Source: Stutzerimonas kunmingensis
GTDB lineage: Bacteria; Pseudomonadota; Gammaproteobacteria; Pseudomonadales; Pseudomonadaceae
Direction of reading: 5' to 3'
Assembly: GCF_014764705.1 (NCBI RefSeq)
Contig: NZ_JACXXG010000009.1
Span: 1 to 64,000 of the forward strand
DNA: 64,000 nt
The position numbers and the translations under genes are program-made. Below, piece by piece: positions 1-64,000 of the stretch (its first letter is position 1; each line of letters opens with the position of its first letter). The notes under the pieces are model-generated. The model was not told the DNA's origin, did no database searches, and was given only the letters and a program-made list of their open reading frames with translations.

Positions 1-175
1 GACGGCGCCATTTGAAGACGAGGTTGGCGTTGACCTCATGCTCTCGGGCGATCAACGCGACGGATGCGCCGGGCAATAGCGTGGCCTCGACGACACGACG
101 CTTGAACTCCACCGAAAAGTTGGGGCGTCGACTGCGGCGAGGAGTAGAAGGGAGCGTATCCACAATGGTGTCCAC
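1..175 (-). CDS. tnpA: IS66-family TnpA (OrfA) N-terminus, partial
   Basis: The minus-strand frame reads a short basic leader (PSTPRRSRRPNFSVEFKRRV) followed by VVEATLLPGASVALIAREHE and NANLVFKWRR. This is the helix-turn-helix N-terminus of the small IS66 accessory protein TnpA, which transposition of most IS66 elements needs alongside TnpB and TnpC. Two GTG codons, at 175 and 163, could start translation; no ATG is available in frame. Both sit inside a strong inverted repeat (160-200). The C-terminus is beyond the window edge, so integrity cannot be judged. Confidence 0.7.
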   Translation of the reverse strand, partial: MDTIVDTLPSTPRRSRRPNFSVEFKRRVVEATLLPGASVALIAREHEVNANLVFKWRR

Positions 176-200
176 TAAAAAATGGTGGGCACCATTGTGG
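160..200 (-). repeat. Inverted repeat over the tnpA start
   Basis: Arms 160-175 and 185-200 pair over 15 of 16 positions (11 bp, one mismatch, 4 bp) around a 9-base loop. In the tnpA transcript the hairpin buries the GTG at 175-173 and the one at 163-161. It resembles the start-sequestering hairpins used by other insertion sequences to limit expression from outside transcription; that role is inferred. Confidence 0.6.
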
Positions 201-448
201 CTATTCAAGGCTTCGGTCGGCAGTGGGTGCAGGGCGGACGCTTACGATGGATGTGACGGTTGGATGAATGGGGTGGGGGTTGAATTGGCTCAGGGGTTTT
301 TTGGTTTGGTTGATTTGCTGGGTGAGATTGGGGATGTGGTTTGCCCTGCTGGATTTGGATCAGTTCTGGACGAGGGGCTTGCTGGCATCGAGTCGATGCC
401 GATTGCCGAGTTGCCTGGCGATTCAGGTTTCGCCCTGCTGGGCGAGTC

Positions 449-534
449 ACTTTTTCCAGACGCGGAAAAAGTAACCAAAAACGCTTTGCCCCTGCATCCG
501 GCCCCGCGCTCCGCGCGGGGCCGGATGCAGGGGC
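449..534 (+). repeat. Intergenic repeat copy 1 with a perfect 22-bp hairpin
   Basis: A 9-bp inverted repeat (449-457 with 464-472, ACTTTTTCC/GGAAAAAGT) is followed by AACCAAAAACGCTTTGCCCC and then a perfect 22-bp stem (488-509 with 513-534) closed by a 3-base loop. The core built around aaaagtaaccaaaa...gcccctgcatccgg resembles a repeat family seen between genes in many Pseudomonas genomes (from memory, not searched). Confidence 0.65.
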
Positions 535-713
535 GAGGGTGGGGCCTGCGACGATTTTCAACAGATGGGTGATGACGATCAGCCGACCCGTGTCGTTCGT
601 TGGAAACGTCCTTTACGGTTTTCCCTCATATTGGATCCTCGCAATCACGGACTTGCAGGCGACATCGACCGCCCCTTTCAGGAGGCCGAATGTAATCGCT
701 ACGTAGAGGGGCG

Positions 714-899
714 AGCGGCATGGATGCCGCGAGAGAACTAGGCGTCCCCCCGTAAAGGGCCATGGATGGCCCTTGCACGGTGACCCTCGGAGAAGCGATG
801 GAATGAGGGAAGTCTCGCGTAGCGAGACCCGGATGTAAGGGCAAGACTTTTTGGTTCCTTTTGGCGGGGCCGGCCATCCGGGCGACTGCCAAAAGGAAC
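714..899 (-). repeat. Intergenic repeat copy 2, hairpin chain
   Basis: On the minus strand this carries the same core as copy 1 (AGGAACCAAAAAG, CTTGCCC, ACATCCGG). It contains four inverted repeats: 854-865 with 888-899 (12 bp, GTTCCTTTTGGC), 811-817 with 821-827 (GTCTCGC/GCGAGAC), 755-763 with 766-774 (AAGGGCCAT/ATGGCCCTT) and a GCGGCAT-gg-ATGCCGC palindrome near 714-730. No gene is seen in it. Confidence 0.6.
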
Positions 900-1081
900 T
901 CGCGCAGCAGCGCGAAACAGAAGTACCGGAACACCCGGAAAATGGGTTGCTCCCCCAACTTGATCCCAGCGTGTCTGCGATAGGCATTTCCATATCCATA
1001 CTGCTAAAAAACAGGTCATATCAGCTCAATCCCGCTCGCAAAATCCCCGAAAACTCCCTATTCCAAGCCCTCCCGAACCTC

Positions 1082-1099
1082 CTGTCACAGAACCGCCAT
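1082..1099 (+). promoter_or_regulatory. Candidate Pho box (PhoB site)
   Basis: CTGTCAC-AGAA-CCGCCAT matches the PhoB consensus CTGTCAT-N4-CTGTCAT at 6 of 7 and 5 of 7 half-site positions with the right 4-base spacer. It lies 66 bases before the receptor start, upstream of genes for a phytase and PhoX, where phosphate control would make sense. No clear -10 follows, so this stays a candidate. Confidence 0.4.
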
Positions 1100-1165
1100 A
1101 TCCCCCACCTACCGTCCGCTGCAGTTCCGGGATGGACCCGGTAAACACCGTTCGGGGGATTGTTC

Positions 1166-3649
1166 ATGAGCACATACCGCAGCGGCATCCGCCATGCAGG
1201 ATTCCGCATCAGCCTGCTGGCCCTGGCCGTCAGCGCCGGTTCGGCGTGGGCCGAGGAGCCGCTTGTCATGGAGCACGTCGAAGTCATTGGCCAAGCGGTC
1301 AGCATCGATGAGGCACTGAAGGACCAGCGCAATTCCGACAGCGTGAAGAGCGTGGTGCATGCAGACGGCATCGGCCAGCTGCCGGACGACAACGCCGCCG
1401 AGGCGCTGCAGCGCATTCCGGGCATCTCGGTCGAGCGCGACCAGGGCGAAGGGCGCTTCGTCAGCGTGCGCGGCATCGCGCCGGATCTGAACAGCGTCAC
1501 CATCAACGGCACCCTGGTCCCATCGCCGGAGAGCGATCGCCGTGCCGTGGCGCTCGACGTGCTGCCATCGGAGCTGGTGCAGTCGCTGTCGGTGGTCAAG
1601 ACGCTGACGCCGGACATGGATGCCAATTCCCTGGGCGGCACCATCGAGGTACAGAGCCTGTCGGCCTTCGACCATGACGGGCTGTTCTACAGCCTCAGCG
1701 GCGAGGGCAGCCATGACGACAACGTCGACAAGACCAGCCCGAAATTCTCCGGCGCCATCAGCGACCGCTTCAGCCTGGGCGATGGCGTCGACAATTTCGG
1801 CGTCGCCGCAGCCGTCAGCTGGCAGGAGCGCGACTTCGGCTCGGACAACGTCGAGACCGGCGGCAAGTGGGACTTCGCCGACGACGGCGCGCGGCTGGAG
1901 GAACTTGAGCAGCGCGACTACGAGATCACCCGCGAGCGCACCGGCTTCGGGCTGAACTTCGACTACAAGCCGGACGATGTCAGCAGCTACTACCTGCGCA
2001 CGCTGTACAGCCGCTTCAAGGACACCGAAACGCGTAACGCCGCCGGTGTTGCCTTCGAGGATTCGCAGCTGCCGGGCGAGACCGGTGACGCCGAGGGCTG
2101 GCGCGAGCTGAAGTCCCGCGAGGACACCCAGACCGTGCAGTCCTACGTGTTCGGCGGTGAACGCATGATGGGCCTGTGGACCCTGAGCGGGCAGGCCGGT
2201 TACAGCCAGTCGCGCGAGCGCAATCCGGGCGGTATCGCCAGCGCGACCTTCGAGGGCGATTTCGCCGATGCCGGCTTTTCCAGCAGCCGCAAGCCCCGCC
2301 TGACGATCGATTCGCCCTTCTACGACCCGGCGTCCTTCGAGCTGGATGAAGTGGAGTGGGAGAAAAGCGACACCCGCGACCGCGAGAAGAACATCCGCCT
2401 GGACCTGGCGCGCGAGTACGACATCCAGGGTTACGCCGCGCAGGCCAAGTTCGGCGGCAAGCTCAGCCGCCGGCACAAGGACAACGATAACGAGGTCTGG
2501 AAATACGACGATTTCGACGACCTGACTCTGGCCGACTTTCAGGGCGGCAACGTCGACTATGCGCTCGGCCGCTTCGGCCCGGGCATCAGTGCCTCGGCCA
2601 TCGAGGGCGCGATTGGCGGTCTGGATGCCAGCGAGTTCTACGACGAGGAGGAGTCGCGCATCAATGACTTCGACATGCACGAGGACATCAACGCCGCCTA
2701 CCTGATGAACACCGTGGATATCGACCGCTGGCGCGTCATCGCCGGCCTGCGCTACGAGGGCACGCGCTTTCGCGCCAAGAGCACCGGCCTGCGCGATGAC
2801 CAGTTTGAGTCGATCTCCAGCAGCAGTCGTTATGACCACTGGCTGCCGGGGCTACACCTGCGCTACCAACTGACCGACGACACCATGATCCGTGCCGCCT
2901 GGACCAACAGCGTTGTGCGCCCGACCTTCGGCCAGCTGGCGCCCGGTTTCGTCATCGACGGCAACGACGCCGAGTTCGGCAACCCCGATCTCAAGCCGCT
3001 GGAATCGATCAACTACGACCTTGGCATCGAGCACTACATGGGCCGCGCCGGCGTGGTGTCGGCGTACCTGTTCTACAAGGACATCGATAACTTCATCTAC
3101 AACACCGATCTGGCCGGCACCGGCCAGTGGGCCGCGTTCGACGAAGCGCTCAGTTTCCAGAACGGCAGCAGCGCGAAGCTCTACGGCCTGGAGCTGGCCT
3201 ACTCGCAGAAGCTCGACTGGCTGCCGGCGCCGTGGAACGGTCTGTTGCTGGGCGCCAACGCCACCTTCAGCCAGTCCGACGCGGACATCGAAGGGCAGGG
3301 CATGCAGCGCAGCATCGACCTGCCGAATCACTCCGACACGGTCGGCAACCTGATGCTCGGCTGGGAAAACGACCGGCTCAACCTGCGCCTGGCTGCGAAC
3401 TACAAGTCGGACTACCTCTACGAGGTGGCTGGCATCGACGACGAGGCGCACGACCTGTACGTCGACGATCAGCTGTTCGTCGATTTCAAGGCGGGCTACT
3501 TCATCACGCCGAGCCTGCAGCTGACCTTCGAGGCGCTGAACCTGACGGACGAGTCCTACTACGTCTACAGCGGCCGCCGCGCCTACAACGCCCAGTACGA
3601 AGAGTACGGCCCGACCTACAAGCTCGGCCTGACCCTCACCCACTTCTGA
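1166..3649 (+). CDS. TonB-dependent outer membrane receptor
   Basis: Encodes an 827-residue outer-membrane gated channel. The ATG at 1166 is preceded by GGGGGAT. A signal peptide ends at about residue 29 (SAGSAWA). A possible TonB box (HVEVIG) follows at about 37-42. The plug domain (roughly 55-170) carries the signature ALQRIPGISVERDQGEGRFV, then VRGIAPDLNSVTINGT, LDVLPSELV and TLTPDMDANSLGGTIEV. This pattern is typical of the Caulobacter-type TonB receptor subfamily. A beta-barrel follows and ends in the terminal Phe needed for barrel assembly. The phytase gene follows after 75 bases and ExbB/ExbD/TonB after that, so import of phytate or its breakdown products, or a phosphate-linked metal chelate, is the likely role. 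The substrate is inferred from context only. Confidence 0.9.
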   Translation: MSTYRSGIRHAGFRISLLALAVSAGSAWAEEPLVMEHVEVIGQAVSIDEALKDQRNSDSVKSVVHADGIGQLPDDNAAEALQRIPGISVERDQGEGRFVSVRGIAPDLNSVTINGTLVPSPESDRRAVALDVLPSELVQSLSVVKTLTPDMDANSLGGTIEVQSLSAFDHDGLFYSLSGEGSHDDNVDKTSPKFSGAISDRFSLGDGVDNFGVAAAVSWQERDFGSDNVETGGKWDFADDGARLEELEQRDYEITRERTGFGLNFDYKPDDVSSYYLRTLYSRFKDTETRNAAGVAFEDSQLPGETGDAEGWRELKSREDTQTVQSYVFGGERMMGLWTLSGQAGYSQSRERNPGGIASATFEGDFADAGFSSSRKPRLTIDSPFYDPASFELDEVEWEKSDTRDREKNIRLDLAREYDIQGYAAQAKFGGKLSRRHKDNDNEVWKYDDFDDLTLADFQGGNVDYALGRFGPGISASAIEGAIGGLDASEFYDEEESRINDFDMHEDINAAYLMNTVDIDRWRVIAGLRYEGTRFRAKSTGLRDDQFESISSSSRYDHWLPGLHLRYQLTDDTMIRAAWTNSVVRPTFGQLAPGFVIDGNDAEFGNPDLKPLESINYDLGIEHYMGRAGVVSAYLFYKDIDNFIYNTDLAGTGQWAAFDEALSFQNGSSAKLYGLELAYSQKLDWLPAPWNGLLLGANATFSQSDADIEGQGMQRSIDLPNHSDTVGNLMLGWENDRLNLRLAANYKSDYLYEVAGIDDEAHDLYVDDQLFVDFKAGYFITPSLQLTFEALNLTDESYYVYSGRRAYNAQYEEYGPTYKLGLTLTHF

Positions 3650-3724
3650 CCCCATGCCGCTCCGGTGCCCGCCGTTCCCCTTTTCGGTCGGGCGCCGGCA
3701 GGCGGCAGCCTGAATGGATACACC

Positions 3725-5641
3725 ATGAACGCATTACCCAAAACCATGCTGCTCGGCCTGTGCATCGCATTGGCGGCCTGCCAGTCCACGCAACCAGATA
3801 CACCGGCGAAGTCGGCCCAGCTGAACATCAGCGAACCGCTGCTGGTCGGCCTCGAGTACGCCCAGCTGCTAAACGGCGACACCCCCTGGACCGGCGCCGA
3901 CCGTGTGCAGGTCGATGACCAGGGCCTGCAGCTGCTGGATGCCGCCGGTAACAGCCTGGCGCGCCACGCCGGGCGCTTCGAAGGACTGGACCATCGCGTC
4001 GACCGCCAGGGCCTGCTGCTCGCCACGGTCGAGCGCAAGCGCCAGCAGGCGATGCTGATCGGCCTGAATGCCGCGCGTGCCTGGAGCCAGCCGCTGTACC
4101 TGCCGCGCACAGCATTCGCCATCGAGGGGCTTTGCCTGTACCGCGACAGCGCGCACAACGACTTCGTGTTTCTGCTCGGTGAGGAGGGCGTCGGCGAGCA
4201 ATGGCTGGTCGGCAGTCAGGGCCGCCTGCTCGGTGAGGCGCGGCGGGTGCGCGGGCTCAGCCTGCCGCCGCAGAGCGCCTTCTGCCAGACGGACGATGCC
4301 AGTGGGCAGCTCTATGTCAACGAGGAGTCCGTCGGCTTTTGGCGTTACCCGGCCGACGCCGAGGCGCCGTTGCAGCGTGAGCCGGTCGATCTGCGCCAGC
4401 CGTTCGGCAGCCTGGCCCATGCCGCAGCGGGCATGACCTTGGTGCCGGGCGGACTGCTGGCGCTCGATCCCGAAGCCTCGGTGCTGCATCTGTACCGGCA
4501 GAACGAAGCAGGCTGGCAAGCCGATGAGGTCATCGCACTGGACGGTTTCGACGAACCGGAACGCATCAGCGCGCGCCGCAGTGCCGAGGGCGTCGAGCTG
4601 CTGCTGGCGGATGAACGCGGCCTGCAGTCGGCCCGTCTGGACTGGCAACCGACCGCGCTGTCGCAAGCCGAGCCGATCGTCAGCCTGCCGGCCGCAGTTG
4701 AGACAGGCCCGGTGCCGAGCCTGGGTGATGCCGCCGATGATCCGGCGATCTGGGTCCATCCGCGCGATCCGGCACAGAGCCGCGTGCTCGGCACCGACAA
4801 GAAGGGCGGCCTGGTGGTGTACGACCTGGACGGCCGTCAGGTGCAGGACCTGCGCGCCGGCCGGCTGAACAACGTCGATGTGCGCAGCGGCTTCCGCCTT
4901 GGCAGCAAGCGCGTGGACCTGGCCGTGGCCAGCAATCGCGATCACAACAGCCTGCACCTGTTCGCCATCGACCGGGCGAGCGGGGTGCTCCGCGATGTCG
5001 GCGAGGTCGCCACGCCGCTGAGCGAAATCTATGGCCTGTGCATGTTCCAGGATCGCCAGGGCACTACCTACGCCATCGCCAACGACAAGGACGGCACCTT
5101 CCTGCAGTACCGCCTCGATGGCAGCTCCGGCCAGCCGCGTGGCGAGCTGGTGCGGCGCTTCAAGCTGGACAGTCAGCCCGAGGGCTGCGTGGCCGACGAC
5201 CGCAGCGAGCGGCTGTTCGTCGGCGAGGAAGACGTCGCGGTGTGGGTGGTCGATGCCCGCGCCGATGTGCCGGCGGTGCCGGAGCAGATCATCGGTGTCG
5301 GCGGGCCGGTCTACGACGACATCGAAGGTCTGGCTATCTACCACGGCGAGCGCGGCGACTACCTGGTGATTTCCAGTCAGGGCAACGACAGCTACGTGGT
5401 GCTCGATGCCCAGGCTCCCTACGCCGTGCGCGGCGCCTTCCGCATCGGCCTGAACGCCGAGCGCGGCATCGACGGAGCGTCCGAGACCGATGGGCTGGAA
5501 GTCACCTCGGCCAACCTCGGCGGCATCTGGAACCGCGGAATGCTGGTGGTGCAGGACGGCCGCAAGCGGATGCCCGAGGGGACGCAGAACTACAAGTACC
5601 TGCCCTGGTCGGCGATCGCCGATGCGCTGGGGCTGGATTGA
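3725..5641 (+). CDS. Beta-propeller 3-phytase, two-domain lipoprotein
   Basis: Encodes 638 residues. The N-terminus is a lipoprotein signal with lipobox LAAC (Cys19), so the enzyme is probably membrane anchored. Residues about 325-638 form a full beta-propeller phytase domain: DDPAIWVHP, GTDKKGGLVVYDLDG, NNVDVR, QPEGCVADD, LFVGEEDVAVW, DIEGLAIY, SSQGNDSYVV and DGASETDGLEV are the family's Ca2+- and phosphate-binding loops. Residues about 30-320 look like a second, degenerate propeller, as in known dual-domain phytases. The enzyme removes phosphates from Ca-phytate. Neighbouring genes encode a TonB receptor and its energiser, an arrangement reported for phytases of other aquatic and soil bacteria. 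The ribosome binding site before ATG 3725 is weak. Confidence 0.88.
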   Translation: MNALPKTMLLGLCIALAACQSTQPDTPAKSAQLNISEPLLVGLEYAQLLNGDTPWTGADRVQVDDQGLQLLDAAGNSLARHAGRFEGLDHRVDRQGLLLATVERKRQQAMLIGLNAARAWSQPLYLPRTAFAIEGLCLYRDSAHNDFVFLLGEEGVGEQWLVGSQGRLLGEARRVRGLSLPPQSAFCQTDDASGQLYVNEESVGFWRYPADAEAPLQREPVDLRQPFGSLAHAAAGMTLVPGGLLALDPEASVLHLYRQNEAGWQADEVIALDGFDEPERISARRSAEGVELLLADERGLQSARLDWQPTALSQAEPIVSLPAAVETGPVPSLGDAADDPAIWVHPRDPAQSRVLGTDKKGGLVVYDLDGRQVQDLRAGRLNNVDVRSGFRLGSKRVDLAVASNRDHNSLHLFAIDRASGVLRDVGEVATPLSEIYGLCMFQDRQGTTYAIANDKDGTFLQYRLDGSSGQPRGELVRRFKLDSQPEGCVADDRSERLFVGEEDVAVWVVDARADVPAVPEQIIGVGGPVYDDIEGLAIYHGERGDYLVISSQGNDSYVVLDAQAPYAVRGAFRIGLNAERGIDGASETDGLEVTSANLGGIWNRGMLVVQDGRKRMPEGTQNYKYLPWSAIADALGLD

Positions 5642-5710
5642 CGTCATCGCCCGCTAACCGACCCGCAATCCAATAGCAGCTGCCCCAGTCGGGGCAGGAG
5701 GAAACGATTC

Positions 5711-6424
5711 ATGCAAACGACTCTCGAGCACATGTCCATCTGGGGCCTGATCAGCGAAGCCAGCCTGGTGGTCCAGGCGGTGATGATGATTCTGGTCCTG
5801 GCCTCGGTTTCGAGCTGGTACCTGATCATCCGTCGCAGCGTGGCGTTGCGCAGCGCCGAACGCCTGCAGCGCGGCTTTCTGCAGCGCTTCCGGCAGGGCG
5901 GCGATCTTGCCCAGCTCTATCGCGAAGGCCAGGCGCAGCCGTTGCCGGACGAGGCCGCGCTGCAGCGCATCTTCCTCGCCGGTTACGGCGAGTTCGCCCA
6001 GCTGCAACGCCAGCCGGGGATCGCGCCGGATGTGGTGGCGCAGGGTGTCGAGCGCAGCCTCTACGTGGCCGTCGCCGAGCAGGAGGAGCGTCTGGAAAAG
6101 GGGCTGCAGTTTCTCGCGACCGTGGGTTCGGTGAGCCCCTATATCGGCCTGTTCGGTACCGTGTGGGGAATCATGAACTCCTTCCTCGGCCTGTCGCAGG
6201 TGCAGCAGGCGACGCTCTCGACCGTCGCACCGGGCATCGCCGAAGCGCTGATCGCAACGGCCATCGGCCTGTTCGCGGCGATTCCCGCGGTGATGGCCTA
6301 CAACCGCTTCGCTGCCCGTGGGCAGACGCTGGTCGGCCGTTACTACGCATTCGGTAACGAGCTACAGGCGCGCCTGCATCGGCGCCTGCACGCCGCTTCA
6401 CCCAACGTCGCCGCAGCCGCCTGA
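5711..6424 (+). CDS. exbB: MotA/TolQ/ExbB proton channel family protein
   Basis: A 237-residue inner-membrane protein with AGGAGG 8 bases before the ATG. It has three predicted membrane segments (about 17-37, 135-155 and 170-195). The family's conserved region is present in the last two helices (GSVSPYIGLFGTVWGIMNSF and APGIAEALIATAIGLFAAIPAV). With ExbD it forms the proton-driven motor that energises TonB. It is the first gene of an exbB-exbD-tonB run behind the phytase gene and is therefore probably dedicated to the upstream receptor. TolQ is excluded by context: there is no tolR-tolA-tolB-pal set here. Confidence 0.88.
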   Translation: MQTTLEHMSIWGLISEASLVVQAVMMILVLASVSSWYLIIRRSVALRSAERLQRGFLQRFRQGGDLAQLYREGQAQPLPDEAALQRIFLAGYGEFAQLQRQPGIAPDVVAQGVERSLYVAVAEQEERLEKGLQFLATVGSVSPYIGLFGTVWGIMNSFLGLSQVQQATLSTVAPGIAEALIATAIGLFAAIPAVMAYNRFAARGQTLVGRYYAFGNELQARLHRRLHAASPNVAAAA

Positions 6425-6437
6425 GAAGGACGCCTTC

Positions 6438-6899
6438 ATGCTGGTCAAACCACAGCACAAACACGGGCCCAAGGCGGAAATGAACGTGGTGCCCTACATC
6501 GACGTGATGCTGGTGCTGCTGGTGATCTTCATGGTCACCGCGCCGATGCTGGTGCAGGGCGTCAAGATCGAGCTGCCCAAGGTCGCAGCCGAAGCGCTGC
6601 CGGTGGAGAACGAGCGGCAGATCCTCACGCTCTCGGTAAAGGCCGATGGCGGCTTCTACTGGAACCTGGGCAGCGAGCTGGACATCGACAACCAGACCGA
6701 CAGCGCCGTCGACCTTGCCGAGCTGCAGGCCAAGGTCGGCGCGATCATCGCCGAGTGCGGCGACACCCAGGTCTATGTCCGTGCCGACGAGGCGGCGGAC
6801 TACGGTCGTGTGGTCGCCGGTATCGCCGAGCTGCAGCGCGGCGGGGTGGTCAACCTGGGGCTGATCACCGAGGCGCCGGCCGGAGTCGGGCAGCCGTGA
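6438..6899 (+). CDS. exbD: ExbD/TolR family biopolymer transport protein
   Basis: 153 residues with one N-terminal membrane helix (about 20-40). The helix contains the family's functional aspartate in NVVPYIDVMLVLLVIFMV. The periplasmic domain ends with the ExbD-type pattern VYVRADEAADYGRVV. It partners ExbB in the proton motor. The start at 6438 follows GAGAAGGA; the stop overlaps the ATG of the next gene (TGATG), indicating translational coupling with tonB. Confidence 0.88.
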   Translation: MLVKPQHKHGPKAEMNVVPYIDVMLVLLVIFMVTAPMLVQGVKIELPKVAAEALPVENERQILTLSVKADGGFYWNLGSELDIDNQTDSAVDLAELQAKVGAIIAECGDTQVYVRADEAADYGRVVAGIAELQRGGVVNLGLITEAPAGVGQP

Positions 6900-7729
6900 T
6901 GATGACCTTCAGCACGCCCGCCGCGCATGGCAGCGAAGTTGTCCCGCGACAGTGGATCGGTCCGGCCGGGGCTGCATTGCTGACCCTCGGGATGCACGCC
7001 GGACTGTTCGCGCTGTTGCTCGACAGCTGGTCGCCAGCGCTGGAAATGCCGGTCGCCACCCAGGTGATGCAGACCCAGTTGATCAGCCTGCCGCCGCCGG
7101 CGCCAACCGAGAGCGCAGTGCCGGTCGAACCGCCCGTCGAGCCCGCGGTCGAACCGCCGCCGCGTGAGCCACAGGTCGATACCCACGCCCAGCAGCAGCG
7201 ACTCGAGCAGGCCGAGCTGGCCTTCAAGCGCGCCGAAGAGGAGCGCAAGGCCGAGCAGCTGAAGCAGCAGCGCGAGCAGTTGGAACGCCAGCGGGAACAG
7301 CAGCGTCAGCGCGACGAGCAACGCCGCCAGGAACAGGCACAGGAGCGGGAACGGATGGCTCAGGAAGAGGCACGGTTGCAGGCGGCGCGCGAAGCCGAGG
7401 CAACGGCACGCGCGGAAGCGGCTGAGCGCGCACGACAGGCTGCAGCGGCCGAGGCAGCCAGCCGGCAATACCTGCCGATTGCCAAGAAGCTGCCGGTCTA
7501 CCCGCAACGGGCGCTGGACTCCGGGCTTCAGGGTTCCTGCACGGTCAGCTACACGGTCGATGTGCAGGGGCGCGTGCGCTCGCCCGAAGTGGTCGGCGAC
7601 TGCCATCCGCTGTTCATCCGCCCATCACTCACCGCCGCCAAGAGCTTTCGCTACCAGCCGCGCATCGTCGAAGGCCGCGCGGTTGCCGTGCCCGACGTAA
7701 AGAACACCTTCCATTACCGCATCGAATGA
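6899..7729 (+). CDS. tonB: TonB family protein with TolA-like coiled coil
   Basis: 276 residues. One N-terminal membrane anchor (about 20-42) is followed by a proline-rich stretch (LPPPAPTES..., VEPPVEPAVEPPP). A long Glu/Gln/Arg/Ala-rich segment of about 100 residues (about 98-200) is clearly a charged coiled coil. The C-terminus (about 203-276) is a TonB C-terminal domain: LPVYPQRALDSGLQGSCTVS, VDVQGRVRSPEVV and FRYQPRIVEGRAVAVP. The coiled coil is like that of TolA, while the C-terminal domain and gene order (exbB-exbD-tonB) fit TonB. The long rod may help span the periplasm to the receptor encoded upstream. Confidence 0.85.
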   Translation: MMTFSTPAAHGSEVVPRQWIGPAGAALLTLGMHAGLFALLLDSWSPALEMPVATQVMQTQLISLPPPAPTESAVPVEPPVEPAVEPPPREPQVDTHAQQQRLEQAELAFKRAEEERKAEQLKQQREQLERQREQQRQRDEQRRQEQAQERERMAQEEARLQAAREAEATARAEAAERARQAAAAEAASRQYLPIAKKLPVYPQRALDSGLQGSCTVSYTVDVQGRVRSPEVVGDCHPLFIRPSLTAAKSFRYQPRIVEGRAVAVPDVKNTFHYRIE

Positions 7730-7757
7730 TGCCGTTACGACTCAGGAACCGTTTTCG

Positions 7758-9719
7758 ATGAAACAGGATTTCACCGATTTTCACGCGAGCGTGGGCGCTC
7801 ATGACGACCAACCGGTCAATCCGAGCGGCAACCTGCCGCTGCAGCAGGCGATCGATCACCGCCGGCGCGGGCTGCTCAAGGGTGGGCTCGGCCTGGCCGG
7901 CATCGCCTTTCTCGGCGGCGGGATGGCCGGCGCGCGAGCCGCGACCCGGGGCGATTCGCTGCTCGGCTTCGAAGGTATCCCGACCCAGCTCGACCCGCAT
8001 TTCGACCGTGTCGAGGTGGCGCCGGGCTACAGCGCCCGGGTGTTCTTCTCCTGGGGCGATCCGGTGCATGCCGACGCACCCGAGTGGCAGCCGGATGCCA
8101 GCGACGATTGGCAAGCCCAGCTCAGGCAGGCCGGCGACAACCACGACGGCATGCATTTCTTCCCGTTCCCCGACGCGCCCGACAGCCGCGGCCTGCTGGC
8201 CATCAACCACGAGTACGTCAACCCGACGCTGCATCCAGAAGGCATCGCCGTGGTCGATGGCCGGCGCCCGCTGGAACAGGTGCGCAAGGAGCAGGCGGCC
8301 CATGGCCTGAGCGTCATTGAGGTGCGCAAGGATGCGCAAGGCGAATGGCAGCGGGTAATGGATTCACCCTACAACCGCCGCATTTCCGGCATGACGCCGA
8401 TGGCCATTGCCGGGCCGCTGGCCGGCCATGCAGCGATGCAGACCATGGACGACCCGGAAGGAAAGAGGGTGCTCGGCACGCTGAACAACTGCTCCAGCGG
8501 CTTCACGCCCTGGGGCACCTATCTGGTCTGCGAGGAGAACTGGCACAACTACTTCGTCAACCACGACGCCGACGATCTTGCCGCGCGCGTCTCGCACAAC
8601 CGCTACGGCATCGCCGGCAGCGGCGTGAGCAAGCTCTACGGCTGGGGCACGGTCGATCCGCGTTTCGATGCCACGCCGCAGGCAGGCCAACCCCATGGCG
8701 GCTTCGTCAACGAGCCGCACCGGTTCGGCTGGGTGGTGGAGGTCGATCCGTTCGACCCGCAGAGCGCGCCGGTCAAGCGCACCGCCTTCGGCCGCTACTG
8801 CCGCGAGTGCTCGGTGCTGTCGCTGGGCGAGGACGGGCGCATGGCGTTCTACTCGGGCGACGACACCAAGGGCGAGTACGTCTACAAGTTCGTTCCCAGC
8901 GGCCGTTTCGTGCCCGGTGCGGACGCGGCCAATCGCCGCTTGCTGGATGAGGGCACCTTGTATGTCGCGCGTTTCGATGCCGACGGCAGTGGCCAGTGGC
9001 TGGCGCTGGTGCATGGCGAGCATGGCCTGACCGCGGAAAACGGCTTCCCCAGCCAGGCCGAGGTGCTGCTCAACGCCCGCGCCGCCGCCGACCGCGCCGG
9101 CGCGACGCCGATGGACCGGCCGGAGTGGGTCGCAGTGCATCCCGATACCCGCGAGGTCTACGTCACCCTGACCAACAATGACGCGCGCGGCACCAAGCAG
9201 CCGCTGGACAAGGCCAATCCGCGACCGAACAACCTGCACGGGCAGATCCTGCGCTGGCAGGAAGAGGGTGGCGACCCGGCGGCGACGCGTTTCCAGTGGG
9301 AAGTCTTCCTGCTCGCCGGCGAGCGCCGTGGTGCGCGAGATGCCCAGGGCCAGTCGGTTGCCTCCAACCTGATCGGCACGATCGACGGCGACTGCTTTTC
9401 CTCGCCGGACGGGCTGGCCTTCGATCGTGACGGGCGTTTGTGGATCGAAACCGATTTCGACGATGACGAATCGGCGATGCAGGCCATGGGCACCAATCAG
9501 CTGCTCTGCGCCGATCCGAAAACGCGCGAGGTGCGGCGTTTCCTGGTCGGGCCACGGGGTTGCGAGATCACCGGTATCACCTGGAGCCCGGACTACCGCG
9601 CCATGTGGATCAATGTGCAGCACCCAGGGTTGAGCTTCCCGGCCAGCGACGGCCAGTCACGCCCGCGCTCGTCCACCGTGCTGATCACCAAGGATGATGG
9701 CGGCGTGATCGGCAGCTGA
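7758..9719 (+). CDS. phoX: PhoX family alkaline phosphatase
   Basis: 653 residues of the PhoX (DUF839) family, Ca/Fe-dependent periplasmic phosphatases that release phosphate from monoesters. A Tat signal is present: RRRGLLKGGLGLAGIAFLGG at about 36-55, consistent with export after cofactor insertion. The metal-site block NNCSSGFTPWGTYLVCEENW (about 243-262) contains the conserved Cys and Glu ligands. DGDCFSSPDGLAFDRDGRLW and the final GCEITGITWSPDYRAMWINV are also family hallmarks. It follows tonB after 28 bases in the same orientation. It would finish dephosphorylation of products released by the phytase. Confidence 0.9.
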   Translation: MKQDFTDFHASVGAHDDQPVNPSGNLPLQQAIDHRRRGLLKGGLGLAGIAFLGGGMAGARAATRGDSLLGFEGIPTQLDPHFDRVEVAPGYSARVFFSWGDPVHADAPEWQPDASDDWQAQLRQAGDNHDGMHFFPFPDAPDSRGLLAINHEYVNPTLHPEGIAVVDGRRPLEQVRKEQAAHGLSVIEVRKDAQGEWQRVMDSPYNRRISGMTPMAIAGPLAGHAAMQTMDDPEGKRVLGTLNNCSSGFTPWGTYLVCEENWHNYFVNHDADDLAARVSHNRYGIAGSGVSKLYGWGTVDPRFDATPQAGQPHGGFVNEPHRFGWVVEVDPFDPQSAPVKRTAFGRYCRECSVLSLGEDGRMAFYSGDDTKGEYVYKFVPSGRFVPGADAANRRLLDEGTLYVARFDADGSGQWLALVHGEHGLTAENGFPSQAEVLLNARAAADRAGATPMDRPEWVAVHPDTREVYVTLTNNDARGTKQPLDKANPRPNNLHGQILRWQEEGGDPAATRFQWEVFLLAGERRGARDAQGQSVASNLIGTIDGDCFSSPDGLAFDRDGRLWIETDFDDDESAMQAMGTNQLLCADPKTREVRRFLVGPRGCEITGITWSPDYRAMWINVQHPGLSFPASDGQSRPRSSTVLITKDDGGVIGS

Positions 9720-9741
9720 CGATCGTGCCGGCGCCATCTGG

Positions 9742-12729
9742 TCAGGAGGTGCCACGCAGCTGCTCGACGGCATCTAGCAGCTGGTCCTGGGTGAAGGGCT
9801 TGGCCAGTCGCTGCAGCGGCAGCGCCGGGGTGGCCGACGGCAGTTCGGCATAACCGGACACCAGCAGGATCGGCAGCTCCGGCCGGCTTGCCCGTACCTC
9901 GGCAGCCAGTTGCGCGCCGCTCATCAGCGGCATGGCGTGGTCGGTGACGAGCATGTCGATCTGCGCCACCTGCAGCAGCTCCAGCGCCTGCGCAGCGGAG
10001 CGGGCCGTCAAGACGTGGTGGCCGGCGGCCTCGAGCATGCCGGCGGTGCCGAATAGCACCAGCTCGTCATCATCCACGGCCAGCACGGACAGCGGACGCG
10101 TGGTCCTGCGCGGGAGGTCATGCGGTGACGGGTTGTGAGTCGGTTCCGCGGCTGGCTCGTCCTCCAGTGCTGGCAGCCAGATTTGCGCGGTGGTGCCGGC
10201 GCCCGGGCTGCTGCGCAGCACCAGCCGCCCGCCGGATTGCTCGGCCAGGCCATGCACCATTGACAGGCCGAGACCGGTGCCCTTGCCGACGCCCTTGGTG
10301 GTGAAGAACGGCTCGACCGCGCGCTTGAGCGTCGTCTCGTCCATGCCGGTGCCGCTGTCGCTGACATTCAGGCGAACGTAGCGCCCGGCTGCGAGGCCGT
10401 GCTGCTCGCCGGGCAGCGTCACCTGTTCGGCGACGATGAGAATGCGGCCCTCGCCGGCCATGGCGTCGCGCGCGTTGGCGGCGAGGTTGAGCAGGGCGGT
10501 TTCCAGCTGGTTGGGATCGGTCTTGACCCGCGCCAGTCGCTGCGGCAGCTCCACCTCCAGCTGGATGGTCGGGCCGAGCGAGCTGAGCAGAAGTGCCTGC
10601 ATACCTTCGATCAACTGGCGCAGATCGATCGGCGTCTTGTGCAGTTCCTGCTTGCGGGCGAACGAGAGCATGCGTGCCGTGAGCGAGGCGCCGCGTTCGG
10701 CACCAGCGCGGGCGTTGTCCACCAGGCGCAGCAGGGCCGGATCGGCCGGCATGCGCCGACGCAGCAGCTCCAGGCTGCCGAGCACGGCCATGAGCAGATT
10801 GTTGAAGTCGTGGGCGATGCCGCCGGTGAGGTTGCCCAGCGCTTCCATCTTGTGCAGCTGTTGCAGCGTCTGCTCGGCGGCGACGCGCTCGCTGATATCC
10901 AGCGCCTCCGGGACCAGGGCGACGACAGTACCGTCGTCACCCAGCACCGGGCGCATGGAGAAGTCGAACGTGCGCGTGCCGCCCGGCATGTTCAGTGTCA
11001 TGGTGCCGTGCTCGGTGGCGCCGGCCGCGACGCGCAGGGTCATCGCCTTCATCGCTTCCGGCATGCCGGGGGTGGCACTGAACCAGGGCGAGTCCCAGAA
11101 CGGCGTGCCCGCCAACTGATGGAAGCGTGCGTCGATGCCGGCCAGTGCTGTGGCGTTGACGTAGAGAATCGAGCCGTCCGGTGCGAGCATCGCCTTGTAC
11201 AGGTGCGAGGTTTCCAGCACCGCGCGGATGTTCGCCTCGCTGCGTGCCAGCGCCGCCGTGCGCTCGGCGACCTTGGCTTCGAGCTGTTCCAGGAAGCATT
11301 GCTCGCGCTGCCTGACCGCTGCCGCCGAGCGCACGCGCTCGATATGTGCCCAAGAGCGGTCGGTAACTTCAGTGAGCAGGGCGAGTTCGTAGGCGCTCCA
11401 GGCACGGGGCGCGCGATCATGGATGGCCATCAGGGCGGTCAGCCGGCCTTCCTTGACCAGTGGCAAACAGATGGTGGCGGCAATATCGAGCTGCTGAAAG
11501 GTGGCAGCCTCGTCCGGTGGCAGCTGCGCACAGTGATCGTCGACGATGAAGGCTTCACCGCCACGCAGTTTGGTTACTGCCAGTTTGCCGAATGCCTCCA
11601 ACCGATAGCGTCCGACGATGCTGGTGCAGCCGGGCGCGGCCCAGTCGCCGCGAATGGTAAAGCCGTCCTGGTCGGGGTCCATGTCGGCGTAGGCGCAGCT
11701 GGACAAGCCCAGATGCTCGCCGAGCATGCGTGTAGTGGTGGTCAGGATGGCGTCGGCGTCGACGCTGCGGGCGGTTTCCTTGGCCAGGGCATCGAGAAAG
11801 CGCAGGCGCTGTTCGTTCTCGCGCAGGGCCTGTTCGGCCTCGGCGCGCTCGGTGACGTCATTACCTTCGACGAAGATGCCGCTGACATTGCCATTCGCGT
11901 CGGCCACCGGCTGGAAGACGAAATCCAGCAGACGCTCTTCCTCTGCTTCGCCTTGGGTACGCTGCAGGCCGATGCGGATACCGGAGCCGACGAAGGCGGT
12001 GCCGCTGCGATAGACCCGGTCGAGAATGTCGATGAAGCCCTGCCGCTCGACTTCGGGCAGCGCCTCACGCACCGGCTTGCCGATGACGTCGCGTTCGCCC
12101 ACCACCCGGAGATAGGCCGGGTTGGCCATCTCGAAGACGTGTTCAGGGCCGCGTAGCATCGCCATCAACCCCGGTGCCTGTTCGAACATCTGTTGCAGGC
12201 GTGCCTGCTGGCCCTGCAGCTCTCGTTCGGCCAGTACCCGTTCGGTGGTTTCCACGACCAGGGCGATGACACCGGCCGGCTGCGCCTGATCGTCGAACAC
12301 CGGCGAGTAGTCCAGATTCATCCAGGCACGCTCAGGACGGCCGTTGCGGTACAGCACCAGCTCCTGATCCTTGTACGAAAGCGTGCCGCCTGCCAGGCCG
12401 ACCTTCATGACGTTGTCGTTGAAATCGGCGACTTCCGGCCAGCCTTCGCGCACCTCCGAGCCCAACAACTGCGGGTGCCGGCTGCCGGCGAACACGGAAT
12501 AGGCGTCGTTGTAGATCATGATGCCGCGCTCGCCCCAGAGCAGCACGATGGGCGTCGGCGAAAGCAGCAGCATGGCGGTGACGGTCTTCAGGCTCGCCGG
12601 CCAGCCAGCCAGAGGCCCCAGCGTCGTTTGCGACCAGTCGAAGCGACGAATCAGTGCGCCGAGTTCGCCGCCGTCGGGGAGGAATACATGGCTTGAGACG
12701 TCAGGCGCGGGGTGTGCTGCTGGGTCCAT
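9742..12729 (-). CDS. PAS/GAF hybrid sensor histidine kinase with receiver domain
   Basis: 995 residues from the ATG at 12729. A longer in-frame start at 12846 is possible, but its extra 39 residues look non-native. Order: PAS-like domain (about 10-140), PAS (about 150-280), GAF (about 300-460), PAS (about 490-610), HisKA with GGIAHDFNNLL (His about 637), HATPase with LLNLAANARDAM and GTGLGLSMVHG, and a C-terminal receiver with VDDDE and TDHAMPLMSG. There is no membrane segment, so it is a cytosolic sensor. No partner regulator gene is adjacent. It converges with phoX, 22 bases apart, and diverges from the helicase gene. The signal is unknown. Confidence 0.88.
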   Translation of the reverse strand: MDPAAHPAPDVSSHVFLPDGGELGALIRRFDWSQTTLGPLAGWPASLKTVTAMLLLSPTPIVLLWGERGIMIYNDAYSVFAGSRHPQLLGSEVREGWPEVADFNDNVMKVGLAGGTLSYKDQELVLYRNGRPERAWMNLDYSPVFDDQAQPAGVIALVVETTERVLAERELQGQQARLQQMFEQAPGLMAMLRGPEHVFEMANPAYLRVVGERDVIGKPVREALPEVERQGFIDILDRVYRSGTAFVGSGIRIGLQRTQGEAEEERLLDFVFQPVADANGNVSGIFVEGNDVTERAEAEQALRENEQRLRFLDALAKETARSVDADAILTTTTRMLGEHLGLSSCAYADMDPDQDGFTIRGDWAAPGCTSIVGRYRLEAFGKLAVTKLRGGEAFIVDDHCAQLPPDEAATFQQLDIAATICLPLVKEGRLTALMAIHDRAPRAWSAYELALLTEVTDRSWAHIERVRSAAAVRQREQCFLEQLEAKVAERTAALARSEANIRAVLETSHLYKAMLAPDGSILYVNATALAGIDARFHQLAGTPFWDSPWFSATPGMPEAMKAMTLRVAAGATEHGTMTLNMPGGTRTFDFSMRPVLGDDGTVVALVPEALDISERVAAEQTLQQLHKMEALGNLTGGIAHDFNNLLMAVLGSLELLRRRMPADPALLRLVDNARAGAERGASLTARMLSFARKQELHKTPIDLRQLIEGMQALLLSSLGPTIQLEVELPQRLARVKTDPNQLETALLNLAANARDAMAGEGRILIVAEQVTLPGEQHGLAAGRYVRLNVSDSGTGMDETTLKRAVEPFFTTKGVGKGTGLGLSMVHGLAEQSGGRLVLRSSPGAGTTAQIWLPALEDEPAAEPTHNPSPHDLPRRTTRPLSVLAVDDDELVLFGTAGMLEAAGHHVLTARSAAQALELLQVAQIDMLVTDHAMPLMSGAQLAAEVRASRPELPILLVSGYAELPSATPALPLQRLAKPFTQDQLLDAVEQLRGTS

Positions 12730-12900
12730 CAGTAGCGATCCGTATCCGGTGTGAAGGCAGGGCAGGGTTATCCAGATCAGAGCTGGTTCAGCTCGGACAG
12801 CCGATAGCCCAGGAAGTCTTGCCGGCGACGCGAGCGATTGCCACATTCATTCGCTGCTGTTCGTCCTTGTAGCGGCCAGAGTACAGGGAAAAACCCGTAC

Positions 12901-12915
12901 CATATCAACGATATG
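12901..12915. promoter_or_regulatory. Palindrome in divergent promoter region
   Basis: CATATC-aac-GATATG, a perfect 6-bp inverted repeat 21 bases before the helicase start in the 207-base gap between the sensor kinase and helicase genes. It could be an operator; there is no other evidence. Confidence 0.2.
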
Positions 12916-12936
12916 CAATGCCCACGGTGATTTCCG

Positions 12937-14907
12937 ATGCTTTCTGCCGTCAAGCGCTACAGGGCCCTGGTCGCTGGGGTGCTGCAGCGCTGTTTTCCAC
13001 GTACCTCGGCCCATCTGCGCGAAGAGGACGAGCTGTTGTTTCGTCGCTGGGGCAGTGCGCCCGGCAAGACGAACAAGGCTGCGACCGCCAAGCGCAAGGG
13101 CAAGTCTGCAGCCAAGGCCAAGCCGAAGAGCGCCTCGGAAGCGCCGGCGCGTGCTGCCGCCAAGCCGCGGGGGACGGCAGCGCAGGGGATCTACGCCGCG
13201 GCGCAACTGAAAGTGGATGACGCCAAGGTTCAGGCGATGCGCGACCGCGTCGAGCAGGCGGTGGCCGCGGGTATCATCAGCGCGCCGTCGGACGAGCAAT
13301 GGGCGATGATCCTCAGCCGCAGCCCGGTGACGCGGATCTTCGCCGGTGCCGGTTCCGGCAAATCCACCACCTTGTTACTGCGGGTGGTGTTCATGCTCTG
13401 CCACATGGGCATCGAGCCCGGACGCTTGACGGTCATCTCGTTCACCAACGCCTCTTGCGCGCAGCTGCGCGAACAGTTGGTGCGCGTGCTCGGCTTCTGG
13501 CAGGTGCCGTTCGATGCACAGCAGGCGCGTCAGTGCGTACGCACCTTCCATTCGGCCATGGCGCAGCTGGCGCGTGAAGTGCTGAGCCGGCCGCTGTGGT
13601 TCGAGCAGTTGGACGACAAGGCCGCCGCGGCGGACGAACCGGATAACCCGCTAGCCACCGCACGCCTGCGTCCGGCGCAAGTTCGCCTGCTCAAGCAGGC
13701 CTATCAGCAGTGTTACGCCGAACAAGCGACATTCCGTGAGTTGGTGCATCGACTGCTCGACCTGTCTGCGCCGCCAACCGAAAGCGAACAGGGCAAGCGC
13801 GCTGCCCCGAAAGCGCCCGGCGATACCTTCACCCTGGCCGGCGAGTTCACGCCGCTGCCGCTGTACGAGGCGTTCCATGCCCAGGCAGGCTTTATCGAGA
13901 GCATCGGCATTCGCGTTGATCAGCTGCAGCCAGGCAAGCTGCAGTGCGCGCCGCGCGAACGGGATTTCGTCGAAGCGCTGGTGAGCTTCCATGGCTACTT
14001 CCGGGCCGCGCTGCGTGAGCAGGGGCTGATGACCTTCAATGAGGCCTTTCAACAGCTCACCGAGCGTTTGGGCTCGGGCACGGATGTGCCCCAGGCCAGC
14101 CTTGCGCCGTTCGAGCACCTGCTGATCGATGAATTCCAGGACATTTCCCCGCAGATCGTCCAATGGCTGCAGGCCTTGCATCGCCAGCTGGCGCGCCAGA
14201 AGGCCGGCCCGAGCCTGATGGCCATCGGTGACGACTGGCAGTCGATCTACGGCTGGCGCGGCAGTTCGCCGGAGTTGTTCATGGACTTCGACAAGTACTT
14301 TCCGCGGCGCGGCGCCAAGGGCAGCGAGACGCTGCTGCTGGAAACCAACTACCGCTCCATCGAACCGGTGATTCGCGATGGCGAGGCGGTGCTGGCCGGG
14401 GTTAGGTTCAAGCAGGCCAGGACCAGCCGGCCATGCAAACCGACGCAGCCGGGTGACCACGGGGTAAAGCTGGTCACCGGTTTCGACCTGAACAAGGACC
14501 TGCCGAAGCTGATCGAGGCGATCACCGCGCAATGTGCCCATGTGGCCGAACGGCAAAGCCGCGAACGCACCGCCGTGCTGCTGCTCAGCCGGCGCAACGA
14601 GCCGTTGCGGACCATCCAGGCGCAGCTGGACCGCAAGCTGCCGGTCAAGGCCTACACCATCCACCGCGCCAAGGGGTTGCAGGCCGAGGTGGCGATCATC
14701 ATCGACGACTGCGCGCCGGTGCAGGCGCACCCGCTGCGCAACGCGCTGTATACCTACTCGGGTTTCTTCCGCAACAGCTATGACCAGGCCATGGCCGATG
14801 AAAGCCTGCGCCTGGGCTACGTGGCAATCACCCGCGGCGTCAGCCGAGTGTTCTGGTACACCCGCAAGGCCCAAGGCGCCACCGAGCGCCTGGGGCGGCG
14901 TGGCTAG
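12937..14907 (+). CDS. UvrD/Rep-type superfamily 1 DNA helicase
   Basis: 656 residues. Helicase motifs in order: Walker A GAGSGKSTT (about 146), Ia VISFTNASCAQLREQL, II DEFQDIS (about 398), III GDDWQSIYGWRGSSPELF, IV LLETNYRS, V YTIHRAKGLQAEVAII and VI LRLGYVAITRGVSRVFW. It is an ATP-driven 3'-5' translocase of the UvrD class. Odd features are a basic Lys/Ala-rich linker near residues 47-90 and a short total length, which suggests small 1B/2B subdomains. It is a single-gene unit, convergent with the phosphatase-kinase gene, whose stop lies 4 bases away. The precise repair role is unknown. Confidence 0.85.
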   Translation: MLSAVKRYRALVAGVLQRCFPRTSAHLREEDELLFRRWGSAPGKTNKAATAKRKGKSAAKAKPKSASEAPARAAAKPRGTAAQGIYAAAQLKVDDAKVQAMRDRVEQAVAAGIISAPSDEQWAMILSRSPVTRIFAGAGSGKSTTLLLRVVFMLCHMGIEPGRLTVISFTNASCAQLREQLVRVLGFWQVPFDAQQARQCVRTFHSAMAQLAREVLSRPLWFEQLDDKAAAADEPDNPLATARLRPAQVRLLKQAYQQCYAEQATFRELVHRLLDLSAPPTESEQGKRAAPKAPGDTFTLAGEFTPLPLYEAFHAQAGFIESIGIRVDQLQPGKLQCAPRERDFVEALVSFHGYFRAALREQGLMTFNEAFQQLTERLGSGTDVPQASLAPFEHLLIDEFQDISPQIVQWLQALHRQLARQKAGPSLMAIGDDWQSIYGWRGSSPELFMDFDKYFPRRGAKGSETLLLETNYRSIEPVIRDGEAVLAGVRFKQARTSRPCKPTQPGDHGVKLVTGFDLNKDLPKLIEAITAQCAHVAERQSRERTAVLLLSRRNEPLRTIQAQLDRKLPVKAYTIHRAKGLQAEVAIIIDDCAPVQAHPLRNALYTYSGFFRNSYDQAMADESLRLGYVAITRGVSRVFWYTRKAQGATERLGRRG

Positions 14908-14910
14908 GGC

Positions 14911-16632
14911 TCAGCGCAACAGCAGCGCAACTACTGCACCAGCCAGCAGCAGTGACAGGCCTTTCCAGAACAGCAGCGGGTTGCGCTCCAGCAGCGGCGG
15001 GCGGGCGCGGTTGAGAAACGCCGGGTTGGGCTGGTGCAGCTCGAAGACGAACTCCGACAGCTCGGCATAGCGCCGGGACGGATCGGGATGCAGCGCCTTG
15101 CCCAGCACTTCGTCGATCCATGCCGGGATATCGCGCTGTGCATGGCGCAGCGGCTGATAGCACAGGCGTTTCTGCGCTGCAGTGGTACGTGCCCTGGCGA
15201 CGTCGGCGCCGTAGGGCAAGCGACCGCTGAGCAACTGATAGGCGATCACCGCCAGCGAATACTGATCCGAACGCGGCGTGCCGGCCTCGCCGAGGAAGTA
15301 TTCCGGTGCGGTATAGGCCGCGGTGCCGAGCAGGTTGTCCTGCGTGCCCGGTGCGTTGCGTTCGGCCAGCCCGGCGACGCGGGTCGAGCCGAAATCGATG
15401 ATCTTCAGCGTGCCGGTGGCGTCGATCATCAGGTTCTGCGGGCGCAAGTCCTGATGCAGCATCTCCAGGCGGTGGAAGGCGCGCAGGCCGCGGGCGATCT
15501 GCTCGACGATGCCGCGCACGGTTTCCAGGTCCGGCTGTGGATGGTCGAGCATCCACTGCGTCAGCGTCTGGCCGTCGATGAACTCGCTCACGGTGTACAG
15601 GTAGCGGCGCTGCCGCGGCGGCGGGCAGGCCTTGACCACGTGGGGATTGTCGAGGCGCCGGGCGATCCACTCTTCCAGCAGGAAACGCTCCAGATAGGCG
15701 GGGTCGCCACGCAGATCGAGCGAGGGCGTCTTCAGTACCACCGTGGCGCCGCTGGCTTTGTCGACGGCCAGGTGCACATGGCTGCGGCTGCTGACGTGCA
15801 GCTCACGGACGATGCGATAGCCGTCGAACTGCATGCGCGGCTCCAGCAGCGGCGGCAACGCCAGTTCGCCGAGCTGACGCTGCACGTCGTCGACGGCCTG
15901 CTCCGGCAGGCTGTCGATGCGCACCAGCTGTGCGGTGAGGTTGTCGTCGCTACCGTTCGCCAATGCCCGCTCGACGATCCGTCGCGCCGCCAGGTCGAGG
16001 TTGTCGCCATGCTCGGCAACGAGCTGCGCCACCTCCCGCGCGCCGATGTGCTCGTAGACGCCATCGGTGGCGAGCAGGAACAGATCGCCGACCGCCAGCG
16101 GCAGATTGCGGTAGTCGATCTCCAGGTGCCGGTCGATGCCCAGCGCGCGGCCGAGGTAGCTGGTTTCCGCCGACACGCGCACGCGGTGATCTTCGGTCAG
16201 CTGTTCGAGGCCGCCGTCGCGCAGTCGATAGATGCGCGCATCGCCGACGTGGAACAGGTGCGCGCTAGCGGACTTGAGCACCAGCGCGCTGAAGGTGCAG
16301 ACATAGCCGCGGTCGCGGTCATAGCGGTGCGGGCTGTGGCGGGTCTGCGCATGCAGCCAGGAATTGATCGCCACCAGCACCCGCTGCGCCGACTGCTTCA
16401 CCGACCAGGCGTCGGAGGTGCAGAAATAGTCGGAAAGAAAGCTCGCCACCGCGGTTTCGCTGGCGACATGGCTGACCTCGCTGCTGCTGATGCCATCGGC
16501 CAGCGCAATGGCGATGCCCTTGCTGGCGAGCTGGGCGTCAGCGGGCACGCAGGCGCCGTGAAAGTCCTGGTTGGCCGGTTTGCGTCCGCGGTCCGAATGC
16601 TGGCCGAGGGAAATGGCGAGTTGGCTGGGCAT
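14911..16632 (-). CDS. PP2C-type phosphatase fused to Ser/Thr protein kinase
   Basis: 573 residues from ATG 16632. Residues about 5-240 form a PP2C phosphatase (DRGRKPANQDFHGA, ALADGISSSEVSH, HVGDARIYR, LLATDGVYEHI, DDNLTAQLV). About 260-535 form a Hanks-type kinase (VVLKTPSL lysine, HQDLRPQNLMI catalytic loop, DFGSTR, GTAAYTAPEYFLGE). One C-terminal membrane helix (about 552-570) anchors it. The usual HRD is HQD here. Homologous genes sit beside nitrate/nitrite transporters in other pseudomonads (PA1782 beside nasA), so a role in tuning nitrogen assimilation is likely, with targets unknown. A terminator-like hairpin lies just upstream. Confidence 0.88.
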   Translation of the reverse strand: MPSQLAISLGQHSDRGRKPANQDFHGACVPADAQLASKGIAIALADGISSSEVSHVASETAVASFLSDYFCTSDAWSVKQSAQRVLVAINSWLHAQTRHSPHRYDRDRGYVCTFSALVLKSASAHLFHVGDARIYRLRDGGLEQLTEDHRVRVSAETSYLGRALGIDRHLEIDYRNLPLAVGDLFLLATDGVYEHIGAREVAQLVAEHGDNLDLAARRIVERALANGSDDNLTAQLVRIDSLPEQAVDDVQRQLGELALPPLLEPRMQFDGYRIVRELHVSSRSHVHLAVDKASGATVVLKTPSLDLRGDPAYLERFLLEEWIARRLDNPHVVKACPPPRQRRYLYTVSEFIDGQTLTQWMLDHPQPDLETVRGIVEQIARGLRAFHRLEMLHQDLRPQNLMIDATGTLKIIDFGSTRVAGLAERNAPGTQDNLLGTAAYTAPEYFLGEAGTPRSDQYSLAVIAYQLLSGRLPYGADVARARTTAAQKRLCYQPLRHAQRDIPAWIDEVLGKALHPDPSRRYAELSEFVFELHQPNPAFLNRARPPLLERNPLLFWKGLSLLLAGAVVALLLR

Positions 16633-16645
16633 CTTCAATCTGCGC

Positions 16646-16678
16646 AAAAGCCCCGGCGCGCATGCGAGCCGGGGCCTT
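16646..16678 (-). terminator. Intrinsic terminator between nitrite channel and kinase genes
   Basis: On the minus strand GCCCCGGC (with flanking G-C pairing) forms an 8-bp stem with GCCGGGGC around a 10-base loop, followed by TTTTGC. It lies after the channel stop and 13 bases before the kinase ATG, so it would cut expression of the kinase relative to nirBD. Confidence 0.65.
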
Positions 16679-16692
16679 CGTTCACTCCAGGG

Positions 16693-17505
16693 TCAGTAGA
16701 CGGTGCGCTTGGGTGCGGTGCGCACGTGGGTGGTGTAGAGCGTCAGGCCGGTGAAGGCCAGGCCGCCGACCAGGTTGCCCAGCGCGGTGGGGATCTCGTT
16801 CCAGAGCATGTAATCCATCACCGAGAAGTCGCCGCCCATGATCATCGCCGAGGGGAACAGAAACATGTTCACCACCGAATGCTCGAAGCCCATGAAGAAG
16901 AACAGCATGATCGGCATCCACATGGCGATGACTTTGCCGCTGACCGAGGTGGAGATCATCGCGCCGACCACGCCCATCGAGACCATCCAGTTGCACAGCA
17001 TGCCGCGCAGGAAGATGGTCGCCCAGCCCGCTGCACCGAACTCGGCGTAGCCCAGTGTGCGTGCCTCGCCAATGTGCGAGATCTTCTCGCCGATCGGCCC
17101 CGGGTCGGTGGAAAAGCCCATGGTGAAGACGAAGGCCATCATGAAGGCAACCACCAGCGCACCGGCGAAGTTGCCGAGAAATACCCAGCCCCAGTTGCGC
17201 AGAATGCCGCTCACGGTCACGCCAGGACGGCGGTCGAGCAGGGCCAGCGGAGTGAGCATGAATACCCCCGTGAGCAGGTCGAAGCCCATCAGGTAAAGCA
17301 TGATGAAACCGACCGGAAACAGCATCGCGCCGACCAGCGGCGAGCCGGTCTGCACGGTCACGGCCACGGCGAACACCGCGGCGAGGGAGAGGATGGCGCC
17401 AGCCATGAAGGCGCGGATCAGTGTGTCGCGGGTGGACATGAAGATCTTCGATTCACCGGCGTCCACCATCTTGGTGACGAACTCGGAGGGGATGATGTAG
17501 GACAT
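16693..17505 (-). CDS. Formate/nitrite transporter family channel
   Basis: 270 residues with six membrane segments, the FocA/NirC pentameric channel fold. Typical segments are YIIPSEFVTKMVDAGE at the start, FPVGFIMLYLMGFDLLTGVF, NWGWVFLGNFAGALVVAF, GMLCNWMVSMGVVGA and FEHSVVNMFLFP, the last with the conserved central-pore His. Position after nirB-nirD argues for nitrite rather than formate. GAGAGAAA lies before the ATG at 17505. In P. aeruginosa the corresponding locus uses an MFS nitrate carrier (NasA) instead. Confidence 0.88.
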   Translation of the reverse strand: MSYIIPSEFVTKMVDAGESKIFMSTRDTLIRAFMAGAILSLAAVFAVAVTVQTGSPLVGAMLFPVGFIMLYLMGFDLLTGVFMLTPLALLDRRPGVTVSGILRNWGWVFLGNFAGALVVAFMMAFVFTMGFSTDPGPIGEKISHIGEARTLGYAEFGAAGWATIFLRGMLCNWMVSMGVVGAMISTSVSGKVIAMWMPIMLFFFMGFEHSVVNMFLFPSAMIMGGDFSVMDYMLWNEIPTALGNLVGGLAFTGLTLYTTHVRTAPKRTVY

Positions 17506-17557
17506 GGCGGGTTTCTCTCGAATAGTTGGCAGAAGCTTTTAAATTCGGTGTTTCCGG

Positions 17558-17585
17558 GCGCCGCCGACAGCACGCGCGGCGGCGC
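17558..17585 (-). terminator. Hairpin between nirD and the nitrite channel gene
   Basis: GCGCCGCCG (17558-17566) pairs with CGGCGGCGC (17577-17585) over 9 bp in the 85-base gap. There is no U-run after it, so it may be an mRNA processing or stability element instead of a strong terminator. Confidence 0.4.
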
Positions 17586-17590
17586 GGAAC

Positions 17591-17974
17591 TCAGACGAGG
17601 CCGATCTCGACGGCATCGCCGTTGAGGCGTGCCGGCCAGACGCGCAGGCTTTGTTCGGGGTATTCCATGCAGGTGCCATCGGCGAGGCGGAAGTGCTGTT
17701 TGTACAGCGGCGAAGCGATCACCAGCTCACCCTTGAGGTTGCCGACGATGCCGCGACCGATCACGTTGGCGCCGGACTTGGGGTCGCGATTGTCGATGGC
17801 GAACAGCTGCTCGCCTTCCGGGTTTTCGGGCAGGTGGAACAGCGCCACCTGGGCGCCTTCGTGCCAGGCCACTACACCAGAATTGGCGACCAGATCGGCA
17901 CGGCTGCACAGTGCCTGCCAGGCCGCCGGGGCTGCGGAACGGGAGTCGAGACGAACGACGTTGGACTGGCTCAT
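17591..17974 (-). CDS. nirD: Assimilatory nitrite reductase small subunit
   Basis: 127 residues with a Rieske-like fold. Typical NirD segments are LFHLPENPEGEQLFAIDNRD, GANVIGRGIVG and ASPLYKQHFRLADGTCMEYP. As in other NirD proteins, the Rieske Fe-S ligands are absent. The protein is the small partner of NirB in NADH-dependent reduction of nitrite to ammonium in the cytoplasm. Its ATG overlaps the nirB stop (TGATG), so the two are translationally coupled. Confidence 0.92.
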   Translation of the reverse strand: MSQSNVVRLDSRSAAPAAWQALCSRADLVANSGVVAWHEGAQVALFHLPENPEGEQLFAIDNRDPKSGANVIGRGIVGNLKGELVIASPLYKQHFRLADGTCMEYPEQSLRVWPARLNGDAVEIGLV

Positions 17975-20532
17975 CAGAGCACCTCCTGGGTAAGTGGGAT
18001 CAGGTGAAGTTCGCTGGCGCGCACCGGCCGACGCTGGCCGCGCTCCTTGACGAAGTGGATGTCGGGGTCGCCGCGGCCGTCGTTGACGAAGGTGCGGAAG
18101 CGCTTGAGCTTTTCCGGGTCGCTGATGGCATTGGTCCATTCGCACTGGTAGCTGTCGACCACGTGCTGCATCTGGCTTTCCAGCTCGGCAGCAAGGCCCA
18201 GGCTGTCGTCGAGGACCACTGCCTTGAGGTAGTCCAGGCCGCCTTCCAGGCTTTCGCGCCAGACCGAGGTGCGTTGCAGCTTGTCTGCGGTGCGTACGTA
18301 GAACATCAGCACGCGGTCGATGGTGCGGATCAGCGCTTCATCGTCGAGGTCGGTGGCGAACAGCTCGGCATGCCGCGGGCGCATGCCGCCGTTACCGCAG
18401 ACATAGAGGTTCCAGCCCTTGTCCGTGGCGATCACGCCGATGTCCTTGCTCTGCGCCTCGGCGCATTCGCGGGTGCAACCGGATACGGCGAACTTGATCT
18501 TGTGCGGCGCACGCAGGCCCTTGTAGCGATCCTCCAGGCGCAGCGCCATGCCGACGCTGTCCTGCACGCCGTAGCGGCACCAGGTGCTGCCAACGCAGGA
18601 TTTCACCGTGCGCAGGCTCTTGCCGTAGGCGTGGCCGGTCTCGAAACCGGCGGCGATCAGCTCGCCCCAGATGTCCGGCAGCTCGTGCAGCTGGGCGCCG
18701 AACAGGTCGATGCGCTGGCCGCCGGTGATCTTGGTGTAGAGGTCGTATTTCTTCGCGACCTGGCCGATGGCGATCAGCCCCTCGGGGGTGATCTCGCCAC
18801 CCGGGATGCGCGGCACCACCGAGTAGGTGCCGTTCTTCTGCATGTTGGCCATGAAGGTGTCGTTGGTGTCCTGCAGCGGAATCAGCGCCGGATCGGTAAT
18901 TGGCTGGTTCCAGCAGGAGGCGAGGATCGAACCCACCGTCGGCTTGCAGATGTCGCAGCCGACATGGCCACGGCCGTGCTTGGCCAGCAGTTCGGCGAAG
19001 CTCTGGATGCCCTCGACGCGGACGATGCCGTAGAGCTCCTGGCGGGTGTAGGCGAAGTGCTCGCACAGGCTCTTGTCCACCGCCACGCCGCGCGCCGCCA
19101 GTTCGGAATCGAACACCAGCTTGAGCAGGGCGTTGCAACCGCCGCAGCCAGTCGCTGCCTTGGTTGCCGCCTTGAGTTCGCCGAGATCGGTGACGCCGGC
19201 TTCGACCTGGCAGCACACCGCGCCCTTGCTGACGTTGTGGCAAGAACAGATGGTCGCGCTGGCCGGCAGGGCGTCCGGCCCAAGGGTCGGAGCGCCCTCG
19301 GTCTGCGGCAGGATCAGCGCGGACGGATCGGCCGGCAGCTTGATGCCGTTCTGCGCGTACTGCAGCAGGGTGTCGTAGTAGCTGTTGTCACCGACCAGCA
19401 CCGCGCCGAGAACCGTCTTGCCATCGGCGGATACGACCAAACGGCGGTAGCTGGCGCTGGCCTCGTCGATGAAGCGGTAACTGCGCGAGCCCGGCGTGGC
19501 GCCGTGGGCATCCCCGATGGAACCGACGTCGACGCCGAGCAGCTTGAGCTTGGTCGACATGTCGGCGCCGTAGAAGGGCTCGTGGGGTTCCTCGGCCAGC
19601 TGCGCGGCGACACTGCGGGCCATGCTGTAGCCCGGTGCAACCAGTCCGAACACGCTGCCGTTCCAGCTGGCGCACTCGCCGATGGCGAAGATCGCCGGAT
19701 CCGAGGTGCGGCATTCGCTATCAATGACGATGCCGCCGCGCGCGGCGATCTCTAGGTCCGCGACTCGGCCGAGGGCATCCTGCGGGCGGATGCCGGCGGA
19801 GAATACGATCAGGTCGGTTTCAAGAAACTCACCATCCTGGAAAACCATGCGGTAGGCGTGTTGCTCGCCGGCGATGATCTCCTGGGTGGCACGCGACAGG
19901 TGCACGCCGACACCCAGCGCCTCGATGCGCGCCTTCAGCGCCGCGCCGCCGGCATCGTCCAGCTGCACCGGCATCAGCCGCGGGGCGAACTCGACCACGT
20001 GGGCTTCCAGGCCCAGCGACTTCAGCGCATTGGCCGCTTCCAGGCCGAGCAGGCCTCCGCCGACCACCACACCGCGGCGTGCGCCGGTTGCGGCCGCGCG
20101 AATGCCGTCGAGATCCTCGAGGGTGCGGTAGACCAGCCGCGAGTTGCCTTCGGCACCAGGAATCGGCGGCACGAAGGGGTAGGAGCCGGTGGCCAGGATC
20201 AGCTTGTCGTAGGGCTGGCGGCCGTTGCCGGTGACCACTTCCTTGCGCTCGCGGTCGATCTCCAGCACCTGCTCGCCCAGGTGGGCCTGTACGCCGTGGC
20301 GGCTGTAGTAGTCGGCTTCGCACATCGCCAACGACTCGGCATCGCGGCCGCCGAAGTACTCGGACAGGTGTACGCGATCGTAGGCGCGCTGGCGCTCCTC
20401 GCCGAACACGTGCACGTCGTAGCGGGTGAGGGCGCCGCGCTCGATCAGCTGTTCGATGCAGTGATGACCGACCATGCCGTTGCCGACGATGACCAGTTTT
20501 TCGAGCGTGAGCGGAGTGACGGTAGAACTCAT
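17974..20532 (-). CDS. nirB: Assimilatory NADH-nitrite reductase large subunit
   Basis: 852 residues. The FAD/NADH module starts with LVIVGNGMVGHHC and has ATGSYPFVPPIPG and GGGLLGLEAANAL. A BFD-like [2Fe-2S] segment follows with CSCHNVSKGAVCC and CGGCNALL. The C-terminal half is the sulfite/nitrite reductase fold with siroheme-4Fe4S cysteines in CVGSTWCRYG, GCTRECAEAQSKDIGV and NGGMRPRHAE. It reduces nitrite to ammonium with six electrons from NADH. GAGGAAAGG lies before ATG 20532. The 5' leader holds the ANTAR-type motif and terminator described separately. No assimilatory nitrate reductase gene is in the window. Confidence 0.95.
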   Translation of the reverse strand: MSSTVTPLTLEKLVIVGNGMVGHHCIEQLIERGALTRYDVHVFGEERQRAYDRVHLSEYFGGRDAESLAMCEADYYSRHGVQAHLGEQVLEIDRERKEVVTGNGRQPYDKLILATGSYPFVPPIPGAEGNSRLVYRTLEDLDGIRAAATGARRGVVVGGGLLGLEAANALKSLGLEAHVVEFAPRLMPVQLDDAGGAALKARIEALGVGVHLSRATQEIIAGEQHAYRMVFQDGEFLETDLIVFSAGIRPQDALGRVADLEIAARGGIVIDSECRTSDPAIFAIGECASWNGSVFGLVAPGYSMARSVAAQLAEEPHEPFYGADMSTKLKLLGVDVGSIGDAHGATPGSRSYRFIDEASASYRRLVVSADGKTVLGAVLVGDNSYYDTLLQYAQNGIKLPADPSALILPQTEGAPTLGPDALPASATICSCHNVSKGAVCCQVEAGVTDLGELKAATKAATGCGGCNALLKLVFDSELAARGVAVDKSLCEHFAYTRQELYGIVRVEGIQSFAELLAKHGRGHVGCDICKPTVGSILASCWNQPITDPALIPLQDTNDTFMANMQKNGTYSVVPRIPGGEITPEGLIAIGQVAKKYDLYTKITGGQRIDLFGAQLHELPDIWGELIAAGFETGHAYGKSLRTVKSCVGSTWCRYGVQDSVGMALRLEDRYKGLRAPHKIKFAVSGCTRECAEAQSKDIGVIATDKGWNLYVCGNGGMRPRHAELFATDLDDEALIRTIDRVLMFYVRTADKLQRTSVWRESLEGGLDYLKAVVLDDSLGLAAELESQMQHVVDSYQCEWTNAISDPEKLKRFRTFVNDGRGDPDIHFVKERGQRRPVRASELHLIPLTQEVL

Positions 20533-20571
20533 GGCCTTTCCTCAGTCGAGCTGCTGCGGCACTGGGCCGGC

Positions 20572-20618
20572 AAAACGCAAAAAGGCGCCTGGAGCTGGCA
20601 TCAGCTCCAGGCGCCTTT
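20572..20618 (-). terminator. Attenuator terminator in the nirB leader
   Basis: A perfect 17-bp stem (20581-20597 with 20602-20618) with a 4-base loop is followed on the minus strand by TTTTTGCGTTTT. It ends about 40 bases before the nirB ATG, after the start of transcription, so it is an in-leader terminator and not the end of a gene. Confidence 0.85.
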
Positions 20619-20651
20619 GCCTGGTAATTAGTGGTGTGTGGGGTGGTCGGT

Positions 20652-20715
20652 CAGGCCTCGTTGCCTGCTACACCCGGTCCCGCGCCTGTTGGCTTGACGG
20701 TCGCCGCTGACCGTC
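20652..20715 (-). promoter_or_regulatory. ANTAR (NasT-type) two-hairpin antitermination motif
   Basis: In the leader RNA, stem GACGGTC-AGCGGC-GACCGTC (20715-20696) and stem CAGGC-AACGAG-GCCTG (20667-20652) each present a hexanucleotide loop with A at position 1 and G at position 4. That is the published recognition rule for ANTAR antiterminators. A third hairpin (20742-20724, CCTGCCGC/GCGGCAGG, 3-base loop) precedes them. The terminator at 20572-20618 lies 33 bases downstream. NasT binding would let transcription reach nirBD when nitrate or nitrite is present. Confidence 0.8.
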
Positions 20716-20757
20716 TGGGACGTCCTGCCGCGAGGCGGCAGGTGTTGTCAGAGTGGT

Positions 20758-20773
20758 TGCAGGTTGTATGCCA
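20758..20773 (-). promoter_or_regulatory. Sigma-54 promoter of nirBD
   Basis: The minus strand reads TGGCATACAACCTGCA. The GG and GC dinucleotides are exactly 10 bases apart, and the match to TGGCACG-N4-TTGCA is good. Transcription would start near 20748, giving a leader of about 215 bases. TGCGC-N6-GCGCA at 20816-20831 is a weak candidate for an NtrC-type activator site. Confidence 0.65.
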
Positions 20774-20977
20774 GCTTGTCCGGCAGCATGGACTTGCGGC
20801 TGCCAGGCGCGCGATTGCGCGGTGTTGCGCAGTGCTGGTCGCTCGGATGCTGAGCGATTAGCCTCCGTCACTGCGACCTGAGCGGGGCAGGCTTGAACCA
20901 GAACAGTGCGACGGTGCGGGCGCGCTCCCCGCTTTGGGGCGATCAGGACCCGAGGCCGGGCGCAGATTGTTTCTGCA

Positions 20978-21736
20978 TCAGGCGCCAAACGCCTCGTGGA
21001 GCAATTCGGGCAGTGCCTTGCCGGCGGGCAGTGCAAGCAGGTGTTCGCGGTTGCCTGCAGTCGGTTCGCCCTGCGGATTGATATGCACCACGGTGGCTCC
21101 GGCGTCACGCGCCCGATGCGGCACCTCCGCGGCGGGGTAGACCACGCCGGAGGTGCCGACCGACAGCAGCAGGTCGCATTCGCCAACCGCCTGGAACGCG
21201 GCACTGAGTGCAGCGACGGGCAGACTTTCCCCGAACCAGACGACGCCGGGGCGCAGCCGTCCGCCGCAGTGGCTGCAACGGGGCGGTTCGAGGCGCCTGC
21301 CACCTTCGGGCTCGTCGGCAGCCGGCAGCGGCTCGGCTGGCTCGCGGGCGCAGGCGAAACAGCGCGGTCGGTGCAGGCTGCCGTGCAGGTGAATGACATC
21401 CTGGCTGCCGGCACGCTCGTGCAGGTCGTCGACGTTCTGTGTGATCAGTGTCAGTTGCGGTACATGGCGCGCGAGGTCGGCGATGGCCAGATGAGCAGGA
21501 TTCGGCTGGGACTGGAGGACGCGCATGCGCCGCCATTCATACCAGCCCCAGACCAGCGCCGGATCGCGGCGAAACGCTTCGGGCGTGGCCAGCTCGCCCG
21601 GATCGAAACGCTCCCATAAACCGGTCAGCGCGTCGCGGAAGGTCGGGATGCCGCTCTCGGCGGAAACGCCAGCACCGGTGAACACGACGACATGGCGCGC
21701 CGAGCGCAGGGCGGAAATCAGGGACGCTGGAATCAC
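20978..21736 (-). CDS. cobB: NAD-dependent protein deacylase, sirtuin family
   Basis: 252 residues. Sirtuin motifs are FTGAGVSAESGIPTFRD (NAD pocket), TQNVDDLHERAGS, HLHGSL with the catalytic His, and the zinc site CFAC...CSHCGG. VWFGESLP and GTSGVVYPA follow. WGWYEWRR contains a Y-x-x-R pair, the signature of class III sirtuins that also remove succinyl groups. It removes acyl groups from lysines in cytosolic proteins. Transcription is divergent from the HemN-like gene, and the nirBD promoter lies downstream of its stop. Confidence 0.9.
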   Translation of the reverse strand: MIPASLISALRSARHVVVFTGAGVSAESGIPTFRDALTGLWERFDPGELATPEAFRRDPALVWGWYEWRRMRVLQSQPNPAHLAIADLARHVPQLTLITQNVDDLHERAGSQDVIHLHGSLHRPRCFACAREPAEPLPAADEPEGGRRLEPPRCSHCGGRLRPGVVWFGESLPVAALSAAFQAVGECDLLLSVGTSGVVYPAAEVPHRARDAGATVVHINPQGEPTAGNREHLLALPAGKALPELLHEAFGA

Positions 21737-21911
21737 GTTCGGGCTCCGGGGTGCGTGGATGGCGCACTATCAATACCATCGTGCTGCTGGCTTCTTCAAA
21801 ACGTCGGCTGGTCGAACGGCGTTCGCGAGGGGCTGTTGCTCAAGCAGCACATCGTGTTTCGCGTCGGAGTTCTGACCGTCCGGCTGCTCGCCGTGGCCAT
21901 CTGTCACCTAC

Positions 21912-21925
21912 TTGACGGACGTCAA
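21912..21925. promoter_or_regulatory. FNR/ANR/DNR-type box
   Basis: TTGAC-ggac-GTCAA is a perfect palindrome of the anaerobox class (consensus TTGAT-N4-ATCAA). If centred at -41.5 it would direct transcription from about 21960, with GATGAT (21947-21952) as a weak -10, toward the HemN-like gene. Oxygen or NO control is inferred. Confidence 0.5.
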
Positions 21926-21997
21926 CGTCGCCCGCAGCGGCTCGCGGATGATGCCGCGTAAAGCAACAGACGCGATATTCGCAGCCGGGAGGCTCTC

Positions 21998-23329
21998 ATG
22001 CTTGGCTCAGTGACCTGGGACGACGCGCTGGTACAACGCTACGGACAGATCGGGCAGAGGCACTGCACCTATCCGGCTGCGGCCGATTTCAGCGACCGGA
22101 TCGCCCCGCTGGATCTGCTGCGCGCGTTGCGCGAGGGGCGTCGCGCCGGCCGCCCGCTGTCGATATCCATTCACCAGCCCGGTGGCGTCGAGCTGCAGCC
22201 TGGCGAGGCCGCGGCCTATCAGCTGCGGCTGCACCGCGAGATCGAACAGCTCGGTTGCCATGCCGGGCCGCTGCAGCAGGTCGAGCAATTGTGGCTGAGC
22301 ACCGGCACGCTGGGCATCGCCGCGTTACGAGAACTGATGACGCTGCTCAGAAGCCGTTTCAGTTTCGTCGATTCCCATGCCGGCAGCTTTCTCGCTGAAG
22401 TCGAGCTGGCTCATGTCGACTGGCCGCTGATTGGCGCACTGCACGAGCTCGGCTTCAACCAGCTCAGCGTCGCGGTGCCCGATCTGCGCGCGGACGACGG
22501 CAGCACGGTCGAATATTTCCGCAGCTCGGCGCGCATCCGCGCGGTGATCGAAGCCGCCCATGCGTTGCATTACCGCTCGGTGAATCTGGATCTTGGCTAC
22601 GGCAGGTCCTGGCAGACGCCGGCCAGCTTCGCGCGCAAGTTGGCGTCGATCATCGAGCTGGCGCCCGATCAGGTGACGATGTTCGATTACCGCGACGCGC
22701 CTCTGGTCGCTTCCAACCCCGCGCGCCTCGGCCTGGCTTCGGTGGCCGATACGCTGGCGATGTACCGCCATGGTGTCGAGCAGCTCAGCGCCGCCGGCTA
22801 CCGCTACATCGGGCTGGGCAAGTTCGTCCTGCCTCACGACGATCTGGCGATGGCTCAGGAGATCGGCGCGCTGCACCACGATATCCATGGCTACACCCTG
22901 CACAGCGAATGCGATCACCTGGGGTTCGGGGTGGGCGCGATAAGCCGGGTCGATGGCCTTTATTGTCAGAACGCCAGCACCGCGCAGGCCTATCAGCAGG
23001 CGCTCGACCAGGACCAGCTACCGAGCATTTGCGGTCTGCACGCCAGCCATGTCGATCCGCTGCATCAGTCGCTGCTCGAACACCTGCGCTGCACCTTCGC
23101 GCTGGACTTCGACGCGCTCAGCCAGCACTGCGGCGTGGATGTGCGGCAGCGCTACGCGCGGCATTGGCCCGCGCTGCAGCAGCTGCATGCCGATGGGGTG
23201 ATCGTGCTGGACGACAGCGGGCTGGAAATCCCGCTACACGCTCGGCTACTGGTGCCGGCGGTGTGTGCGGCCCTCGAACAGCCAAACGCAATGGCGATTG
23301 GTCATTCGGCCGGGCGCCGGCGGCGCTGA
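21998..23329 (+). CDS. HemN-like protein lacking the radical-SAM cysteines
   Basis: 443 residues, near normal HemN length, with GGGAGG before the ATG. HemN landmarks are kept along the chain: QRYGQIGQRHCTYPAAADF, LGFNQLSVAVPD, RSVNLDLGYG, QTPASFARKL, GLGKFVLPHDDLA, HLGFGVGAISRVDGLYCQN and the C-terminal LDFDALSQHCGVDV region. The Fe-S cluster motif CxxxCxxC, which should follow the first strand (SISIHQPGG...), is absent, and the SAM-binding GGGTP is STGTL. It therefore cannot run normal coproporphyrinogen III oxidation. It may be a heme or porphyrin binding or regulatory paralogue. The frame is intact, so it is not a simple pseudogene. An FNR-type box upstream suggests control by low oxygen. 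Confidence 0.75.
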   Translation: MLGSVTWDDALVQRYGQIGQRHCTYPAAADFSDRIAPLDLLRALREGRRAGRPLSISIHQPGGVELQPGEAAAYQLRLHREIEQLGCHAGPLQQVEQLWLSTGTLGIAALRELMTLLRSRFSFVDSHAGSFLAEVELAHVDWPLIGALHELGFNQLSVAVPDLRADDGSTVEYFRSSARIRAVIEAAHALHYRSVNLDLGYGRSWQTPASFARKLASIIELAPDQVTMFDYRDAPLVASNPARLGLASVADTLAMYRHGVEQLSAAGYRYIGLGKFVLPHDDLAMAQEIGALHHDIHGYTLHSECDHLGFGVGAISRVDGLYCQNASTAQAYQQALDQDQLPSICGLHASHVDPLHQSLLEHLRCTFALDFDALSQHCGVDVRQRYARHWPALQQLHADGVIVLDDSGLEIPLHARLLVPAVCAALEQPNAMAIGHSAGRRRR

Positions 23330-23337
23330 CTGGCGCC

Positions 23338-23363
23338 GCCGCTTCACCGCACGGTGAAGCGGC
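23338..23363. terminator. Hairpin between convergent genes
   Basis: A 12-bp perfect stem (23338-23349 with 23352-23363) with a 2-base loop overlaps the last codons of the chemotaxis gene and follows the HemN-like stop. There is no U-run, but its position suits a two-way terminator. Confidence 0.4.
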
Positions 23364-24840
23364 TGCTGAGGCTGCCGAGGCGACCGGCCAGCTCGTGAAG
23401 CTGACGACCATCGTTATCCAGCTCGCTGGCGTCCCCGGCGTTACGCTCGGCGACCTGCTGCACGCTCTGCAGATGACGCCCCATATCGGCTGAAACCGCG
23501 GTCTGTTCGTGGGTCGCGGCGGCAATCATTTCGTTCATCTGGCTGATGCCCTCGATCTCGCTGGCGATGGCGTCCAGCAGGGCGGTGGTGTCCTGGCTGC
23601 TGCTCACGCAACGGGCCACGCTGTCGCGGCTGTTCTGCATCGCTTCGGTGGCCTTGCGACTGCCTTGCTGCAGGCGGCTAATGATGCCCTGGATCTCGGT
23701 GGTGGAAGCTGCGGTCTTCTGCGCCAGATTGCGCACCTCGTCGGCGACCACGGCGAACCCGCGACCCTGTTCCCCGGCTCGTGCGGCCTCGATGGCGGCA
23801 TTGAGGGCGAGCAGGTTGGTCTGTTCGGCGATGGTACGGATCACCTCCAGCACGCGGTCGATTTGCTCCGATTGCGCGGCCAGGTCCTGAACCACGCGGT
23901 CGGTGCCTTCGATGTGTTCGGCAAGGGTGCCGATCTCGCTGCGCACGCCGCTGACCGCGATGCGGCCCTGGCCGGCCTTCTGGCTGGCACCCTGGGCAGC
24001 CTGCGCCGCGCGATCGGCGTGGCCGGCGACGTCATAGATGGCTACGGTTATCTGCTGCATGGCTTCGACCATGTAGGCAGTCTCGTCCAGTTGGCGGCTG
24101 GCACCGTCACGCAGCTGGCGGGTTGCCTCGCTGAGGTTGGCGGCGGTGCCGCCCAGCCCCGCGGTGTCGCGTACCACGGCGCCGACCAGATCGCCCAGTT
24201 GGTCGAGCAGTTGATTGAAGCGCTGGGTGACCGGCCCGCTGACCTGGCTGCGGTAGCTCAGATCGATGCGTTCGGGACGCGCGGTGATGGCGGCGGCAGC
24301 GCCGAGCAGCGCTTCGCCTTCGCGGGCCTCGGCGGCGGCACGGATTGCCAGATAGACCAGGATTGCGCTTTCCAGCACCACGTAGAACGCATGCAGGAAT
24401 ACCTCGCCCCAGTTGCCATCGGGCATCAGGAATACGTCGGTGCCCTGTTGTTGCAGGGCGAAAAAGCTCAGGTGGTGCACGGCGATGGTCAGCGCGGCGA
24501 CTACGATGGGCAGCCAGTCGCGGTAATACACCAGGAACGCCAACAGGGCGAAGATGCCGAAATGCATCTCCAGCATGCCGTGTGCCTGGTTGATATGCAG
24601 CGCGGAGAACACCATGAATGCGGCGCCGATCAGGCAGCGCAGCAGACGTTGACCAGGGATCAGCATGTACAGCGCAGTTACCGCCACGCCGGTCAGCCCG
24701 CCGATGACCAGTGCTTGCGCCCAAGTGCCATGGAAAGCCGCCACGCCGAACGAATAGGCGACCAGAAACCAGATCACACCCAGCATGATGCGATCGGCCT
24801 TGAGGTAATGCGCTTGCAGCGTGACGCTTTCGCTGTTCAT
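23344..24840 (-). CDS. Methyl-accepting chemotaxis protein with polytopic membrane sensor
   Basis: 498 residues. The first 170 contain about six hydrophobic helices with no large periplasmic loop, then a short linker and a full cytoplasmic signalling domain. The hairpin tip that contacts CheA/CheW is clear: [20 protein letters not shown] followed by [20 protein letters not shown]. Sensors of this shape respond to membrane or intracellular cues, not periplasmic ligands. It lies 43 bases after the cfa-like gene in the same direction and could be the last gene of the light-linked operon. The ligand is unknown. Confidence 0.88.
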
Positions 24841-24883
24841 GGATGACTCCGGGTAGATATCCGCACCATTGTTATCGGGCGCC

Positions 24884-26161
24884 TTATGCCGCGCTTGACC
24901 CGTCGTAGAGCGGTTTCCGACGAGCGCCCGGTTTGGCCAGCAGCAGCTGTGCGGTGCCGATGGCGCGCTCGATGAAGCCGCCCTCGCAGTAGCACAGGTA
25001 GAACTCCCAGAGCCGGTAGAAATAGTCGTCGTAACCGTGGCGCTCCAGCTCGCCGCGGGCGCGGCGGAAGTTCTCGTGCCACAGGCGCAGGGTGCGCGCG
25101 TAGTGTTCGCCGAAGTCCTCCATGTGCAGCAGGTTCATGTCCGAGTCGCTGGTTACGACATTGAGCATGCGCTGCATGGAGGGCAGGGCACCGCCGGGGA
25201 AGATGTAGCGCTGGATGAAGTCGACGCTGCGGCGCGCCTGTTCGTAGCGCTGGTCGCGAATGGTGATGGCTTGCAGCAGCATCAGCCCGTCATTCTTGAG
25301 CAGCCGCGAGCACTGTCGGAAGTAAGTCGGCAGGAAGTCGTGGCCGACCGCTTCGATCATTTCGATGGACACCAGCTTGTCGAACTGACCGTCGAGATCG
25401 CGATAGTCCTTGAGCAGCAGGGTGATGCGGTCCTGCAGGCCCTGTTGTTCGATGCGCCGCTGGGTGTAGGCGAACTGTTCGCGCGACAGCGTGGTGGTGG
25501 TCACCCGGCAGCCACGGTGGATGGCGGCATAGAGCGCCATGCTGCCCCAACCGGTGCCGATCTCCAGCAGATGGTCCTCGGGCTGCAGGTCGAGCTTTTC
25601 GCAGATGCGTTCGAGCTTGTGCAGCTGGGCCTGTTCCAGATCCTGTTCGGGGCTGGTGAACATTGCCGCCGAGTACATCATGGTCGGGTCGAGAAACTGC
25701 TCGAAGAGCTCGTTGCCGAGGTCGTAATGGGCGGCGATGTTGCGCTGTGAGCCGCTGCGGGTGTTGCGGTTGAACCAGTGCAACGCCTTGATCACCGGCT
25801 GGCCGAACAGCGCCAGGCTGCCCCGCTCGATGTTGTCGAGCACGTCCATGTTGGCGACGAACAGGCGGATCACCGCGGTCAGGTCCGGGCTGTGCCAGTA
25901 GCCGTGAATGTAGGCTTCGCCGGCGCCGATCGAGCCGCGCGCGGCGATCAGGCCCCAGGCGGCACTGTCGGTTATATGAATTTCTGCCTTGAGCGGGCTC
26001 GCCAGATCGCCGAACTGCTGACAGACATCGCCGTGTTGCAGTCTCAGCAACCCGTGGCGCAGGTGTTCGAGCTGATTCAGCACGGTACGGCGCAGCAGGC
26101 TGCTGGCCAGTCCCATGCCCGCCAGCGGACGGACTTTGACGGTCAGGCTAGGGCTCTTCAT
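24884..26161 (-). CDS. cfa: Cyclopropane-fatty-acyl-phospholipid synthase family methyltransferase (UfaM-like)
   Basis: 425 residues of the CFA synthase family, which use S-adenosylmethionine to methylate or cyclopropanate unsaturated acyl chains in membrane lipids. Seen: [35 protein letters not shown] (SAM site), [29 protein letters not shown] and [11 protein letters not shown]. It is last in the run FAD oxidoreductase-DUF1365-CFA, the set found in light and singlet-oxygen regulons; in P. putida the light-induced member is called ufaM and is linked to furan fatty acids. A furan-type product is thus as likely as cyclopropane. Its ATG overlaps the end of the DUF1365 gene. Confidence 0.88.
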
Positions 26162-26963
26162 GGCGGGCTCCGGTGGGTTGCGGGACGGCCAGCCCGTACG
26201 CCTTGGTAGCGGGCTGATGGGTGAAGATCGGTGTGCGCTTGAGCAGCAGGCGCAGCGCCTGCCAGTAGATGGCGAGCAGGGTCTTGGCGGTCATCCAGGG
26301 GAAGCCGAGCAGGTAGCGGTGCACCGCGCCGCAAGTCAGCGTCTGGCGTTGCAGACCGAGGGTGGCGTCGAACAGCTTCTGCTCGCCCTGCCAATCCTCC
26401 ATGTGCACGCCGATGCGTCGTCCCGGCGGGTTGAAGCGCATGCGGTATTCCAGCTCGCCGGGCAGGAACGGCGAGACGTGGAAGGTCTTCGCCACGGTGC
26501 AGCGCAGGTTGCGATTGCCGGATGCCGGCAGCACGTAGTGATAACGCTCGCGCCAGGGCGTGTTGCTGACTTCGCAGAGCACCGCGGTCAGCTGTTCCTG
26601 TTCGTCGAAGCAATAGAAGAAGCTGACCGGGTTGAAGCACAGCCCCCAGCTGCGCGGCTGGGTCAGCAGGCGCACGGCACCGGTGACCGGCCGCCCGAGG
26701 GCTTCGCTGACCCGCTGGCGGACCGCGTCGGCCAGCGCGATGCCCTGGCGGGTGTATTCCGGCAGGTAGTCGCGCTCGCGGAAGGAAAATGCGGCGAAGC
26801 GGGCACGCCCACTCAGGGGCGAAAGCCCGAGCACGGCGTCCTGTTCGGCCAGGTCGAGGTACAGCAACCCCATGCGATAGCTGAACGCATGGGCCCGCGG
26901 CGCGAAGCGCCGATGCTGCACCCAGCCGCTGTACAGCGCGCTGTGCACGATGGCGCTGCTCAC
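26148..26963 (-). CDS. DUF1365 family protein
   Basis: 271 residues from GTG 26963, which overlaps the stop of the FAD oxidoreductase gene (GTGA). DUF1365 landmarks are HRRFAPRAHAFSYRMGLLYLD near the N-terminus, RSWGLCFNPVSFFYCFD, AVLCEVSNTPWRERYHYVL and KTFHVSPFLPGELEYRM. The molecular activity is not established. It is nearly always encoded between a FAD-dependent oxidoreductase and a CFA-type methyltransferase and so probably works with them on fatty acyl chains. Confidence 0.85.
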   Translation of the reverse strand: MSSAIVHSALYSGWVQHRRFAPRAHAFSYRMGLLYLDLAEQDAVLGLSPLSGRARFAAFSFRERDYLPEYTRQGIALADAVRQRVSEALGRPVTGAVRLLTQPRSWGLCFNPVSFFYCFDEQEQLTAVLCEVSNTPWRERYHYVLPASGNRNLRCTVAKTFHVSPFLPGELEYRMRFNPPGRRIGVHMEDWQGEQKLFDATLGLQRQTLTCGAVHRYLLGFPWMTAKTLLAIYWQALRLLLKRTPIFTHQPATKAYGLAVPQPTGARHEEP

Positions 26964-28207
26964 AGCGACTCTCCGAAGGCGGCGGCGACGCGCAACGCGC
27001 TGACCACACCGTCCTCGTGGAAGCCATTGCCCCAGTAGGCACCACAAAAGTAGCTGTGCCGGGCGCCGAGGAGTTCGTCGGCACGGGTCTGCGCGTCGAT
27101 GCCGGCCAGGCTGTACTGCGGGTGGGCGTAGGAGAAGCGCGCGAGGATCAGGTCCGGATCGATCGCTTCGCTCTGGTTGAGGCTGACGCAGAAGGTTTCC
27201 GGCGACTCGATGCCCTGCAGGATGTTCATGTTGTAGGTCACCGCGGCCTGCTGCGTGGTCGGCCCACCGAGGCGGTAGTTCCAGCTGGCCCAGGCGCGGC
27301 GACGCTTGGGCAGCAGGCGCGTATCGGTGTGCAGCACCACGTCGTTTGCGGCGTAGCCGATGGCTCCGAGGATCTCTCGTTCGACCCGGCTCGGTTCGGC
27401 CAGCAGGCTCAGCGCCTGGTCGCTGTGACAGGCGAAGATCACCTTGTCGAAACGCTCGGCACCGGCCGGGCTCTGGATCGTTACGCCGTGCTCATCGCGC
27501 AGCACCTCGAACACCGGGCAGTTGAGACGGATGTGCTGGCTGAAACCCCGCGTCAGTGGCGATACATAGGCGCTGGAGCCGCCTTCGACGACGTACCACT
27601 GTGGGCGATCGCTCACCGACAGCAGCCCGTGGTTCTTGAAGAAGCGGATGAAGAATTCCACCGGGAATTCCAGCATGTCGGCCAGCGACATCGACCAGAT
27701 CGCTGCGCCCATCGGCACGATGTAGTGATCGATAAAGCGCTGGCTGTAGCGGCCCAGCTCGAGATAGGTACCCAGGGTGACGTGGGCACCGAGGCGGCCG
27801 TGCTTGTAGTCGTCAAGCGCTTCGCGGTTGAAGCGCAGGATGTCGCGGATCATGCCCCAGAACGGTGGCGAGAACAGGTTGCTGCGCTGGGCGAACAACG
27901 TGTTGAGGTCGTGGCCGTTGTATTCCAGGTCGCTGAGCGGATCGCTCACCGAAAAGCTCATTTCGGTCGGCTTGTAGCGCACTCCGAGCTTGTCCAGCAA
28001 CTTGATGAAGTTGGGGTAGGTCCAGTCATTGAAGACGATGAAGCCGGTGTCCACCGCGTAGTCCCGGCCGTGCAGGCGGAAGTCCACGGTATGGGTGTGG
28101 CCGCCGATCCAGCTGGCCGATTCGAACACCGCGACCTGGTGCTGACGGGACAGCAGATGCGCACAGGTAAGTCCGGCAATACCGCTGCCGATGATGGCGA
28201 TTTTCAT
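26960..28207 (-). CDS. FAD-dependent oxidoreductase (amine oxidase/desaturase-like)
   Basis: 415 residues. The dinucleotide fold begins at the ATG (MKIAIIGSGIAGLTCAHLLS) with an acidic strand end at VAVFESASWIGGHTHTV. GFIVFNDWTYPNF, PMGAAIWSMSLADML and a C-terminal YWGNGFHEDGVVSALRVA complete the flavin-binding pattern. Relatives in light and singlet-oxygen regulons (UfaD type) are proposed to desaturate methylated fatty acids. AAGGATAA lies before ATG 28207, 2 bases after the SDR stop. A longer upstream frame exists but belongs to antisense-like sequence across the SDR gene. Confidence 0.86.
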   Translation of the reverse strand: MKIAIIGSGIAGLTCAHLLSRQHQVAVFESASWIGGHTHTVDFRLHGRDYAVDTGFIVFNDWTYPNFIKLLDKLGVRYKPTEMSFSVSDPLSDLEYNGHDLNTLFAQRSNLFSPPFWGMIRDILRFNREALDDYKHGRLGAHVTLGTYLELGRYSQRFIDHYIVPMGAAIWSMSLADMLEFPVEFFIRFFKNHGLLSVSDRPQWYVVEGGSSAYVSPLTRGFSQHIRLNCPVFEVLRDEHGVTIQSPAGAERFDKVIFACHSDQALSLLAEPSRVEREILGAIGYAANDVVLHTDTRLLPKRRRAWASWNYRLGGPTTQQAAVTYNMNILQGIESPETFCVSLNQSEAIDPDLILARFSYAHPQYSLAGIDAQTRADELLGARHSYFCGAYWGNGFHEDGVVSALRVAAAFGESL

Positions 28208-28209
28208 GG

Positions 28210-28977
28210 TTATCCTTCCTTGAGAGGCGTACGCGCCAGTCGCCGGCCGAGGGCGAATTGCAGGCGTGCGGGCAGCAGTGAGAGCAGGCGCAGCACAGAG
28301 ATGAACGGCGCCGGAAACGCGATGTGCAGCGGGCGGCGTTCCAGCCGTCGGGCGATCTGCCGTGCGGCCTTGTCCGCCGGCCAGCTCATGGGCATGGGAA
28401 AGTCGTTGCGACGGGTCAGCGGTGTGTCGACGAACCCCGGGCTGACGAGGGTGACGTCGATGCCTTCGTTGGCCAGATCCAGACGCAGCGATTCGAGCAG
28501 GTAGCGCAGCGCCGCCTTGGATGCGCCGTAAGCCCCGGCACGCGGCAGCGGCAGCCAGGTCACCGAGCTGCCGACGCCGACCAGATGCGGGCGCACCCCT
28601 TGGCGCAGCAGAGGTAGTGCCGCCTCGATGCAGTAGCCGACAGCGAGTACGTTGGCGCCCATCACGCGCTCCAGCAGCGCCGCGTCGAATCGGCCGGCGT
28701 CGATGTATTCGCAGGTGCCGGCGTTGAGGATCACGCTGTCCAACGCGCCCCATTGCGTCTGGATGGCGGCGCCGATGTCGCGCACCTGTTCGCTGTCGGT
28801 GAGATCGCCGGGCAACACCAGCACACGCCCCGGGTAGCGCCGGGCAAAGGCCTGCAGCGGCTCGGCGCGGCGTGCCGACAGCGCCAGGCAGTGCCCGTCG
28901 GCGAGCAGCTGACGCGCCAGCTCCAGGCCGATGCCACTGCTGGCGCCGGTCAGCCAGATACGTCGCGAGAGGTTCAC
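28210..28977 (-). CDS. Short-chain dehydrogenase/reductase
   Basis: 255 residues from GTG 28977, whose first bases overlap the preceding stop (GTGA). Classical SDR elements are present: IWLTGASSGIGLELARQLL (NAD(P) site TGxxxGxG), LPGDLTDSEQV, ILNAGTCEY (NAG), catalytic Ser in GVGSSVTWL, and Y-x-x-x-K in AYGASKAALRYLL followed by SPGFVDTPL. The substrate is not known. It is part of the photolyase operon. Confidence 0.88.
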   Translation of the reverse strand: MNLSRRIWLTGASSGIGLELARQLLADGHCLALSARRAEPLQAFARRYPGRVLVLPGDLTDSEQVRDIGAAIQTQWGALDSVILNAGTCEYIDAGRFDAALLERVMGANVLAVGYCIEAALPLLRQGVRPHLVGVGSSVTWLPLPRAGAYGASKAALRYLLESLRLDLANEGIDVTLVSPGFVDTPLTRRNDFPMPMSWPADKAARQIARRLERRPLHIAFPAPFISVLRLLSLLPARLQFALGRRLARTPLKEG

Positions 28978-29402
28978 GCGAGCCTCCGCTGCAGCCAGCG
29001 AATGGCCGCGCCGAGCAACGGCACATGCTGATAGAGCAGGGCACCGGCATCGAAGTAGTCGCGGTGGCGGACGACCTTGCCGGCGCCGTTCCAGCGCAGC
29101 AGCGAGCAGCCTTCGAGGCTGATCAGCTTGCCGCCGTTCAGCCGTGGATGTCGGTAACTCATGATCCAGCGCAGATAGCCCTGGCCGTCGCACGTCTCAT
29201 CGTGGCTGATGAACTCGAAATGCAGATGTTCGACGTTGGCATACAGCTCGCTGAAATAGCGCTCCAGCTCGACGAGTCCGCAGACCTCATGCAGCGGGTC
29301 GGTGAAGTGCACGTCGGCGCTGTAGAGGTCGCGCAGGCGGTCGAGATTGCTCGCGTCGAGGCGGGCGAACTCGCAGGCGAAAGACTGCAGGAAGCCGCTC
29401 AT
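28974..29402 (-). CDS. NTF2-like (SnoaL-type) nuclear transport factor 2 family protein
   Basis: 142 residues with the small cone fold of the NTF2/SnoaL superfamily: RLRDLYSADVHFTDPLHEVC, ELERYFSELYANVEHLHFEF and GKVVRHRDYFDAGALLYQH. Members act as small isomerases, hydrolases or binding proteins. Function here is unknown. It overlaps photolyase upstream (ATGA) and the SDR downstream (GTGA). Confidence 0.82.
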   Translation of the reverse strand: MSGFLQSFACEFARLDASNLDRLRDLYSADVHFTDPLHEVCGLVELERYFSELYANVEHLHFEFISHDETCDGQGYLRWIMSYRHPRLNGGKLISLEGCSLLRWNGAGKVVRHRDYFDAGALLYQHVPLLGAAIRWLQRRLA

Positions 29403-30829
29403 GCTTGCGCATCCGGCAGGTTGCGGAAGGCATCCAGAGCCCGCGCCCGGCTGGCGCCGAGGTCGACGATGGGGGCGGGGTACTCGGTTACGCCGAACAG
29501 GTTGCGGTGCGCCGACGGGTTATGCACGTCGCGCCTGCTCAGGTGCTGCAGCTCGGGAAGCCAGCGGCGCAGGAACTGCCCGTCCGGGTCGAAGCGTTGC
29601 GACTGGCTGATCGGATTGAACAGGCGGAAGTAGGGCACCGAGTCCGTGCCGGTGGACGCGCTCCATTGCCAGCCGCCATTGTTGGCGGCCAGGTCGCCGT
29701 CGATCAGGTGACGCATGAACCAGCGCTCGCCCTCACGCCAGTCGATCAGCAGGTTCTTGCTGAGGAACATGGCGACGACCATGCGCAGGCGGTTGTGCAT
29801 CCAGCCGGTTTCCTGCATCTGGCGCATGGCCGCATCGATGATCGGAAAGCCGGTGCGGCCCTGCTGCCATGCTTCCAGCTCGTACGGCGCACGCCGCCAG
29901 GGTAGTGCCTCGGTTTCCGGGCGGAAGGCGCGGTACATGGATACCCGCGGATAGCCGACCAGGATGTGCTTGTAGAACTCGCGCCAGAGCAGTTCGTTGA
30001 TCCAGGTGGTGACGCCGGTGCTGCCGCTGTCCAGCTCGCCCTGGTTGTAGCCAAGCGCCGCGTGCAGGCACTGGCGGATGGAAATGACACCGCCGGCGAG
30101 GTAGGCCGACAGCTGGCTGGTGCCGGGCTCGGCGGGCAGGTCGCGGCGCTGGTGGTATTCGTTCAGGTCGTCCTCGACGAACGCTGCCAGGCGCCGCTGG
30201 GCGAAGGCTTCGCCGGCTGGCCAGAGCGCGCGCAGATAGTCCGTGGGTCGCGGAAAACCGGTGACCGTCGTGGGTATCGGGTCACTGGTGATACCCAGCG
30301 GCGCCTGGGCCGCAGGCACCGGCTCGCAGGCTGGCAGCGATACGCTCAGGTGGGCGAGGCAGGCCTTGCGGAACTGGCTGAACACCTTGAAGTAGCTGCC
30401 CGACTGCGTCTGTACGCTGCCCGGAGTGAACAGCAGCTGGTCGAGATAGCCGCGCACGCTGATGCCGGCCGCTTCCAGATGCGTCGTAACTGCCTGATCG
30501 CGGCGCTGCTCGTTTACCCCGTACTCGTCGTTGTAATGCAGCCGCTGCACGCCCTGTTCGCGGCAGACCTTCAGCAGCGCGTCGGGTACCGCCTGCCAAT
30601 CATCGACCTCGCGAATCAGCAGCGGGACGTTGAGCGCGCCCAGCCGCGTCGACAGCTCGGCGAGGTTACGCAGCCAGAAGTCGACTTTGCACGGGGCATC
30701 GTCGTGGGCGAGCCATTGCCCCGGGGTCACCAGATACAGCGCCACGGTAGGGCCGCAAGCCATCGCAGCCGCGAGGGCGGTGTTGTCGCTTGTGCGCAGA
30801 TCGCTGCGCAGCCAGAGCAGCTGGGTCAT
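29399..30829 (-). CDS. phrB: Deoxyribodipyrimidine photolyase
   Basis: 476 residues of the class I CPD photolyase family, which uses blue light and FADH- to split pyrimidine dimers. The N-terminal antenna domain starts LLWLRSDLRTSDNTALAAAM. The FAD domain has GTSQLSAYLAGGVISIRQCL, WINELLWREFYKHILVGYP, AWQQGRTGFPIIDAAMRQM and GWMHNRLRMVVAMFLSKNLL. LAANNGGWQWSASTGTDSVP carries the Asn/Trp residues that define DNA photolyases. It overlaps the MerR gene stop by ATGA, so expression follows the light-responsive promoter upstream. Confidence 0.95.
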   Translation of the reverse strand: MTQLLWLRSDLRTSDNTALAAAMACGPTVALYLVTPGQWLAHDDAPCKVDFWLRNLAELSTRLGALNVPLLIREVDDWQAVPDALLKVCREQGVQRLHYNDEYGVNEQRRDQAVTTHLEAAGISVRGYLDQLLFTPGSVQTQSGSYFKVFSQFRKACLAHLSVSLPACEPVPAAQAPLGITSDPIPTTVTGFPRPTDYLRALWPAGEAFAQRRLAAFVEDDLNEYHQRRDLPAEPGTSQLSAYLAGGVISIRQCLHAALGYNQGELDSGSTGVTTWINELLWREFYKHILVGYPRVSMYRAFRPETEALPWRRAPYELEAWQQGRTGFPIIDAAMRQMQETGWMHNRLRMVVAMFLSKNLLIDWREGERWFMRHLIDGDLAANNGGWQWSASTGTDSVPYFRLFNPISQSQRFDPDGQFLRRWLPELQHLSRRDVHNPSAHRNLFGVTEYPAPIVDLGASRARALDAFRNLPDAQA

Positions 30830-31761
30830 GATGCACTCCCTTCGCTACCGGGCAGCAGGCCGGCGCCATGCAGCTGCCGCAGGGCGCCGAGGGGACCCTC
30901 AGCGAGCATCAGCCCGCGATGTCGGTGCAGCTCGGGTGCATGGATATGAACGGCCGGCCCGGCCACACAGAGCGGCGCGACGCTTTGCTCGATCAGACGC
31001 GGCAGGTCGCGTTGCAGGCAGTTGCCCGGCAGGCTGTTGCTCGCATAGAGCAACAGGGCGCGCGGCAGGATGCGCTCCATCGCCAGGTTCAGCTCGTTTA
31101 GCGGTACCGGCCACTCGACGACTTCAACTGGGCAGTCGGTGCTGGAGACGAGCCAGGCGGTCAACCACAGACCGGGTGCGAAGGACTCGTTATCCAGATT
31201 GGCGAGCAACAGCGGACGCCCGACCTGCTGCCGGTTGTTGAAATAGATGCGGGTCGCCAGTTTGCTGCGCAGCCAGGAATGAACCAGCGCCCGCTCCACC
31301 GCTGCACCGTACTGGCCCTGCCAGCGCTGTTCGAGTGCCTCGAGCAGCGGATGCAGCAGGTGCTGGCAGAGCGTGCGCGGCGGATACAGCGCCATGGCCC
31401 GGTTGAAGGCATCGTCCAGGCGTCGTTCGCTGAGGCGGTCGATGGCCTGCAGCAGCTCTTCGAGCAGCTCCGACCACTGGTTCTGCCTGGGCAGCTCCGG
31501 CGGCGTGGTGGTGTCCAGCAGCGGCTTGATCTGGCTGACCGAAACGCCGCGATTGAGCCAGGTGAGGATGTCGCGGATGCGCTGGATATGTGCTTCTTCG
31601 TACAGCCGATGACCCTTGGGCGTGCGCAGCGGGACGATCAGCCCGTAACGGCGCTCCCAGGCACGCAGGGTCACGGCGTTAACGCCGGTGATGCGCGCCA
31701 CTTCGCGGATCGGCAGGAGGCCGTCGGCCGTCAGCTGCGTCAGGTCCGTTGATTCATTCAT
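30826..31761 (-). CDS. MerR family regulator, class II LitR/PplR type
   Basis: 311 residues. The N-terminal MerR helix-turn-helix is LLPIREVARITGVNAVTLRA followed by WERRYGL. The C-terminal part is the cobalamin-binding-like fold of CarH/LitR proteins (helical bundle about 95-175, Rossmann-like about 180-300). The cobalamin signatures are degenerate: after Trp (RWQGQYGAAVERALVHSW) the E-H pair is E-R, and D-x-H-x-x-G is replaced by a His-free segment. This is typical of the B12-independent class II proteins that act with short LOV photoreceptors. It is second in the operon it probably controls, directly before photolyase. Confidence 0.85.
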   Translation of the reverse strand: MNESTDLTQLTADGLLPIREVARITGVNAVTLRAWERRYGLIVPLRTPKGHRLYEEAHIQRIRDILTWLNRGVSVSQIKPLLDTTTPPELPRQNQWSELLEELLQAIDRLSERRLDDAFNRAMALYPPRTLCQHLLHPLLEALEQRWQGQYGAAVERALVHSWLRSKLATRIYFNNRQQVGRPLLLANLDNESFAPGLWLTAWLVSSTDCPVEVVEWPVPLNELNLAMERILPRALLLYASNSLPGNCLQRDLPRLIEQSVAPLCVAGPAVHIHAPELHRHRGLMLAEGPLGALRQLHGAGLLPGSEGSAS

Positions 31762-31763
31762 GT

Positions 31764-32723
31764 TCAGATTCCGTTGCGCAGGCTGAGGGTTTCGGGATGC
31801 GGCTGCATGTAGGCCTGGCGTGCGACGTAATGATCGGGATGCCGACGGAAGTGGTGCTTGAGCAGGGTCAGCGGCACCACCAGCGGAATGACGCCGGCGC
31901 GATACTGATCGATGAGGTGGCGCATCTCGCGGCGGTCCTCTGCGCCAAGCGCGTCCTTGAGGTAACCGCTCAGATGCAGCAGCACGTTGCAGTGCGTACC
32001 GCGGGTGGCCGGCTTCTTCAGCGCCTGCATCAACTGACTGAAGTACTGCGGTGCGAACTCCTCCAGCGAGTGTTCGGCCAGTTGCGCGACCAGCCGGCCG
32101 AGCACCTTGTACTGCAGCGGGTTGCTCGCCATCAGCTGGTACTTGTAGCGCGAGTGGAAATCGACGATGGCCCGGCGGCTGAGGCCGGCCTGGCGCAGGC
32201 GCTGCCAGTCGGCATGGGCATAGACGCGGGTGAGGAAGTTTTCGCGCAGCACGGCATCGTTCAGTCGACCGTCCTCTTCGACCGGCAGATCCGGACAGGC
32301 CTGCATCAGCGCCTGGGCGAACACGCCGCTACCACCTCCGGGCTGGGTATGGCCGTTGGCGGCATAGACCTTGACCCGCTCCATGCCGCAGGACGGCGAT
32401 TTCTGCATAAGGATGTAGCCGTTGATGTCGTGCAACTGCTCGGCGATCTGCCGACCGTAGGCGGCGAGGGCTTCGGTGACATCCAGCTCGGGACGTACGG
32501 TGCCGACAGCCTTTGGTGCGTCGGTGTCGCCGACCAGGCGGATCGGCTCGCGAGGTGTGCCAAGGCCGATGGCAACCTCCGGGCACACCGGCACGAACTC
32601 GAAGTGTTGCGCCAGGGTTTCGCTGCACAGGCGCGATTCCTTGTGGCCACCGTTGAAACGCACCGGATTACCAAGCAGGCAGGCGCTGATTCCAATCTTG
32701 GGCGTGGGGAGCTTGGTGTGCAT
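31764..32723 (-). CDS. DUF523 and DUF1722 domain protein (YbgA-like)
   Basis: 319 residues. Residues about 8-150 are DUF523 (GISACLLGNPVRFNGGHKES, FVPVCPEVAIGLGTPREPIR, GYILMQKSPSCGMERV). Residues about 190-310 are DUF1722/YbgA (RAIVDFHSRYKYQLMASNP, YKVLGRLVAQ, YRAGVIPLVVPLTLLKHHFR). It is routinely encoded beside photolyase genes. Activity is unknown. ATG 32723 is preceded by GAGG. It is the first gene of the eight-gene minus-strand operon, directly under the TGTACA-rich promoter; an alternative upstream start would put coding sequence across that operator region. Confidence 0.88.
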   Translation of the reverse strand: MHTKLPTPKIGISACLLGNPVRFNGGHKESRLCSETLAQHFEFVPVCPEVAIGLGTPREPIRLVGDTDAPKAVGTVRPELDVTEALAAYGRQIAEQLHDINGYILMQKSPSCGMERVKVYAANGHTQPGGGSGVFAQALMQACPDLPVEEDGRLNDAVLRENFLTRVYAHADWQRLRQAGLSRRAIVDFHSRYKYQLMASNPLQYKVLGRLVAQLAEHSLEEFAPQYFSQLMQALKKPATRGTHCNVLLHLSGYLKDALGAEDRREMRHLIDQYRAGVIPLVVPLTLLKHHFRRHPDHYVARQAYMQPHPETLSLRNGI

Positions 32724-32739
32724 GATGGCGACCTCGTCT

Positions 32740-32835
32740 TGTACAAGTTGGGTTTCTGTACAACTTGTGGCCATCATAATCGTGGTGTTGTACAAGTCAA
32801 TACAGAATGTACAACTAAGTGCATAATCCTGTACA
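32740..32835 (-). promoter_or_regulatory. Photolyase operon promoter with five TGTACA half-sites
   Basis: TGTACA occurs at 32740, 32757, 32789, 32808 and 32830. On the minus strand a good sigma-70 promoter is present: TTGACT (32800-32795), 16-base spacer, TATGAT (32778-32773). The 32789 site sits inside the spacer against the -35. The half-site spacings (11 and 13 bases) are one off the published P. putida PplR1 repeat T(G/A)TACA-N12-TGTA(C/T)A. Light-relieved repression by the MerR proteins is the likely mode. Confidence 0.75.
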
Positions 32836-32970
32836 AATGTCGTCAACGAGTGGCTTTGGATAGTTGTCGCCGCGTACGGAGGGGTTTTTTGGTGGCTGAG
32901 CGATCTACAGCGCTTGTCGGCCAGCCTGATGTGCGCCAGTGGCTCAGCCGAAGCGGTGGCGTGAAAATGC

Positions 32971-32995
32971 TGTACGGTTCATGTGCCTGTGTATA
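32971..32995 (+). promoter_or_regulatory. Candidate PplR-type repeat before the epimerase-hemH unit
   Basis: TGTACG-N13-TGTATA, 61 bases before the epimerase ATG. The second half fits TGTA(C/T)A exactly, the first at 5 of 6. A weak -10 (TATGCT, 33000-33005) follows immediately. Confidence 0.45.
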
Positions 32996-33055
32996 GGTGT
33001 ATGCTTTCAAGCAAGTCGTCAAACCCGCGCAATGGCTGCGCGCCAGGAGCTCACC

Positions 33056-33958
33056 ATGAACATCTTGTTGACGGGCGGTACCGGGCTGATAGGCCGCACC
33101 TTGTGTCGGCGCTGGCTGGCGGACGGGCATCGGCTGTGGGTATGGAGCCGCACGCCGCAACGCGTTGCCGCGCTGTGTGGTGCCGAGGTGCAGGGTGTGG
33201 GCAGCTTGCAGCAGCTGGATGCCGTGGCGCTGGACGCGGTGGTCAATCTGGCCGGCGCCCCCATCGCCGATCGGCCATGGACCAAGTCGCGCAAGGTGTT
33301 GCTATGGGACAGTCGGGTCAAGCTCACCGAACAGCTGGTCGAGTGGCTGGGCCGACGCGAGCAGAAACCGGCGCTGCTGATTTCTGGTTCCGCCGTGGGT
33401 TGGTACGGCGACGGCGGTGAGCACCGCCTGACCGAAGCCGATCAGCCGGTCTCCACCGATTTTGCCAGCCAGCTGTGCAATGCCTGGGAAGAGCGCGCGA
33501 TGGAGGCGACAGTGCTGGGAATGCGTGTGGTGCTGGTGCGTACCGGGCTGGTGCTGGCGCGTGACGGCGGCTTTCTCCAGCGGTTGCTGCCGCCATTCAG
33601 GCTTGGTTTGGGCGGGCGCATCGGCGATGGTCGGCAATGGATGCCGTGGATTCATATCGAAGACCAAATCGCCCTGATTGATTTTCTTCTGCGCCAGCCG
33701 GCGGCAAGCGGGCCTTACAATGCCTGTGCGCCGGCCCCGGTGCGCAACGTCGAGTTCACGCGCAGCCTTGGCCGCTGCCTGCATCGCCCGACGGTATTGC
33801 CAGTCCCGGCAGCGGTGCTCAAGCCCCTGCTCGGCGAGTTGGCCGGACTGCTGCTCGGGGGGCAACATGCGTTGCCGCAGAGGGCCGAGGCGGAAGGTTT
33901 CCGCTTCCGTTTCAACGATCTGGATTCAGCCCTGGCCGACCTATTGACGCCTCCCTGA
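33056..33958 (+). CDS. TIGR01777 family NAD-dependent epimerase-like protein
   Basis: 300 residues of the YfcH/SDR39U1 family. It begins with the nucleotide-binding [20 protein letters not shown] and has [61 protein letters not shown] and PYNACAP. The usual SDR Tyr region is WYGD. Substrate unknown. CCAGGAG precedes ATG 33056. It is followed after 80 bases by hemH, an order kept in pseudomonads next to the photolyase cluster. Confidence 0.88.
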
Positions 33959-34038
33959 AGGTGGCGCCCTGTGTGAAAATAGCGCGCCCCCCGCTTGGGG
34001 TACGGCGCAACCTAAAAAACAGTAGTCAGGAAAGTTGC

Positions 34039-35064
34039 ATGACAGAGCAGGCGTTGTTGTTGGTTAATCTGGGTTCGCCGGCCTCCACGGAAGTCGCTGA
34101 TGTACGCCGCTACCTCAACCAGTTTCTGATGGATCCGTACGTTATTGATCTGCCGTGGCCGTTGCGGCGCCTGCTGGTCTCGCTGATCCTGATCAAGCGC
34201 CCCGAGCAATCGGCGCATGCGTACGCCTCGATCTGGTGGCCGGAAGGTTCGCCGCTGGTGGTGCTGAGCCGCCGTCTGCACGAGGCGGTACGTCCGCACT
34301 GGACGCAAGGCCCGGTGGAGCTGGCGATGCGCTACGGCGAGCCCTCCATTGAGACCACGCTGACGCGTCTGGCCGGGCAGGGCATCACCCAGGTCACCCT
34401 GGCGCCGCTTTATCCGCAGTTCGCCGACAGCACCACGACGACGGTCATTCAGGAAGCGCGCCGGGTCATCCGCGAGCGCGGACTGTCTCTGCAGTTGTCG
34501 ATCCTGCAGCCGTTCTACGACCAGCCGGAGTACCTCGACGCGCTGGTAGCCAGTGCCAGGTCGCATCTGCAACAGGATTTCGATCATCTGCTGCTGAGTT
34601 TCCACGGGCTGCCCGAGCGTCACCTGCACAAGACCGATCCAACCGGCGCGCACTGCCTGAAGGGCGATGATTGCTGCCAGCGTGTCGAGGGCGAGGTACT
34701 CGCCAGCTGCTACCGCGCGCAGTGCATGCGCACCGCCGCCGGCTTCGCGGCGCAGGCCGGGTTGCGTGACGATCAGTGGTCGGTGTCTTTCCAGTCGCGC
34801 CTCGGCCGCGCCAAGTGGATCGAGCCCTACACCGAGACGCGTCTCGACGAGCTGGCGCAGCAGGGCGTGAAGAAGCTGCTGGTGATGTGCCCGGCCTTCG
34901 TCGCCGACTGCATCGAAACCCTCGAGGAGATCGGCGATCGCGGTCGTGAGCAGTTCATCGAGGCGGGTGGCGAGGAACTGGTGCTGGTGCCCTGTCTGAA
35001 TACCCACGAGGATTGGGTAAAGGCGCTGGTGACACTCTGCGGTCGCGCGCCTCTGGCGCTCTGA
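34039..35064 (+). CDS. hemH: Ferrochelatase
   Basis: 341 residues. It inserts ferrous iron into protoporphyrin IX, the last step of heme b synthesis. Seen: [66 protein letters not shown] (active-site His), [17 protein letters not shown] and [15 protein letters not shown] (catalytic Glu). GTCAGGAAAG precedes ATG 34039. Its product removes the photosensitiser protoporphyrin IX, which gives the link to a light regulon a plausible sense. Confidence 0.95.
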
Positions 35065-35075
35065 CCGCAGGCTCG

Positions 35076-35102
35076 GGGACGCATCGCGCGGTGATGCGTC
35101 CC
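35076..35102. terminator. Hairpin between convergent hemH and GGDEF-EAL genes
   Basis: GGGACGCATC (35076-35085) pairs with GATGCGTCCC (35093-35102) over 10 bp with a 7-base loop. There is no U-run. It sits between two gene ends 41 bases apart. Confidence 0.5.
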
Positions 35103-35105
35103 ACG

Positions 35106-37763
35106 TCAGGCTGTCACGCCGTCGTCCGCCTCGGTGCTGCGAACCAGCTCCTCGAACGCATCTGCCGATAGCGGTCTACCGAACAGATAACCCTGATAGC
35201 GATGGCAGCCATTGGCGAGCAGCATCGCCCGTTGTGGCTCGCTTTCGACGCCTTCGGCGATGACCTCCAGGCCCAGACCGGTCGCAAGGGCGCAGATGGC
35301 CCGCACGATGGTCAGGCTGCTGCTGTCGTCCGGTAGGCGGCGAATAAAGGTCTGGTCGATCTTCAGCTGATCCAGCGGCAGCTGCTGGAGATAGCTCATC
35401 GAGGAATAGCCGGTACCGAAGTCGTCGATGGCGAAACGGATGCCGTGCTGCTTGAGCCGCGTCATGCGGGCGATCGCTTCGGGCATGTTGTCCAGCAGCA
35501 GCGTTTCGGTCAGCTCCAACTTCAGTCGGGCCGGATCGGCACCACTCCCTTCCAGCAGCTCGAGCACCCCCTCGACGAAATTGTCCTGGTACAGCAGGTG
35601 TGCACTGAGGTTTACCGAGAGGCTGAGGTGGGCGAATTCCGGCGTTTCGGCCCAGCGCGCCAGTTGTGCGCAGGCCTGCGCCAGCACCTGTTGATCGAGG
35701 GTGTGGATCAGACCGGCGTGTTCGGCCTGGGCGATGAATGCCGCTGGAGTGAGTAGACCGCGCAGCGGGTGCTGCCAGCGCACCAGCGCCTCGGCGCCAA
35801 TGATGCCTTCGGTCTGCTCCAGCTGCGGCTGGAAATTGAGTATGAATTCGCCGTTCTTCAAGCCCAGGCGAATATCTTCCTCCAGACGCAACCGTTCCTG
35901 CACGGCCAGCTGCATGCGTGGATCGAAGAAGCGCAGGGCGTTCTTGCCGGAAATCTTCGCTTCGTACATCGACATGTCTGCGCGCTTCATCAGCTCGTCG
36001 CTGCTGCTGGCTTCGGCACCGAACAGCACCACGCCGATACTGGCGCTGCTGTACAGCGCGAGATCGGCCAGGCGATACGGCCGGTCCAGTGAGTTCAGCA
36101 GCTTCATGCCGATGTGCTCGGCCTGGCCCGCTGCGCGTAGCGGGTCATCGCCGAGGTTCTCCAGCATCACCACGAACTCGTCGCCACCCAGGCGCGCCAC
36201 CGTGTCGCTGGCGCGCACCTCGGCGTGCAGACGTTCGGCGGCGATGCGCAGCACCTGGTCGCCGGTCTGGTGCCCGTGCAGGTCGTTGATGTTCTTGAAG
36301 TTGTCCAGGTCGATGAACATCAGCGCGCCCAGCTGATTGCCGCGGCGGCTGGCGGCCATGGCCTGGTGCAGGCGGTCGAGCAGCAGCCGGCGGTTGGGCA
36401 GACCGGTCAGCGGATCGTAGAACGCCAGATTATGAATCCGCTCTTCGGCCGCCTTACGATCGGTGATGTCGGTAAAGGCGGCGACATAGTGAGTCACTTC
36501 TCCGAGCGCGTTGCGCACCGCGCTGACGGTCAGCCATTCGGGAAAGATCTCGCCACTCTTGCGCCGGTTCCAGATTTCGCCTTCCCATACGCCGGTGGTT
36601 TCGATGCTCGACCACATGGCGCGATAGAACTCCGGGCCGTGCTTGCCGGACGCGAGCAGAGCGGTGGTCTGACCGATGGCTTCGGCGGGGCTGTAGCCGC
36701 TGATGCGGGTGAAAGCCCGGTTGACCCGCAGGATGCGGCTCTGCGCGTCGGTAATCAGCATGCCCTGTTGCGATTCGAAGGCGATGGAGGCGATCCTGCG
36801 CTCCAGCTCGCTGTTCACCCTCTCCGTGATATCGCGGCTCAGCCAGACCACCGCGCGCTTTTGCCCTGGTGGTTGCTCCAGCGGTAATGCACGACCTTCG
36901 AACATCCGTATGCCAACCCGTGTCGGTAAGCTGTATTCGATTAGCTGCGGCGTATCGCTGTTCAGCGTCTGTCGGATGTAGTCGAGGTAGCGCTGTTGGT
37001 CCGCTTCCGGCATAGCGTCCTGCACGGTTTTGCCGCGCAGGCGGGTGGCTTCGTCATACAACAGATTGCGTTCTGAGCAGATCACGTCCAGGCAGCGACC
37101 GTCCTCGTCGACCACCAGTAGCGGGTCAGGTATAGCTTGGCCTATGGCGCGCAGCCGGGCTTCGCTGAAGCGCAGCGCCTGCTCGATCTTGTCGCGCTCC
37201 AGCAGATCCTTGAGCAGGACGCCGAGGGTCGCGGTGGCGATGGGCAGCGCCAACAGCGCTGGCAAGGCAGCTTCCCGTACGGCGGCGGCGCCGAGCCCGT
37301 TGGGCAGCATCAGTGCAACCAGCGCCAGCGCGCCAAGGTGCAGCAACACGCCGAACGTGAGCAATTGCCAGAAGCCGATGCTGACCAGACGCTTGCGATA
37401 TGCACAGCCATAGGCGAGCCCCAGAGCGATCGGCAACACCACGTTCGCCAGCCCCGGTACCACACCGGGCCCGCCCAGCCAGAGGCGGTAGGCGCCAGCC
37501 AGGGTGCCGGCGATCGTGGCCACCAGCGGCCCGCCGAACAACCCGGCCATGCTCAGCACCACGGTGCGCGCATCGAGGATGATCCCGGTGTGGCCGACGC
37601 TGGTGATCAGCATGCCGATGATGCAGGCGCTGCCGAACCAGAGTCCGGCGAGCAATTGAGCGGAGAGCTGACCGCTCCGGTTCCAGCTGCGGGTGGTAAA
37701 GGCCAGCAGCCAGCACAACGCGAGCAGCATGACCGCGTTCTGTACGACGGCATTGAGAGTCAA
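35106..37763 (-). CDS. 5TM-PAS-PAS-GGDEF-EAL cyclic-di-GMP protein
   Basis: 885 residues. A LytS-type 5-helix membrane sensor (about 1-185) is followed by two PAS domains (about 195-315 and 325-440). The GGDEF domain has the intact active site VARLGGDEFVVMLENLG. The EAL domain has GAEALVRWQHP, LKLELTETLLLDN, FAIDDFGTGYSSMSYL and VIAEGVES, so both synthesis and hydrolysis of c-di-GMP are possible. No strict RxxD inhibitory site was noticed before GGDEF. The gene lies alone between hemH and the LOV gene; whether it is light linked is unknown. Confidence 0.92.
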   Translation of the reverse strand: MTLNAVVQNAVMLLALCWLLAFTTRSWNRSGQLSAQLLAGLWFGSACIIGMLITSVGHTGIILDARTVVLSMAGLFGGPLVATIAGTLAGAYRLWLGGPGVVPGLANVVLPIALGLAYGCAYRKRLVSIGFWQLLTFGVLLHLGALALVALMLPNGLGAAAVREAALPALLALPIATATLGVLLKDLLERDKIEQALRFSEARLRAIGQAIPDPLLVVDEDGRCLDVICSERNLLYDEATRLRGKTVQDAMPEADQQRYLDYIRQTLNSDTPQLIEYSLPTRVGIRMFEGRALPLEQPPGQKRAVVWLSRDITERVNSELERRIASIAFESQQGMLITDAQSRILRVNRAFTRISGYSPAEAIGQTTALLASGKHGPEFYRAMWSSIETTGVWEGEIWNRRKSGEIFPEWLTVSAVRNALGEVTHYVAAFTDITDRKAAEERIHNLAFYDPLTGLPNRRLLLDRLHQAMAASRRGNQLGALMFIDLDNFKNINDLHGHQTGDQVLRIAAERLHAEVRASDTVARLGGDEFVVMLENLGDDPLRAAGQAEHIGMKLLNSLDRPYRLADLALYSSASIGVVLFGAEASSSDELMKRADMSMYEAKISGKNALRFFDPRMQLAVQERLRLEEDIRLGLKNGEFILNFQPQLEQTEGIIGAEALVRWQHPLRGLLTPAAFIAQAEHAGLIHTLDQQVLAQACAQLARWAETPEFAHLSLSVNLSAHLLYQDNFVEGVLELLEGSGADPARLKLELTETLLLDNMPEAIARMTRLKQHGIRFAIDDFGTGYSSMSYLQQLPLDQLKIDQTFIRRLPDDSSSLTIVRAICALATGLGLEVIAEGVESEPQRAMLLANGCHRYQGYLFGRPLSADAFEELVRSTEADDGVTA

Positions 37764-37940
37764 GACAGAATCCTAGGGCGCAACCGCCCACTGCAGGATG
37801 GTGAAATGGCGATTTGCCAGTATCCCATATCCACCGCTACCGAGTAACGGCACTTAGGTAGGGTTGTCCGGGTACTTGAGGGCGCAGCGCTGCCGCATCG
37901 TTGAGCCAACGGCCCGCCGGACGCGGGCCGGGCGGCGTGC

Positions 37941-38381
37941 TCAGTTCTGCGCGAGCTTTGCCTTCAGTTCGCGAATCTCGGCTTCCAGCGCTTCGACGCG
38001 TTGCAAGGCGTCGACCTCGGCGGTGACGTTCTTCTGGATGCCGATGAAGTAGGTCAGCTGATCGGCCTCGTTGAACACCGGCGTAATGGAAAGCTCGTTC
38101 CAGAACGGCGTGCCGTCCTTGCGGTAGTTGCGGATGATCTGGCGGCACGGCTGGTTGTTCTTCACCGCCTCGCGAATGGCCTGCAGGGCCGGCTGGTCGC
38201 GGTCCTCGCCCTGCAGGAAGCGGCAGTCGCGGTAGAGGATGTCGTCCACCGCATAGCCGGTCAGCCGCTCGAACGCCGGGTTGGCGTAGATCAGGATGTT
38301 GTCATCGCCTTCCTGTTCGGCGACCACGATTCCGTCGTTGGAGGCTTCGATAACCAGTTGCAACAGCTTGGCATTGATCAT
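37941..38381 (-). CDS. Short LOV blue-light photoreceptor (SB-LOV type)
   Basis: 146 residues: one LOV/PAS core and a C-terminal helix, with no output domain. The flavin-binding motif is RDCRFLQGEDRDQ with the photo-adduct Cys at residue 53. NPAFERLTGY and NYRKDGTPFWNELSITPVFN are also strict LOV signatures. It closely matches the P. putida SB1/SB2-LOV proteins as I remember them, which are needed for light induction together with PplR-type MerR proteins. The C-terminal EALEAEIRELKAKL helix is a likely dimer or partner contact. AGGATG lies before the ATG. No TGTACA site is seen before it. Confidence 0.92.
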   Translation of the reverse strand: MINAKLLQLVIEASNDGIVVAEQEGDDNILIYANPAFERLTGYAVDDILYRDCRFLQGEDRDQPALQAIREAVKNNQPCRQIIRNYRKDGTPFWNELSITPVFNEADQLTYFIGIQKNVTAEVDALQRVEALEAEIRELKAKLAQN

Positions 38382-38618
38382 GTCACGACATCCTGAAAGG
38401 GCATGCCGCGCATTCTAGAACAACTTGGCCCGCTCGGTGCCCTGCAGGTGCCATCAGTGGCCTGTTTAGCAAGTTCAGTTGGTCAATTTCGGCGCCTATG
38501 GCCCCGATACTGCGTTGCTGCTCCTCACCATAGCCCGCTATGACTCGTCGCAGCGCCTTGTCTCGGAAGCATGGTCATCCGAACGTGCCTCAACCAACTC
38601 ACCGCACAGGCCACCCGC

Positions 38619-39146
38619 TCATTCGTTGCGTTTGCGGAAGAACAGGGTGACCTGTCCCACCTCGACGCCAAACTTGCTCATGAACGAACGGTTGGCCAGG
38701 GTGTTCTCGTCGATCAGGTACATCCAGTCGTCCAGGTGTACGTCGTAAACCTTGTCATCCACCGGCAGGCTGAGCACGTAGCGCCAGCGCAGGGCATTGC
38801 CGGCCACTTCGCCAACGGCCTCGCCGACCACGTCTGCAGCCGTGCCGCGCCAGTGCCCCGGGCGTTCCTCGGTCAGCGTCCAGACGCGTTGCTGGGTAGT
38901 GCCGTCGCTGTAGCGGAAGTGTTCGTCGAGGATCAGCTTGTCGCCATCGAGGCTGCCTTCGATCTCGACATGAAAGCGCTTGACGACCTCGCCGGAGCGC
39001 TTCTGGAACATGCCCCAGGCATCCACCGTGCCGACGAAATACTTGCGCAGATCAAGCTGCGGCTCCTCGTCTCGGTAATGCTCGACATCGACGGCGGTGC
39101 AGCTGAGCAGCAGCAGGCAGCAAGCCAGGATCAGTACCTTTTTCAT
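38619..39146 (-). CDS. DUF3833 family lipoprotein
   Basis: 175 residues with a lipoprotein signal ending LLLLSC (Cys16). Family segments are LDLRKYFVGTVDAWGMFQKR, GLDGDKL-type ILDEHFRYSDG, RVWTL, GNALRWRYVLSLPVDDKVYD and FDDWMYLIDE-like text. Function is not established; the fold is thought to be lipocalin-like. It is the last gene of the folE operon. Its ATG overlaps the stop of the MFS gene. Confidence 0.85.
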   Translation of the reverse strand: MKKVLILACCLLLLSCTAVDVEHYRDEEPQLDLRKYFVGTVDAWGMFQKRSGEVVKRFHVEIEGSLDGDKLILDEHFRYSDGTTQQRVWTLTEERPGHWRGTAADVVGEAVGEVAGNALRWRYVLSLPVDDKVYDVHLDDWMYLIDENTLANRSFMSKFGVEVGQVTLFFRKRNE

Positions 39147-40381
39147 GATTTCGTTTCTCCGCAGGGCAGGGAAGTGAGCAGCCGCGCCGCCAGTAGCTTC
39201 AGCAGGCAGGGCAGGCCGGCGTAGACCAGCGCAAGGTTCCAGCCGGCCGCGGTGCCCGGTTGGTAGTCGCTCAACGCCAGCAATGGCAAAGCCAGACCGG
39301 CGAGTGCCAGCGCCAGCTTGGCGAGAAAGCTCCACAAGCCGAAGTAGGCGGCGGTGGAATCACGGTCCTCGACTGGGATGATGTCGGCCAGCAGCGCTGG
39401 TGGCAGAGCCAGATCGGCTCCGAGGGCAAGGCCGGACATCATGCAGACGCCGGCATAGGCCCAGGCCGAGCCCGGTTCCAGCAGCACCGCCCAGATAAAA
39501 GCGGCGCAGGCCGTGAGCATACCGATCCGCCAGCTGCGTCGTTTGCCGATGCGATCGGCCAGACGGGTCCAGAGCGGCAGGCCCAATGCGCCGCTGATGA
39601 AGTACAGCGCCAGGAACAGCCCGGTCAGTCGCGCCAGTTGCAGGCGGTCGGCGATGAAGAACAGCGCCAGGGTGGCCGGAATCGCCACGGCCACGGCATT
39701 GATGAAGTAGACGCCCGCCAGCCGCTGGAACGCACGATTGCGCAGCGGCAGTCGCCAGCTGCTGGCTTGCGTGCGCACGGCGCGATGGGGGCGTGGGGCG
39801 CCGAACAACAAGGTCGCCGTGCCGAGAAACAGCAGCACGGCGAAGGTGGCGGCGAAGGTTGCCAGTGCCGCGGCCATGCCATATTGCGTCGCCAGCACGG
39901 TAGGCAGCACGCTGGCGAGCACCACGCCGAACAGCCCGGCACCTTCGCGCCAGGCAGCGACTCGGGTGCGGGTATCCGGCTGGTCGGAGAGGCGCGCGCC
40001 CCAGGCCAGATAGGTAATGTTGATCAGGCTGTGCAAGGTATAGGTGAGCGCCAGCAACGCGCCGAGCCAAGCGGCTAGGCCGAAGCTGCCGAAGTTGCCG
40101 GGTGGGATCAGCAGTGCCGCCATCGCCAGGCTCAGCAACACAGCCGCGCCGCCGAGCAGAATGGTCCAGCCGCGTGGTGAGCGACGATCGATAAGGCGGC
40201 CAAGCCAGGGGTCTTGCACGGTGTCCAGCAGACGGGCGAGAAACAGCACGGCGCCGGTCAGCGTCAGACCGAGGCCGAGATCGGCCGCATAGAAATTCGG
40301 TACCAGCACATAGATCGGCAGCATGGCCATCGCCAGCGGCAGGCCGAGCATTCCATAGGCTGCCAGCGCCGGGCTTTTCAT
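39143..40381 (-). CDS. MFS transporter (sugar:cation symporter-like)
   Basis: 412 residues with about 12 membrane helices. FLARLLDTVQDPWLGRLIDR and SLINITYLAWGARLSDQPDT resemble the GPH/MelB branch of the major facilitator superfamily. LTRLADRIGKRRSW lies in the second half. Substrate unknown. Members of this subgroup recur next to DUF3833 and chalcone-isomerase-like genes in light-responsive clusters. The gene overlaps both neighbours by 4 bases. Confidence 0.85.
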   Translation of the reverse strand: MKSPALAAYGMLGLPLAMAMLPIYVLVPNFYAADLGLGLTLTGAVLFLARLLDTVQDPWLGRLIDRRSPRGWTILLGGAAVLLSLAMAALLIPPGNFGSFGLAAWLGALLALTYTLHSLINITYLAWGARLSDQPDTRTRVAAWREGAGLFGVVLASVLPTVLATQYGMAAALATFAATFAVLLFLGTATLLFGAPRPHRAVRTQASSWRLPLRNRAFQRLAGVYFINAVAVAIPATLALFFIADRLQLARLTGLFLALYFISGALGLPLWTRLADRIGKRRSWRIGMLTACAAFIWAVLLEPGSAWAYAGVCMMSGLALGADLALPPALLADIIPVEDRDSTAAYFGLWSFLAKLALALAGLALPLLALSDYQPGTAAGWNLALVYAGLPCLLKLLAARLLTSLPCGETKS

Positions 40382-40896
40382 CGCTGGCCCAGCAGGTTGC
40401 GCCGCAGCTTCTGGTCGCGGCTGCGCGGGTCGAGCCAGATGGCGAAGAAGGCGTCGGCGAACGCAGCGTCGGCGACCTCATGCTGCAGGCGATCATTCAC
40501 ATAGAAGCGGCAACCGCGCCCGGGCAAGAAGACGCCGGTGATTCGGTCACCCGCCTCGACATCGACGAAGGCCTGCTGCATGTCTGCGCGCCAGCGGCGC
40601 AGCTGTTCGGCTTCGAGCGGCTCGCCGGAGAGTCGCTGAATCTCTTCCAGGCTGGTGCGAACCAAGTCGTCGCGGCTGATGGAGCGGTGATAGGTCAGTT
40701 CCAGTGCGAACGCCGTCCGGGCTTGCAGCGGCGCGGTTTCGCTCCACAGGCGCGCGTCATAGATGCGCAAGCCGAAAAAGCGCAACTGGCCTTCGCCAAT
40801 CAGTCGCGCCTGCGGCACGGCTTCGCGCCAGCTCGCCGCTGCGATCAGTGGGATCAGCGACAGCAGGCTGGCGAGCACAACGCGGCGGATATTCAC
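40378..40896 (-). CDS. Chalcone isomerase-like periplasmic protein
   Basis: 172 residues from GTG 40896 with a signal peptide (RRVVLASLLSLIPLIAAASW). The mature part matches the chalcone-isomerase-like fold: LIGEGQLRFFGLRIYDARLW, FALELTYHRSISRDDLV, QQAFVDVEAGDRITGVFLPG and AFFAIWLDPRSRDQKLRRNL. Bacterial members are thought to bind fatty acids or other hydrophobic ligands; no true chalcone isomerase activity is implied. It overlaps the MFS gene. Confidence 0.82.
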   Translation of the reverse strand: MNIRRVVLASLLSLIPLIAAASWREAVPQARLIGEGQLRFFGLRIYDARLWSETAPLQARTAFALELTYHRSISRDDLVRTSLEEIQRLSGEPLEAEQLRRWRADMQQAFVDVEAGDRITGVFLPGRGCRFYVNDRLQHEVADAAFADAFFAIWLDPRSRDQKLRRNLLGQR

Positions 40897-40906
40897 GACA
40901 TCGTGC

Positions 40907-41278
40907 TCAGCGACTGCCGGCGAGGGTGATCGAGACCGAGTCGGCAAAGCGCAGCGCGTGGGGCTTGTCGACTTCCACCTCGGCGTAGCTCACCGCGGGA
41001 TGTGCCATCACCAGGTCGAGGATTTCCTGGGTCATGCGCTCGAGCAGGGCGAAGCGGTTCAGCTCGACATGACGAATGATCGCCTTGGTGATGGTGCGGT
41101 AGTTGAGCGCCTGCTCGATGTCGTTGTCGCGCACCGCCTCGACCGCCGGGTAGAGGATGCTCAGGTTGATCAGCACGTCCTGGCGGTTGAGGATCTCGTC
41201 CTCGTTGATGCCGATGTAGGTGCGCAGGCGCAGATCCTTCACCCGGATGCGCGCCATGCCAGGTTCCAGGCGCGGCAT
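40907..41278 (-). CDS. folX: Dihydroneopterin triphosphate 2'-epimerase
   Basis: 123 residues of the FolB/FolX fold. [56 protein letters not shown] and [19 protein letters not shown] fit FolX better than FolB. It epimerises dihydroneopterin triphosphate made by FolE, in the pterin pathway. ATG 41278 overlaps the folE stop (TAATG). A second ATG seven codons in is also possible. Confidence 0.85.
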
Positions 41279-41835
41279 TACTGGCCCCTCCCGATCAGCT
41301 GTAGAAATTCCATCCGTGTGTTGCAGGAGCTGCGGAAGGCGCCGAGCATCACCGAGGTGTTCATCACCGAGTTCTGCTTCTCCACGCCGCGCATCATCAT
41401 GCACATGTGCTTGGCTTCGATGACCACCGCAACACCAGCGGCGCCGGTGACTTCCTGAATGGCTTCGGCGATCTGGCGGGTCAGGTTTTCCTGGATCTGC
41501 AGGCGGCGGGCGAACATGTCGACGATTCGCGCAATCTTCGACAAGCCCAGCACGCGCCCGGTGGGGATGTACGCCACATGGGCCTTGCCGATGAAGGGCA
41601 GCATGTGGTGCTCGCACAGGGAGTACAGCTCGATGTCCTTGACGATGACCATCTCGTCGTTGTCCGAGGCGAAAAGCGCGCCGTTGACGATCTCTTCCAG
41701 GCTGCGGTTGTAACCGCCACACAGGTATTGCATCGCCTTCGCCGCGCGTTGCGGCGTGTCGCGCAGACCTTCACGCTCCGGGTTTTCACCCACCCCGGAC
41801 AATATTTCGCGGTAATGACCAGGCAGATCGTTCAT
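41278..41835 (-). CDS. folE: GTP cyclohydrolase I
   Basis: 185 residues. Converts GTP to dihydroneopterin triphosphate, first step of folate and pterin synthesis. Active-site and zinc residues are visible: [36 protein letters not shown] (Cys and His ligands), [32 protein letters not shown] and [17 protein letters not shown]. It is first in a five-gene minus-strand operon behind TGTACA-type sites. Light-induced folE is known in P. putida; folates also serve as photolyase antenna. Confidence 0.93.
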
Positions 41836-41899
41836 GACGGTTCCTTTCGTAAGGCGGGCGCTGTTGTGGATGCACAGCGGGTACTGGATGCAATAAAGC

Positions 41900-42031
41900 T
41901 ATACGAATATTCGTTGTTGTACAGATAAATGTACAGGAATATTCTACTGAAACGAAAGCTGCTTCGCTGGAACCCGCAGTTTGGCAGGCAGAGAGCAATT
42001 GCCTGGCTATGCGGACAAGCGAATCTGTACA
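41900..42031. promoter_or_regulatory. PplR-type operator cluster in the folE divergent region
   Basis: TATACG (41900) is 12 bases from TGTACA (41918), the exact spacing of T(G/A)TACA-N12-TGTA(C/T)A. A further TGTACA lies at 41930. GAATATTC flanks the pair at 41905-41912 and 41937-41944. On the other side TATGCG (42008) is 12 bases from TGTACA (42026), 12 bases before the DUF6482-like ATG. Both divergent genes thus have a candidate site. Confidence 0.65.
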
Positions 42032-42042
42032 GGTATCCGAAT

Positions 42043-42357
42043 ATGAAACTGAGCGTATCGAGGTTGAGGCTACGTATTGCGCTATGTCTCGGCCGAATAG
42101 AGCGGGTCGAGCTGCATGGTTTGCGCTGCTGTGGATACAGCGCCTGGGTGGTCGAGCGCAGCGGTCGCCGGCGGCAGTTCGCCGTAGGCCAGCGTAACGT
42201 CTGGAGCGACCAGGGCAGCTTGAAGCGGGAGCTTCGGGCGTGCGGTGTGCGCGAGGTCTACTGGCGGCAGCCGGTCAGCCATGACGAGATGATCGGCCGC
42301 CCGGCAGCTGTGGAGTTCGGGCTCGGCCTGCGCATGCCGCTGCTCGCACAGAACTAA
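42043..42357 (+). CDS. Small conserved protein, DUF6482-like
   Basis: 104 residues. An N-terminal IERVELHGLRCCGYSAWVVE segment and a C-terminal YWRQPVSHDEMIGRPAAVEF resemble DUF6482 proteins of pseudomonads, whose pattern includes HDEM. No enzyme motif or membrane segment is seen. The ATG at 42043 comes soon after a TGTACA site. The last 4 bases overlap the end of the convergent DCC gene. Function unknown. Confidence 0.55.
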   Translation: MKLSVSRLRLRIALCLGRIERVELHGLRCCGYSAWVVERSGRRRQFAVGQRNVWSDQGSLKRELRACGVREVYWRQPVSHDEMIGRPAAVEFGLGLRMPLLAQN

Positions 42358-42800
42358 CGGTGATCTTCGGTTGTGCCGTCAGCGTTCGACGGCTTCTGCG
42401 GGACGTTGCACTGGGTGGCACAACGATTCGCACCGTCGGGATGCGGCAGCCAATCCAGATGGGGGCGTAGCACGGCGAACAGCTGGTAGCCGAGCAGTAG
42501 CAGCGGGCGCAGTGGCCGCCAGCCGAGCGGGGTGGCCCAAACGCCGTGGCCCGCCAGACGCCAGCTCCAGTAGGTAGCGTCCACGCCAGTCAACCAGACT
42601 CCGCTGGCGCTACGCGCATGTAAGCGCCTGCGCAGTTGCGTTACGTCTCGGTCGAGGCCGTCGGAGTTGAAGTCTGCAGCGCTGATATCGACTAGTAGCA
42701 GCCGTGCAGGATCGGCCTTTTTTTCTAGCCAGCGGACTTCACGGGCGCAGAGCGGGCAGGCGCGATCGACATAGAGCGTCAACGGCAGATCGGGCGTCAT
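42354..42800 (-). CDS. DCC-family thiol-disulfide oxidoreductase-like protein (DUF393)
   Basis: 148 residues with a thioredoxin-like start: LTLYVDRACPLCAREVRWLE, where CPLC is the DCC-family redox pair, then LLVDISAADFN and a helical region with a hydrophobic stretch (PLRPLLLLGYQLFAVLRPHL). Activity is unproven. It is divergent from the second MerR gene, sharing a 93-base control region that contains a TGTACA site, and is convergent with the DUF6482-like gene. Confidence 0.82.
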   Translation of the reverse strand: MTPDLPLTLYVDRACPLCAREVRWLEKKADPARLLLVDISAADFNSDGLDRDVTQLRRRLHARSASGVWLTGVDATYWSWRLAGHGVWATPLGWRPLRPLLLLGYQLFAVLRPHLDWLPHPDGANRCATQCNVPQKPSNADGTTEDHR

Positions 42801-42818
42801 TTCATCGCACCTCGGGTT

Positions 42819-42864
42819 TGTACAACGTTTGTAGAGGGTATGCTGCGAAACGCTGGGTTACAAT
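42819..42864. promoter_or_regulatory. TGTACA site and promoter before second MerR gene
   Basis: TGTACA (42819-42824) and TGTAGA (42830-42835) lie between the divergent DCC and MerR genes. TACAAT at 42859-42864 is a good -10 for the MerR gene; no strong -35 is seen at 17 bases. Autoregulation is likely. Confidence 0.5.
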
Positions 42865-42893
42865 CTCGGCATTCTCTTCCAGCGAGCCGCCCC

Positions 42894-43841
42894 ATGACCG
42901 ATTCTTCCGGCGCTTCGAACCTGGCCTCGAATGCGTTCGAGCAGCAGGAGCTATTTCCTATCCGCGAGGTTTCCCGCCTTACTGGTGTCAACCCGGTGAC
43001 TTTGCGCGCGTGGGAACGCCGCTACGGACTGATCCGGCCGACACGCACGGACAGTGGCCATCGGCTGTACTCGATGGCAGATGTGGAAGCGGTGCGCAGC
43101 ATCCTTTCCTGGACCGAGCGTGGCGTGGCGGTAAGCAAGGTCGGCAGCATTCTGGCGCGCAGCGCGGCAACCCGCGAAGCTGAGGAGCCCGCAATAGTTG
43201 TCAGTGGGGAGTGGGGTGAGTGGCAAGCGCAGCTGCGCGAAGCCGTGAATAGCTTCGACGAGGTGCGCCTGGAGCAGCTTTATGGCCAGGTCTTCTCCAC
43301 CTATCCGCTGGCCGTGGTTTTTCAGGATGTTCTGTTGCCGGTTTGGCAGGAGCTTCTGCTGCGTCAGGATGAGTTCGGCGGCACCAGCGAGTGGCTCTTT
43401 CTCGATGCCTTTCTCCGTGCCCGGGTGCTCCAGCGGTTGCAGCTGGCTCGCATGCCGGCTGGCGAGCGCGTACTGCTCGCCGCGATGCCAGGGCAGTGCC
43501 GCGAACTGGAGCTGCTGGTAGCAGGGCTGATGTTGAGCGGCGACAGCCTGGCCGTCAGCGTGCTGCCGATCGGGCAGCCGCTGGAGGAGCTCGCGCTGGT
43601 CTGCGACAAGATGAAACCGCAGGGCCTGGTCCTGTTCTCCAACGTTCCCCACGGCGAGGCGCAACTACGCCAGCTCAACAAGCTATCGCTAGGGCTCGAT
43701 TGCCCGCTGGCGGTGGCCGGTGAGGCCGCCGAACTGGGTCGTGAAGCGCTGGCGGGTACGCCGATCGCCTGCCTGGGTAGTTCCGGCAAGCTGATGCAGC
43801 GCCGTTTGCGGCAATTTCTCGCCGGCCAGCTGGATACTTGA
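42894..43841 (+). CDS. MerR family regulator, class II LitR/PplR type (second copy)
   Basis: 315 residues. DNA-binding part: LFPIREVSRLTGVNPVTLRA followed by WERRYGLIRPTRTDSGHRLY. The C-terminal region has the CarH/LitR-like bundle and Rossmann-like fold (VLLAAMPGQCRELELLVAGL, SLAVSVLPIGQPLEEL). The cobalamin ligand segment D-x-H-x-x-G has no His here, as in the first copy. ATG 42894 gives the conserved N-terminus. It differs clearly from the 30826-31761 protein, so it is an older paralogue and not a recent duplication. Confidence 0.85.
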   Translation: MTDSSGASNLASNAFEQQELFPIREVSRLTGVNPVTLRAWERRYGLIRPTRTDSGHRLYSMADVEAVRSILSWTERGVAVSKVGSILARSAATREAEEPAIVVSGEWGEWQAQLREAVNSFDEVRLEQLYGQVFSTYPLAVVFQDVLLPVWQELLLRQDEFGGTSEWLFLDAFLRARVLQRLQLARMPAGERVLLAAMPGQCRELELLVAGLMLSGDSLAVSVLPIGQPLEELALVCDKMKPQGLVLFSNVPHGEAQLRQLNKLSLGLDCPLAVAGEAAELGREALAGTPIACLGSSGKLMQRRLRQFLAGQLDT

Positions 43842-43879
43842 GCGATGCGCGTGACTGTCGGGCTAGAGGAGAGTAATCC

Positions 43880-46411
43880 ATGACGCCAGACAGCGTTCCT
43901 TCTACCTTGCTACCGTTGCGCCACGTGCTTTCCAATGGTCTGCAGGTGGGCTTTATCCAGTTGCCGACTGGCAGCCAGGCGGCAGCGCTAGTGCGCGTGC
44001 ATGCCGGTGCGCACGACGCGCCGAGTCAATATCCGGGGCTCGCGCATTTTCTCGAGCATCTGCTGTTTCTAGGCAGCCATGCCTACGGGCCGTCGCAAAG
44101 TCTGATGCCGTTCGTGCAGGGCTGTGCCGGGCTACTGAATGCATCGACCCGCGAGCGCCACACCGATTTCTTCTTTCAGGTTTCGCCTGCGGCCTTTGAC
44201 GAAGCGTTGAAGCGCCTGCTCGATATGCTTGCTCGGCCACTGCTCGATCCGGCTGCGCAGCTTCGCGAGCGCGAGGTGTTACAGGCCGAATTCCTGGCGC
44301 GTGGGCGGGATCGGGAAACCCTGTGCGACGCCGCTATTGGTACGGCGCTGACCACCCCGCATCCGTTTTCTGCTTTTCACGCGGGCAATCGCGACACGCT
44401 GCCGGTAGAGCTGCTGGCGTTCCAGCAGGCGCTGCAGGGCTATCACAGACGCTTCTACCACGCCGAGCAGATGGAGCTGCTGGTTGCCGCTCCCTGCAGC
44501 CTTGAGCAACTGATTGAGGTGTTGAGTTGCGTCGAGTGCCAGCTGCCGGCTGCACCTTTGGTAGCAAGGCCGGTGCCGCCGTTGCGCGCTGATGACGGCG
44601 CCACGTTGCAGCTGAAGGTTGACGCTGCAAAGCCCTGCCTGGCCATGGCATTCGCGCTGGACGACCTGCCCGAAGGCGTCGCCGTGGCGCTGGATGTCCT
44701 GCGGTCATGCTTGGCCTCCCAGGCCAATGGCAGTTTCTTCGCGGCAATGCGCGAGGCGCACTGGTGCGATGCGCTGGGGCTGCGGACGCCCTACTGGCAC
44801 GCGGGGCAGGGCGTGGTCGTACTCGAATTTCAGCTGACAGAGCAGGGCATGGCGGATCGCGGTCAGCTCGTTGCGGCAGCGCGTGGCTGGCTGCACTTCA
44901 TGACATCGCAGGCGCCCTGGTCCGAGCTGTGGAGCGAATACGTGCATATTCGCCAGCGCGAGCTGCTGGGCAAGGAGCCATTGGCGCTGTTGCGCTATTG
45001 GATCGATCCGGGAGCCTGGTCGCCGTCTACCAACGCCACAGATGTACAGCATGCGTTCAGGACGCTGGGCACAGCGTTGCACGGCTGTGAGCCGATCATC
45101 CTTACCGTCGATGACAGCGACGGTGACGGTCACGCGCGCATCGCTACGAAAGGCGCGGGATTTGCGCTGCAGGTGGCTTCGCAACAGCTGCCGATTCCAG
45201 ATCCCAGAGCGTGGCAATGGCAGCTCCCCGAGCGCAATCCCTGGTTGAGTGAGCGAGTGCAGCCGCGGACGGCGCCGGTGCTGTCGCCATCGCTGTGTTG
45301 GCTCGAGCACGGCGACGGTGCAAGTGGGCAGGGTGCACTGTATGTCAGGTGGCGCCTGTCCAGTGGGCAGCCGGCGGCCGGCCTGTGGCACGTGCTGAAC
45401 GCTGCATTGCGACCACATACCCATGCCGCCGCACAGGCGGGGGTCGAGGTGCGTTTCGAAGACCACGGGCGCAGTTGGTGTCTGTCCCTGGTCGGCCATG
45501 CCGAGGCGGCACCGATCATTCTTCGGGACTTGCTCAGGGTACTGAAGGCGCCACCAGCCAGTGCGTTCGATGAAGGTTCGCGCCTGCTCAGCAAAGCCGA
45601 AACCCCGTGTGCCGACGAGATACTGATACGGCAGCTGCTACGCCGAATTCCTGCTCTGCTGGAGCCGATGACGTCCGTTGATGGCCTTCCTCTGCATCAG
45701 GCCGGACTCGATCAGCTCTGGCTCCGGTCACACTGGGATGCATTGGCGGTTGGATTCTCAGTTCATCTGAGTGGACCGTTGCAGGATGTTCTCGATGCTG
45801 TGCCCGGCATGCCGGACCTCATCAGCAGTGAGCAGGCCGCAGGCGTGCCGCGCTACCAGTGGTCTCGCTTTGGCGAGCCGGGTGAAGAAACTGCGCTGGT
45901 CCTGTTTTGCCCTCTGCCGGATCGTATGGCGGCCACGGAGGCGGCTTGGCGACAGCTTTCACGGCTCATGGAGGGCGCGTTCTTCCGCCGCCTGCGTAGC
46001 GAGCTGCAACTGGGCTACGCGGTGTTTTGCGGCTTTCGCCAGTTCGGCGAGCGGCCCGGTATCGTGTTCGCCGTGCAATCCCCCAGCGCTTCGGCCCCCG
46101 AAATTCTTGGCCATATCGAAGCCTTCCTTGAAGCCTTCGCTGGCAACCTGGCTGCGCAGACCACCGCGGCGTCCCTCGACAGCGCGTCGCTGTCAGAACA
46201 GAGCGCGGACTTGCGGCGGCATGCCGAGCGCATCTGGCAAGCTCGCTTGGCTGGCGGCGACAACAGCCATCCCGCCGCTGTGAACGCCGCCATGGCTGTC
46301 CTCCAGGTTCAGGATATGCGTGATCAGCTACATGCACTGCGCAGCGCCATCGGCGGTTGGTGTGTCGTGGCCAATGCAGACGCACCGGACGCGCGCTGGC
46401 AGCAGCGCTGA
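43880..46411 (+). CDS. pqqF: PqqF-type M16 zinc metallopeptidase
   Basis: 843 residues. The inverted zinc motif HFLEH (about residue 56), with the downstream Glu in the REREVLQAEF region, defines the M16 family. The N-terminal LRHVLSNGLQVGFIQLPTGS and repeated half-domains of four M16 folds match PqqF, which trims the PqqA peptide in PQQ synthesis. The gene stands alone here: no pqqA-E is in the window, and a porin gene follows. GAGGAGAG precedes ATG 43880. A general M16 peptidase role cannot be excluded. Confidence 0.78.
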   Translation: MTPDSVPSTLLPLRHVLSNGLQVGFIQLPTGSQAAALVRVHAGAHDAPSQYPGLAHFLEHLLFLGSHAYGPSQSLMPFVQGCAGLLNASTRERHTDFFFQVSPAAFDEALKRLLDMLARPLLDPAAQLREREVLQAEFLARGRDRETLCDAAIGTALTTPHPFSAFHAGNRDTLPVELLAFQQALQGYHRRFYHAEQMELLVAAPCSLEQLIEVLSCVECQLPAAPLVARPVPPLRADDGATLQLKVDAAKPCLAMAFALDDLPEGVAVALDVLRSCLASQANGSFFAAMREAHWCDALGLRTPYWHAGQGVVVLEFQLTEQGMADRGQLVAAARGWLHFMTSQAPWSELWSEYVHIRQRELLGKEPLALLRYWIDPGAWSPSTNATDVQHAFRTLGTALHGCEPIILTVDDSDGDGHARIATKGAGFALQVASQQLPIPDPRAWQWQLPERNPWLSERVQPRTAPVLSPSLCWLEHGDGASGQGALYVRWRLSSGQPAAGLWHVLNAALRPHTHAAAQAGVEVRFEDHGRSWCLSLVGHAEAAPIILRDLLRVLKAPPASAFDEGSRLLSKAETPCADEILIRQLLRRIPALLEPMTSVDGLPLHQAGLDQLWLRSHWDALAVGFSVHLSGPLQDVLDAVPGMPDLISSEQAAGVPRYQWSRFGEPGEETALVLFCPLPDRMAATEAAWRQLSRLMEGAFFRRLRSELQLGYAVFCGFRQFGERPGIVFAVQSPSASAPEILGHIEAFLEAFAGNLAAQTTAASLDSASLSEQSADLRRHAERIWQARLAGGDNSHPAAVNAAMAVLQVQDMRDQLHALRSAIGGWCVVANADAPDARWQQR

Positions 46412-46594
46412 CCGAACCCGCCCCCGTCGTCAGACGGTAGCCCTGTACTGCCGGGCGTTCCGCATCCACTACGAGCAATAGAAGGATCGGGCTTTTGTCT
46501 GCGCCGGATTAGGCGCGCGCTGCTTTGGATGTAGTACCTAAGCCCACATCTATGACGTCAGCGGATGACATGCTTTGCGCGCAGATCGACCCCC

Positions 46595-46621
46595 GCGGCG
46601 AAAGTACTAGCCTTTCGCCGC
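46595..46621. promoter_or_regulatory. Inverted repeat upstream of the porin gene
   Basis: GCGGCGAAAG (46595-46604) and CTTTCGCCGC (46612-46621) form a perfect 10-bp inverted repeat with a 7-base spacer, 83 bases before the porin ATG. It may be an operator or a 5' leader hairpin. The rest of 46412-46704 shows nothing clear. Confidence 0.35.
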
Positions 46622-46704
46622 CATCGAAGCGTATGTGCGCCCTGATGGCCTTTCGATAATCGCTCCCGTCACGACTGCTTGTCGTCATTACCGCGGAGAG
46701 CGCC

Positions 46705-47892
46705 ATGCACAAGAACAAGAAAGCCGTATCAACCCTGCTACCACTGGCCCTTGCCAGTGCCGTCGCCATGACCGTAAGCCAATCGGCACTTGCCGAAATC
46801 ATGCTTTACGATGAAGGGGACACCACCTTCGCCGTAGATGGTTACTTCAACACCTTCTACGTCCACAGCGACATCGATCGGGATGGTGAGCAGTTCGACC
46901 GCAAGCAGTCGCGGGTGAAGATGGGCTTTCTGCCCAACTGGATCGGCTTCAACTTCGGCAAGCAGGTCGGCGACCTCAAACTCGGTGGCCGCTCATCCTT
47001 CTGGGTAACGATCAACGACAGCGATACCAACGGCACCGAAACCGGCATCGACGTGCGTCAGTTCTACGCGACCGCAGCGAGTGAGCAGTGGGGCGAAGTG
47101 CTTTTCGGTAAGGATTTCGGCCTGTTCGGTCGCTCCAACATCCTGCTCGACGAAATGCTCAGCGGTTACGGTCAGGTCAGCGATACCCTGGGCCTGGTCG
47201 ATGGCGGCGGCGTCTCCTTCGGCAATATTGGTACCGGCTATCCATACCCGTTCCCGACTTCGCAGATCACCTATCGCTCGCCGAAGATGAATGGTCTGCG
47301 CATCGCCGCAGGCATCATGGACCCGGTGGATACCACCGAGGACACCTCGTCCACTCTGGACAAGGCGTACCAGGAAGCACCGCGTTTCGAAACCGAGATC
47401 ACCTACGAGTTCGAGATGGGCGGCACGCAGTTCTACACCTGGATCAACGGCATGCAGCAGAGCTCGGACAACACCGACAGCAGCATCGACAAAGTCGATT
47501 CCAAGGGCCTGGGTTACGGCGTGCAGGCCAAAATGGGCAGCCTGTCGCTGACCGCCTCGGGCTTCCAGGCCGAGGGCATCAACCCGTTCTTCACCAACAA
47601 CGCCGGCGAAGCACTGCTGCGTGAGGTGGACAGCGACGGCTACCTGCTGCAGGGTTCCTACCGCTTCGGCAAGAACCGCGTAGCCCTGTCCTACGGCAAA
47701 ACGAAGGATGACGGCAACGGTCTGGGCAGTGCGGCTGACTACGAGACCCGCGGCATCGCTCTGTTTCACAGCATCAACGACAACCTGACGCTGGTTGCCG
47801 AGCTGAACCAGTTCGAGATCGAAGGCAAGGATAGCCCGGCGCTGGATGAAGAAACCCGCACCTTCGCAGTGGGTGCTGCGCTCAGCTTCTAA
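46705..47892 (+). CDS. Outer membrane porin
   Basis: 395 residues. A signal peptide ends at about residue 31 (SQSALA). The mature chain alternates polar and hydrophobic residues and ends in aromatic Phe, as expected for a barrel. FAVDGYFNTFYVHSDIDRDG, GRSSFWVTINDSDTNGTETG, GEVLFGKDFGLFGRSNILLD and YETRGIALFHSINDNLTLVA resemble general Gram-negative porins. Substrate specificity cannot be read. It has its own terminator at 48014-48045. The GAGAG ribosome site lies before ATG 46705. Confidence 0.85.
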   Translation: MHKNKKAVSTLLPLALASAVAMTVSQSALAEIMLYDEGDTTFAVDGYFNTFYVHSDIDRDGEQFDRKQSRVKMGFLPNWIGFNFGKQVGDLKLGGRSSFWVTINDSDTNGTETGIDVRQFYATAASEQWGEVLFGKDFGLFGRSNILLDEMLSGYGQVSDTLGLVDGGGVSFGNIGTGYPYPFPTSQITYRSPKMNGLRIAAGIMDPVDTTEDTSSTLDKAYQEAPRFETEITYEFEMGGTQFYTWINGMQQSSDNTDSSIDKVDSKGLGYGVQAKMGSLSLTASGFQAEGINPFFTNNAGEALLREVDSDGYLLQGSYRFGKNRVALSYGKTKDDGNGLGSAADYETRGIALFHSINDNLTLVAELNQFEIEGKDSPALDEETRTFAVGAALSF

Positions 47893-48220
47893 GCAACAGC
47901 GACGGAAGGGCGCGGATGGCAGTCGAACCGTAGGTCGTGCCATCCGTTGCGATGCAGTGGTGCGTACGTTGATCGTCCCCACGCCCTGAGTGCAACGACA
48001 ACCGCTGCACCTGAAAGGCTGGTACCCGTGAGGGGCCAGCCTTTTCGCCATCTGCTCAATTCGACATCACCGCTCTCGGCAGCGGAACTGTTGGCAACCT
48101 GCGTTGTTTCGTCGCGATGCTACCTAGGCAGGCCTTTACCGGTACTCAAGTAGCATTTTCGTCCCATATGCCCTGCCCAAGAATGGGGACATCCGATTCA
48201 GGTGGTGCGGGGTATCGTGC
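47893..48220 (+). other. Intergenic stretch between porin and nosP
   Basis: 328 bases holding the porin terminator. The rest (48046-48220) has no recognisable gene, FNR/DNR box or repeat; it must carry the nosP promoter. Confidence 0.5.
48014..48045 (+). terminator. Intrinsic terminator of the porin gene
   Basis: AAAGGCTGG (48014-48022) pairs with CCAGCCTTT (48036-48044), 13-base loop, followed by TTTT. Confidence 0.75.
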
Positions 48221-49384
48221 GTGACCGATGAACAAGGCGAAGTGATCCGCACGGCGATGTCCGAGGCGCGGCTACCCGAAACGGTGGCGCAGGACCTGGC
48301 GCGCCAACTGATGCACCCGCATCTGGGCTTCGTGCTGTTCTTCTGTTCCGCTGAATACGACCTGCCGGCGCTGGGCGATGCGCTGCGCCAATACTTCGGT
48401 GGCGTGCGTCTGGTCGGTTGCACCTCGGCAGGCGAGATCACCTCACAGGGCTATGGGCGCAGCTGCGTGACGGCAGTCGGCTTCGACCATCGAAGCTTTT
48501 CCATCGCCTGCGAGCTGATCGACGAGATGGATCGCTTCAGCCTGATCGAGGCACAGCAGTTGGTCGAACGCCTGGGTAGCGACTGCCGCAGCAACTCGCT
48601 GGCGCCGATCAAGGACCACAGCTTTGCGCTGACGCTGCTCGACGGGCTGTCCAGCCGTGAGGAAATCGTGTTGTCTGCGCTTAGCGCCGCGTTCGGCAGC
48701 ATTCCGCATTTCGGCGGTTCGGCTGGCGACGACAATCACCTCAGCGATACCTACGTCTATTACGACGGCCGGTTCTACAGCGGTGCGGCGATCGTGGTGC
48801 TGATCAACACCTGGCTGGATTTCGAGGTGTTCACCACCCATCACATCCTGCCACTCGAAGACAAACTGGTCGTGACCCGCGCCGACAGCAACAGCAGGCG
48901 GGTCTACGAGCTGAACGCCGAGCCGGCCGCCGAGGAATACGCCCGGCTGATCGGTGTGCCGGTCAGCGATCTCGATCACCGTCTGTTCGCCGCCCATCCC
49001 TTGGCGGTGCGGATCAACGAGCATTACTACGTGCGCTCGATCCAGAAGGTCAACGAGGACATGAGCCTGACCTTCTATTGCGCGGTGGAGAACGGCATCG
49101 TGCTCACCGCCATGGAACCCGGTCCGCTGATGCCGAATCTGGAAGCCCTGTTCGAGCGGCTGGAACAGCGCCTCGGGCCGCCGCTGTTGACCATTGGTTG
49201 CGACTGCTTTCTGCGCCGGCTGGAAATCGAGGGCAACGACACCAGCGAACAGACCTCGGCTTTTCTCCGACGCCAGCAGGTGATCGGCTTCAACACCTAC
49301 GGAGAGCAGTTCAATGGCATGCACATCAACCAGACCTTCACCGGTGTCGCCATTGGCCGACCCGGAGGCCGGGCAGGTCGCTGA
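48221..49384 (+). CDS. nosP: FIST-domain nitric-oxide sensor NosP
   Basis: 387 residues with FIST_N (about 25-220: CSAEYDLPALGDALRQYF, LVGCTSAGEITSQGYG, HFGGSAGDDNHLS) and FIST_C (about 225-375: VYELNAEPAAEEYARLIG, HPLAVRINEHYYVRSI, GCDCFLRRLEIEGND, GFNTYGEQFNGMHINQTFTG). In P. aeruginosa the homologue encoded just before NahK is a heme protein that binds NO and controls NahK. Denitrifiers make NO, so the role fits. The start is GTG 48221. The 3' end overlaps the kinase gene. Confidence 0.85.
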   Translation: MTDEQGEVIRTAMSEARLPETVAQDLARQLMHPHLGFVLFFCSAEYDLPALGDALRQYFGGVRLVGCTSAGEITSQGYGRSCVTAVGFDHRSFSIACELIDEMDRFSLIEAQQLVERLGSDCRSNSLAPIKDHSFALTLLDGLSSREEIVLSALSAAFGSIPHFGGSAGDDNHLSDTYVYYDGRFYSGAAIVVLINTWLDFEVFTTHHILPLEDKLVVTRADSNSRRVYELNAEPAAEEYARLIGVPVSDLDHRLFAAHPLAVRINEHYYVRSIQKVNEDMSLTFYCAVENGIVLTAMEPGPLMPNLEALFERLEQRLGPPLLTIGCDCFLRRLEIEGNDTSEQTSAFLRRQQVIGFNTYGEQFNGMHINQTFTGVAIGRPGGRAGR

Positions 49385-51953
49385 GCTGCTGGCGCGCCAG
49401 GCCGAACTCGAGCGCGAAAACCTCAAGCTCAAACGCATCAACGCTGCACTGATCGAGCGCGTCGAATCCAGTGGCGCCGGACGGGATGCATCCTATGCGG
49501 CGTTCCAGCATTCGGTGGAACTGGCCGAGCAGGTGCGCGAGCGCACCGACGCGTTGAACCAGGCGATGGCCGAGCTCAAGGGCAGCAACCAGTTGCTCAG
49601 CGATGCGCGGCTGCGTGCGGAAACCGCGCACCAGCACCTGGTAGACGCCATCGAAAGCATTTCCGACGCCTTCGTGCTGTTCGACCGGGATCAGCGCATC
49701 GTCCTGTTCAACCGTCGCTTCAAGTCGCTATGGACGCGCACGCGCGCGCGCATCAACGCCGGCACGCGGCTGGCCGAGGTCCGCCGGCTGGCGGAAAGCA
49801 CCGGTCTGATCGTCGAGGAACACCGCGGCAAGGGCGATGAGCCCACGGTGTATCGACTGAACAACGGCCGTTGGGTGCAGGTCAGCGAGCGGCCGACCCG
49901 TGAAGGCGGGCTGGTGATTCTCTACACCGACATCACCGAGGTGAAAGTCAGCGAGACCATGCGTCGCGAGCAGGCGCTGGCGCAGAAGTCGAGGCTGTTG
50001 CAGCGCGCGGTGGACAACCTGTCCCAGGGCGTAGCGATGGTCAGCGCCGAGGGTGCGCTGGAGCTGTGGAACCGGCGCTTTCTCGAACTCTGCGGGCTGG
50101 CGCCGATCGAGGCACATCGACCGTTCGAGGAGGTCATGGCCGACAGCGAGCTGACCCTGCTCACACCCAACAGCCGTGACGCCCGCGGCCGGCCAATCCG
50201 CGAGCTGGAGCAGCGCCTGTTCGATGGCCGCGTGCTGGAAATTCGCACCCATGCGCTGCCCACCGGCGGCTTCGTCAATACCTTTACTGACATCACCGAG
50301 CGCTACCGCCATGCCGAGGCGCTGCGCGAGAGCGAGCGCTGGATTCGCCTGATCACCGACCATGTGCCGGCGCTGATCGCCTACGTCTCGGCCGATCTCA
50401 CTTACGAGTTCACCAACAAGGTCTACGAGGAATGGTATCGCTGGCCCAGCGACGGCATGCTCGGCCAGTCGCTGCGCGAGGTCCACAGCGGCGAGCACTG
50501 GCGGCAACTGGAGCCCTACATCGATCGCGCACTGTCGGGCGAGAGCGTCAGCTTCGAGATGGCCGAGCGCAACCATGCCGGCCAGCAGCGCTACATGCTG
50601 CGCTCCTATGTGCCGAACCGGCAGGCCAATGGCGAAGTGGCCGGTATTTTCGTGCTGATTCAGGACATCACCGATCGCCGGCGCACCGCTGAGGCGCTGC
50701 ACCAGGCCTATCAGAATCTCGAACAGCGGGTGCGTGAGCGCACTGCCGAGCTGACCAGCCTCAACGACCAGCTGCTGCGCGAGATCGACGAGCGCAGCCA
50801 TGTCGAGGCGCGGCTGCGCGAAGCCAAGCGCGAGGCGGAAGTGGCCAACCTGTCCAAGACCAAATTCCTTGCCGCGGTCAGCCATGACCTGCTGCAGCCG
50901 CTCAACGCCGCGCGGCTGTTCACCAGCGCCTTGCTGGAACAACCGGGGGCGCCCAACGGCGGGCTGATCCGCAACATCAGCAACTCGCTGGAAGACGTGG
51001 AGAACCTGCTCGGCACGCTGGTCGATATTTCCAAGCTGGATGCCGGCGTGATCAAACCGGATATCGCCCCGTTCGCCGTCAGTGAGCTGTTGGAAAACCT
51101 GGCCATGGAGTTCCGCCAGATCGCCGGGGCCGAACAGTTGCAGCTGGACTTCATTCCCTGTTCGGCGCTGGTGCGCAGCGATATCCAGCTGCTCGCGCGC
51201 ATCCTGCGCAATCTGCTGACCAACGCGATTCGCTACACACCCAAAGGACGCGTACTGCTCGGTTGTCGTCGCCACCGGCAGAGTCTGTCCATCGAAGTCT
51301 GGGATACCGGCGTGGGCATCGCGTCGGACAAGCTCGAGGAAATTTTCCAGGAATTCAAACGCGGGGAGGGCGTGCGTCCCAACCAGGATCGTGGTCTCGG
51401 CCTTGGCCTGGCCATCGTCGAGAAGATCGCCCGTATGCTGGGCCATCGTATCCGGGTCAGTTCGCACCCGGGACGCGGCTCGTGTTTCGCCATCGACGTA
51501 CCCTTGGCCAAGCGCGCACCCAAGGCGCGGCCTGAGACGAGCACCACGGAGCTGGTGCTACAGCGGCTGCAGGGCGCCCGGGTCTGGGTGCTGGATAACG
51601 ACACGGCGATCTGTGCGGGCATGCGCACGTTGCTGGAAGGCTGGGGCTGCAAGGTGATCACGGCGCTGTCCGAGGAGGACCTGGCGAGGCAGGTGGACAA
51701 CTTCCATGCCGAGGCCGATCTGATGATCGCCGACTACCACCTGGACAATGGCCACACCGGCATCGATGTCGTCGCCACCGTCAATGCGCGCCGCGCCAGC
51801 CCGCTACCGGCGCTGATGATCACCGCCAACTACAGCAACGAACTCAAGCAGCAGGTCCGCGAGCTGGGCCATATGCTGATGCACAAGCCGGTGCGGCCGA
51901 TGAAGCTGAAGACTGCCATGTGCCATATGCTCGAGCATGGTACAGCTGGATGA
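49344..51953 (+). CDS. nahK: NosP-associated hybrid histidine kinase
   Basis: 869 residues from GTG 49344; ATG 49314 is also possible. It starts inside nosP in another frame. A coiled coil (about 10-100) precedes three PAS domains (about 105-205, 220-320, 325-445). The kinase core follows a second coiled coil: AAVSHDLLQPLNAARLF (His about 512), NLLTNAIRYT, DTGVGI and GLGLGLAIVEKIARML. The C-terminal receiver has VLDNDTAICAGMRTLL and IADYHLDNGHTGIDVV. There is no membrane helix. Known relatives pass phosphate through HptB and affect biofilm dispersal in response to NO-NosP. Confidence 0.86.
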   Translation: MSPLADPEAGQVAELLARQAELERENLKLKRINAALIERVESSGAGRDASYAAFQHSVELAEQVRERTDALNQAMAELKGSNQLLSDARLRAETAHQHLVDAIESISDAFVLFDRDQRIVLFNRRFKSLWTRTRARINAGTRLAEVRRLAESTGLIVEEHRGKGDEPTVYRLNNGRWVQVSERPTREGGLVILYTDITEVKVSETMRREQALAQKSRLLQRAVDNLSQGVAMVSAEGALELWNRRFLELCGLAPIEAHRPFEEVMADSELTLLTPNSRDARGRPIRELEQRLFDGRVLEIRTHALPTGGFVNTFTDITERYRHAEALRESERWIRLITDHVPALIAYVSADLTYEFTNKVYEEWYRWPSDGMLGQSLREVHSGEHWRQLEPYIDRALSGESVSFEMAERNHAGQQRYMLRSYVPNRQANGEVAGIFVLIQDITDRRRTAEALHQAYQNLEQRVRERTAELTSLNDQLLREIDERSHVEARLREAKREAEVANLSKTKFLAAVSHDLLQPLNAARLFTSALLEQPGAPNGGLIRNISNSLEDVENLLGTLVDISKLDAGVIKPDIAPFAVSELLENLAMEFRQIAGAEQLQLDFIPCSALVRSDIQLLARILRNLLTNAIRYTPKGRVLLGCRRHRQSLSIEVWDTGVGIASDKLEEIFQEFKRGEGVRPNQDRGLGLGLAIVEKIARMLGHRIRVSSHPGRGSCFAIDVPLAKRAPKARPETSTTELVLQRLQGARVWVLDNDTAICAGMRTLLEGWGCKVITALSEEDLARQVDNFHAEADLMIADYHLDNGHTGIDVVATVNARRASPLPALMITANYSNELKQQVRELGHMLMHKPVRPMKLKTAMCHMLEHGTAG

Positions 51954-52068
51954 CTGATCCGCTGGCCCCGGCAGCCGCCGGATGTGACCGCATCGCCGCG
52001 GGCGCGCTTCCCACAGGACCTGGAGTTTTGTAGAAGCACGACATCTGGGCGATGGTATGGCTTTCAGG

Positions 52069-53076
52069 CTAGCTGTGCTCCGATCTCACCCAGATGCCGT
52101 TGCCTCGCAGGCGCTCGCGATCATGTGGTCGATCCAGTCCAAGAAGCGGACCTTTCGGCACGATGCCATTTCCGTTGATCTGTCGATGGCTGGCGTAGTA
52201 GTGGTTCTTGATGTGTGTGAAATCCACCGTTTCGGCAATTCCCGGCCACTGGTACAGCTCGCGCAGCCAGTTCGACAGGTTCGGATAGTCCTCGATGCGG
52301 CGCAGGTTGCACTTGAAGTGGCCGTGGTAAACCGCGTCGAAGCGAATGGCTGTGGTGAACAGGCGCCAGTCGGCCTCTGTCAGGTACTCCCCGGTCAGGT
52401 AGCGCTGCTTGCCCAGGCGTCGCTCCAGCCAGTCGAGCTCACGAAACAACTCGTCGAAGGCCTCTTCGTAGGCCTCCTGGGTCGTGGCGAAACCTGCTCG
52501 GTAGACCCCGTTGTTGATCGCCGGATAGATCCGCGCGTTTAGCGCATCGATTTCGCCATGCAGCGCCTCTGGGTAGAAATCCAGCGTAGAGCCGGTCAGC
52601 TCGTCGAAAGCGCTGTTGAAGATGCGGATGATATCGGCCGACTCGTTGTTGACGATGCACCGGCGCTCGCGATCCCAAAGAACGGGAACGGTGACCCGGC
52701 CCGAGTACTTCGGATCGTCACGGGTGTAGCGCTGATGGAGGTAGTCGAATTCGTCCAGCGCATCGCCGCTGGAGCCGGTGGACTTGTCGAAGGTCCAGCC
52801 GTGTTCGGCCATCAGCCAGCTGACCACGGACACGTCGATCAGCGGCTCGAGCCCCTTGAGCTTGCGGTAGATCAGCGTGCGATGCGCCCACGGACAGGCA
52901 AGCGAAACATAGAGATGATAGCGACCGGCCTCGGCCTGGAAGCCACCCTGGCCGTCAGGCCCGGGCGCGCCGTCGGGCGTGACCCAGTGCCGGCGCTTGG
53001 CCTGTTCGCGTTCGAATTTGCCATCGCGGCTTGCGTACCAGCGGTCGTGCCACTGGCCATCGATCAGTAATCCCAT
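52069..53076 (-). CDS. yqjG: Glutathionyl-hydroquinone reductase
   Basis: 335 residues of the Xi-class glutathione transferases. The catalytic Cys is in SLACPWAHRTLIYRKLKGLE, and NNESADIIRIFNSAFDEL, YPAINNGVYRAGFATTQ, LTEADWRLFTTAIRFDAVYH and FKCNLRRIEDYPNLSNWLR are family hallmarks. It reduces glutathionyl-hydroquinones in the cytosol. Single gene with GAGGGCACC before ATG 53076. Confidence 0.92.
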   Translation of the reverse strand: MGLLIDGQWHDRWYASRDGKFEREQAKRRHWVTPDGAPGPDGQGGFQAEAGRYHLYVSLACPWAHRTLIYRKLKGLEPLIDVSVVSWLMAEHGWTFDKSTGSSGDALDEFDYLHQRYTRDDPKYSGRVTVPVLWDRERRCIVNNESADIIRIFNSAFDELTGSTLDFYPEALHGEIDALNARIYPAINNGVYRAGFATTQEAYEEAFDELFRELDWLERRLGKQRYLTGEYLTEADWRLFTTAIRFDAVYHGHFKCNLRRIEDYPNLSNWLRELYQWPGIAETVDFTHIKNHYYASHRQINGNGIVPKGPLLGLDRPHDRERLRGNGIWVRSEHS

Positions 53077-53160
53077 GGTGCCCTCCTGTTACGGCATAGG
53101 AGGCCAGTCTAGGAAGCATCGTTCGATCGATGTGACCGAATGGCGGGTTAATCCTATCGC

Positions 53161-54144
53161 TTAAATCGATGAATGGCGGGTGCGCCAGTAGCTTTGCGCT
53201 TGCTCGAAAGCTGCCTCCCGCGTGGCGCCAAGGCCTCGCAGGGCAAGGGCCATGGTGGCGATCACAGCGAATTCACCGTAGGCGTCTTCCTGCTCGCCAG
53301 CCCAGACGGCAAGCAGCTGCTGCGGGTCGAGCTGTGCGGGCTTCACGTGGCGCCGCTCGGACAGTGCCGGCCATTCCTCGTCCCACGGCGTGCCGCCAGT
53401 GGTGCCGTAGAGATGGGAGATGTTGTCCGGGTTCATCTCGATCTCGCCGCCTTCGCCCTTGATGACGATGGCGTGGTCGCCGAGCAGGGTGCTGGCCTGG
53501 CGATGGGCATCCTGATAGCCGGGGTGGAAGATGCTCTGCAGACCGCAGCGTGCGCCCAGCGGGTTGAGCAGGCGCGCCAGCGAGTGGATTGGCGAGCGCA
53601 GGCCGAGCAGGTTGCGCATGTCAATCATGCGCTGCAGCACCGGCATCCAGGCTCCCAGCGGGATGAACGCGAGATTGCTCTGGTCCAGTGCCACGCTGAC
53701 CTGTTGCCAGTTCTCGCATCGACGAATGCCCAGCAGCTCAAGCTGCTGTTCGCTATAGATGCGCCCAGCAGTATGGGCACCGCCACCGTGCATGAGGATG
53801 CGTATGCCATTGGCTGCCAGGCACTTGGCTGCCAGCAGATACCAGGGCAGGTGGCGCTTCTTGCCGGCATAGGTCGGCCAGTCGATATCGACCGGGATAG
53901 TCGGTGCCTGCACGCGCTCACGCACGGCCTGGGTAAAGCCCGCCAGCTCGTCGGGGCTTTCTTCCTTGTGCCGCAGCAACATGAGGAAGGCGCCCAGCTG
54001 AGCGTCCTCCACCTTGCCGTCGAGCAGCATGCCCATGGCTTCGCGGGCTTCTTCGCGTGTCAGGTCGCGGGCGCCGCGCTTGCCTTTGCCAAGGATGCGC
54101 ACGAAGGCGGCGAAAGGATGTTCTGCAGGCGTTTCGAGGCTCAT
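53161..54144 (-). CDS. ybiB: YbiB/TrpD2 family glycosyltransferase-like DNA-binding protein
   Basis: 327 residues with the anthranilate phosphoribosyltransferase fold: GKRGARDLTREEAREAMGML, QLGAFLMLLRHKEESPDELA, MHGGGAHTAGRIYSEQQLEL, RSPIHSLARLLNPLGA and KGEGGEIEMNPDNI. The PRPP-binding glycine loop of TrpD is altered, as in YbiB, which binds nucleic acids instead of making tryptophan. It overlaps tusE by 4 bases and is last in the tus operon. Confidence 0.85.
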   Translation of the reverse strand: MSLETPAEHPFAAFVRILGKGKRGARDLTREEAREAMGMLLDGKVEDAQLGAFLMLLRHKEESPDELAGFTQAVRERVQAPTIPVDIDWPTYAGKKRHLPWYLLAAKCLAANGIRILMHGGGAHTAGRIYSEQQLELLGIRRCENWQQVSVALDQSNLAFIPLGAWMPVLQRMIDMRNLLGLRSPIHSLARLLNPLGARCGLQSIFHPGYQDAHRQASTLLGDHAIVIKGEGGEIEMNPDNISHLYGTTGGTPWDEEWPALSERRHVKPAQLDPQQLLAVWAGEQEDAYGEFAVIATMALALRGLGATREAAFEQAQSYWRTRHSSI

Positions 54145-54473
54145 AGGCAGTTGCTCGGTTTTGGCAGCCCGGCCAGCTTGGCGGCCAGTTTGGCAGGGGT
54201 GCCCTTGAACAGGCGGTTGAGGTGCATGCTGTTGCCCTTTTCAGGCCCCAGCTTGAGTGCGGTGTACTTGATCAGCGGGCGTGTAGCCGGCGACAGCTGG
54301 AATTCGGCATAGAACTCGCGCAGCAGCCGAAGCACTTCCCGATGTTCGTCTTCCAGCTCCAACTCTTCACGGCGCGCCAGCGCTTCGGCAACGGCTTCGT
54401 TCCAGTCGCTCAGATCGACCAGAAAACCGTCCTTGTCCAGCGCGATTTCGCGCCCTTCGACGATCAGGCTCAT
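54141..54473 (-). CDS. tusE: TusE/DsrC sulfurtransferase
   Basis: 110 residues. The C-terminus carries the conserved penultimate Cys (PSNCL) that receives sulfur from TusD and passes it to MnmA for 2-thiouridine in tRNA wobble position. DKDGFLVDLSDWNEAVAEAL, HREVLRLLREFYAEFQLSPA and GNSMHLNRLFKGTPAKLAAK are family signatures. The ATG overlaps the tusB stop (ATGA). Confidence 0.93.
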   Translation of the reverse strand: MSLIVEGREIALDKDGFLVDLSDWNEAVAEALARREELELEDEHREVLRLLREFYAEFQLSPATRPLIKYTALKLGPEKGNSMHLNRLFKGTPAKLAAKLAGLPKPSNCL

Positions 54474-54772
54474 AACCAGCTGTTGACCCGCGGATAGCGA
54501 CAGGTCAGTTCGACGAAGCCGGGATAGTCCAGCAGCTGGACGCGCGGCGGCAGGGCGGCGATCGCGCGGGCCTGCATGTCTTCTTCCAGGGCGAACAGGG
54601 CGACCTGCTCGGGCAGCTGCTCCAGCGCCTGGCACGGTTGGCTGCCGGGCTGTAGCGCATAGGTGGCGTCACCGGTCAACAGCAGGGCGTCGGCGTCGCC
54701 CAGCAGCGGCAGGCAACTGGCGAAGCGGCTGTCGCTGAACGGCGAATGAGAAAGCAGGTGCAGAGTAGCCAT
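54470..54772 (-). CDS. tusB: Sulfurtransferase complex subunit TusB
   Basis: 100 residues starting MATLHLLSHSPFSDSRFASC. ALLLTGDATYAL and VQLLDYPGFVELTCRYPRVN SWL-type ending match TusB (DsrH). It is part of the TusBCD hexamer that relays persulfide sulfur to TusE. It overlaps tusE by 4 bases and tusC by 1 base. Confidence 0.9.
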   Translation of the reverse strand: MATLHLLSHSPFSDSRFASCLPLLGDADALLLTGDATYALQPGSQPCQALEQLPEQVALFALEEDMQARAIAALPPRVQLLDYPGFVELTCRYPRVNSWL

Positions 54773-55131
54773 CAGATCGTGATCACATGGTCGTAGCGGT
54801 TGATCAGGGTGTGCAGGCCGGCATCGTCGAGGATCTCGACCGGCAGTGCCAGCGCCGATTCGGCGAGGTTGCGCTCGCTGAGACTGCGTCGTGCGGCGAA
54901 CAGGGCATCGATGCCGAACAGTGGCAGTGCCTGCAGATTCGCAGTCAAATCCTTCTGCTCGATGGGTGCCGCCTGCTGCGCGGCGGCGAGCTGGAATACG
55001 CCGTCGTCGAGGAACAGCATTCCCAGCGGCAGCTCGAAGGCGCCGCCGGCCAGCACGATGTCCAGCGCCTCGCGGGCGGATGGGCCGGACCAGGGCGCCT
55101 GGCGGCTGATGATGAGCAGGGAACGCGCCAT
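54772..55131 (-). CDS. tusC: Sulfurtransferase complex subunit TusC
   Basis: 119 residues from ATG 55131: MARSLLIISRQAPWSGPSAR, ALDIVLAGGAFELPLGMLFL, DDGVFQLA and PLFGIDALFAARRSLSERNL are typical of TusC (DsrF). Structural subunit of the TusBCD complex. The ATG lies in the tusD stop (ATGA overlap). Confidence 0.9.
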   Translation of the reverse strand: MARSLLIISRQAPWSGPSAREALDIVLAGGAFELPLGMLFLDDGVFQLAAAQQAAPIEQKDLTANLQALPLFGIDALFAARRSLSERNLAESALALPVEILDDAGLHTLINRYDHVITI

Positions 55132-55523
55132 CAATGACCTCCGAAGCAGATGAGGCGATCGGCTTGCTGTGCCGCCTCGTGCAGTTGGCCCAGCCCGGAC
55201 AGCTCCCAGCCGGCCGCGAGGTTTGCCGCGGGTCGCTGATAACGCTGCGCCTCGCCGGCATCGAGCACGCCGCGCCGCAAACCCGCGGCGATGCAGACCA
55301 CGCCGTCCAGCTGGTTAGCGCTGACGAAACGACTCCATTCGGCCGCCACGTTCAGCTCATCCTGGGCCGCGACGATGTTCGCCGAGGCGCTGTGCACGCC
55401 GTCCTGATAGAAGAACAGGCGGCTGATCTCGTGGCCGCCAGACAGCGCGGCTTCGGCGAAGCGCAGCGCGCGACGCGCGGCCGGCGAGTGGGGTGGGGCG
55501 AACAGGGCGATTACGAATTTCAT
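55131..55523 (-). CDS. tusD: Sulfurtransferase complex subunit TusD
   Basis: 130 residues. MKFVIALFAPPHSPAARRAL, FFYQDGVHSASANIV and the catalytic Cys in DGVVCIAAGLRRGV identify TusD (DsrE), the subunit that accepts sulfur from IscS via TusA. First gene of tusD-tusC-tusB-tusE-ybiB. Confidence 0.92.
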   Translation of the reverse strand: MKFVIALFAPPHSPAARRALRFAEAALSGGHEISRLFFYQDGVHSASANIVAAQDELNVAAEWSRFVSANQLDGVVCIAAGLRRGVLDAGEAQRYQRPAANLAAGWELSGLGQLHEAAQQADRLICFGGH

Positions 55524-55574
55524 CGGGGCACCATTGCGAAACAGCCGACATGATACGCCAGCTGCGAGGATGAA

Positions 55575-55690
55575 GAATCCGTCGTCGCCCATCCGGACTG
55601 TCGTCGCGCGGTAAGGCTCCGCGGGATACCCGAGCTAACGGGCTGCGCCCGGGCGGGCCAGCATTGCTCGGGTCTTCGCCACTCCGGTAG
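55575..55690. promoter_or_regulatory. Structured, conserved-looking leader region before tusD
   Basis: In the 214-base gap between tusD and the MFS gene, ACCCGAGC (55628-55635) pairs with GCTCGGGT (55676-55683) around a GC-rich loop. The minus strand also contains AGTCCGGATGGGCGACGACG, very like the 3' end of FMN riboswitches. The rest of the FMN aptamer is not recognisable, so only a structured element is claimed. Confidence 0.3.
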
Positions 55691-55737
55691 ATTGGCCGGC
55701 TTTCTGCCCGTACCGGGCCTGGCTGTCTGGATATCCC

Positions 55738-57006
55738 ATGTCTGTAGCCGACACTTCCGCTTTGCCTGATTCCGTCTACCGCCAGCCTGGCTTTCTGCCG
55801 TTTCTGATCAGTCGCGTGCTGGCCATGTTCGCCGTGCAGATCCTCGCCGTCGTGGTGGCCTGGCAGGTGTACGACATGACCCGCGATCCGCTGTCGCTGG
55901 CCTATGTCGGCCTAGCCCAGTTCATCCCGATGTTCCTGTTGCTGATGCCAGCCGGCGACCTGATCGACCGCTACGATCGCAAGCGCATCCTCGCCCTGAG
56001 CTGGGCGCTCGAGGCGATCTGCGCGGCGGCTCTGTTGTGGCTCTCGCTCAGCGGCGGGGCGGTGCCGAGCTTCTATATCGTGCTGGTGTTCTACGGTTGC
56101 GCCCGCGCCTTCACCGCGCCGGCGTTGTCCAGCCTGTTGCCGCAGATCGTGCCGCGTGAGCGCCTGGCTGCAGCCATTGCCGCCAACAGCATGATCGTGC
56201 GCGGCTCGACCATCGCCGGGCCGGTGTTCGGCGGTGGCCTTTACGCACTCGGCGGTGGCGGGCTGACCTATGCGGCCTGCCTGCTGTTCTTCCTCGCGGC
56301 AATCGTGTTGTTGCAACGGGTACCGGTGCGCTACGGCGAGGCCATGCGGGCGCTGGAGGCTACCGCATGGCAGCGCTTCACCGCGGGCATTCGCTTCATC
56401 CGCTCGCGACCGATCATCCTCGGCACCATCTCGCTGGATCTGTTTGCCGTGCTGCTCGGCGGCGTGGTCGCGCTGTTGCCGATCTACGCCCAGGAGGTGC
56501 TGGACGTCGGCCCGACCGGCCTCGGTGCGCTGCGCAGCGCCATGGCGCTGGGTGAAGTGGTGGTGGGCTTCTACCTGAGCACGCGGCCGTTCAACCGCCA
56601 TGTCGGCATGACCATGTTCATTGCCGTGGCGGTGTTCGGTCTCGCCAATATGGTCTTCGCGCTGTCCAGCCTGTTCTGGCTGTCGTTCGCCGCGCTGTTC
56701 GTCGCCGGAGGCGCGGACATGGTGAGCATGTACATCCGCTCGTCGCTGATTCAGTTCTCCACGCCTGACGCCATGCGTGGGCGCGTCAATGCGGTGAACA
56801 TGCTGTTCATCGGTTCGTCCAACGAGCTCGGCGAGTTCCGCGCCGGCATCAGTGCCGCCTGGTTCGGTGCGGTACCGGCGGCGCTGCTGGGCAGTTTCTG
56901 CACGCTGGCGGTGACCGGCGGCTGGATGCTCGGCTTCAGGAGTCTGCGCCAGGTAGACCGCTTCGAGGATGCCGCGCCCGAGGCTCAGACCTCGCGCGCC
57001 GGCTGA
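55738..57006 (+). CDS. MFS transporter (EntS/DHA3-like exporter)
   Basis: 422 residues with about 12 membrane helices. FLPFLISRVLAMFAVQILAV, WQVYDMTRDPLSLAYVGLAQ, PAGDLIDRYDRKRILAL (family loop motif), NSMIVRGSTIAGPVFGGGLY and RGRVNAVNMLFIGSSNELGE are typical of the EntS branch that exports siderophores or drugs. No siderophore genes are nearby, so substrate is unknown. It is a single gene, divergent from tusD and convergent with yccA. Confidence 0.85.
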   Translation: MSVADTSALPDSVYRQPGFLPFLISRVLAMFAVQILAVVVAWQVYDMTRDPLSLAYVGLAQFIPMFLLLMPAGDLIDRYDRKRILALSWALEAICAAALLWLSLSGGAVPSFYIVLVFYGCARAFTAPALSSLLPQIVPRERLAAAIAANSMIVRGSTIAGPVFGGGLYALGGGGLTYAACLLFFLAAIVLLQRVPVRYGEAMRALEATAWQRFTAGIRFIRSRPIILGTISLDLFAVLLGGVVALLPIYAQEVLDVGPTGLGALRSAMALGEVVVGFYLSTRPFNRHVGMTMFIAVAVFGLANMVFALSSLFWLSFAALFVAGGADMVSMYIRSSLIQFSTPDAMRGRVNAVNMLFIGSSNELGEFRAGISAAWFGAVPAALLGSFCTLAVTGGWMLGFRSLRQVDRFEDAAPEAQTSRAG

Positions 57007-57022
57007 GGCGCGACGTATTGAC

Positions 57023-57068
57023 CGCCCAAACGAAAACACCCTGCGAAAGCGTGGCCTTCGCAGGGTGT
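57023..57068 (-). terminator. Intrinsic terminator of yccA
   Basis: A 12-bp stem (57036-57047 with 57057-57068) with a 9-base loop is followed on the minus strand by TTTTCGTTT. It also lies after the MFS stop and may work both ways. Confidence 0.8.
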
Positions 57069-57105
57069 CGGATTGCTCGCCGAGGCGGGCAGGCTCAGCC
57101 GTGAA

Positions 57106-57774
57106 TCAGTCGTCGCCGCCGAAGATGCCCAGCAGCTGCAGGAGGCTGATGAACAGGTTGTACAGCGAGACGAACAGGCCGATGGTGGCCATGATGTAGT
57201 TGCGCTCGCCACCGTGGATGATCGCGCTGGTCTGGAACAGGATGCAGGCCGAGGAGAACAGCACGAAACCTGCGCTGATCGCCAGCTGCAGCCCGGTGAT
57301 CTGGAAGAAGAAGCCCGCCAGCATCGCACCGATCAGCACGAAGAAACCCGCGGTGATGAAGCCGCTGAGGAAACTCATGTCCTTGCGGGTGATCAGCACG
57401 TAGGCCGACAGTCCGAAGAACACCAGGGCGGTCATCGACAGCGCCGAGCTGATCAGCTCGCCACCGTTGGCCAACCCCAGGTACATGTTGAGGATCGGAC
57501 CCAGCGTGTAGCCCATGAAACCTGTCAGGGCGAAGGTGGAGACCAGGCCCCATGTCGAGTTGCGCAGCTTGGCGGTGAGGAAGAACAGGCCATAAAAGCC
57601 GATCAGCACCACGAAGATGTTCGGGTAGGCCGCGTTGGCCTGCATGGCCAGGTAAGCCACCAGGCCGCTGAACGCGAGGGTCATGGCCAGTAGCCCGTAG
57701 GTGTTGCGCAGGACCTTGCTGACCTCACGCTGTTCGACCTGCGTGTGGCTAAGCGCGTATTCGTGTTCGTGCAT
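57106..57774 (-). CDS. yccA: Bax inhibitor-1/YccA family membrane protein
   Basis: 222 residues with seven membrane helices. [60 protein letters not shown] and [20 protein letters not shown] followed by [11 protein letters not shown] are the family pattern. In E. coli YccA modulates FtsH proteolysis; the fold also allows ion leak. It is encoded between the tus operon region and tRNA-Ser, as in P. aeruginosa. Confidence 0.92.
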
Positions 57775-57902
57775 GGCGACACTCCTTGGATGAATTCAAG
57801 CCTGAGACGATTTGTCCCGGATCATAACAGAGGCAAGTTGGATGCCTAGCATCAGTGTTTGACAGTGTATTTCTATCCGGTACTATTGCGCCCGCTTTAT
57901 CC

Positions 57903-57992
57903 GGAAGTGTGGCCGAGTGGTTGAAGGCAGCGGTCTTGAAAACCGCCGAAGGGGAGACCCTTCCCAGAGTTCGAATCTCTGCGCTTCCGCCA
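57903..57992 (+). tRNA. tRNA-Ser (anticodon UGA)
   Basis: 90 bases, class II tRNA with a long variable arm. Acceptor GGAAGTG pairs with CGCTTCC (one G-U), the TGA anticodon is at 57937-57939 in loop CTTGAAA, the T loop is GTTCGAATC, and CCA is encoded at 57990-57992. Confidence 0.97.
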
Positions 57993-58001
57993 TCTGCAAT
58001 C

Positions 58002-58036
58002 CTGAAGGCCCCGTATTCCGGGGCCTTCAGCGTTTC
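58002..58036 (+). terminator. Terminator of tRNA-Ser
   Basis: CTGAAGGCCCCG (58002-58013) pairs with CGGGGCCTTCAG (58019-58030), 12 bp with a 5-base loop, followed by CGTTTCTG. Confidence 0.75.
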
Positions 58037-58252
58037 TGAGGTGCGGAAAAGTGGGTGAAAATGTTCCCATATTGTTCCCATAAGCACCTGCCTTTTCCCG
58101 GCCCCCAGCGTCGAGCCCGGCGTTCCGTTTGGTGCCTCTCTCACCGCGTACCGTGATATCTCCATCCGGCTTGTGGCGCTGTTGGCAATCGGGCCGCCTG
58201 CGAGGCGGCCGCTGCTGCTAGAATCCGCGCCCCGACAAAAGGAGTTGTCGCC

Positions 58253-58525
58253 ATGAAACGATTCAGACAGCCCGAGGCCTTTGCTCTGGTCCAGCAATAC
58301 TACGAACCGCTGGTGTTCAACGCACGGATGGACTCGCCAACCACGGTGCGCGTGATGTTGCTCGATGAGGCCACTGGCGAATCCCTGTTGCTGACCGGAC
58401 TGCCGTGCCGCATCTCGCTGTCGCGCGCTGAAATCGCCGGTCTGATCGCCGCCATCGACGCCGATGCCGCCGCGCTCCGCCCCGGGTTGCTGAACAAGCT
58501 CAAGCGTTCGCAACGACTCGGCTGA
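58253..58525 (+). CDS. DUF1652-like small protein
   Basis: 90 residues, AAAAGGAG ribosome site before ATG 58253. FALVQQYYEPLVFNARMDSP, VRVMLLDEATGESLLLTGL and SRAEIAGLIAAIDADAA fit the DUF1652 family of pseudomonads. Function unknown. It ends at the base before the convergent TetR stop. Confidence 0.65.
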   Translation: MKRFRQPEAFALVQQYYEPLVFNARMDSPTTVRVMLLDEATGESLLLTGLPCRISLSRAEIAGLIAAIDADAAALRPGLLNKLKRSQRLG

Positions 58526-59155
58526 TCACAGCGTTCCGCTTGTCCTCTCTGCCGTCTCCAACCCTGGCGCCATCGAGTTCAACAGGCGCCTGGTGAGAAA
58601 CGGTGCCTGTTCCCTCAGCGAAAAGAGTTTGGGCGATAGCAGCCAGGTATGGGTGATGCCCATCAGGCTCGAATAGAGCAGCAAGGCCAGTGAGCGCGCC
58701 GATCCTTCATCCGCGTGCGCCTTGGCGATCAGTTCTTCCAGCAGCTGCACCATGGCGCGGGTGAGCTTGCGTTCGCGTTTCAGGGTGCTTGCCATCTGCG
58801 CGGTGAGTTCGGTCTTGTTCAGCAGGATCTCGAAGGACTGCCGATACCAGCGCTCGTCCAGCAGCAGGCGAAACCATTCACCGACGAAGTGCTCCAGCGC
58901 AGCCTGCGGGTCACCGGCCAGCTGACGACTCTGCTCGATCAGCTGCTCCAGCGGCTCCTGGGAATAGGCCAGGACCGCTTCGTACAGCTCGTCCTTGCTT
59001 TTGAAATGCCAGTAGATCGGGCCGCGGCTGAAGCCGGCGCTGTCGGCGATCATCGCCAGCGTGGTGTTCGTGTAACCGTTGCGGCTGAACAATTCCAGTG
59101 CTGCAGCAATGATCTTCAGACGGGTCTGTTCGGCGTCTTCTTTGGTCCGGCGCAT
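58526..59155 (-). CDS. TetR family regulator (AcrR/TtgR type)
   Basis: 209 residues. The N-terminal helix-turn-helix is LKIIAAALELFSRNGYTNTT followed by FSRGPIYWHFKSKDELYEAV. The C-terminal part (EPLEQLIEQSRQLAG, FEILLNKTELT, LLLYSSLMGITHTWLLSPKL) matches the TetR_C_2 domain of AcrR/TtgR efflux repressors. No efflux genes are adjacent. A 20-base near-perfect palindrome between glnT and the hydrolase gene is its best candidate operator. Confidence 0.88.
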   Translation of the reverse strand: MRRTKEDAEQTRLKIIAAALELFSRNGYTNTTLAMIADSAGFSRGPIYWHFKSKDELYEAVLAYSQEPLEQLIEQSRQLAGDPQAALEHFVGEWFRLLLDERWYRQSFEILLNKTELTAQMASTLKRERKLTRAMVQLLEELIAKAHADEGSARSLALLLYSSLMGITHTWLLSPKLFSLREQAPFLTRRLLNSMAPGLETAERTSGTL

Positions 59156-59226
59156 GTGGGGGCCTCAGATGATGCGCGGTGGCTCAGCCAGAACCCACTG
59201 TGCGACAGCGCGCCGTGGCTGATGAT

Positions 59227-59245
59227 ACGGGCGCTTGGCGCCCGT
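59227..59245 (-). terminator. Hairpin after the ABC binding-protein gene
   Basis: ACGGGCGC/GCGCCCGT, 8-bp stem, 3-base loop, 12 bases past the stop. There is no U-run. Confidence 0.45.
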
Positions 59246-59257
59246 CACGCTGAAGAC

Positions 59258-60331
59258 TCAGAGTTTTCCGTCCGCGGCCATTTGCATGTAGGTGGTATCG
59301 AAGCGCAGTTTGACGTTGGCATCCGAGCCCATCAACTTGCCGCCAGGCATGGCGATGCCGATAAAGTCTACCGAGTCCGCACCGTCGCCCAGCAGACCGT
59401 GGTCGAAGGAGAACCTGCGCACGCTGTCCATGGCCTGATACGCCTCGTCGCTGTTGATGAACGCGAGCGAGTCGGCAGGCTTCCAGAACATCTTCATGCC
59501 CTTGAGCTGGCTTTCGTAGCCGGCCTGATCGGTTCCGGAGGCCTGGCCCAGCGAGGCACGCGCCTTGGCGCCTTCGTCGGTGTCGCTTTCCAGGATCGCC
59601 ATCACTTCATACCAGGCGCCAACCACGGCTTTGCCGAAATCAGGGTTGTCGGCCAGGGTTTCGCTGTTGACGATGGTCAGGTCCTTGATGTGGCCGGGGA
59701 TCTGGCTGGAGTCGAAGGTGCGGTGCGCACCGGGCGTGGCGGCGACTTCGTCGAGTAGCGGGTTCCAGGTGACGACATTGCGCACTTCGTCGGTGCTGAA
59801 CGCCGCGACCAGATCGGCGTCCGAAGTGTTGACCACCTGTACGTCGCGCTCGCTCATGCCGACGCTATCGAGCGCCTGGGCCAGCAGGTAATGCGAAACC
59901 GACAGCTCGACCAGATGGATCTGCTGATCCTTGAGGCTCTTCAGGTCGGCGCTGTCCTTCATCACCATCCCGTCGTTGCCGTTGGAATAGTCACCGACGA
60001 TCAGTGCCGTGGTATCGATGCCGCCGGCTGCCGGAATCGACAGCGCATCCATGCTGGTGGCGACCACCCCGTCGAACTGGCCGGCGCTGTACTGGTTGAT
60101 CGACTCGACGTAGTCGTTGACCTGGGTGATGTTCACTTCGATCCCGTACTTGTCGGCCCACTTCTTCATAATTCCCGACTCATCCGCATACTTCCATGGC
60201 ATCCAGCCGGCGTAGATGGTCCAGGCAATATCGAAGCTTTTCTTTTCCTCGGCCTGCGCGGCAAAAGGCGAAAGGGCTGCAAAGATCACGGCGCCGGCAC
60301 AGAGTGCCCGCTTGAACGTATTGGCTTGCAT
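59258..60331 (-). CDS. ABC transporter periplasmic binding protein (NitT/TauT type)
   Basis: 357 residues with a signal peptide ending SPFAAQA (about residue 27) and AAGGAGA before the ATG. FDIAWTIYAGWMPWKYADES, YVESINQYSAGQFDGVVATS, VELSVSHYLLAQALDSVGM and FSTDEVRNVVTWNPLLDEV fit the SsuA/TauA/NMT1-like family that binds sulfonates, nitrate, pyrimidines or similar. It follows glnT by 22 bases; matching ATPase and permease genes lie 2.6 kb away. Substrate unknown, probably a nitrogen compound given glnT. Confidence 0.86.
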   Translation of the reverse strand: MQANTFKRALCAGAVIFAALSPFAAQAEEKKSFDIAWTIYAGWMPWKYADESGIMKKWADKYGIEVNITQVNDYVESINQYSAGQFDGVVATSMDALSIPAAGGIDTTALIVGDYSNGNDGMVMKDSADLKSLKDQQIHLVELSVSHYLLAQALDSVGMSERDVQVVNTSDADLVAAFSTDEVRNVVTWNPLLDEVAATPGAHRTFDSSQIPGHIKDLTIVNSETLADNPDFGKAVVGAWYEVMAILESDTDEGAKARASLGQASGTDQAGYESQLKGMKMFWKPADSLAFINSDEAYQAMDSVRRFSFDHGLLGDGADSVDFIGIAMPGGKLMGSDANVKLRFDTTYMQMAADGKL

Positions 60332-60353
60332 GGTGAATCTCCTTTTCATCGAG

Positions 60354-61718
60354 TCAGAAGAATTTCAGATAGCGCTGGATTTCCCAGTCGGAAACATGGG
60401 TGTGGTAGGCATTCCATTCGTCGCGCTTGTAGTCGACGAAGGCTTCATACATCGCATCGCCGAACACCTGGCGCGACAGCGGATCGGCCTCGAAGGCGTC
60501 GATGGCTTCGCTGAGGGTGCGCGGCAGGGTCTCGATGCCCATATCCGCGACGTCCTTTTCGCTGTAGTCGTACATGTTCTCGCGGTGCGGCTGGCCCGGT
60601 TCGAGCTTGTCCCGGATGCCTTCAAGGCCGGCGGCGAGGATCATCGCGGCGCCGAGATAGGGGTTGCAGCCGATATCCGCGGCGCGGCATTCGACCCGCG
60701 CGCCCTGGGACGGAATGCGCAGCATGTTGGTGCGGTTGTTGTTGCCGTAGCAGACGAACACCGGCGCCCAGGTCGAGCCGGACATGGCGCCCTTGCGGAT
60801 CAGCCGCTTGTAGCTGTTCACCGTTGGCGCGATGACCGCGCAGATCGCCTTGGCGTGTTTCAGCACGCCGGCGATGAAGTGATAGGCGAGCGGGGTGACA
60901 CCGCAGCCGTGAGGGTCTTCGCCATCCACTTCGAAGAGGTTCTTGCCCGAGGTCAGGTCTGCCAGTGACATGTTGTAGTGCGCGCCGCTACCGGTGCGCT
61001 GCGCCGAGGGCTTGGGCATGAAGGTGACGAAGGCGCCATGCTTGCGGGCGATCTCATTGGCCATCATGCGGAAGAACACGAAGCGGTCGGCCATGGTCAG
61101 CGCGTCGGCGTACTTGAAGTCGGTTTCGAACTGGCCGTTGGCGTCTTCATGGTCGAACGAGTACACGCCCCAGCCCATCTCGTTCATGGCTTCCACCAGC
61201 TCATCGATCACCGGCAGGTTGTCCATCAGCAGGCGCGGGTCGTAGCAGGGCTTGGCCGCGGTATCACGATCGCTGAGCGGGGCGAAGCCGCCGTCCGGGG
61301 TGTCCTTGTAGAGGAAGAACTCGGTCTCGATGCCCAGATTGAAGCTGTAGCCCATCTCGGCCGCAGCGTCGGTCTGGCGCTTGAGAATGCCGCGCGAGCA
61401 GGCGTCGAACGGCTTGCCGTCCAGGTAGAGGTCGCTGGCGAACCAGGCGAGATCGCGGTTCCAGCTGCACTGGGTGGCGGTCGCCGGGTCTGGCATCGCC
61501 GCCACCTCGTTGTCGCTGATCTCCTGCGGGACGCCGTCCAGTGCCGCACCGGTGTAGAGCTCGGAGCCGCGGAGCATCTGGCCGAGATGGGCGATGGGGA
61601 CGAACTTGCCCTTGATCACGCCGTGCATGTCGACGTAGCTGGCCATCGCGTACTTCACACCCTTGTCCTGCAACTGCTGTTTCAACTCCTCGACGGAGGA
61701 GAGGGGAAAGCTGGTCAT
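60354..61718 (-). CDS. glnT: Type III glutamine synthetase (GlnT)
   Basis: 454 residues. GIETEFFLYKDTPDGGFAPL, VYSFDHEDANGQFETDFKYA, FMPKPSAQRTGSGAHYNMSL, RVECRAADIGCNPYLGAAMI and the leading YVDMHGVIKGKFVPI are those of the GlnT branch (about 440 residues), distinct from GlnA-I with its adenylylation Tyr. Many relatives ligate glutamate to amines other than ammonia (gamma-glutamylamide synthesis). ATG 61718 has GGAGGAGAG before it. It is the first gene of an operon with the binding protein. Confidence 0.88.
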   Translation of the reverse strand: MTSFPLSSVEELKQQLQDKGVKYAMASYVDMHGVIKGKFVPIAHLGQMLRGSELYTGAALDGVPQEISDNEVAAMPDPATATQCSWNRDLAWFASDLYLDGKPFDACSRGILKRQTDAAAEMGYSFNLGIETEFFLYKDTPDGGFAPLSDRDTAAKPCYDPRLLMDNLPVIDELVEAMNEMGWGVYSFDHEDANGQFETDFKYADALTMADRFVFFRMMANEIARKHGAFVTFMPKPSAQRTGSGAHYNMSLADLTSGKNLFEVDGEDPHGCGVTPLAYHFIAGVLKHAKAICAVIAPTVNSYKRLIRKGAMSGSTWAPVFVCYGNNNRTNMLRIPSQGARVECRAADIGCNPYLGAAMILAAGLEGIRDKLEPGQPHRENMYDYSEKDVADMGIETLPRTLSEAIDAFEADPLSRQVFGDAMYEAFVDYKRDEWNAYHTHVSDWEIQRYLKFF

Positions 61719-61784
61719 CGGCTTGTGCTCCTTGGAGTCATGAGTGGCGGCGCTTGGCACCGCTGGCACGATTCCTTCATCCAA

Positions 61785-61804
61785 TATACATGCCAGCGTG
61801 TATA
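61785..61804. promoter_or_regulatory. Palindromic operator between glnT and hydrolase genes
   Basis: TATACATGC-CA-GCGTGTATA: two 9-base arms with one mismatch, 53 bases before the hydrolase ATG and 67 bases before the glnT ATG. Size and symmetry suit a TetR-family dimer, most simply the product of 58526-59155. Confidence 0.55.
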
Positions 61805-61857
61805 GAAACGGGCTACGGCTGGTGCCACTGCTTGCCCGTTTCGCAGATGTGGGAGTC

Positions 61858-62886
61858 ATGCAGATGATTGAAATAAAAAGGGAAAAGAAACTTCACGCGC
61901 TGGGCGAAATGCGCCTGGAAAGTGGCGAGCGATTGCGCAATGCACGCATCTGCTATCAGGTAATCGGTACGCCGAACCGCGCGCGGGACAACCTGGTGCT
62001 GATTCCGAGCTACTACGGCGGCACACATTGGGGCAGCCTGCCCCTGCTTGGTGCGGAGGGGCCACTGGCAGGCGGCGATTACTGCGTGGTGCTGACCAAT
62101 CTGTTCGGCGCCGGCTGGTCGACTTCGCCGAGCAACGCGGCGCCGGGACAGGAGGGTGCGGACTTTCCGCAGGTGAGCCTGCTGGACAATCTGCACGCCC
62201 AGAAGGCGTTGCTCGACCGGCTGTTCGGTGACGACTGGCAGCTCGCCTTGGTGACGGGCTGGTCCATGGGCGGCATGCAGACGCTGTTCTGGGCGATGGC
62301 CTATCCCGAGCGGGTGCGCGCCATCCTGCCGTTCTGCTGCACGGCACGCTGCTGGCCGCACAATCGGGTGTTTCTCGAAGGGGTGAAAGCGGCGCTGTGC
62401 GCCGACGCCGCCTGGCTGGGTGGTCGCTACAGCGTGCCGCCGGAACGCGGCCTGCGGGCTTTCGGCCGCGCCTATGCCGGCTGGGCCTATTCGCAGGCGT
62501 TCTATCGTCACGAGCTGTGGCGCGAGCTGGGCTTCGAGAGCCTGGAGGCGCTGCTCGACTACTGGGAGCAGGATCATCTGGAGCAGGACGCCAACGACCT
62601 GCTCTGCGTGCTGCATACCTGGCAGTCGGCCGATCCGGCCCGCAGCTTTGGCGATGGCTCGCTGGCCGAAGCGCTGGGGCGCATCCGTGCGCGGTCCATC
62701 CTCATGCCCGGCAGCAGCGATCTGTATTTCACCGTCGAGGATGCCCGCCGCGAGGCCTCGTTGATTCCCGCTGCCGAACTGCGCGTGCTGGAATCGGACT
62801 GGGGTCATTGCGCCGGTGGGCCCGGCCGCAGCGCGGCGGCCATGCAGCAGGTCTTCGCAGCGATGGCCGAGCTACTCGGGCGCTAG
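61858..62886 (+). CDS. Alpha/beta hydrolase, MetX (homoserine O-acetyltransferase)-like
   Basis: 342 residues from ATG 61858 (GGGAG before it); 61864 is also possible. VIGTPNRARDNLVLIPSYYG and VVLTNLFGAGWSTSPSN precede the nucleophile elbow GWSMGG (Ser about 141). Asp in PGSSDLYF and His in SDWGHCAGG complete a triad. The fold is that of MetX, but a real MetX has NLLGGCxGS-type signatures that are absent, so a hydrolase or other acyltransferase acting on the transported compound is more likely. It is divergent from glnT. Confidence 0.78.
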   Translation: MQMIEIKREKKLHALGEMRLESGERLRNARICYQVIGTPNRARDNLVLIPSYYGGTHWGSLPLLGAEGPLAGGDYCVVLTNLFGAGWSTSPSNAAPGQEGADFPQVSLLDNLHAQKALLDRLFGDDWQLALVTGWSMGGMQTLFWAMAYPERVRAILPFCCTARCWPHNRVFLEGVKAALCADAAWLGGRYSVPPERGLRAFGRAYAGWAYSQAFYRHELWRELGFESLEALLDYWEQDHLEQDANDLLCVLHTWQSADPARSFGDGSLAEALGRIRARSILMPGSSDLYFTVEDARREASLIPAAELRVLESDWGHCAGGPGRSAAAMQQVFAAMAELLGR

Positions 62887-62889
62887 CCT

Positions 62890-63735
62890 TCAGCCGGCCA
62901 CGGCGCTGAGCTTGGCCAGCTGCTCGAGGTCGGTCTGCATGCCAGAGGTTTCGCGGATGCGGGCGAGGATCTCTCGCTTGAGTTCGGTGAATTCCGGCGC
63001 GAGCTTCATGTCCTGATGCCGCTGGGCTGGCAGCGGCACCTCGTAGATGGAATCGATGCGTCCGGGGCGTGGCGCCATCAGCACAATGCGGCTGCCGAGA
63101 TAGATGGCTTCCTCGACATCGTGGGTGACGAACAGGATGGTGCTCTTTTCCAGCCGGTGCACGTGACGGATCAGGTCGTGCATGACCTCGCGGGTCTGCG
63201 CATCCAGCGCGCCGAACGGCTCATCCATCAGCAGCGTCGCGGGCTTGGGGAGCAGGGCGCGGGCAATGGCGACGCGCTGCTGCATGCCGCCGGAGAGCTG
63301 GCTGGGATAGGCATCGGCGAAGCGTGTCAGGCCCATCAGGTTGAGCAGGGCATCGGCGCGGCCGGCGGCGGACTCCACGTCACCGTCGTGGCGCACGGTG
63401 TCGCCGATCACCTTGAGTTGGCGGCAGAACTTGATGTTCTGCATCACCGTCAGCCAGGGGTAGAGGCTGTAGTGCTGGAAGACCATGGCACGGTCAACGC
63501 CAGGACCATCGATGGGCTTGCCGTCGAGCAGGATTTCGCCGCGGCTCAGCGTTTCCAGCCCGGCGATGATTCGCAGCAGGGTGGATTTGCCGCAGCCCGA
63601 GGCGCCGACGAAGGTGACGAACTCGTTGGGCTGGATATCCAGGTCGATCGACTGCAGCGCCTGCACCTCACGGCGCTCGCTTACGAAGGTCTTGCCGACC
63701 TGGCGGACACGAATCTTGGCATCGGACATGGTCAT
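62890..63735 (-). CDS. ABC transporter ATP-binding protein (NitT/TauT type)
   Basis: 281 residues. Walker [11 protein letters not shown]-loop [13 protein letters not shown], signature [16 protein letters not shown], Walker [13 protein letters not shown] and H-loop FVTHDVEEA are intact. It powers import with the permease encoded just upstream, whose stop overlaps its ATG (ATGA). The convergent hydrolase ends 3 bases away. Confidence 0.92.
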
Positions 63736-64000
63736 TTCCTCATCCAGGGAAAGGCTCGGCGGTGCAACCAGCGGAAGGCTTGATCGGTGAGCAGGCCGAT
63801 CAGGCCGATCAGCAGGATGCCGGCGAAGATCTTGTCGGTGTGCATGTAGCGCTGCGCCTTGAGGATGGCGTAGCCGAGGCCGGAGTTGGCCGCAACCAGT
63901 TCGGCTACTACCAGGTAGGTCCAGGCCCAGCCGCAGGTGATACGCAGGGTGTCGAGCAGCGCCGGCTTGGCCGACGGCAGGATCACCAGCTTGACGATCT
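63732..64000 (-). CDS. ABC transporter permease (NitT/TauT type), C-terminal part
   Basis: Partial: the frame is open to the right edge. About 88 residues are visible: IVKLVILPSAKPALLDTLRI, GWAWTYLVVAELVAANSGLG and YAILKAQRYMHTDKIFAGIL followed by a last membrane helix. The AE-L---SGLG segment is the EAA loop that contacts the ATPase. Confidence 0.88.
   Translation of the reverse strand, partial: IVKLVILPSAKPALLDTLRITCGWAWTYLVVAELVAANSGLGYAILKAQRYMHTDKIFAGILLIGLIGLLTDQAFRWLHRRAFPWMRK

Follow-up and report, generated by a model that had tools for sequence, protein, structure and literature searches.

Five copies of the hexamer TGTACA lie across one sigma-70 promoter in the 64-kb stretch of DNA analysed here (the window). 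Judged from sequence, they are probably where a repressor of a known, blue-light-controlled type binds, over an operon for DNA repair and protection against light. The array is very probably a class II LitR operator, at which LitR would repress in the dark at two paired sites, a LOV protein would release the repression, and a fifth half-site would provide an extra contact. The mechanism is known; the shifted spacing of the half-sites, together with the fifth one, is a lineage-specific variant of the operator.

The TGTACA array and its promoter

The array and the promoter comprise the following elements:

32830..32835 (-), H0, orphan fifth TGTACA half-site, at roughly -64 to -69 relative to the predicted start
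32808..32813 (-), H1, outer half of Site 1, upstream of the -35 element
32795..32800 (-), -35 element TTGACT, abutting H2; same hexamer as in P. mendocina P6650
32789..32794 (-), H2, inner half of Site 1, within the -35/-10 spacer, N13 from H1
32773..32778 (-), -10 element TATGAT, N16 from the -35 element
32757..32762 (-), H3, inner half of Site 2, in the leader
32740..32745 (-), H4, outer half of Site 2, separated from H3 by N11

Exact copies of TGTACA start at 32740, 32757, 32789, 32808 and 32830, which places five of them within 96 bases of the window (32740-32835), with 11, 26, 13 and 16 bases between successive copies. The initial annotation had described these five copies, their spacings and a TTGACT-N16-TATGAT promoter between them, all of which are exact, the promoter being on the minus strand. 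It had also called the count far above chance in GC-rich DNA; shuffling bears out the excess, but the array itself (32736-32845) has only 39% G+C. When the local 140 bp was dinucleotide-shuffled 20,000 times, TGTACA occurred 0.24 times on average and three times at most, and five copies were never reached. The whole 64-kb window holds 19 copies against 3.9 expected, a number reached in none of 100 shuffles. Across the 4.86 Mb genome the strict dyad TRTACA-N10..14-TGTAYA occurs at two sites, both of them in the array, while the reversed control pattern occurs at none.

Transcription is predicted to start near 32766, 7 bases downstream of the -10 box. One TGTACA dyad lies at the -35 element and one in the leader, as in operators of the P6650/PplR type, and the N12 spacing of the published consensus, which covers two species, is replaced here by N13 (Site 1) and N11 (Site 2). 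At 10.5 bp per turn the half-site positions 0, 22, 41, 73 and 90 correspond to 0, 34, 326, 343 and 206 degrees, so that four of the five lie near one face of the helix. Because the last is off that face and spacings vary within the family, helical phasing was set aside as evidence and no inference was drawn from it.

The operon, its probable regulators and a short LOV gene

The locus has its named close relatives in Stutzerimonas (S. chloritidismutans, S. kunmingensis and others). The genes concerned are:

24884..29402 (-), remainder of the rudS operon: SnoaL-like, SDR, FAD oxidoreductase, DUF1365 and ufaM-like CMAS methyltransferase
29399..30829 (-), phrB photolyase
30826..31761 (-), class II LitR (PplR1/PmlR1-like), MerR HTH plus B12-binding_2
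31764..32723 (-), rudS (TudS-DUF1722, tRNA 4-thiouridine desulfidase type), first gene of the operon, Pfam PF04463 and PF08349
33056-33958 (+), yfcH-type oxidoreductase, divergent from the rudS operon
33961 to 35064 (+), hemH ferrochelatase ORF, start uncertain
37941..38381 (-), short LOV photoreceptor with a cysteine at position 53 of its translation, candidate anti-repressor
41278-41835 (-), folE
42840..43841 (+), second LitR-like MerR gene (PplR2/PmlR2-like), whose true start may be downstream

The eight-gene operon proposed earlier is supported by the ORF coordinates, some of them with chosen starts: the genes are tightly packed, overlapping or separated by a 2-base gap. RudS has been described in PMC11417400, the P. 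putida protein being PP_0741. The first LitR gene, the LOV gene and the second LitR gene all fall within one stretch of about 20 kb (24884-43841).

The two LitR-like proteins are 34% identical over 284 positions. The PplR1-like protein matches PF02607 (B12-binding_2) at E 1.6e-5 and so has the domain of a class II LitR; the PplR2-like protein is weaker, matching PF02607 only at E 0.089. Among 16 solved structures matched by the PplR1-like protein none bears the name of a class II LitR; CarH and a 'probable transcriptional regulator' head the list. The best PDB sequence matches of the short LOV protein are sensory box proteins (7a6p, E 2e-67; 3sw1, E 3e-54), and the genome contains a short LOV with cysteine 53, as P6650/PplR-type systems do. 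A lone TGTACA at 42819-42824 lies between the second LitR gene and a gene at 42354-42800 (-) that has no NCBIfam match; it is near a possible -10 element, TATGCT, and has no partner with fewer than two mismatches.

The four-half-site layout across relatives

Matches to rudS were found in 270 of 298 genomes. From 150 places listed, 100 promoters were taken from the first 102 (excluding the window and genome G291), so distant genera are under-sampled. Four half-sites were then fitted to 101 promoters, these 100 and that of the window, a promoter failing if it had more than three mismatches over the four sites or its combined score reached 9; failures are absent from the spacing counts. The layout fits 84 of the 101 and fails in 17. 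The distances between half-sites are 18/32/18 in 22 promoters, 19/32/17 in 22, 19/32/18 in 10, 18/33/18 in 10, 18/31/18 in eight, with other combinations in the remaining 12. The 22 with 19/32/17, which is also the spacing of the window, are all from Stutzerimonas. Since spacing varies by lineage among the 84, we treat N12 as typical and not as defining. Three promoters of the same genus (L101, L103 and L105, with one LitR match) have intact sites and an inner distance of 34, unique among the fitted promoters.

The 84 fitted promoters represent 80 distinct sequences. With kinship among these 80 ignored, the variant TATACA occurs in 26 left halves and no right half, and its reverse complement TGTATA in 14 right halves and no left half. 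Given this polarity, each pair is best read as an inverted repeat, in line with the published PplR1 consensus and unlike the direct repeats of CarH. The promoter pattern as a whole matched 87 of 298 genomes, against one of 298 for a reversed-pattern control.

These data bear on the reading that the array is a CarH-type (class I) operator, on which AdoB12-bound tetramers would occupy tandem 11-bp direct repeats and light would act through B12. The regulators do belong to the same superfamily (there is a match to the PDB CarH structure 5c8d, and the NCBIfam CarH model scores far below its cut-off), and the CarH motif TnnACA is contained in TGTACA (PMC9304148). In the fitted promoters, however, the distance within a pair of half-sites is 17-20 bp, and in the window it is 17 and 19 bp, rather than 11 bp; the polarity of the variants is typical of inverted repeats, for which reason we rejected a direct-repeat layout; and neither MerR protein matches a B12-binding domain at a threshold of E 5, a search in which the HMMER filters drop most weak matches. 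We regard a CarH-type operator as very improbable and retain the class II LitR operator.

Operator integrity and regulator genes

Operators and regulator genes were compared in 48 of 56 Stutzerimonas genomes, the other eight having no rudS match or lying outside the listed places; five of those eight have no LitR match among the matches listed. A PplR1-like gene was called at a best E below 1e-60, and LitR counts per genome are lower bounds, with up to seven candidates scored in each. Where a PplR1-like gene is present, 34 of 37 genomes keep each of the four sites to within one mismatch; where it is lacking, 4 of 11 do (Fisher p 0.0004 for the 48 genomes, kinship ignored). The exceptions are three genomes with the gene and a degenerate H1 (G031, G160, G176) and the four that lack the gene and stay intact. 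In G243, which alone among the 48 has no LitR match at all, the four-site operator is missing too. G064, G129 and G229 each have just one LitR match, a weaker one that is apparently the second LitR; these three have lost H1 and kept H2 to H4, in keeping with the binding of PmlR2 to a P6650-type promoter.

The fifth half-site

H0 is an unpaired upstream half-site specific to one Stutzerimonas clade. Exact TGTACA occurs 18-26 bases upstream of H1 in 14 of the 18 distinct 19/32/17 promoters, the others having TATACA (two) or CGTATA, with two mismatches (two, in G195 and G215). At the same distance it occurs in none of the 62 other distinct promoters, 20 of which are from the same genus, and at 27-90 bases upstream in two of these 62. 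Exact H0 is present in S. chloritidismutans AW-1, S. kunmingensis, S. xanthomarina PX_067 and S. frequens, and is missing in S. stutzeri 24a13. Literature search listings returned nothing on the operator of this clade.

Whether H0 acts at all can be weighed from its conservation. It might be a functionless relic or a chance half-site, with H1 to H4 alone of importance: it has no partner at N10-14 with fewer than two mismatches, it would fall outside the P. mendocina footprint if positions are scaled by the predicted start, and it is degenerate in 2 of the 18 distinct clade promoters. The hexamer is nevertheless better conserved than its flanks (mean consensus frequency 0.95 versus 0.56, a difference inflated by the choice of the best match within a 9-base range), and it is kept, exactly or as TATACA, while its distance from H1 drifts from 21 to 24 across the clade. 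A relic has a substantial, though less than even, chance of being the right reading. We favour a functional H0, most likely as an extra contact for the same repressor oligomer in this clade that would tighten or extend repression; this step is less secure than the proposed action of Sites 1 and 2.

Further dyads at yfcH-hemH and folE

Two further candidate operators lie in the window:

32971..32995 (+), second dyad, TGTACG-N13-TGTATA, upstream of the divergent yfcH-hemH
41900..41935 (+), third dyad, TATACG-N12-TGTACA-N6-TGTACA, upstream of folE

A dyad with at most one mismatch is found in the roughly 130 bp upstream of yfcH at 13 of 16 loci, eight of them nearly identical, and in none of 480 mononucleotide shuffles; the count excludes 30 loci without yfcH (L035-L064). 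The three loci lacking the dyad belong to P. fluorescens HK44 and two P. oryzihabitans. Among 46 genus promoters (the 48 minus L117 and L126), 29 have such a dyad in the upstream portion of the retrieved sequence, versus 0.2% of shuffles. Its position suggests light control of ferrochelatase, which may thus belong to the blue-light regulon of Stutzerimonas. The words ferrochelatase and hemH are absent from the main text of PMC9758184, and literature search listings gave nothing on ferrochelatase under LitR.

This dyad, conserved and about 135 bp past H0, also allows that H0 serves the divergent yfcH-hemH unit, or a loop joining both operators, instead of the rudS promoter. Promoters of the same genus outside the clade, such as L091 and L097, have a dyad in the upstream region without H0, and we hold this role for H0 to be unlikely; a contact at the rudS promoter remains our preferred reading. 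A broader proposal, which we offer tentatively as the less probable case, is that the rudS-yfcH region of the S. stutzeri-type clade is a two-headed blue-light switch, with LitR on the five half-sites and on the yfcH-hemH dyad and one LOV inducing both. If so, a single LOV receptor would induce DNA repair, removal of s4U from tRNA, and ferrochelatase, the last of which would clear photosensitising protoporphyrin, and the paired one-base shifts (19/32/17, with the total still 68) together with H0 would mark a changed oligomer geometry.

Counting the window, 18 of 56 genus genomes carry the folE pattern with no more than one mismatch, at 9.0-10.1 kb from rudS on the same contig. With two mismatches allowed it is found in 28 of 56, but the reversed pattern then matches many as well, and we therefore confine the evidence to the 18. 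In G180 and G245 the folE operator has four half-sites 18/12/18 apart; at 41900-41953 the window is without the last one. Genome-wide, dyads with at most one mismatch occur at 11 places for N12 (one in the window) versus 5 for the reversed pattern, and at 3 places for N13 (two in the window) versus 4, and on these counts we do not claim a wide regulon.

Proposed mechanism

In the dark, LitR-type MerR repressors (PplR1/PmlR1-like and PplR2/PmlR2-like) would occupy two inverted repeats. Of these, Site 1 (H1-H2) spans the -35 element and extends into the spacer and Site 2 (H3-H4) is in the leader, so that the two, when occupied, would jointly exclude RNA polymerase. Under blue light the short LOV protein would bind the repressor and clear the promoter for transcription of rudS, litR, phrB and the genes behind them. 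Repression and release have been shown for PmlR2 in P. mendocina, and we infer by likeness of sequence that they extend to the window promoter.

The initial annotation had taken the array for MerR repressor sites over a sigma-70 promoter, under light control. Comparison with P6650 favours repressor sites; the five are not equivalent, however, since four make up the two recurring dyads of the family, footprinted in P. mendocina, and the fifth is the orphan of one clade. Light control likewise gains support from P. mendocina, where the signal passes through a short LOV that the annotation had left out. The series of promoters with 18/32/18, 19/32/18 and 19/32/17, with or without the fifth half-site, offers a natural way to ask how class II LitR reads DNA.

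Comparison with known systems

The closest counterpart is P6650 of P. mendocina, described in PMC9758184 as TTGACTN16TATGAT with a start mapped by 5'-RACE and CAGE and with Sites 1 and 2 each TGTACA-N12-TGTACA. According to that paper, PmlR2, a class II LitR of MerR type, leaves a footprint of +32 to -45 and +37 to -54 on the two strands, and its binding is abolished when both TGTACA of Site 2 are replaced. In vitro it represses P6650, and blue-lit PmSB-LOV binds PmlR2 and relieves the repression; a PmlR2/LOV/DNA complex is visible in the light by gel shift, contrary to BIAcore data. The same source reports folE of P. mendocina to be 1.6- to 3.3-fold up in light.

P6650 and the window promoter share both hexamers, -35 and -10, as well as the N16 between them, and both carry two TGTACA dyads, at the -35 element and in the leader. 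Both organisms have LitR-type repressors and a short LOV with Cys53, and the P. mendocina pmlR1 region, as listed in PMC9758184, resembles the window operon in gene content. PME6650, the first gene in P. mendocina, is presumably the rudS counterpart, an assignment helped by P. putida, where RudS PP_0741 adjoins PplR1 PP_0740. The window differs in having N13/N11 instead of N12/N12 and an additional upstream half-site, and its LitR and LOV clusters lie within about 20 kb, whereas those of P. mendocina are at separate loci.

P. putida PplR1 operators, with the consensus T(G/A)TACA-N12-TGTA(C/T)A as quoted in PMC9758184, are dyad-symmetric like those of the window and differ from them in their N12 spacing. 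The light response of PplR is B12-independent according to earlier work of the same authors cited there, and PMC9758184 states that class II LitR does not require B12, in contrast to PMC11417400, which calls it adenosyl-B12-dependent.

CarH of Thermus and Bacillus belongs to the LitR/CarH superfamily and has an operator overlapping a promoter element, as in the window, but uses 11-bp tandem direct repeats and AdoB12 as its light sensor (PMC9304148). The nearest working parallel outside Pseudomonas is, by analogy, CarA/CarS of Myxococcus, in which, as described in PMC9304148, two dimers of the MerR repressor CarA bind cooperatively and are countered by CarS. A B12-independent repressor, an inverted-repeat operator and release by an anti-repressor are what we propose here too; CarA/CarS differs in that CarS, and no LOV photoreceptor, is the anti-repressor and in that the targets are carotenoid genes.
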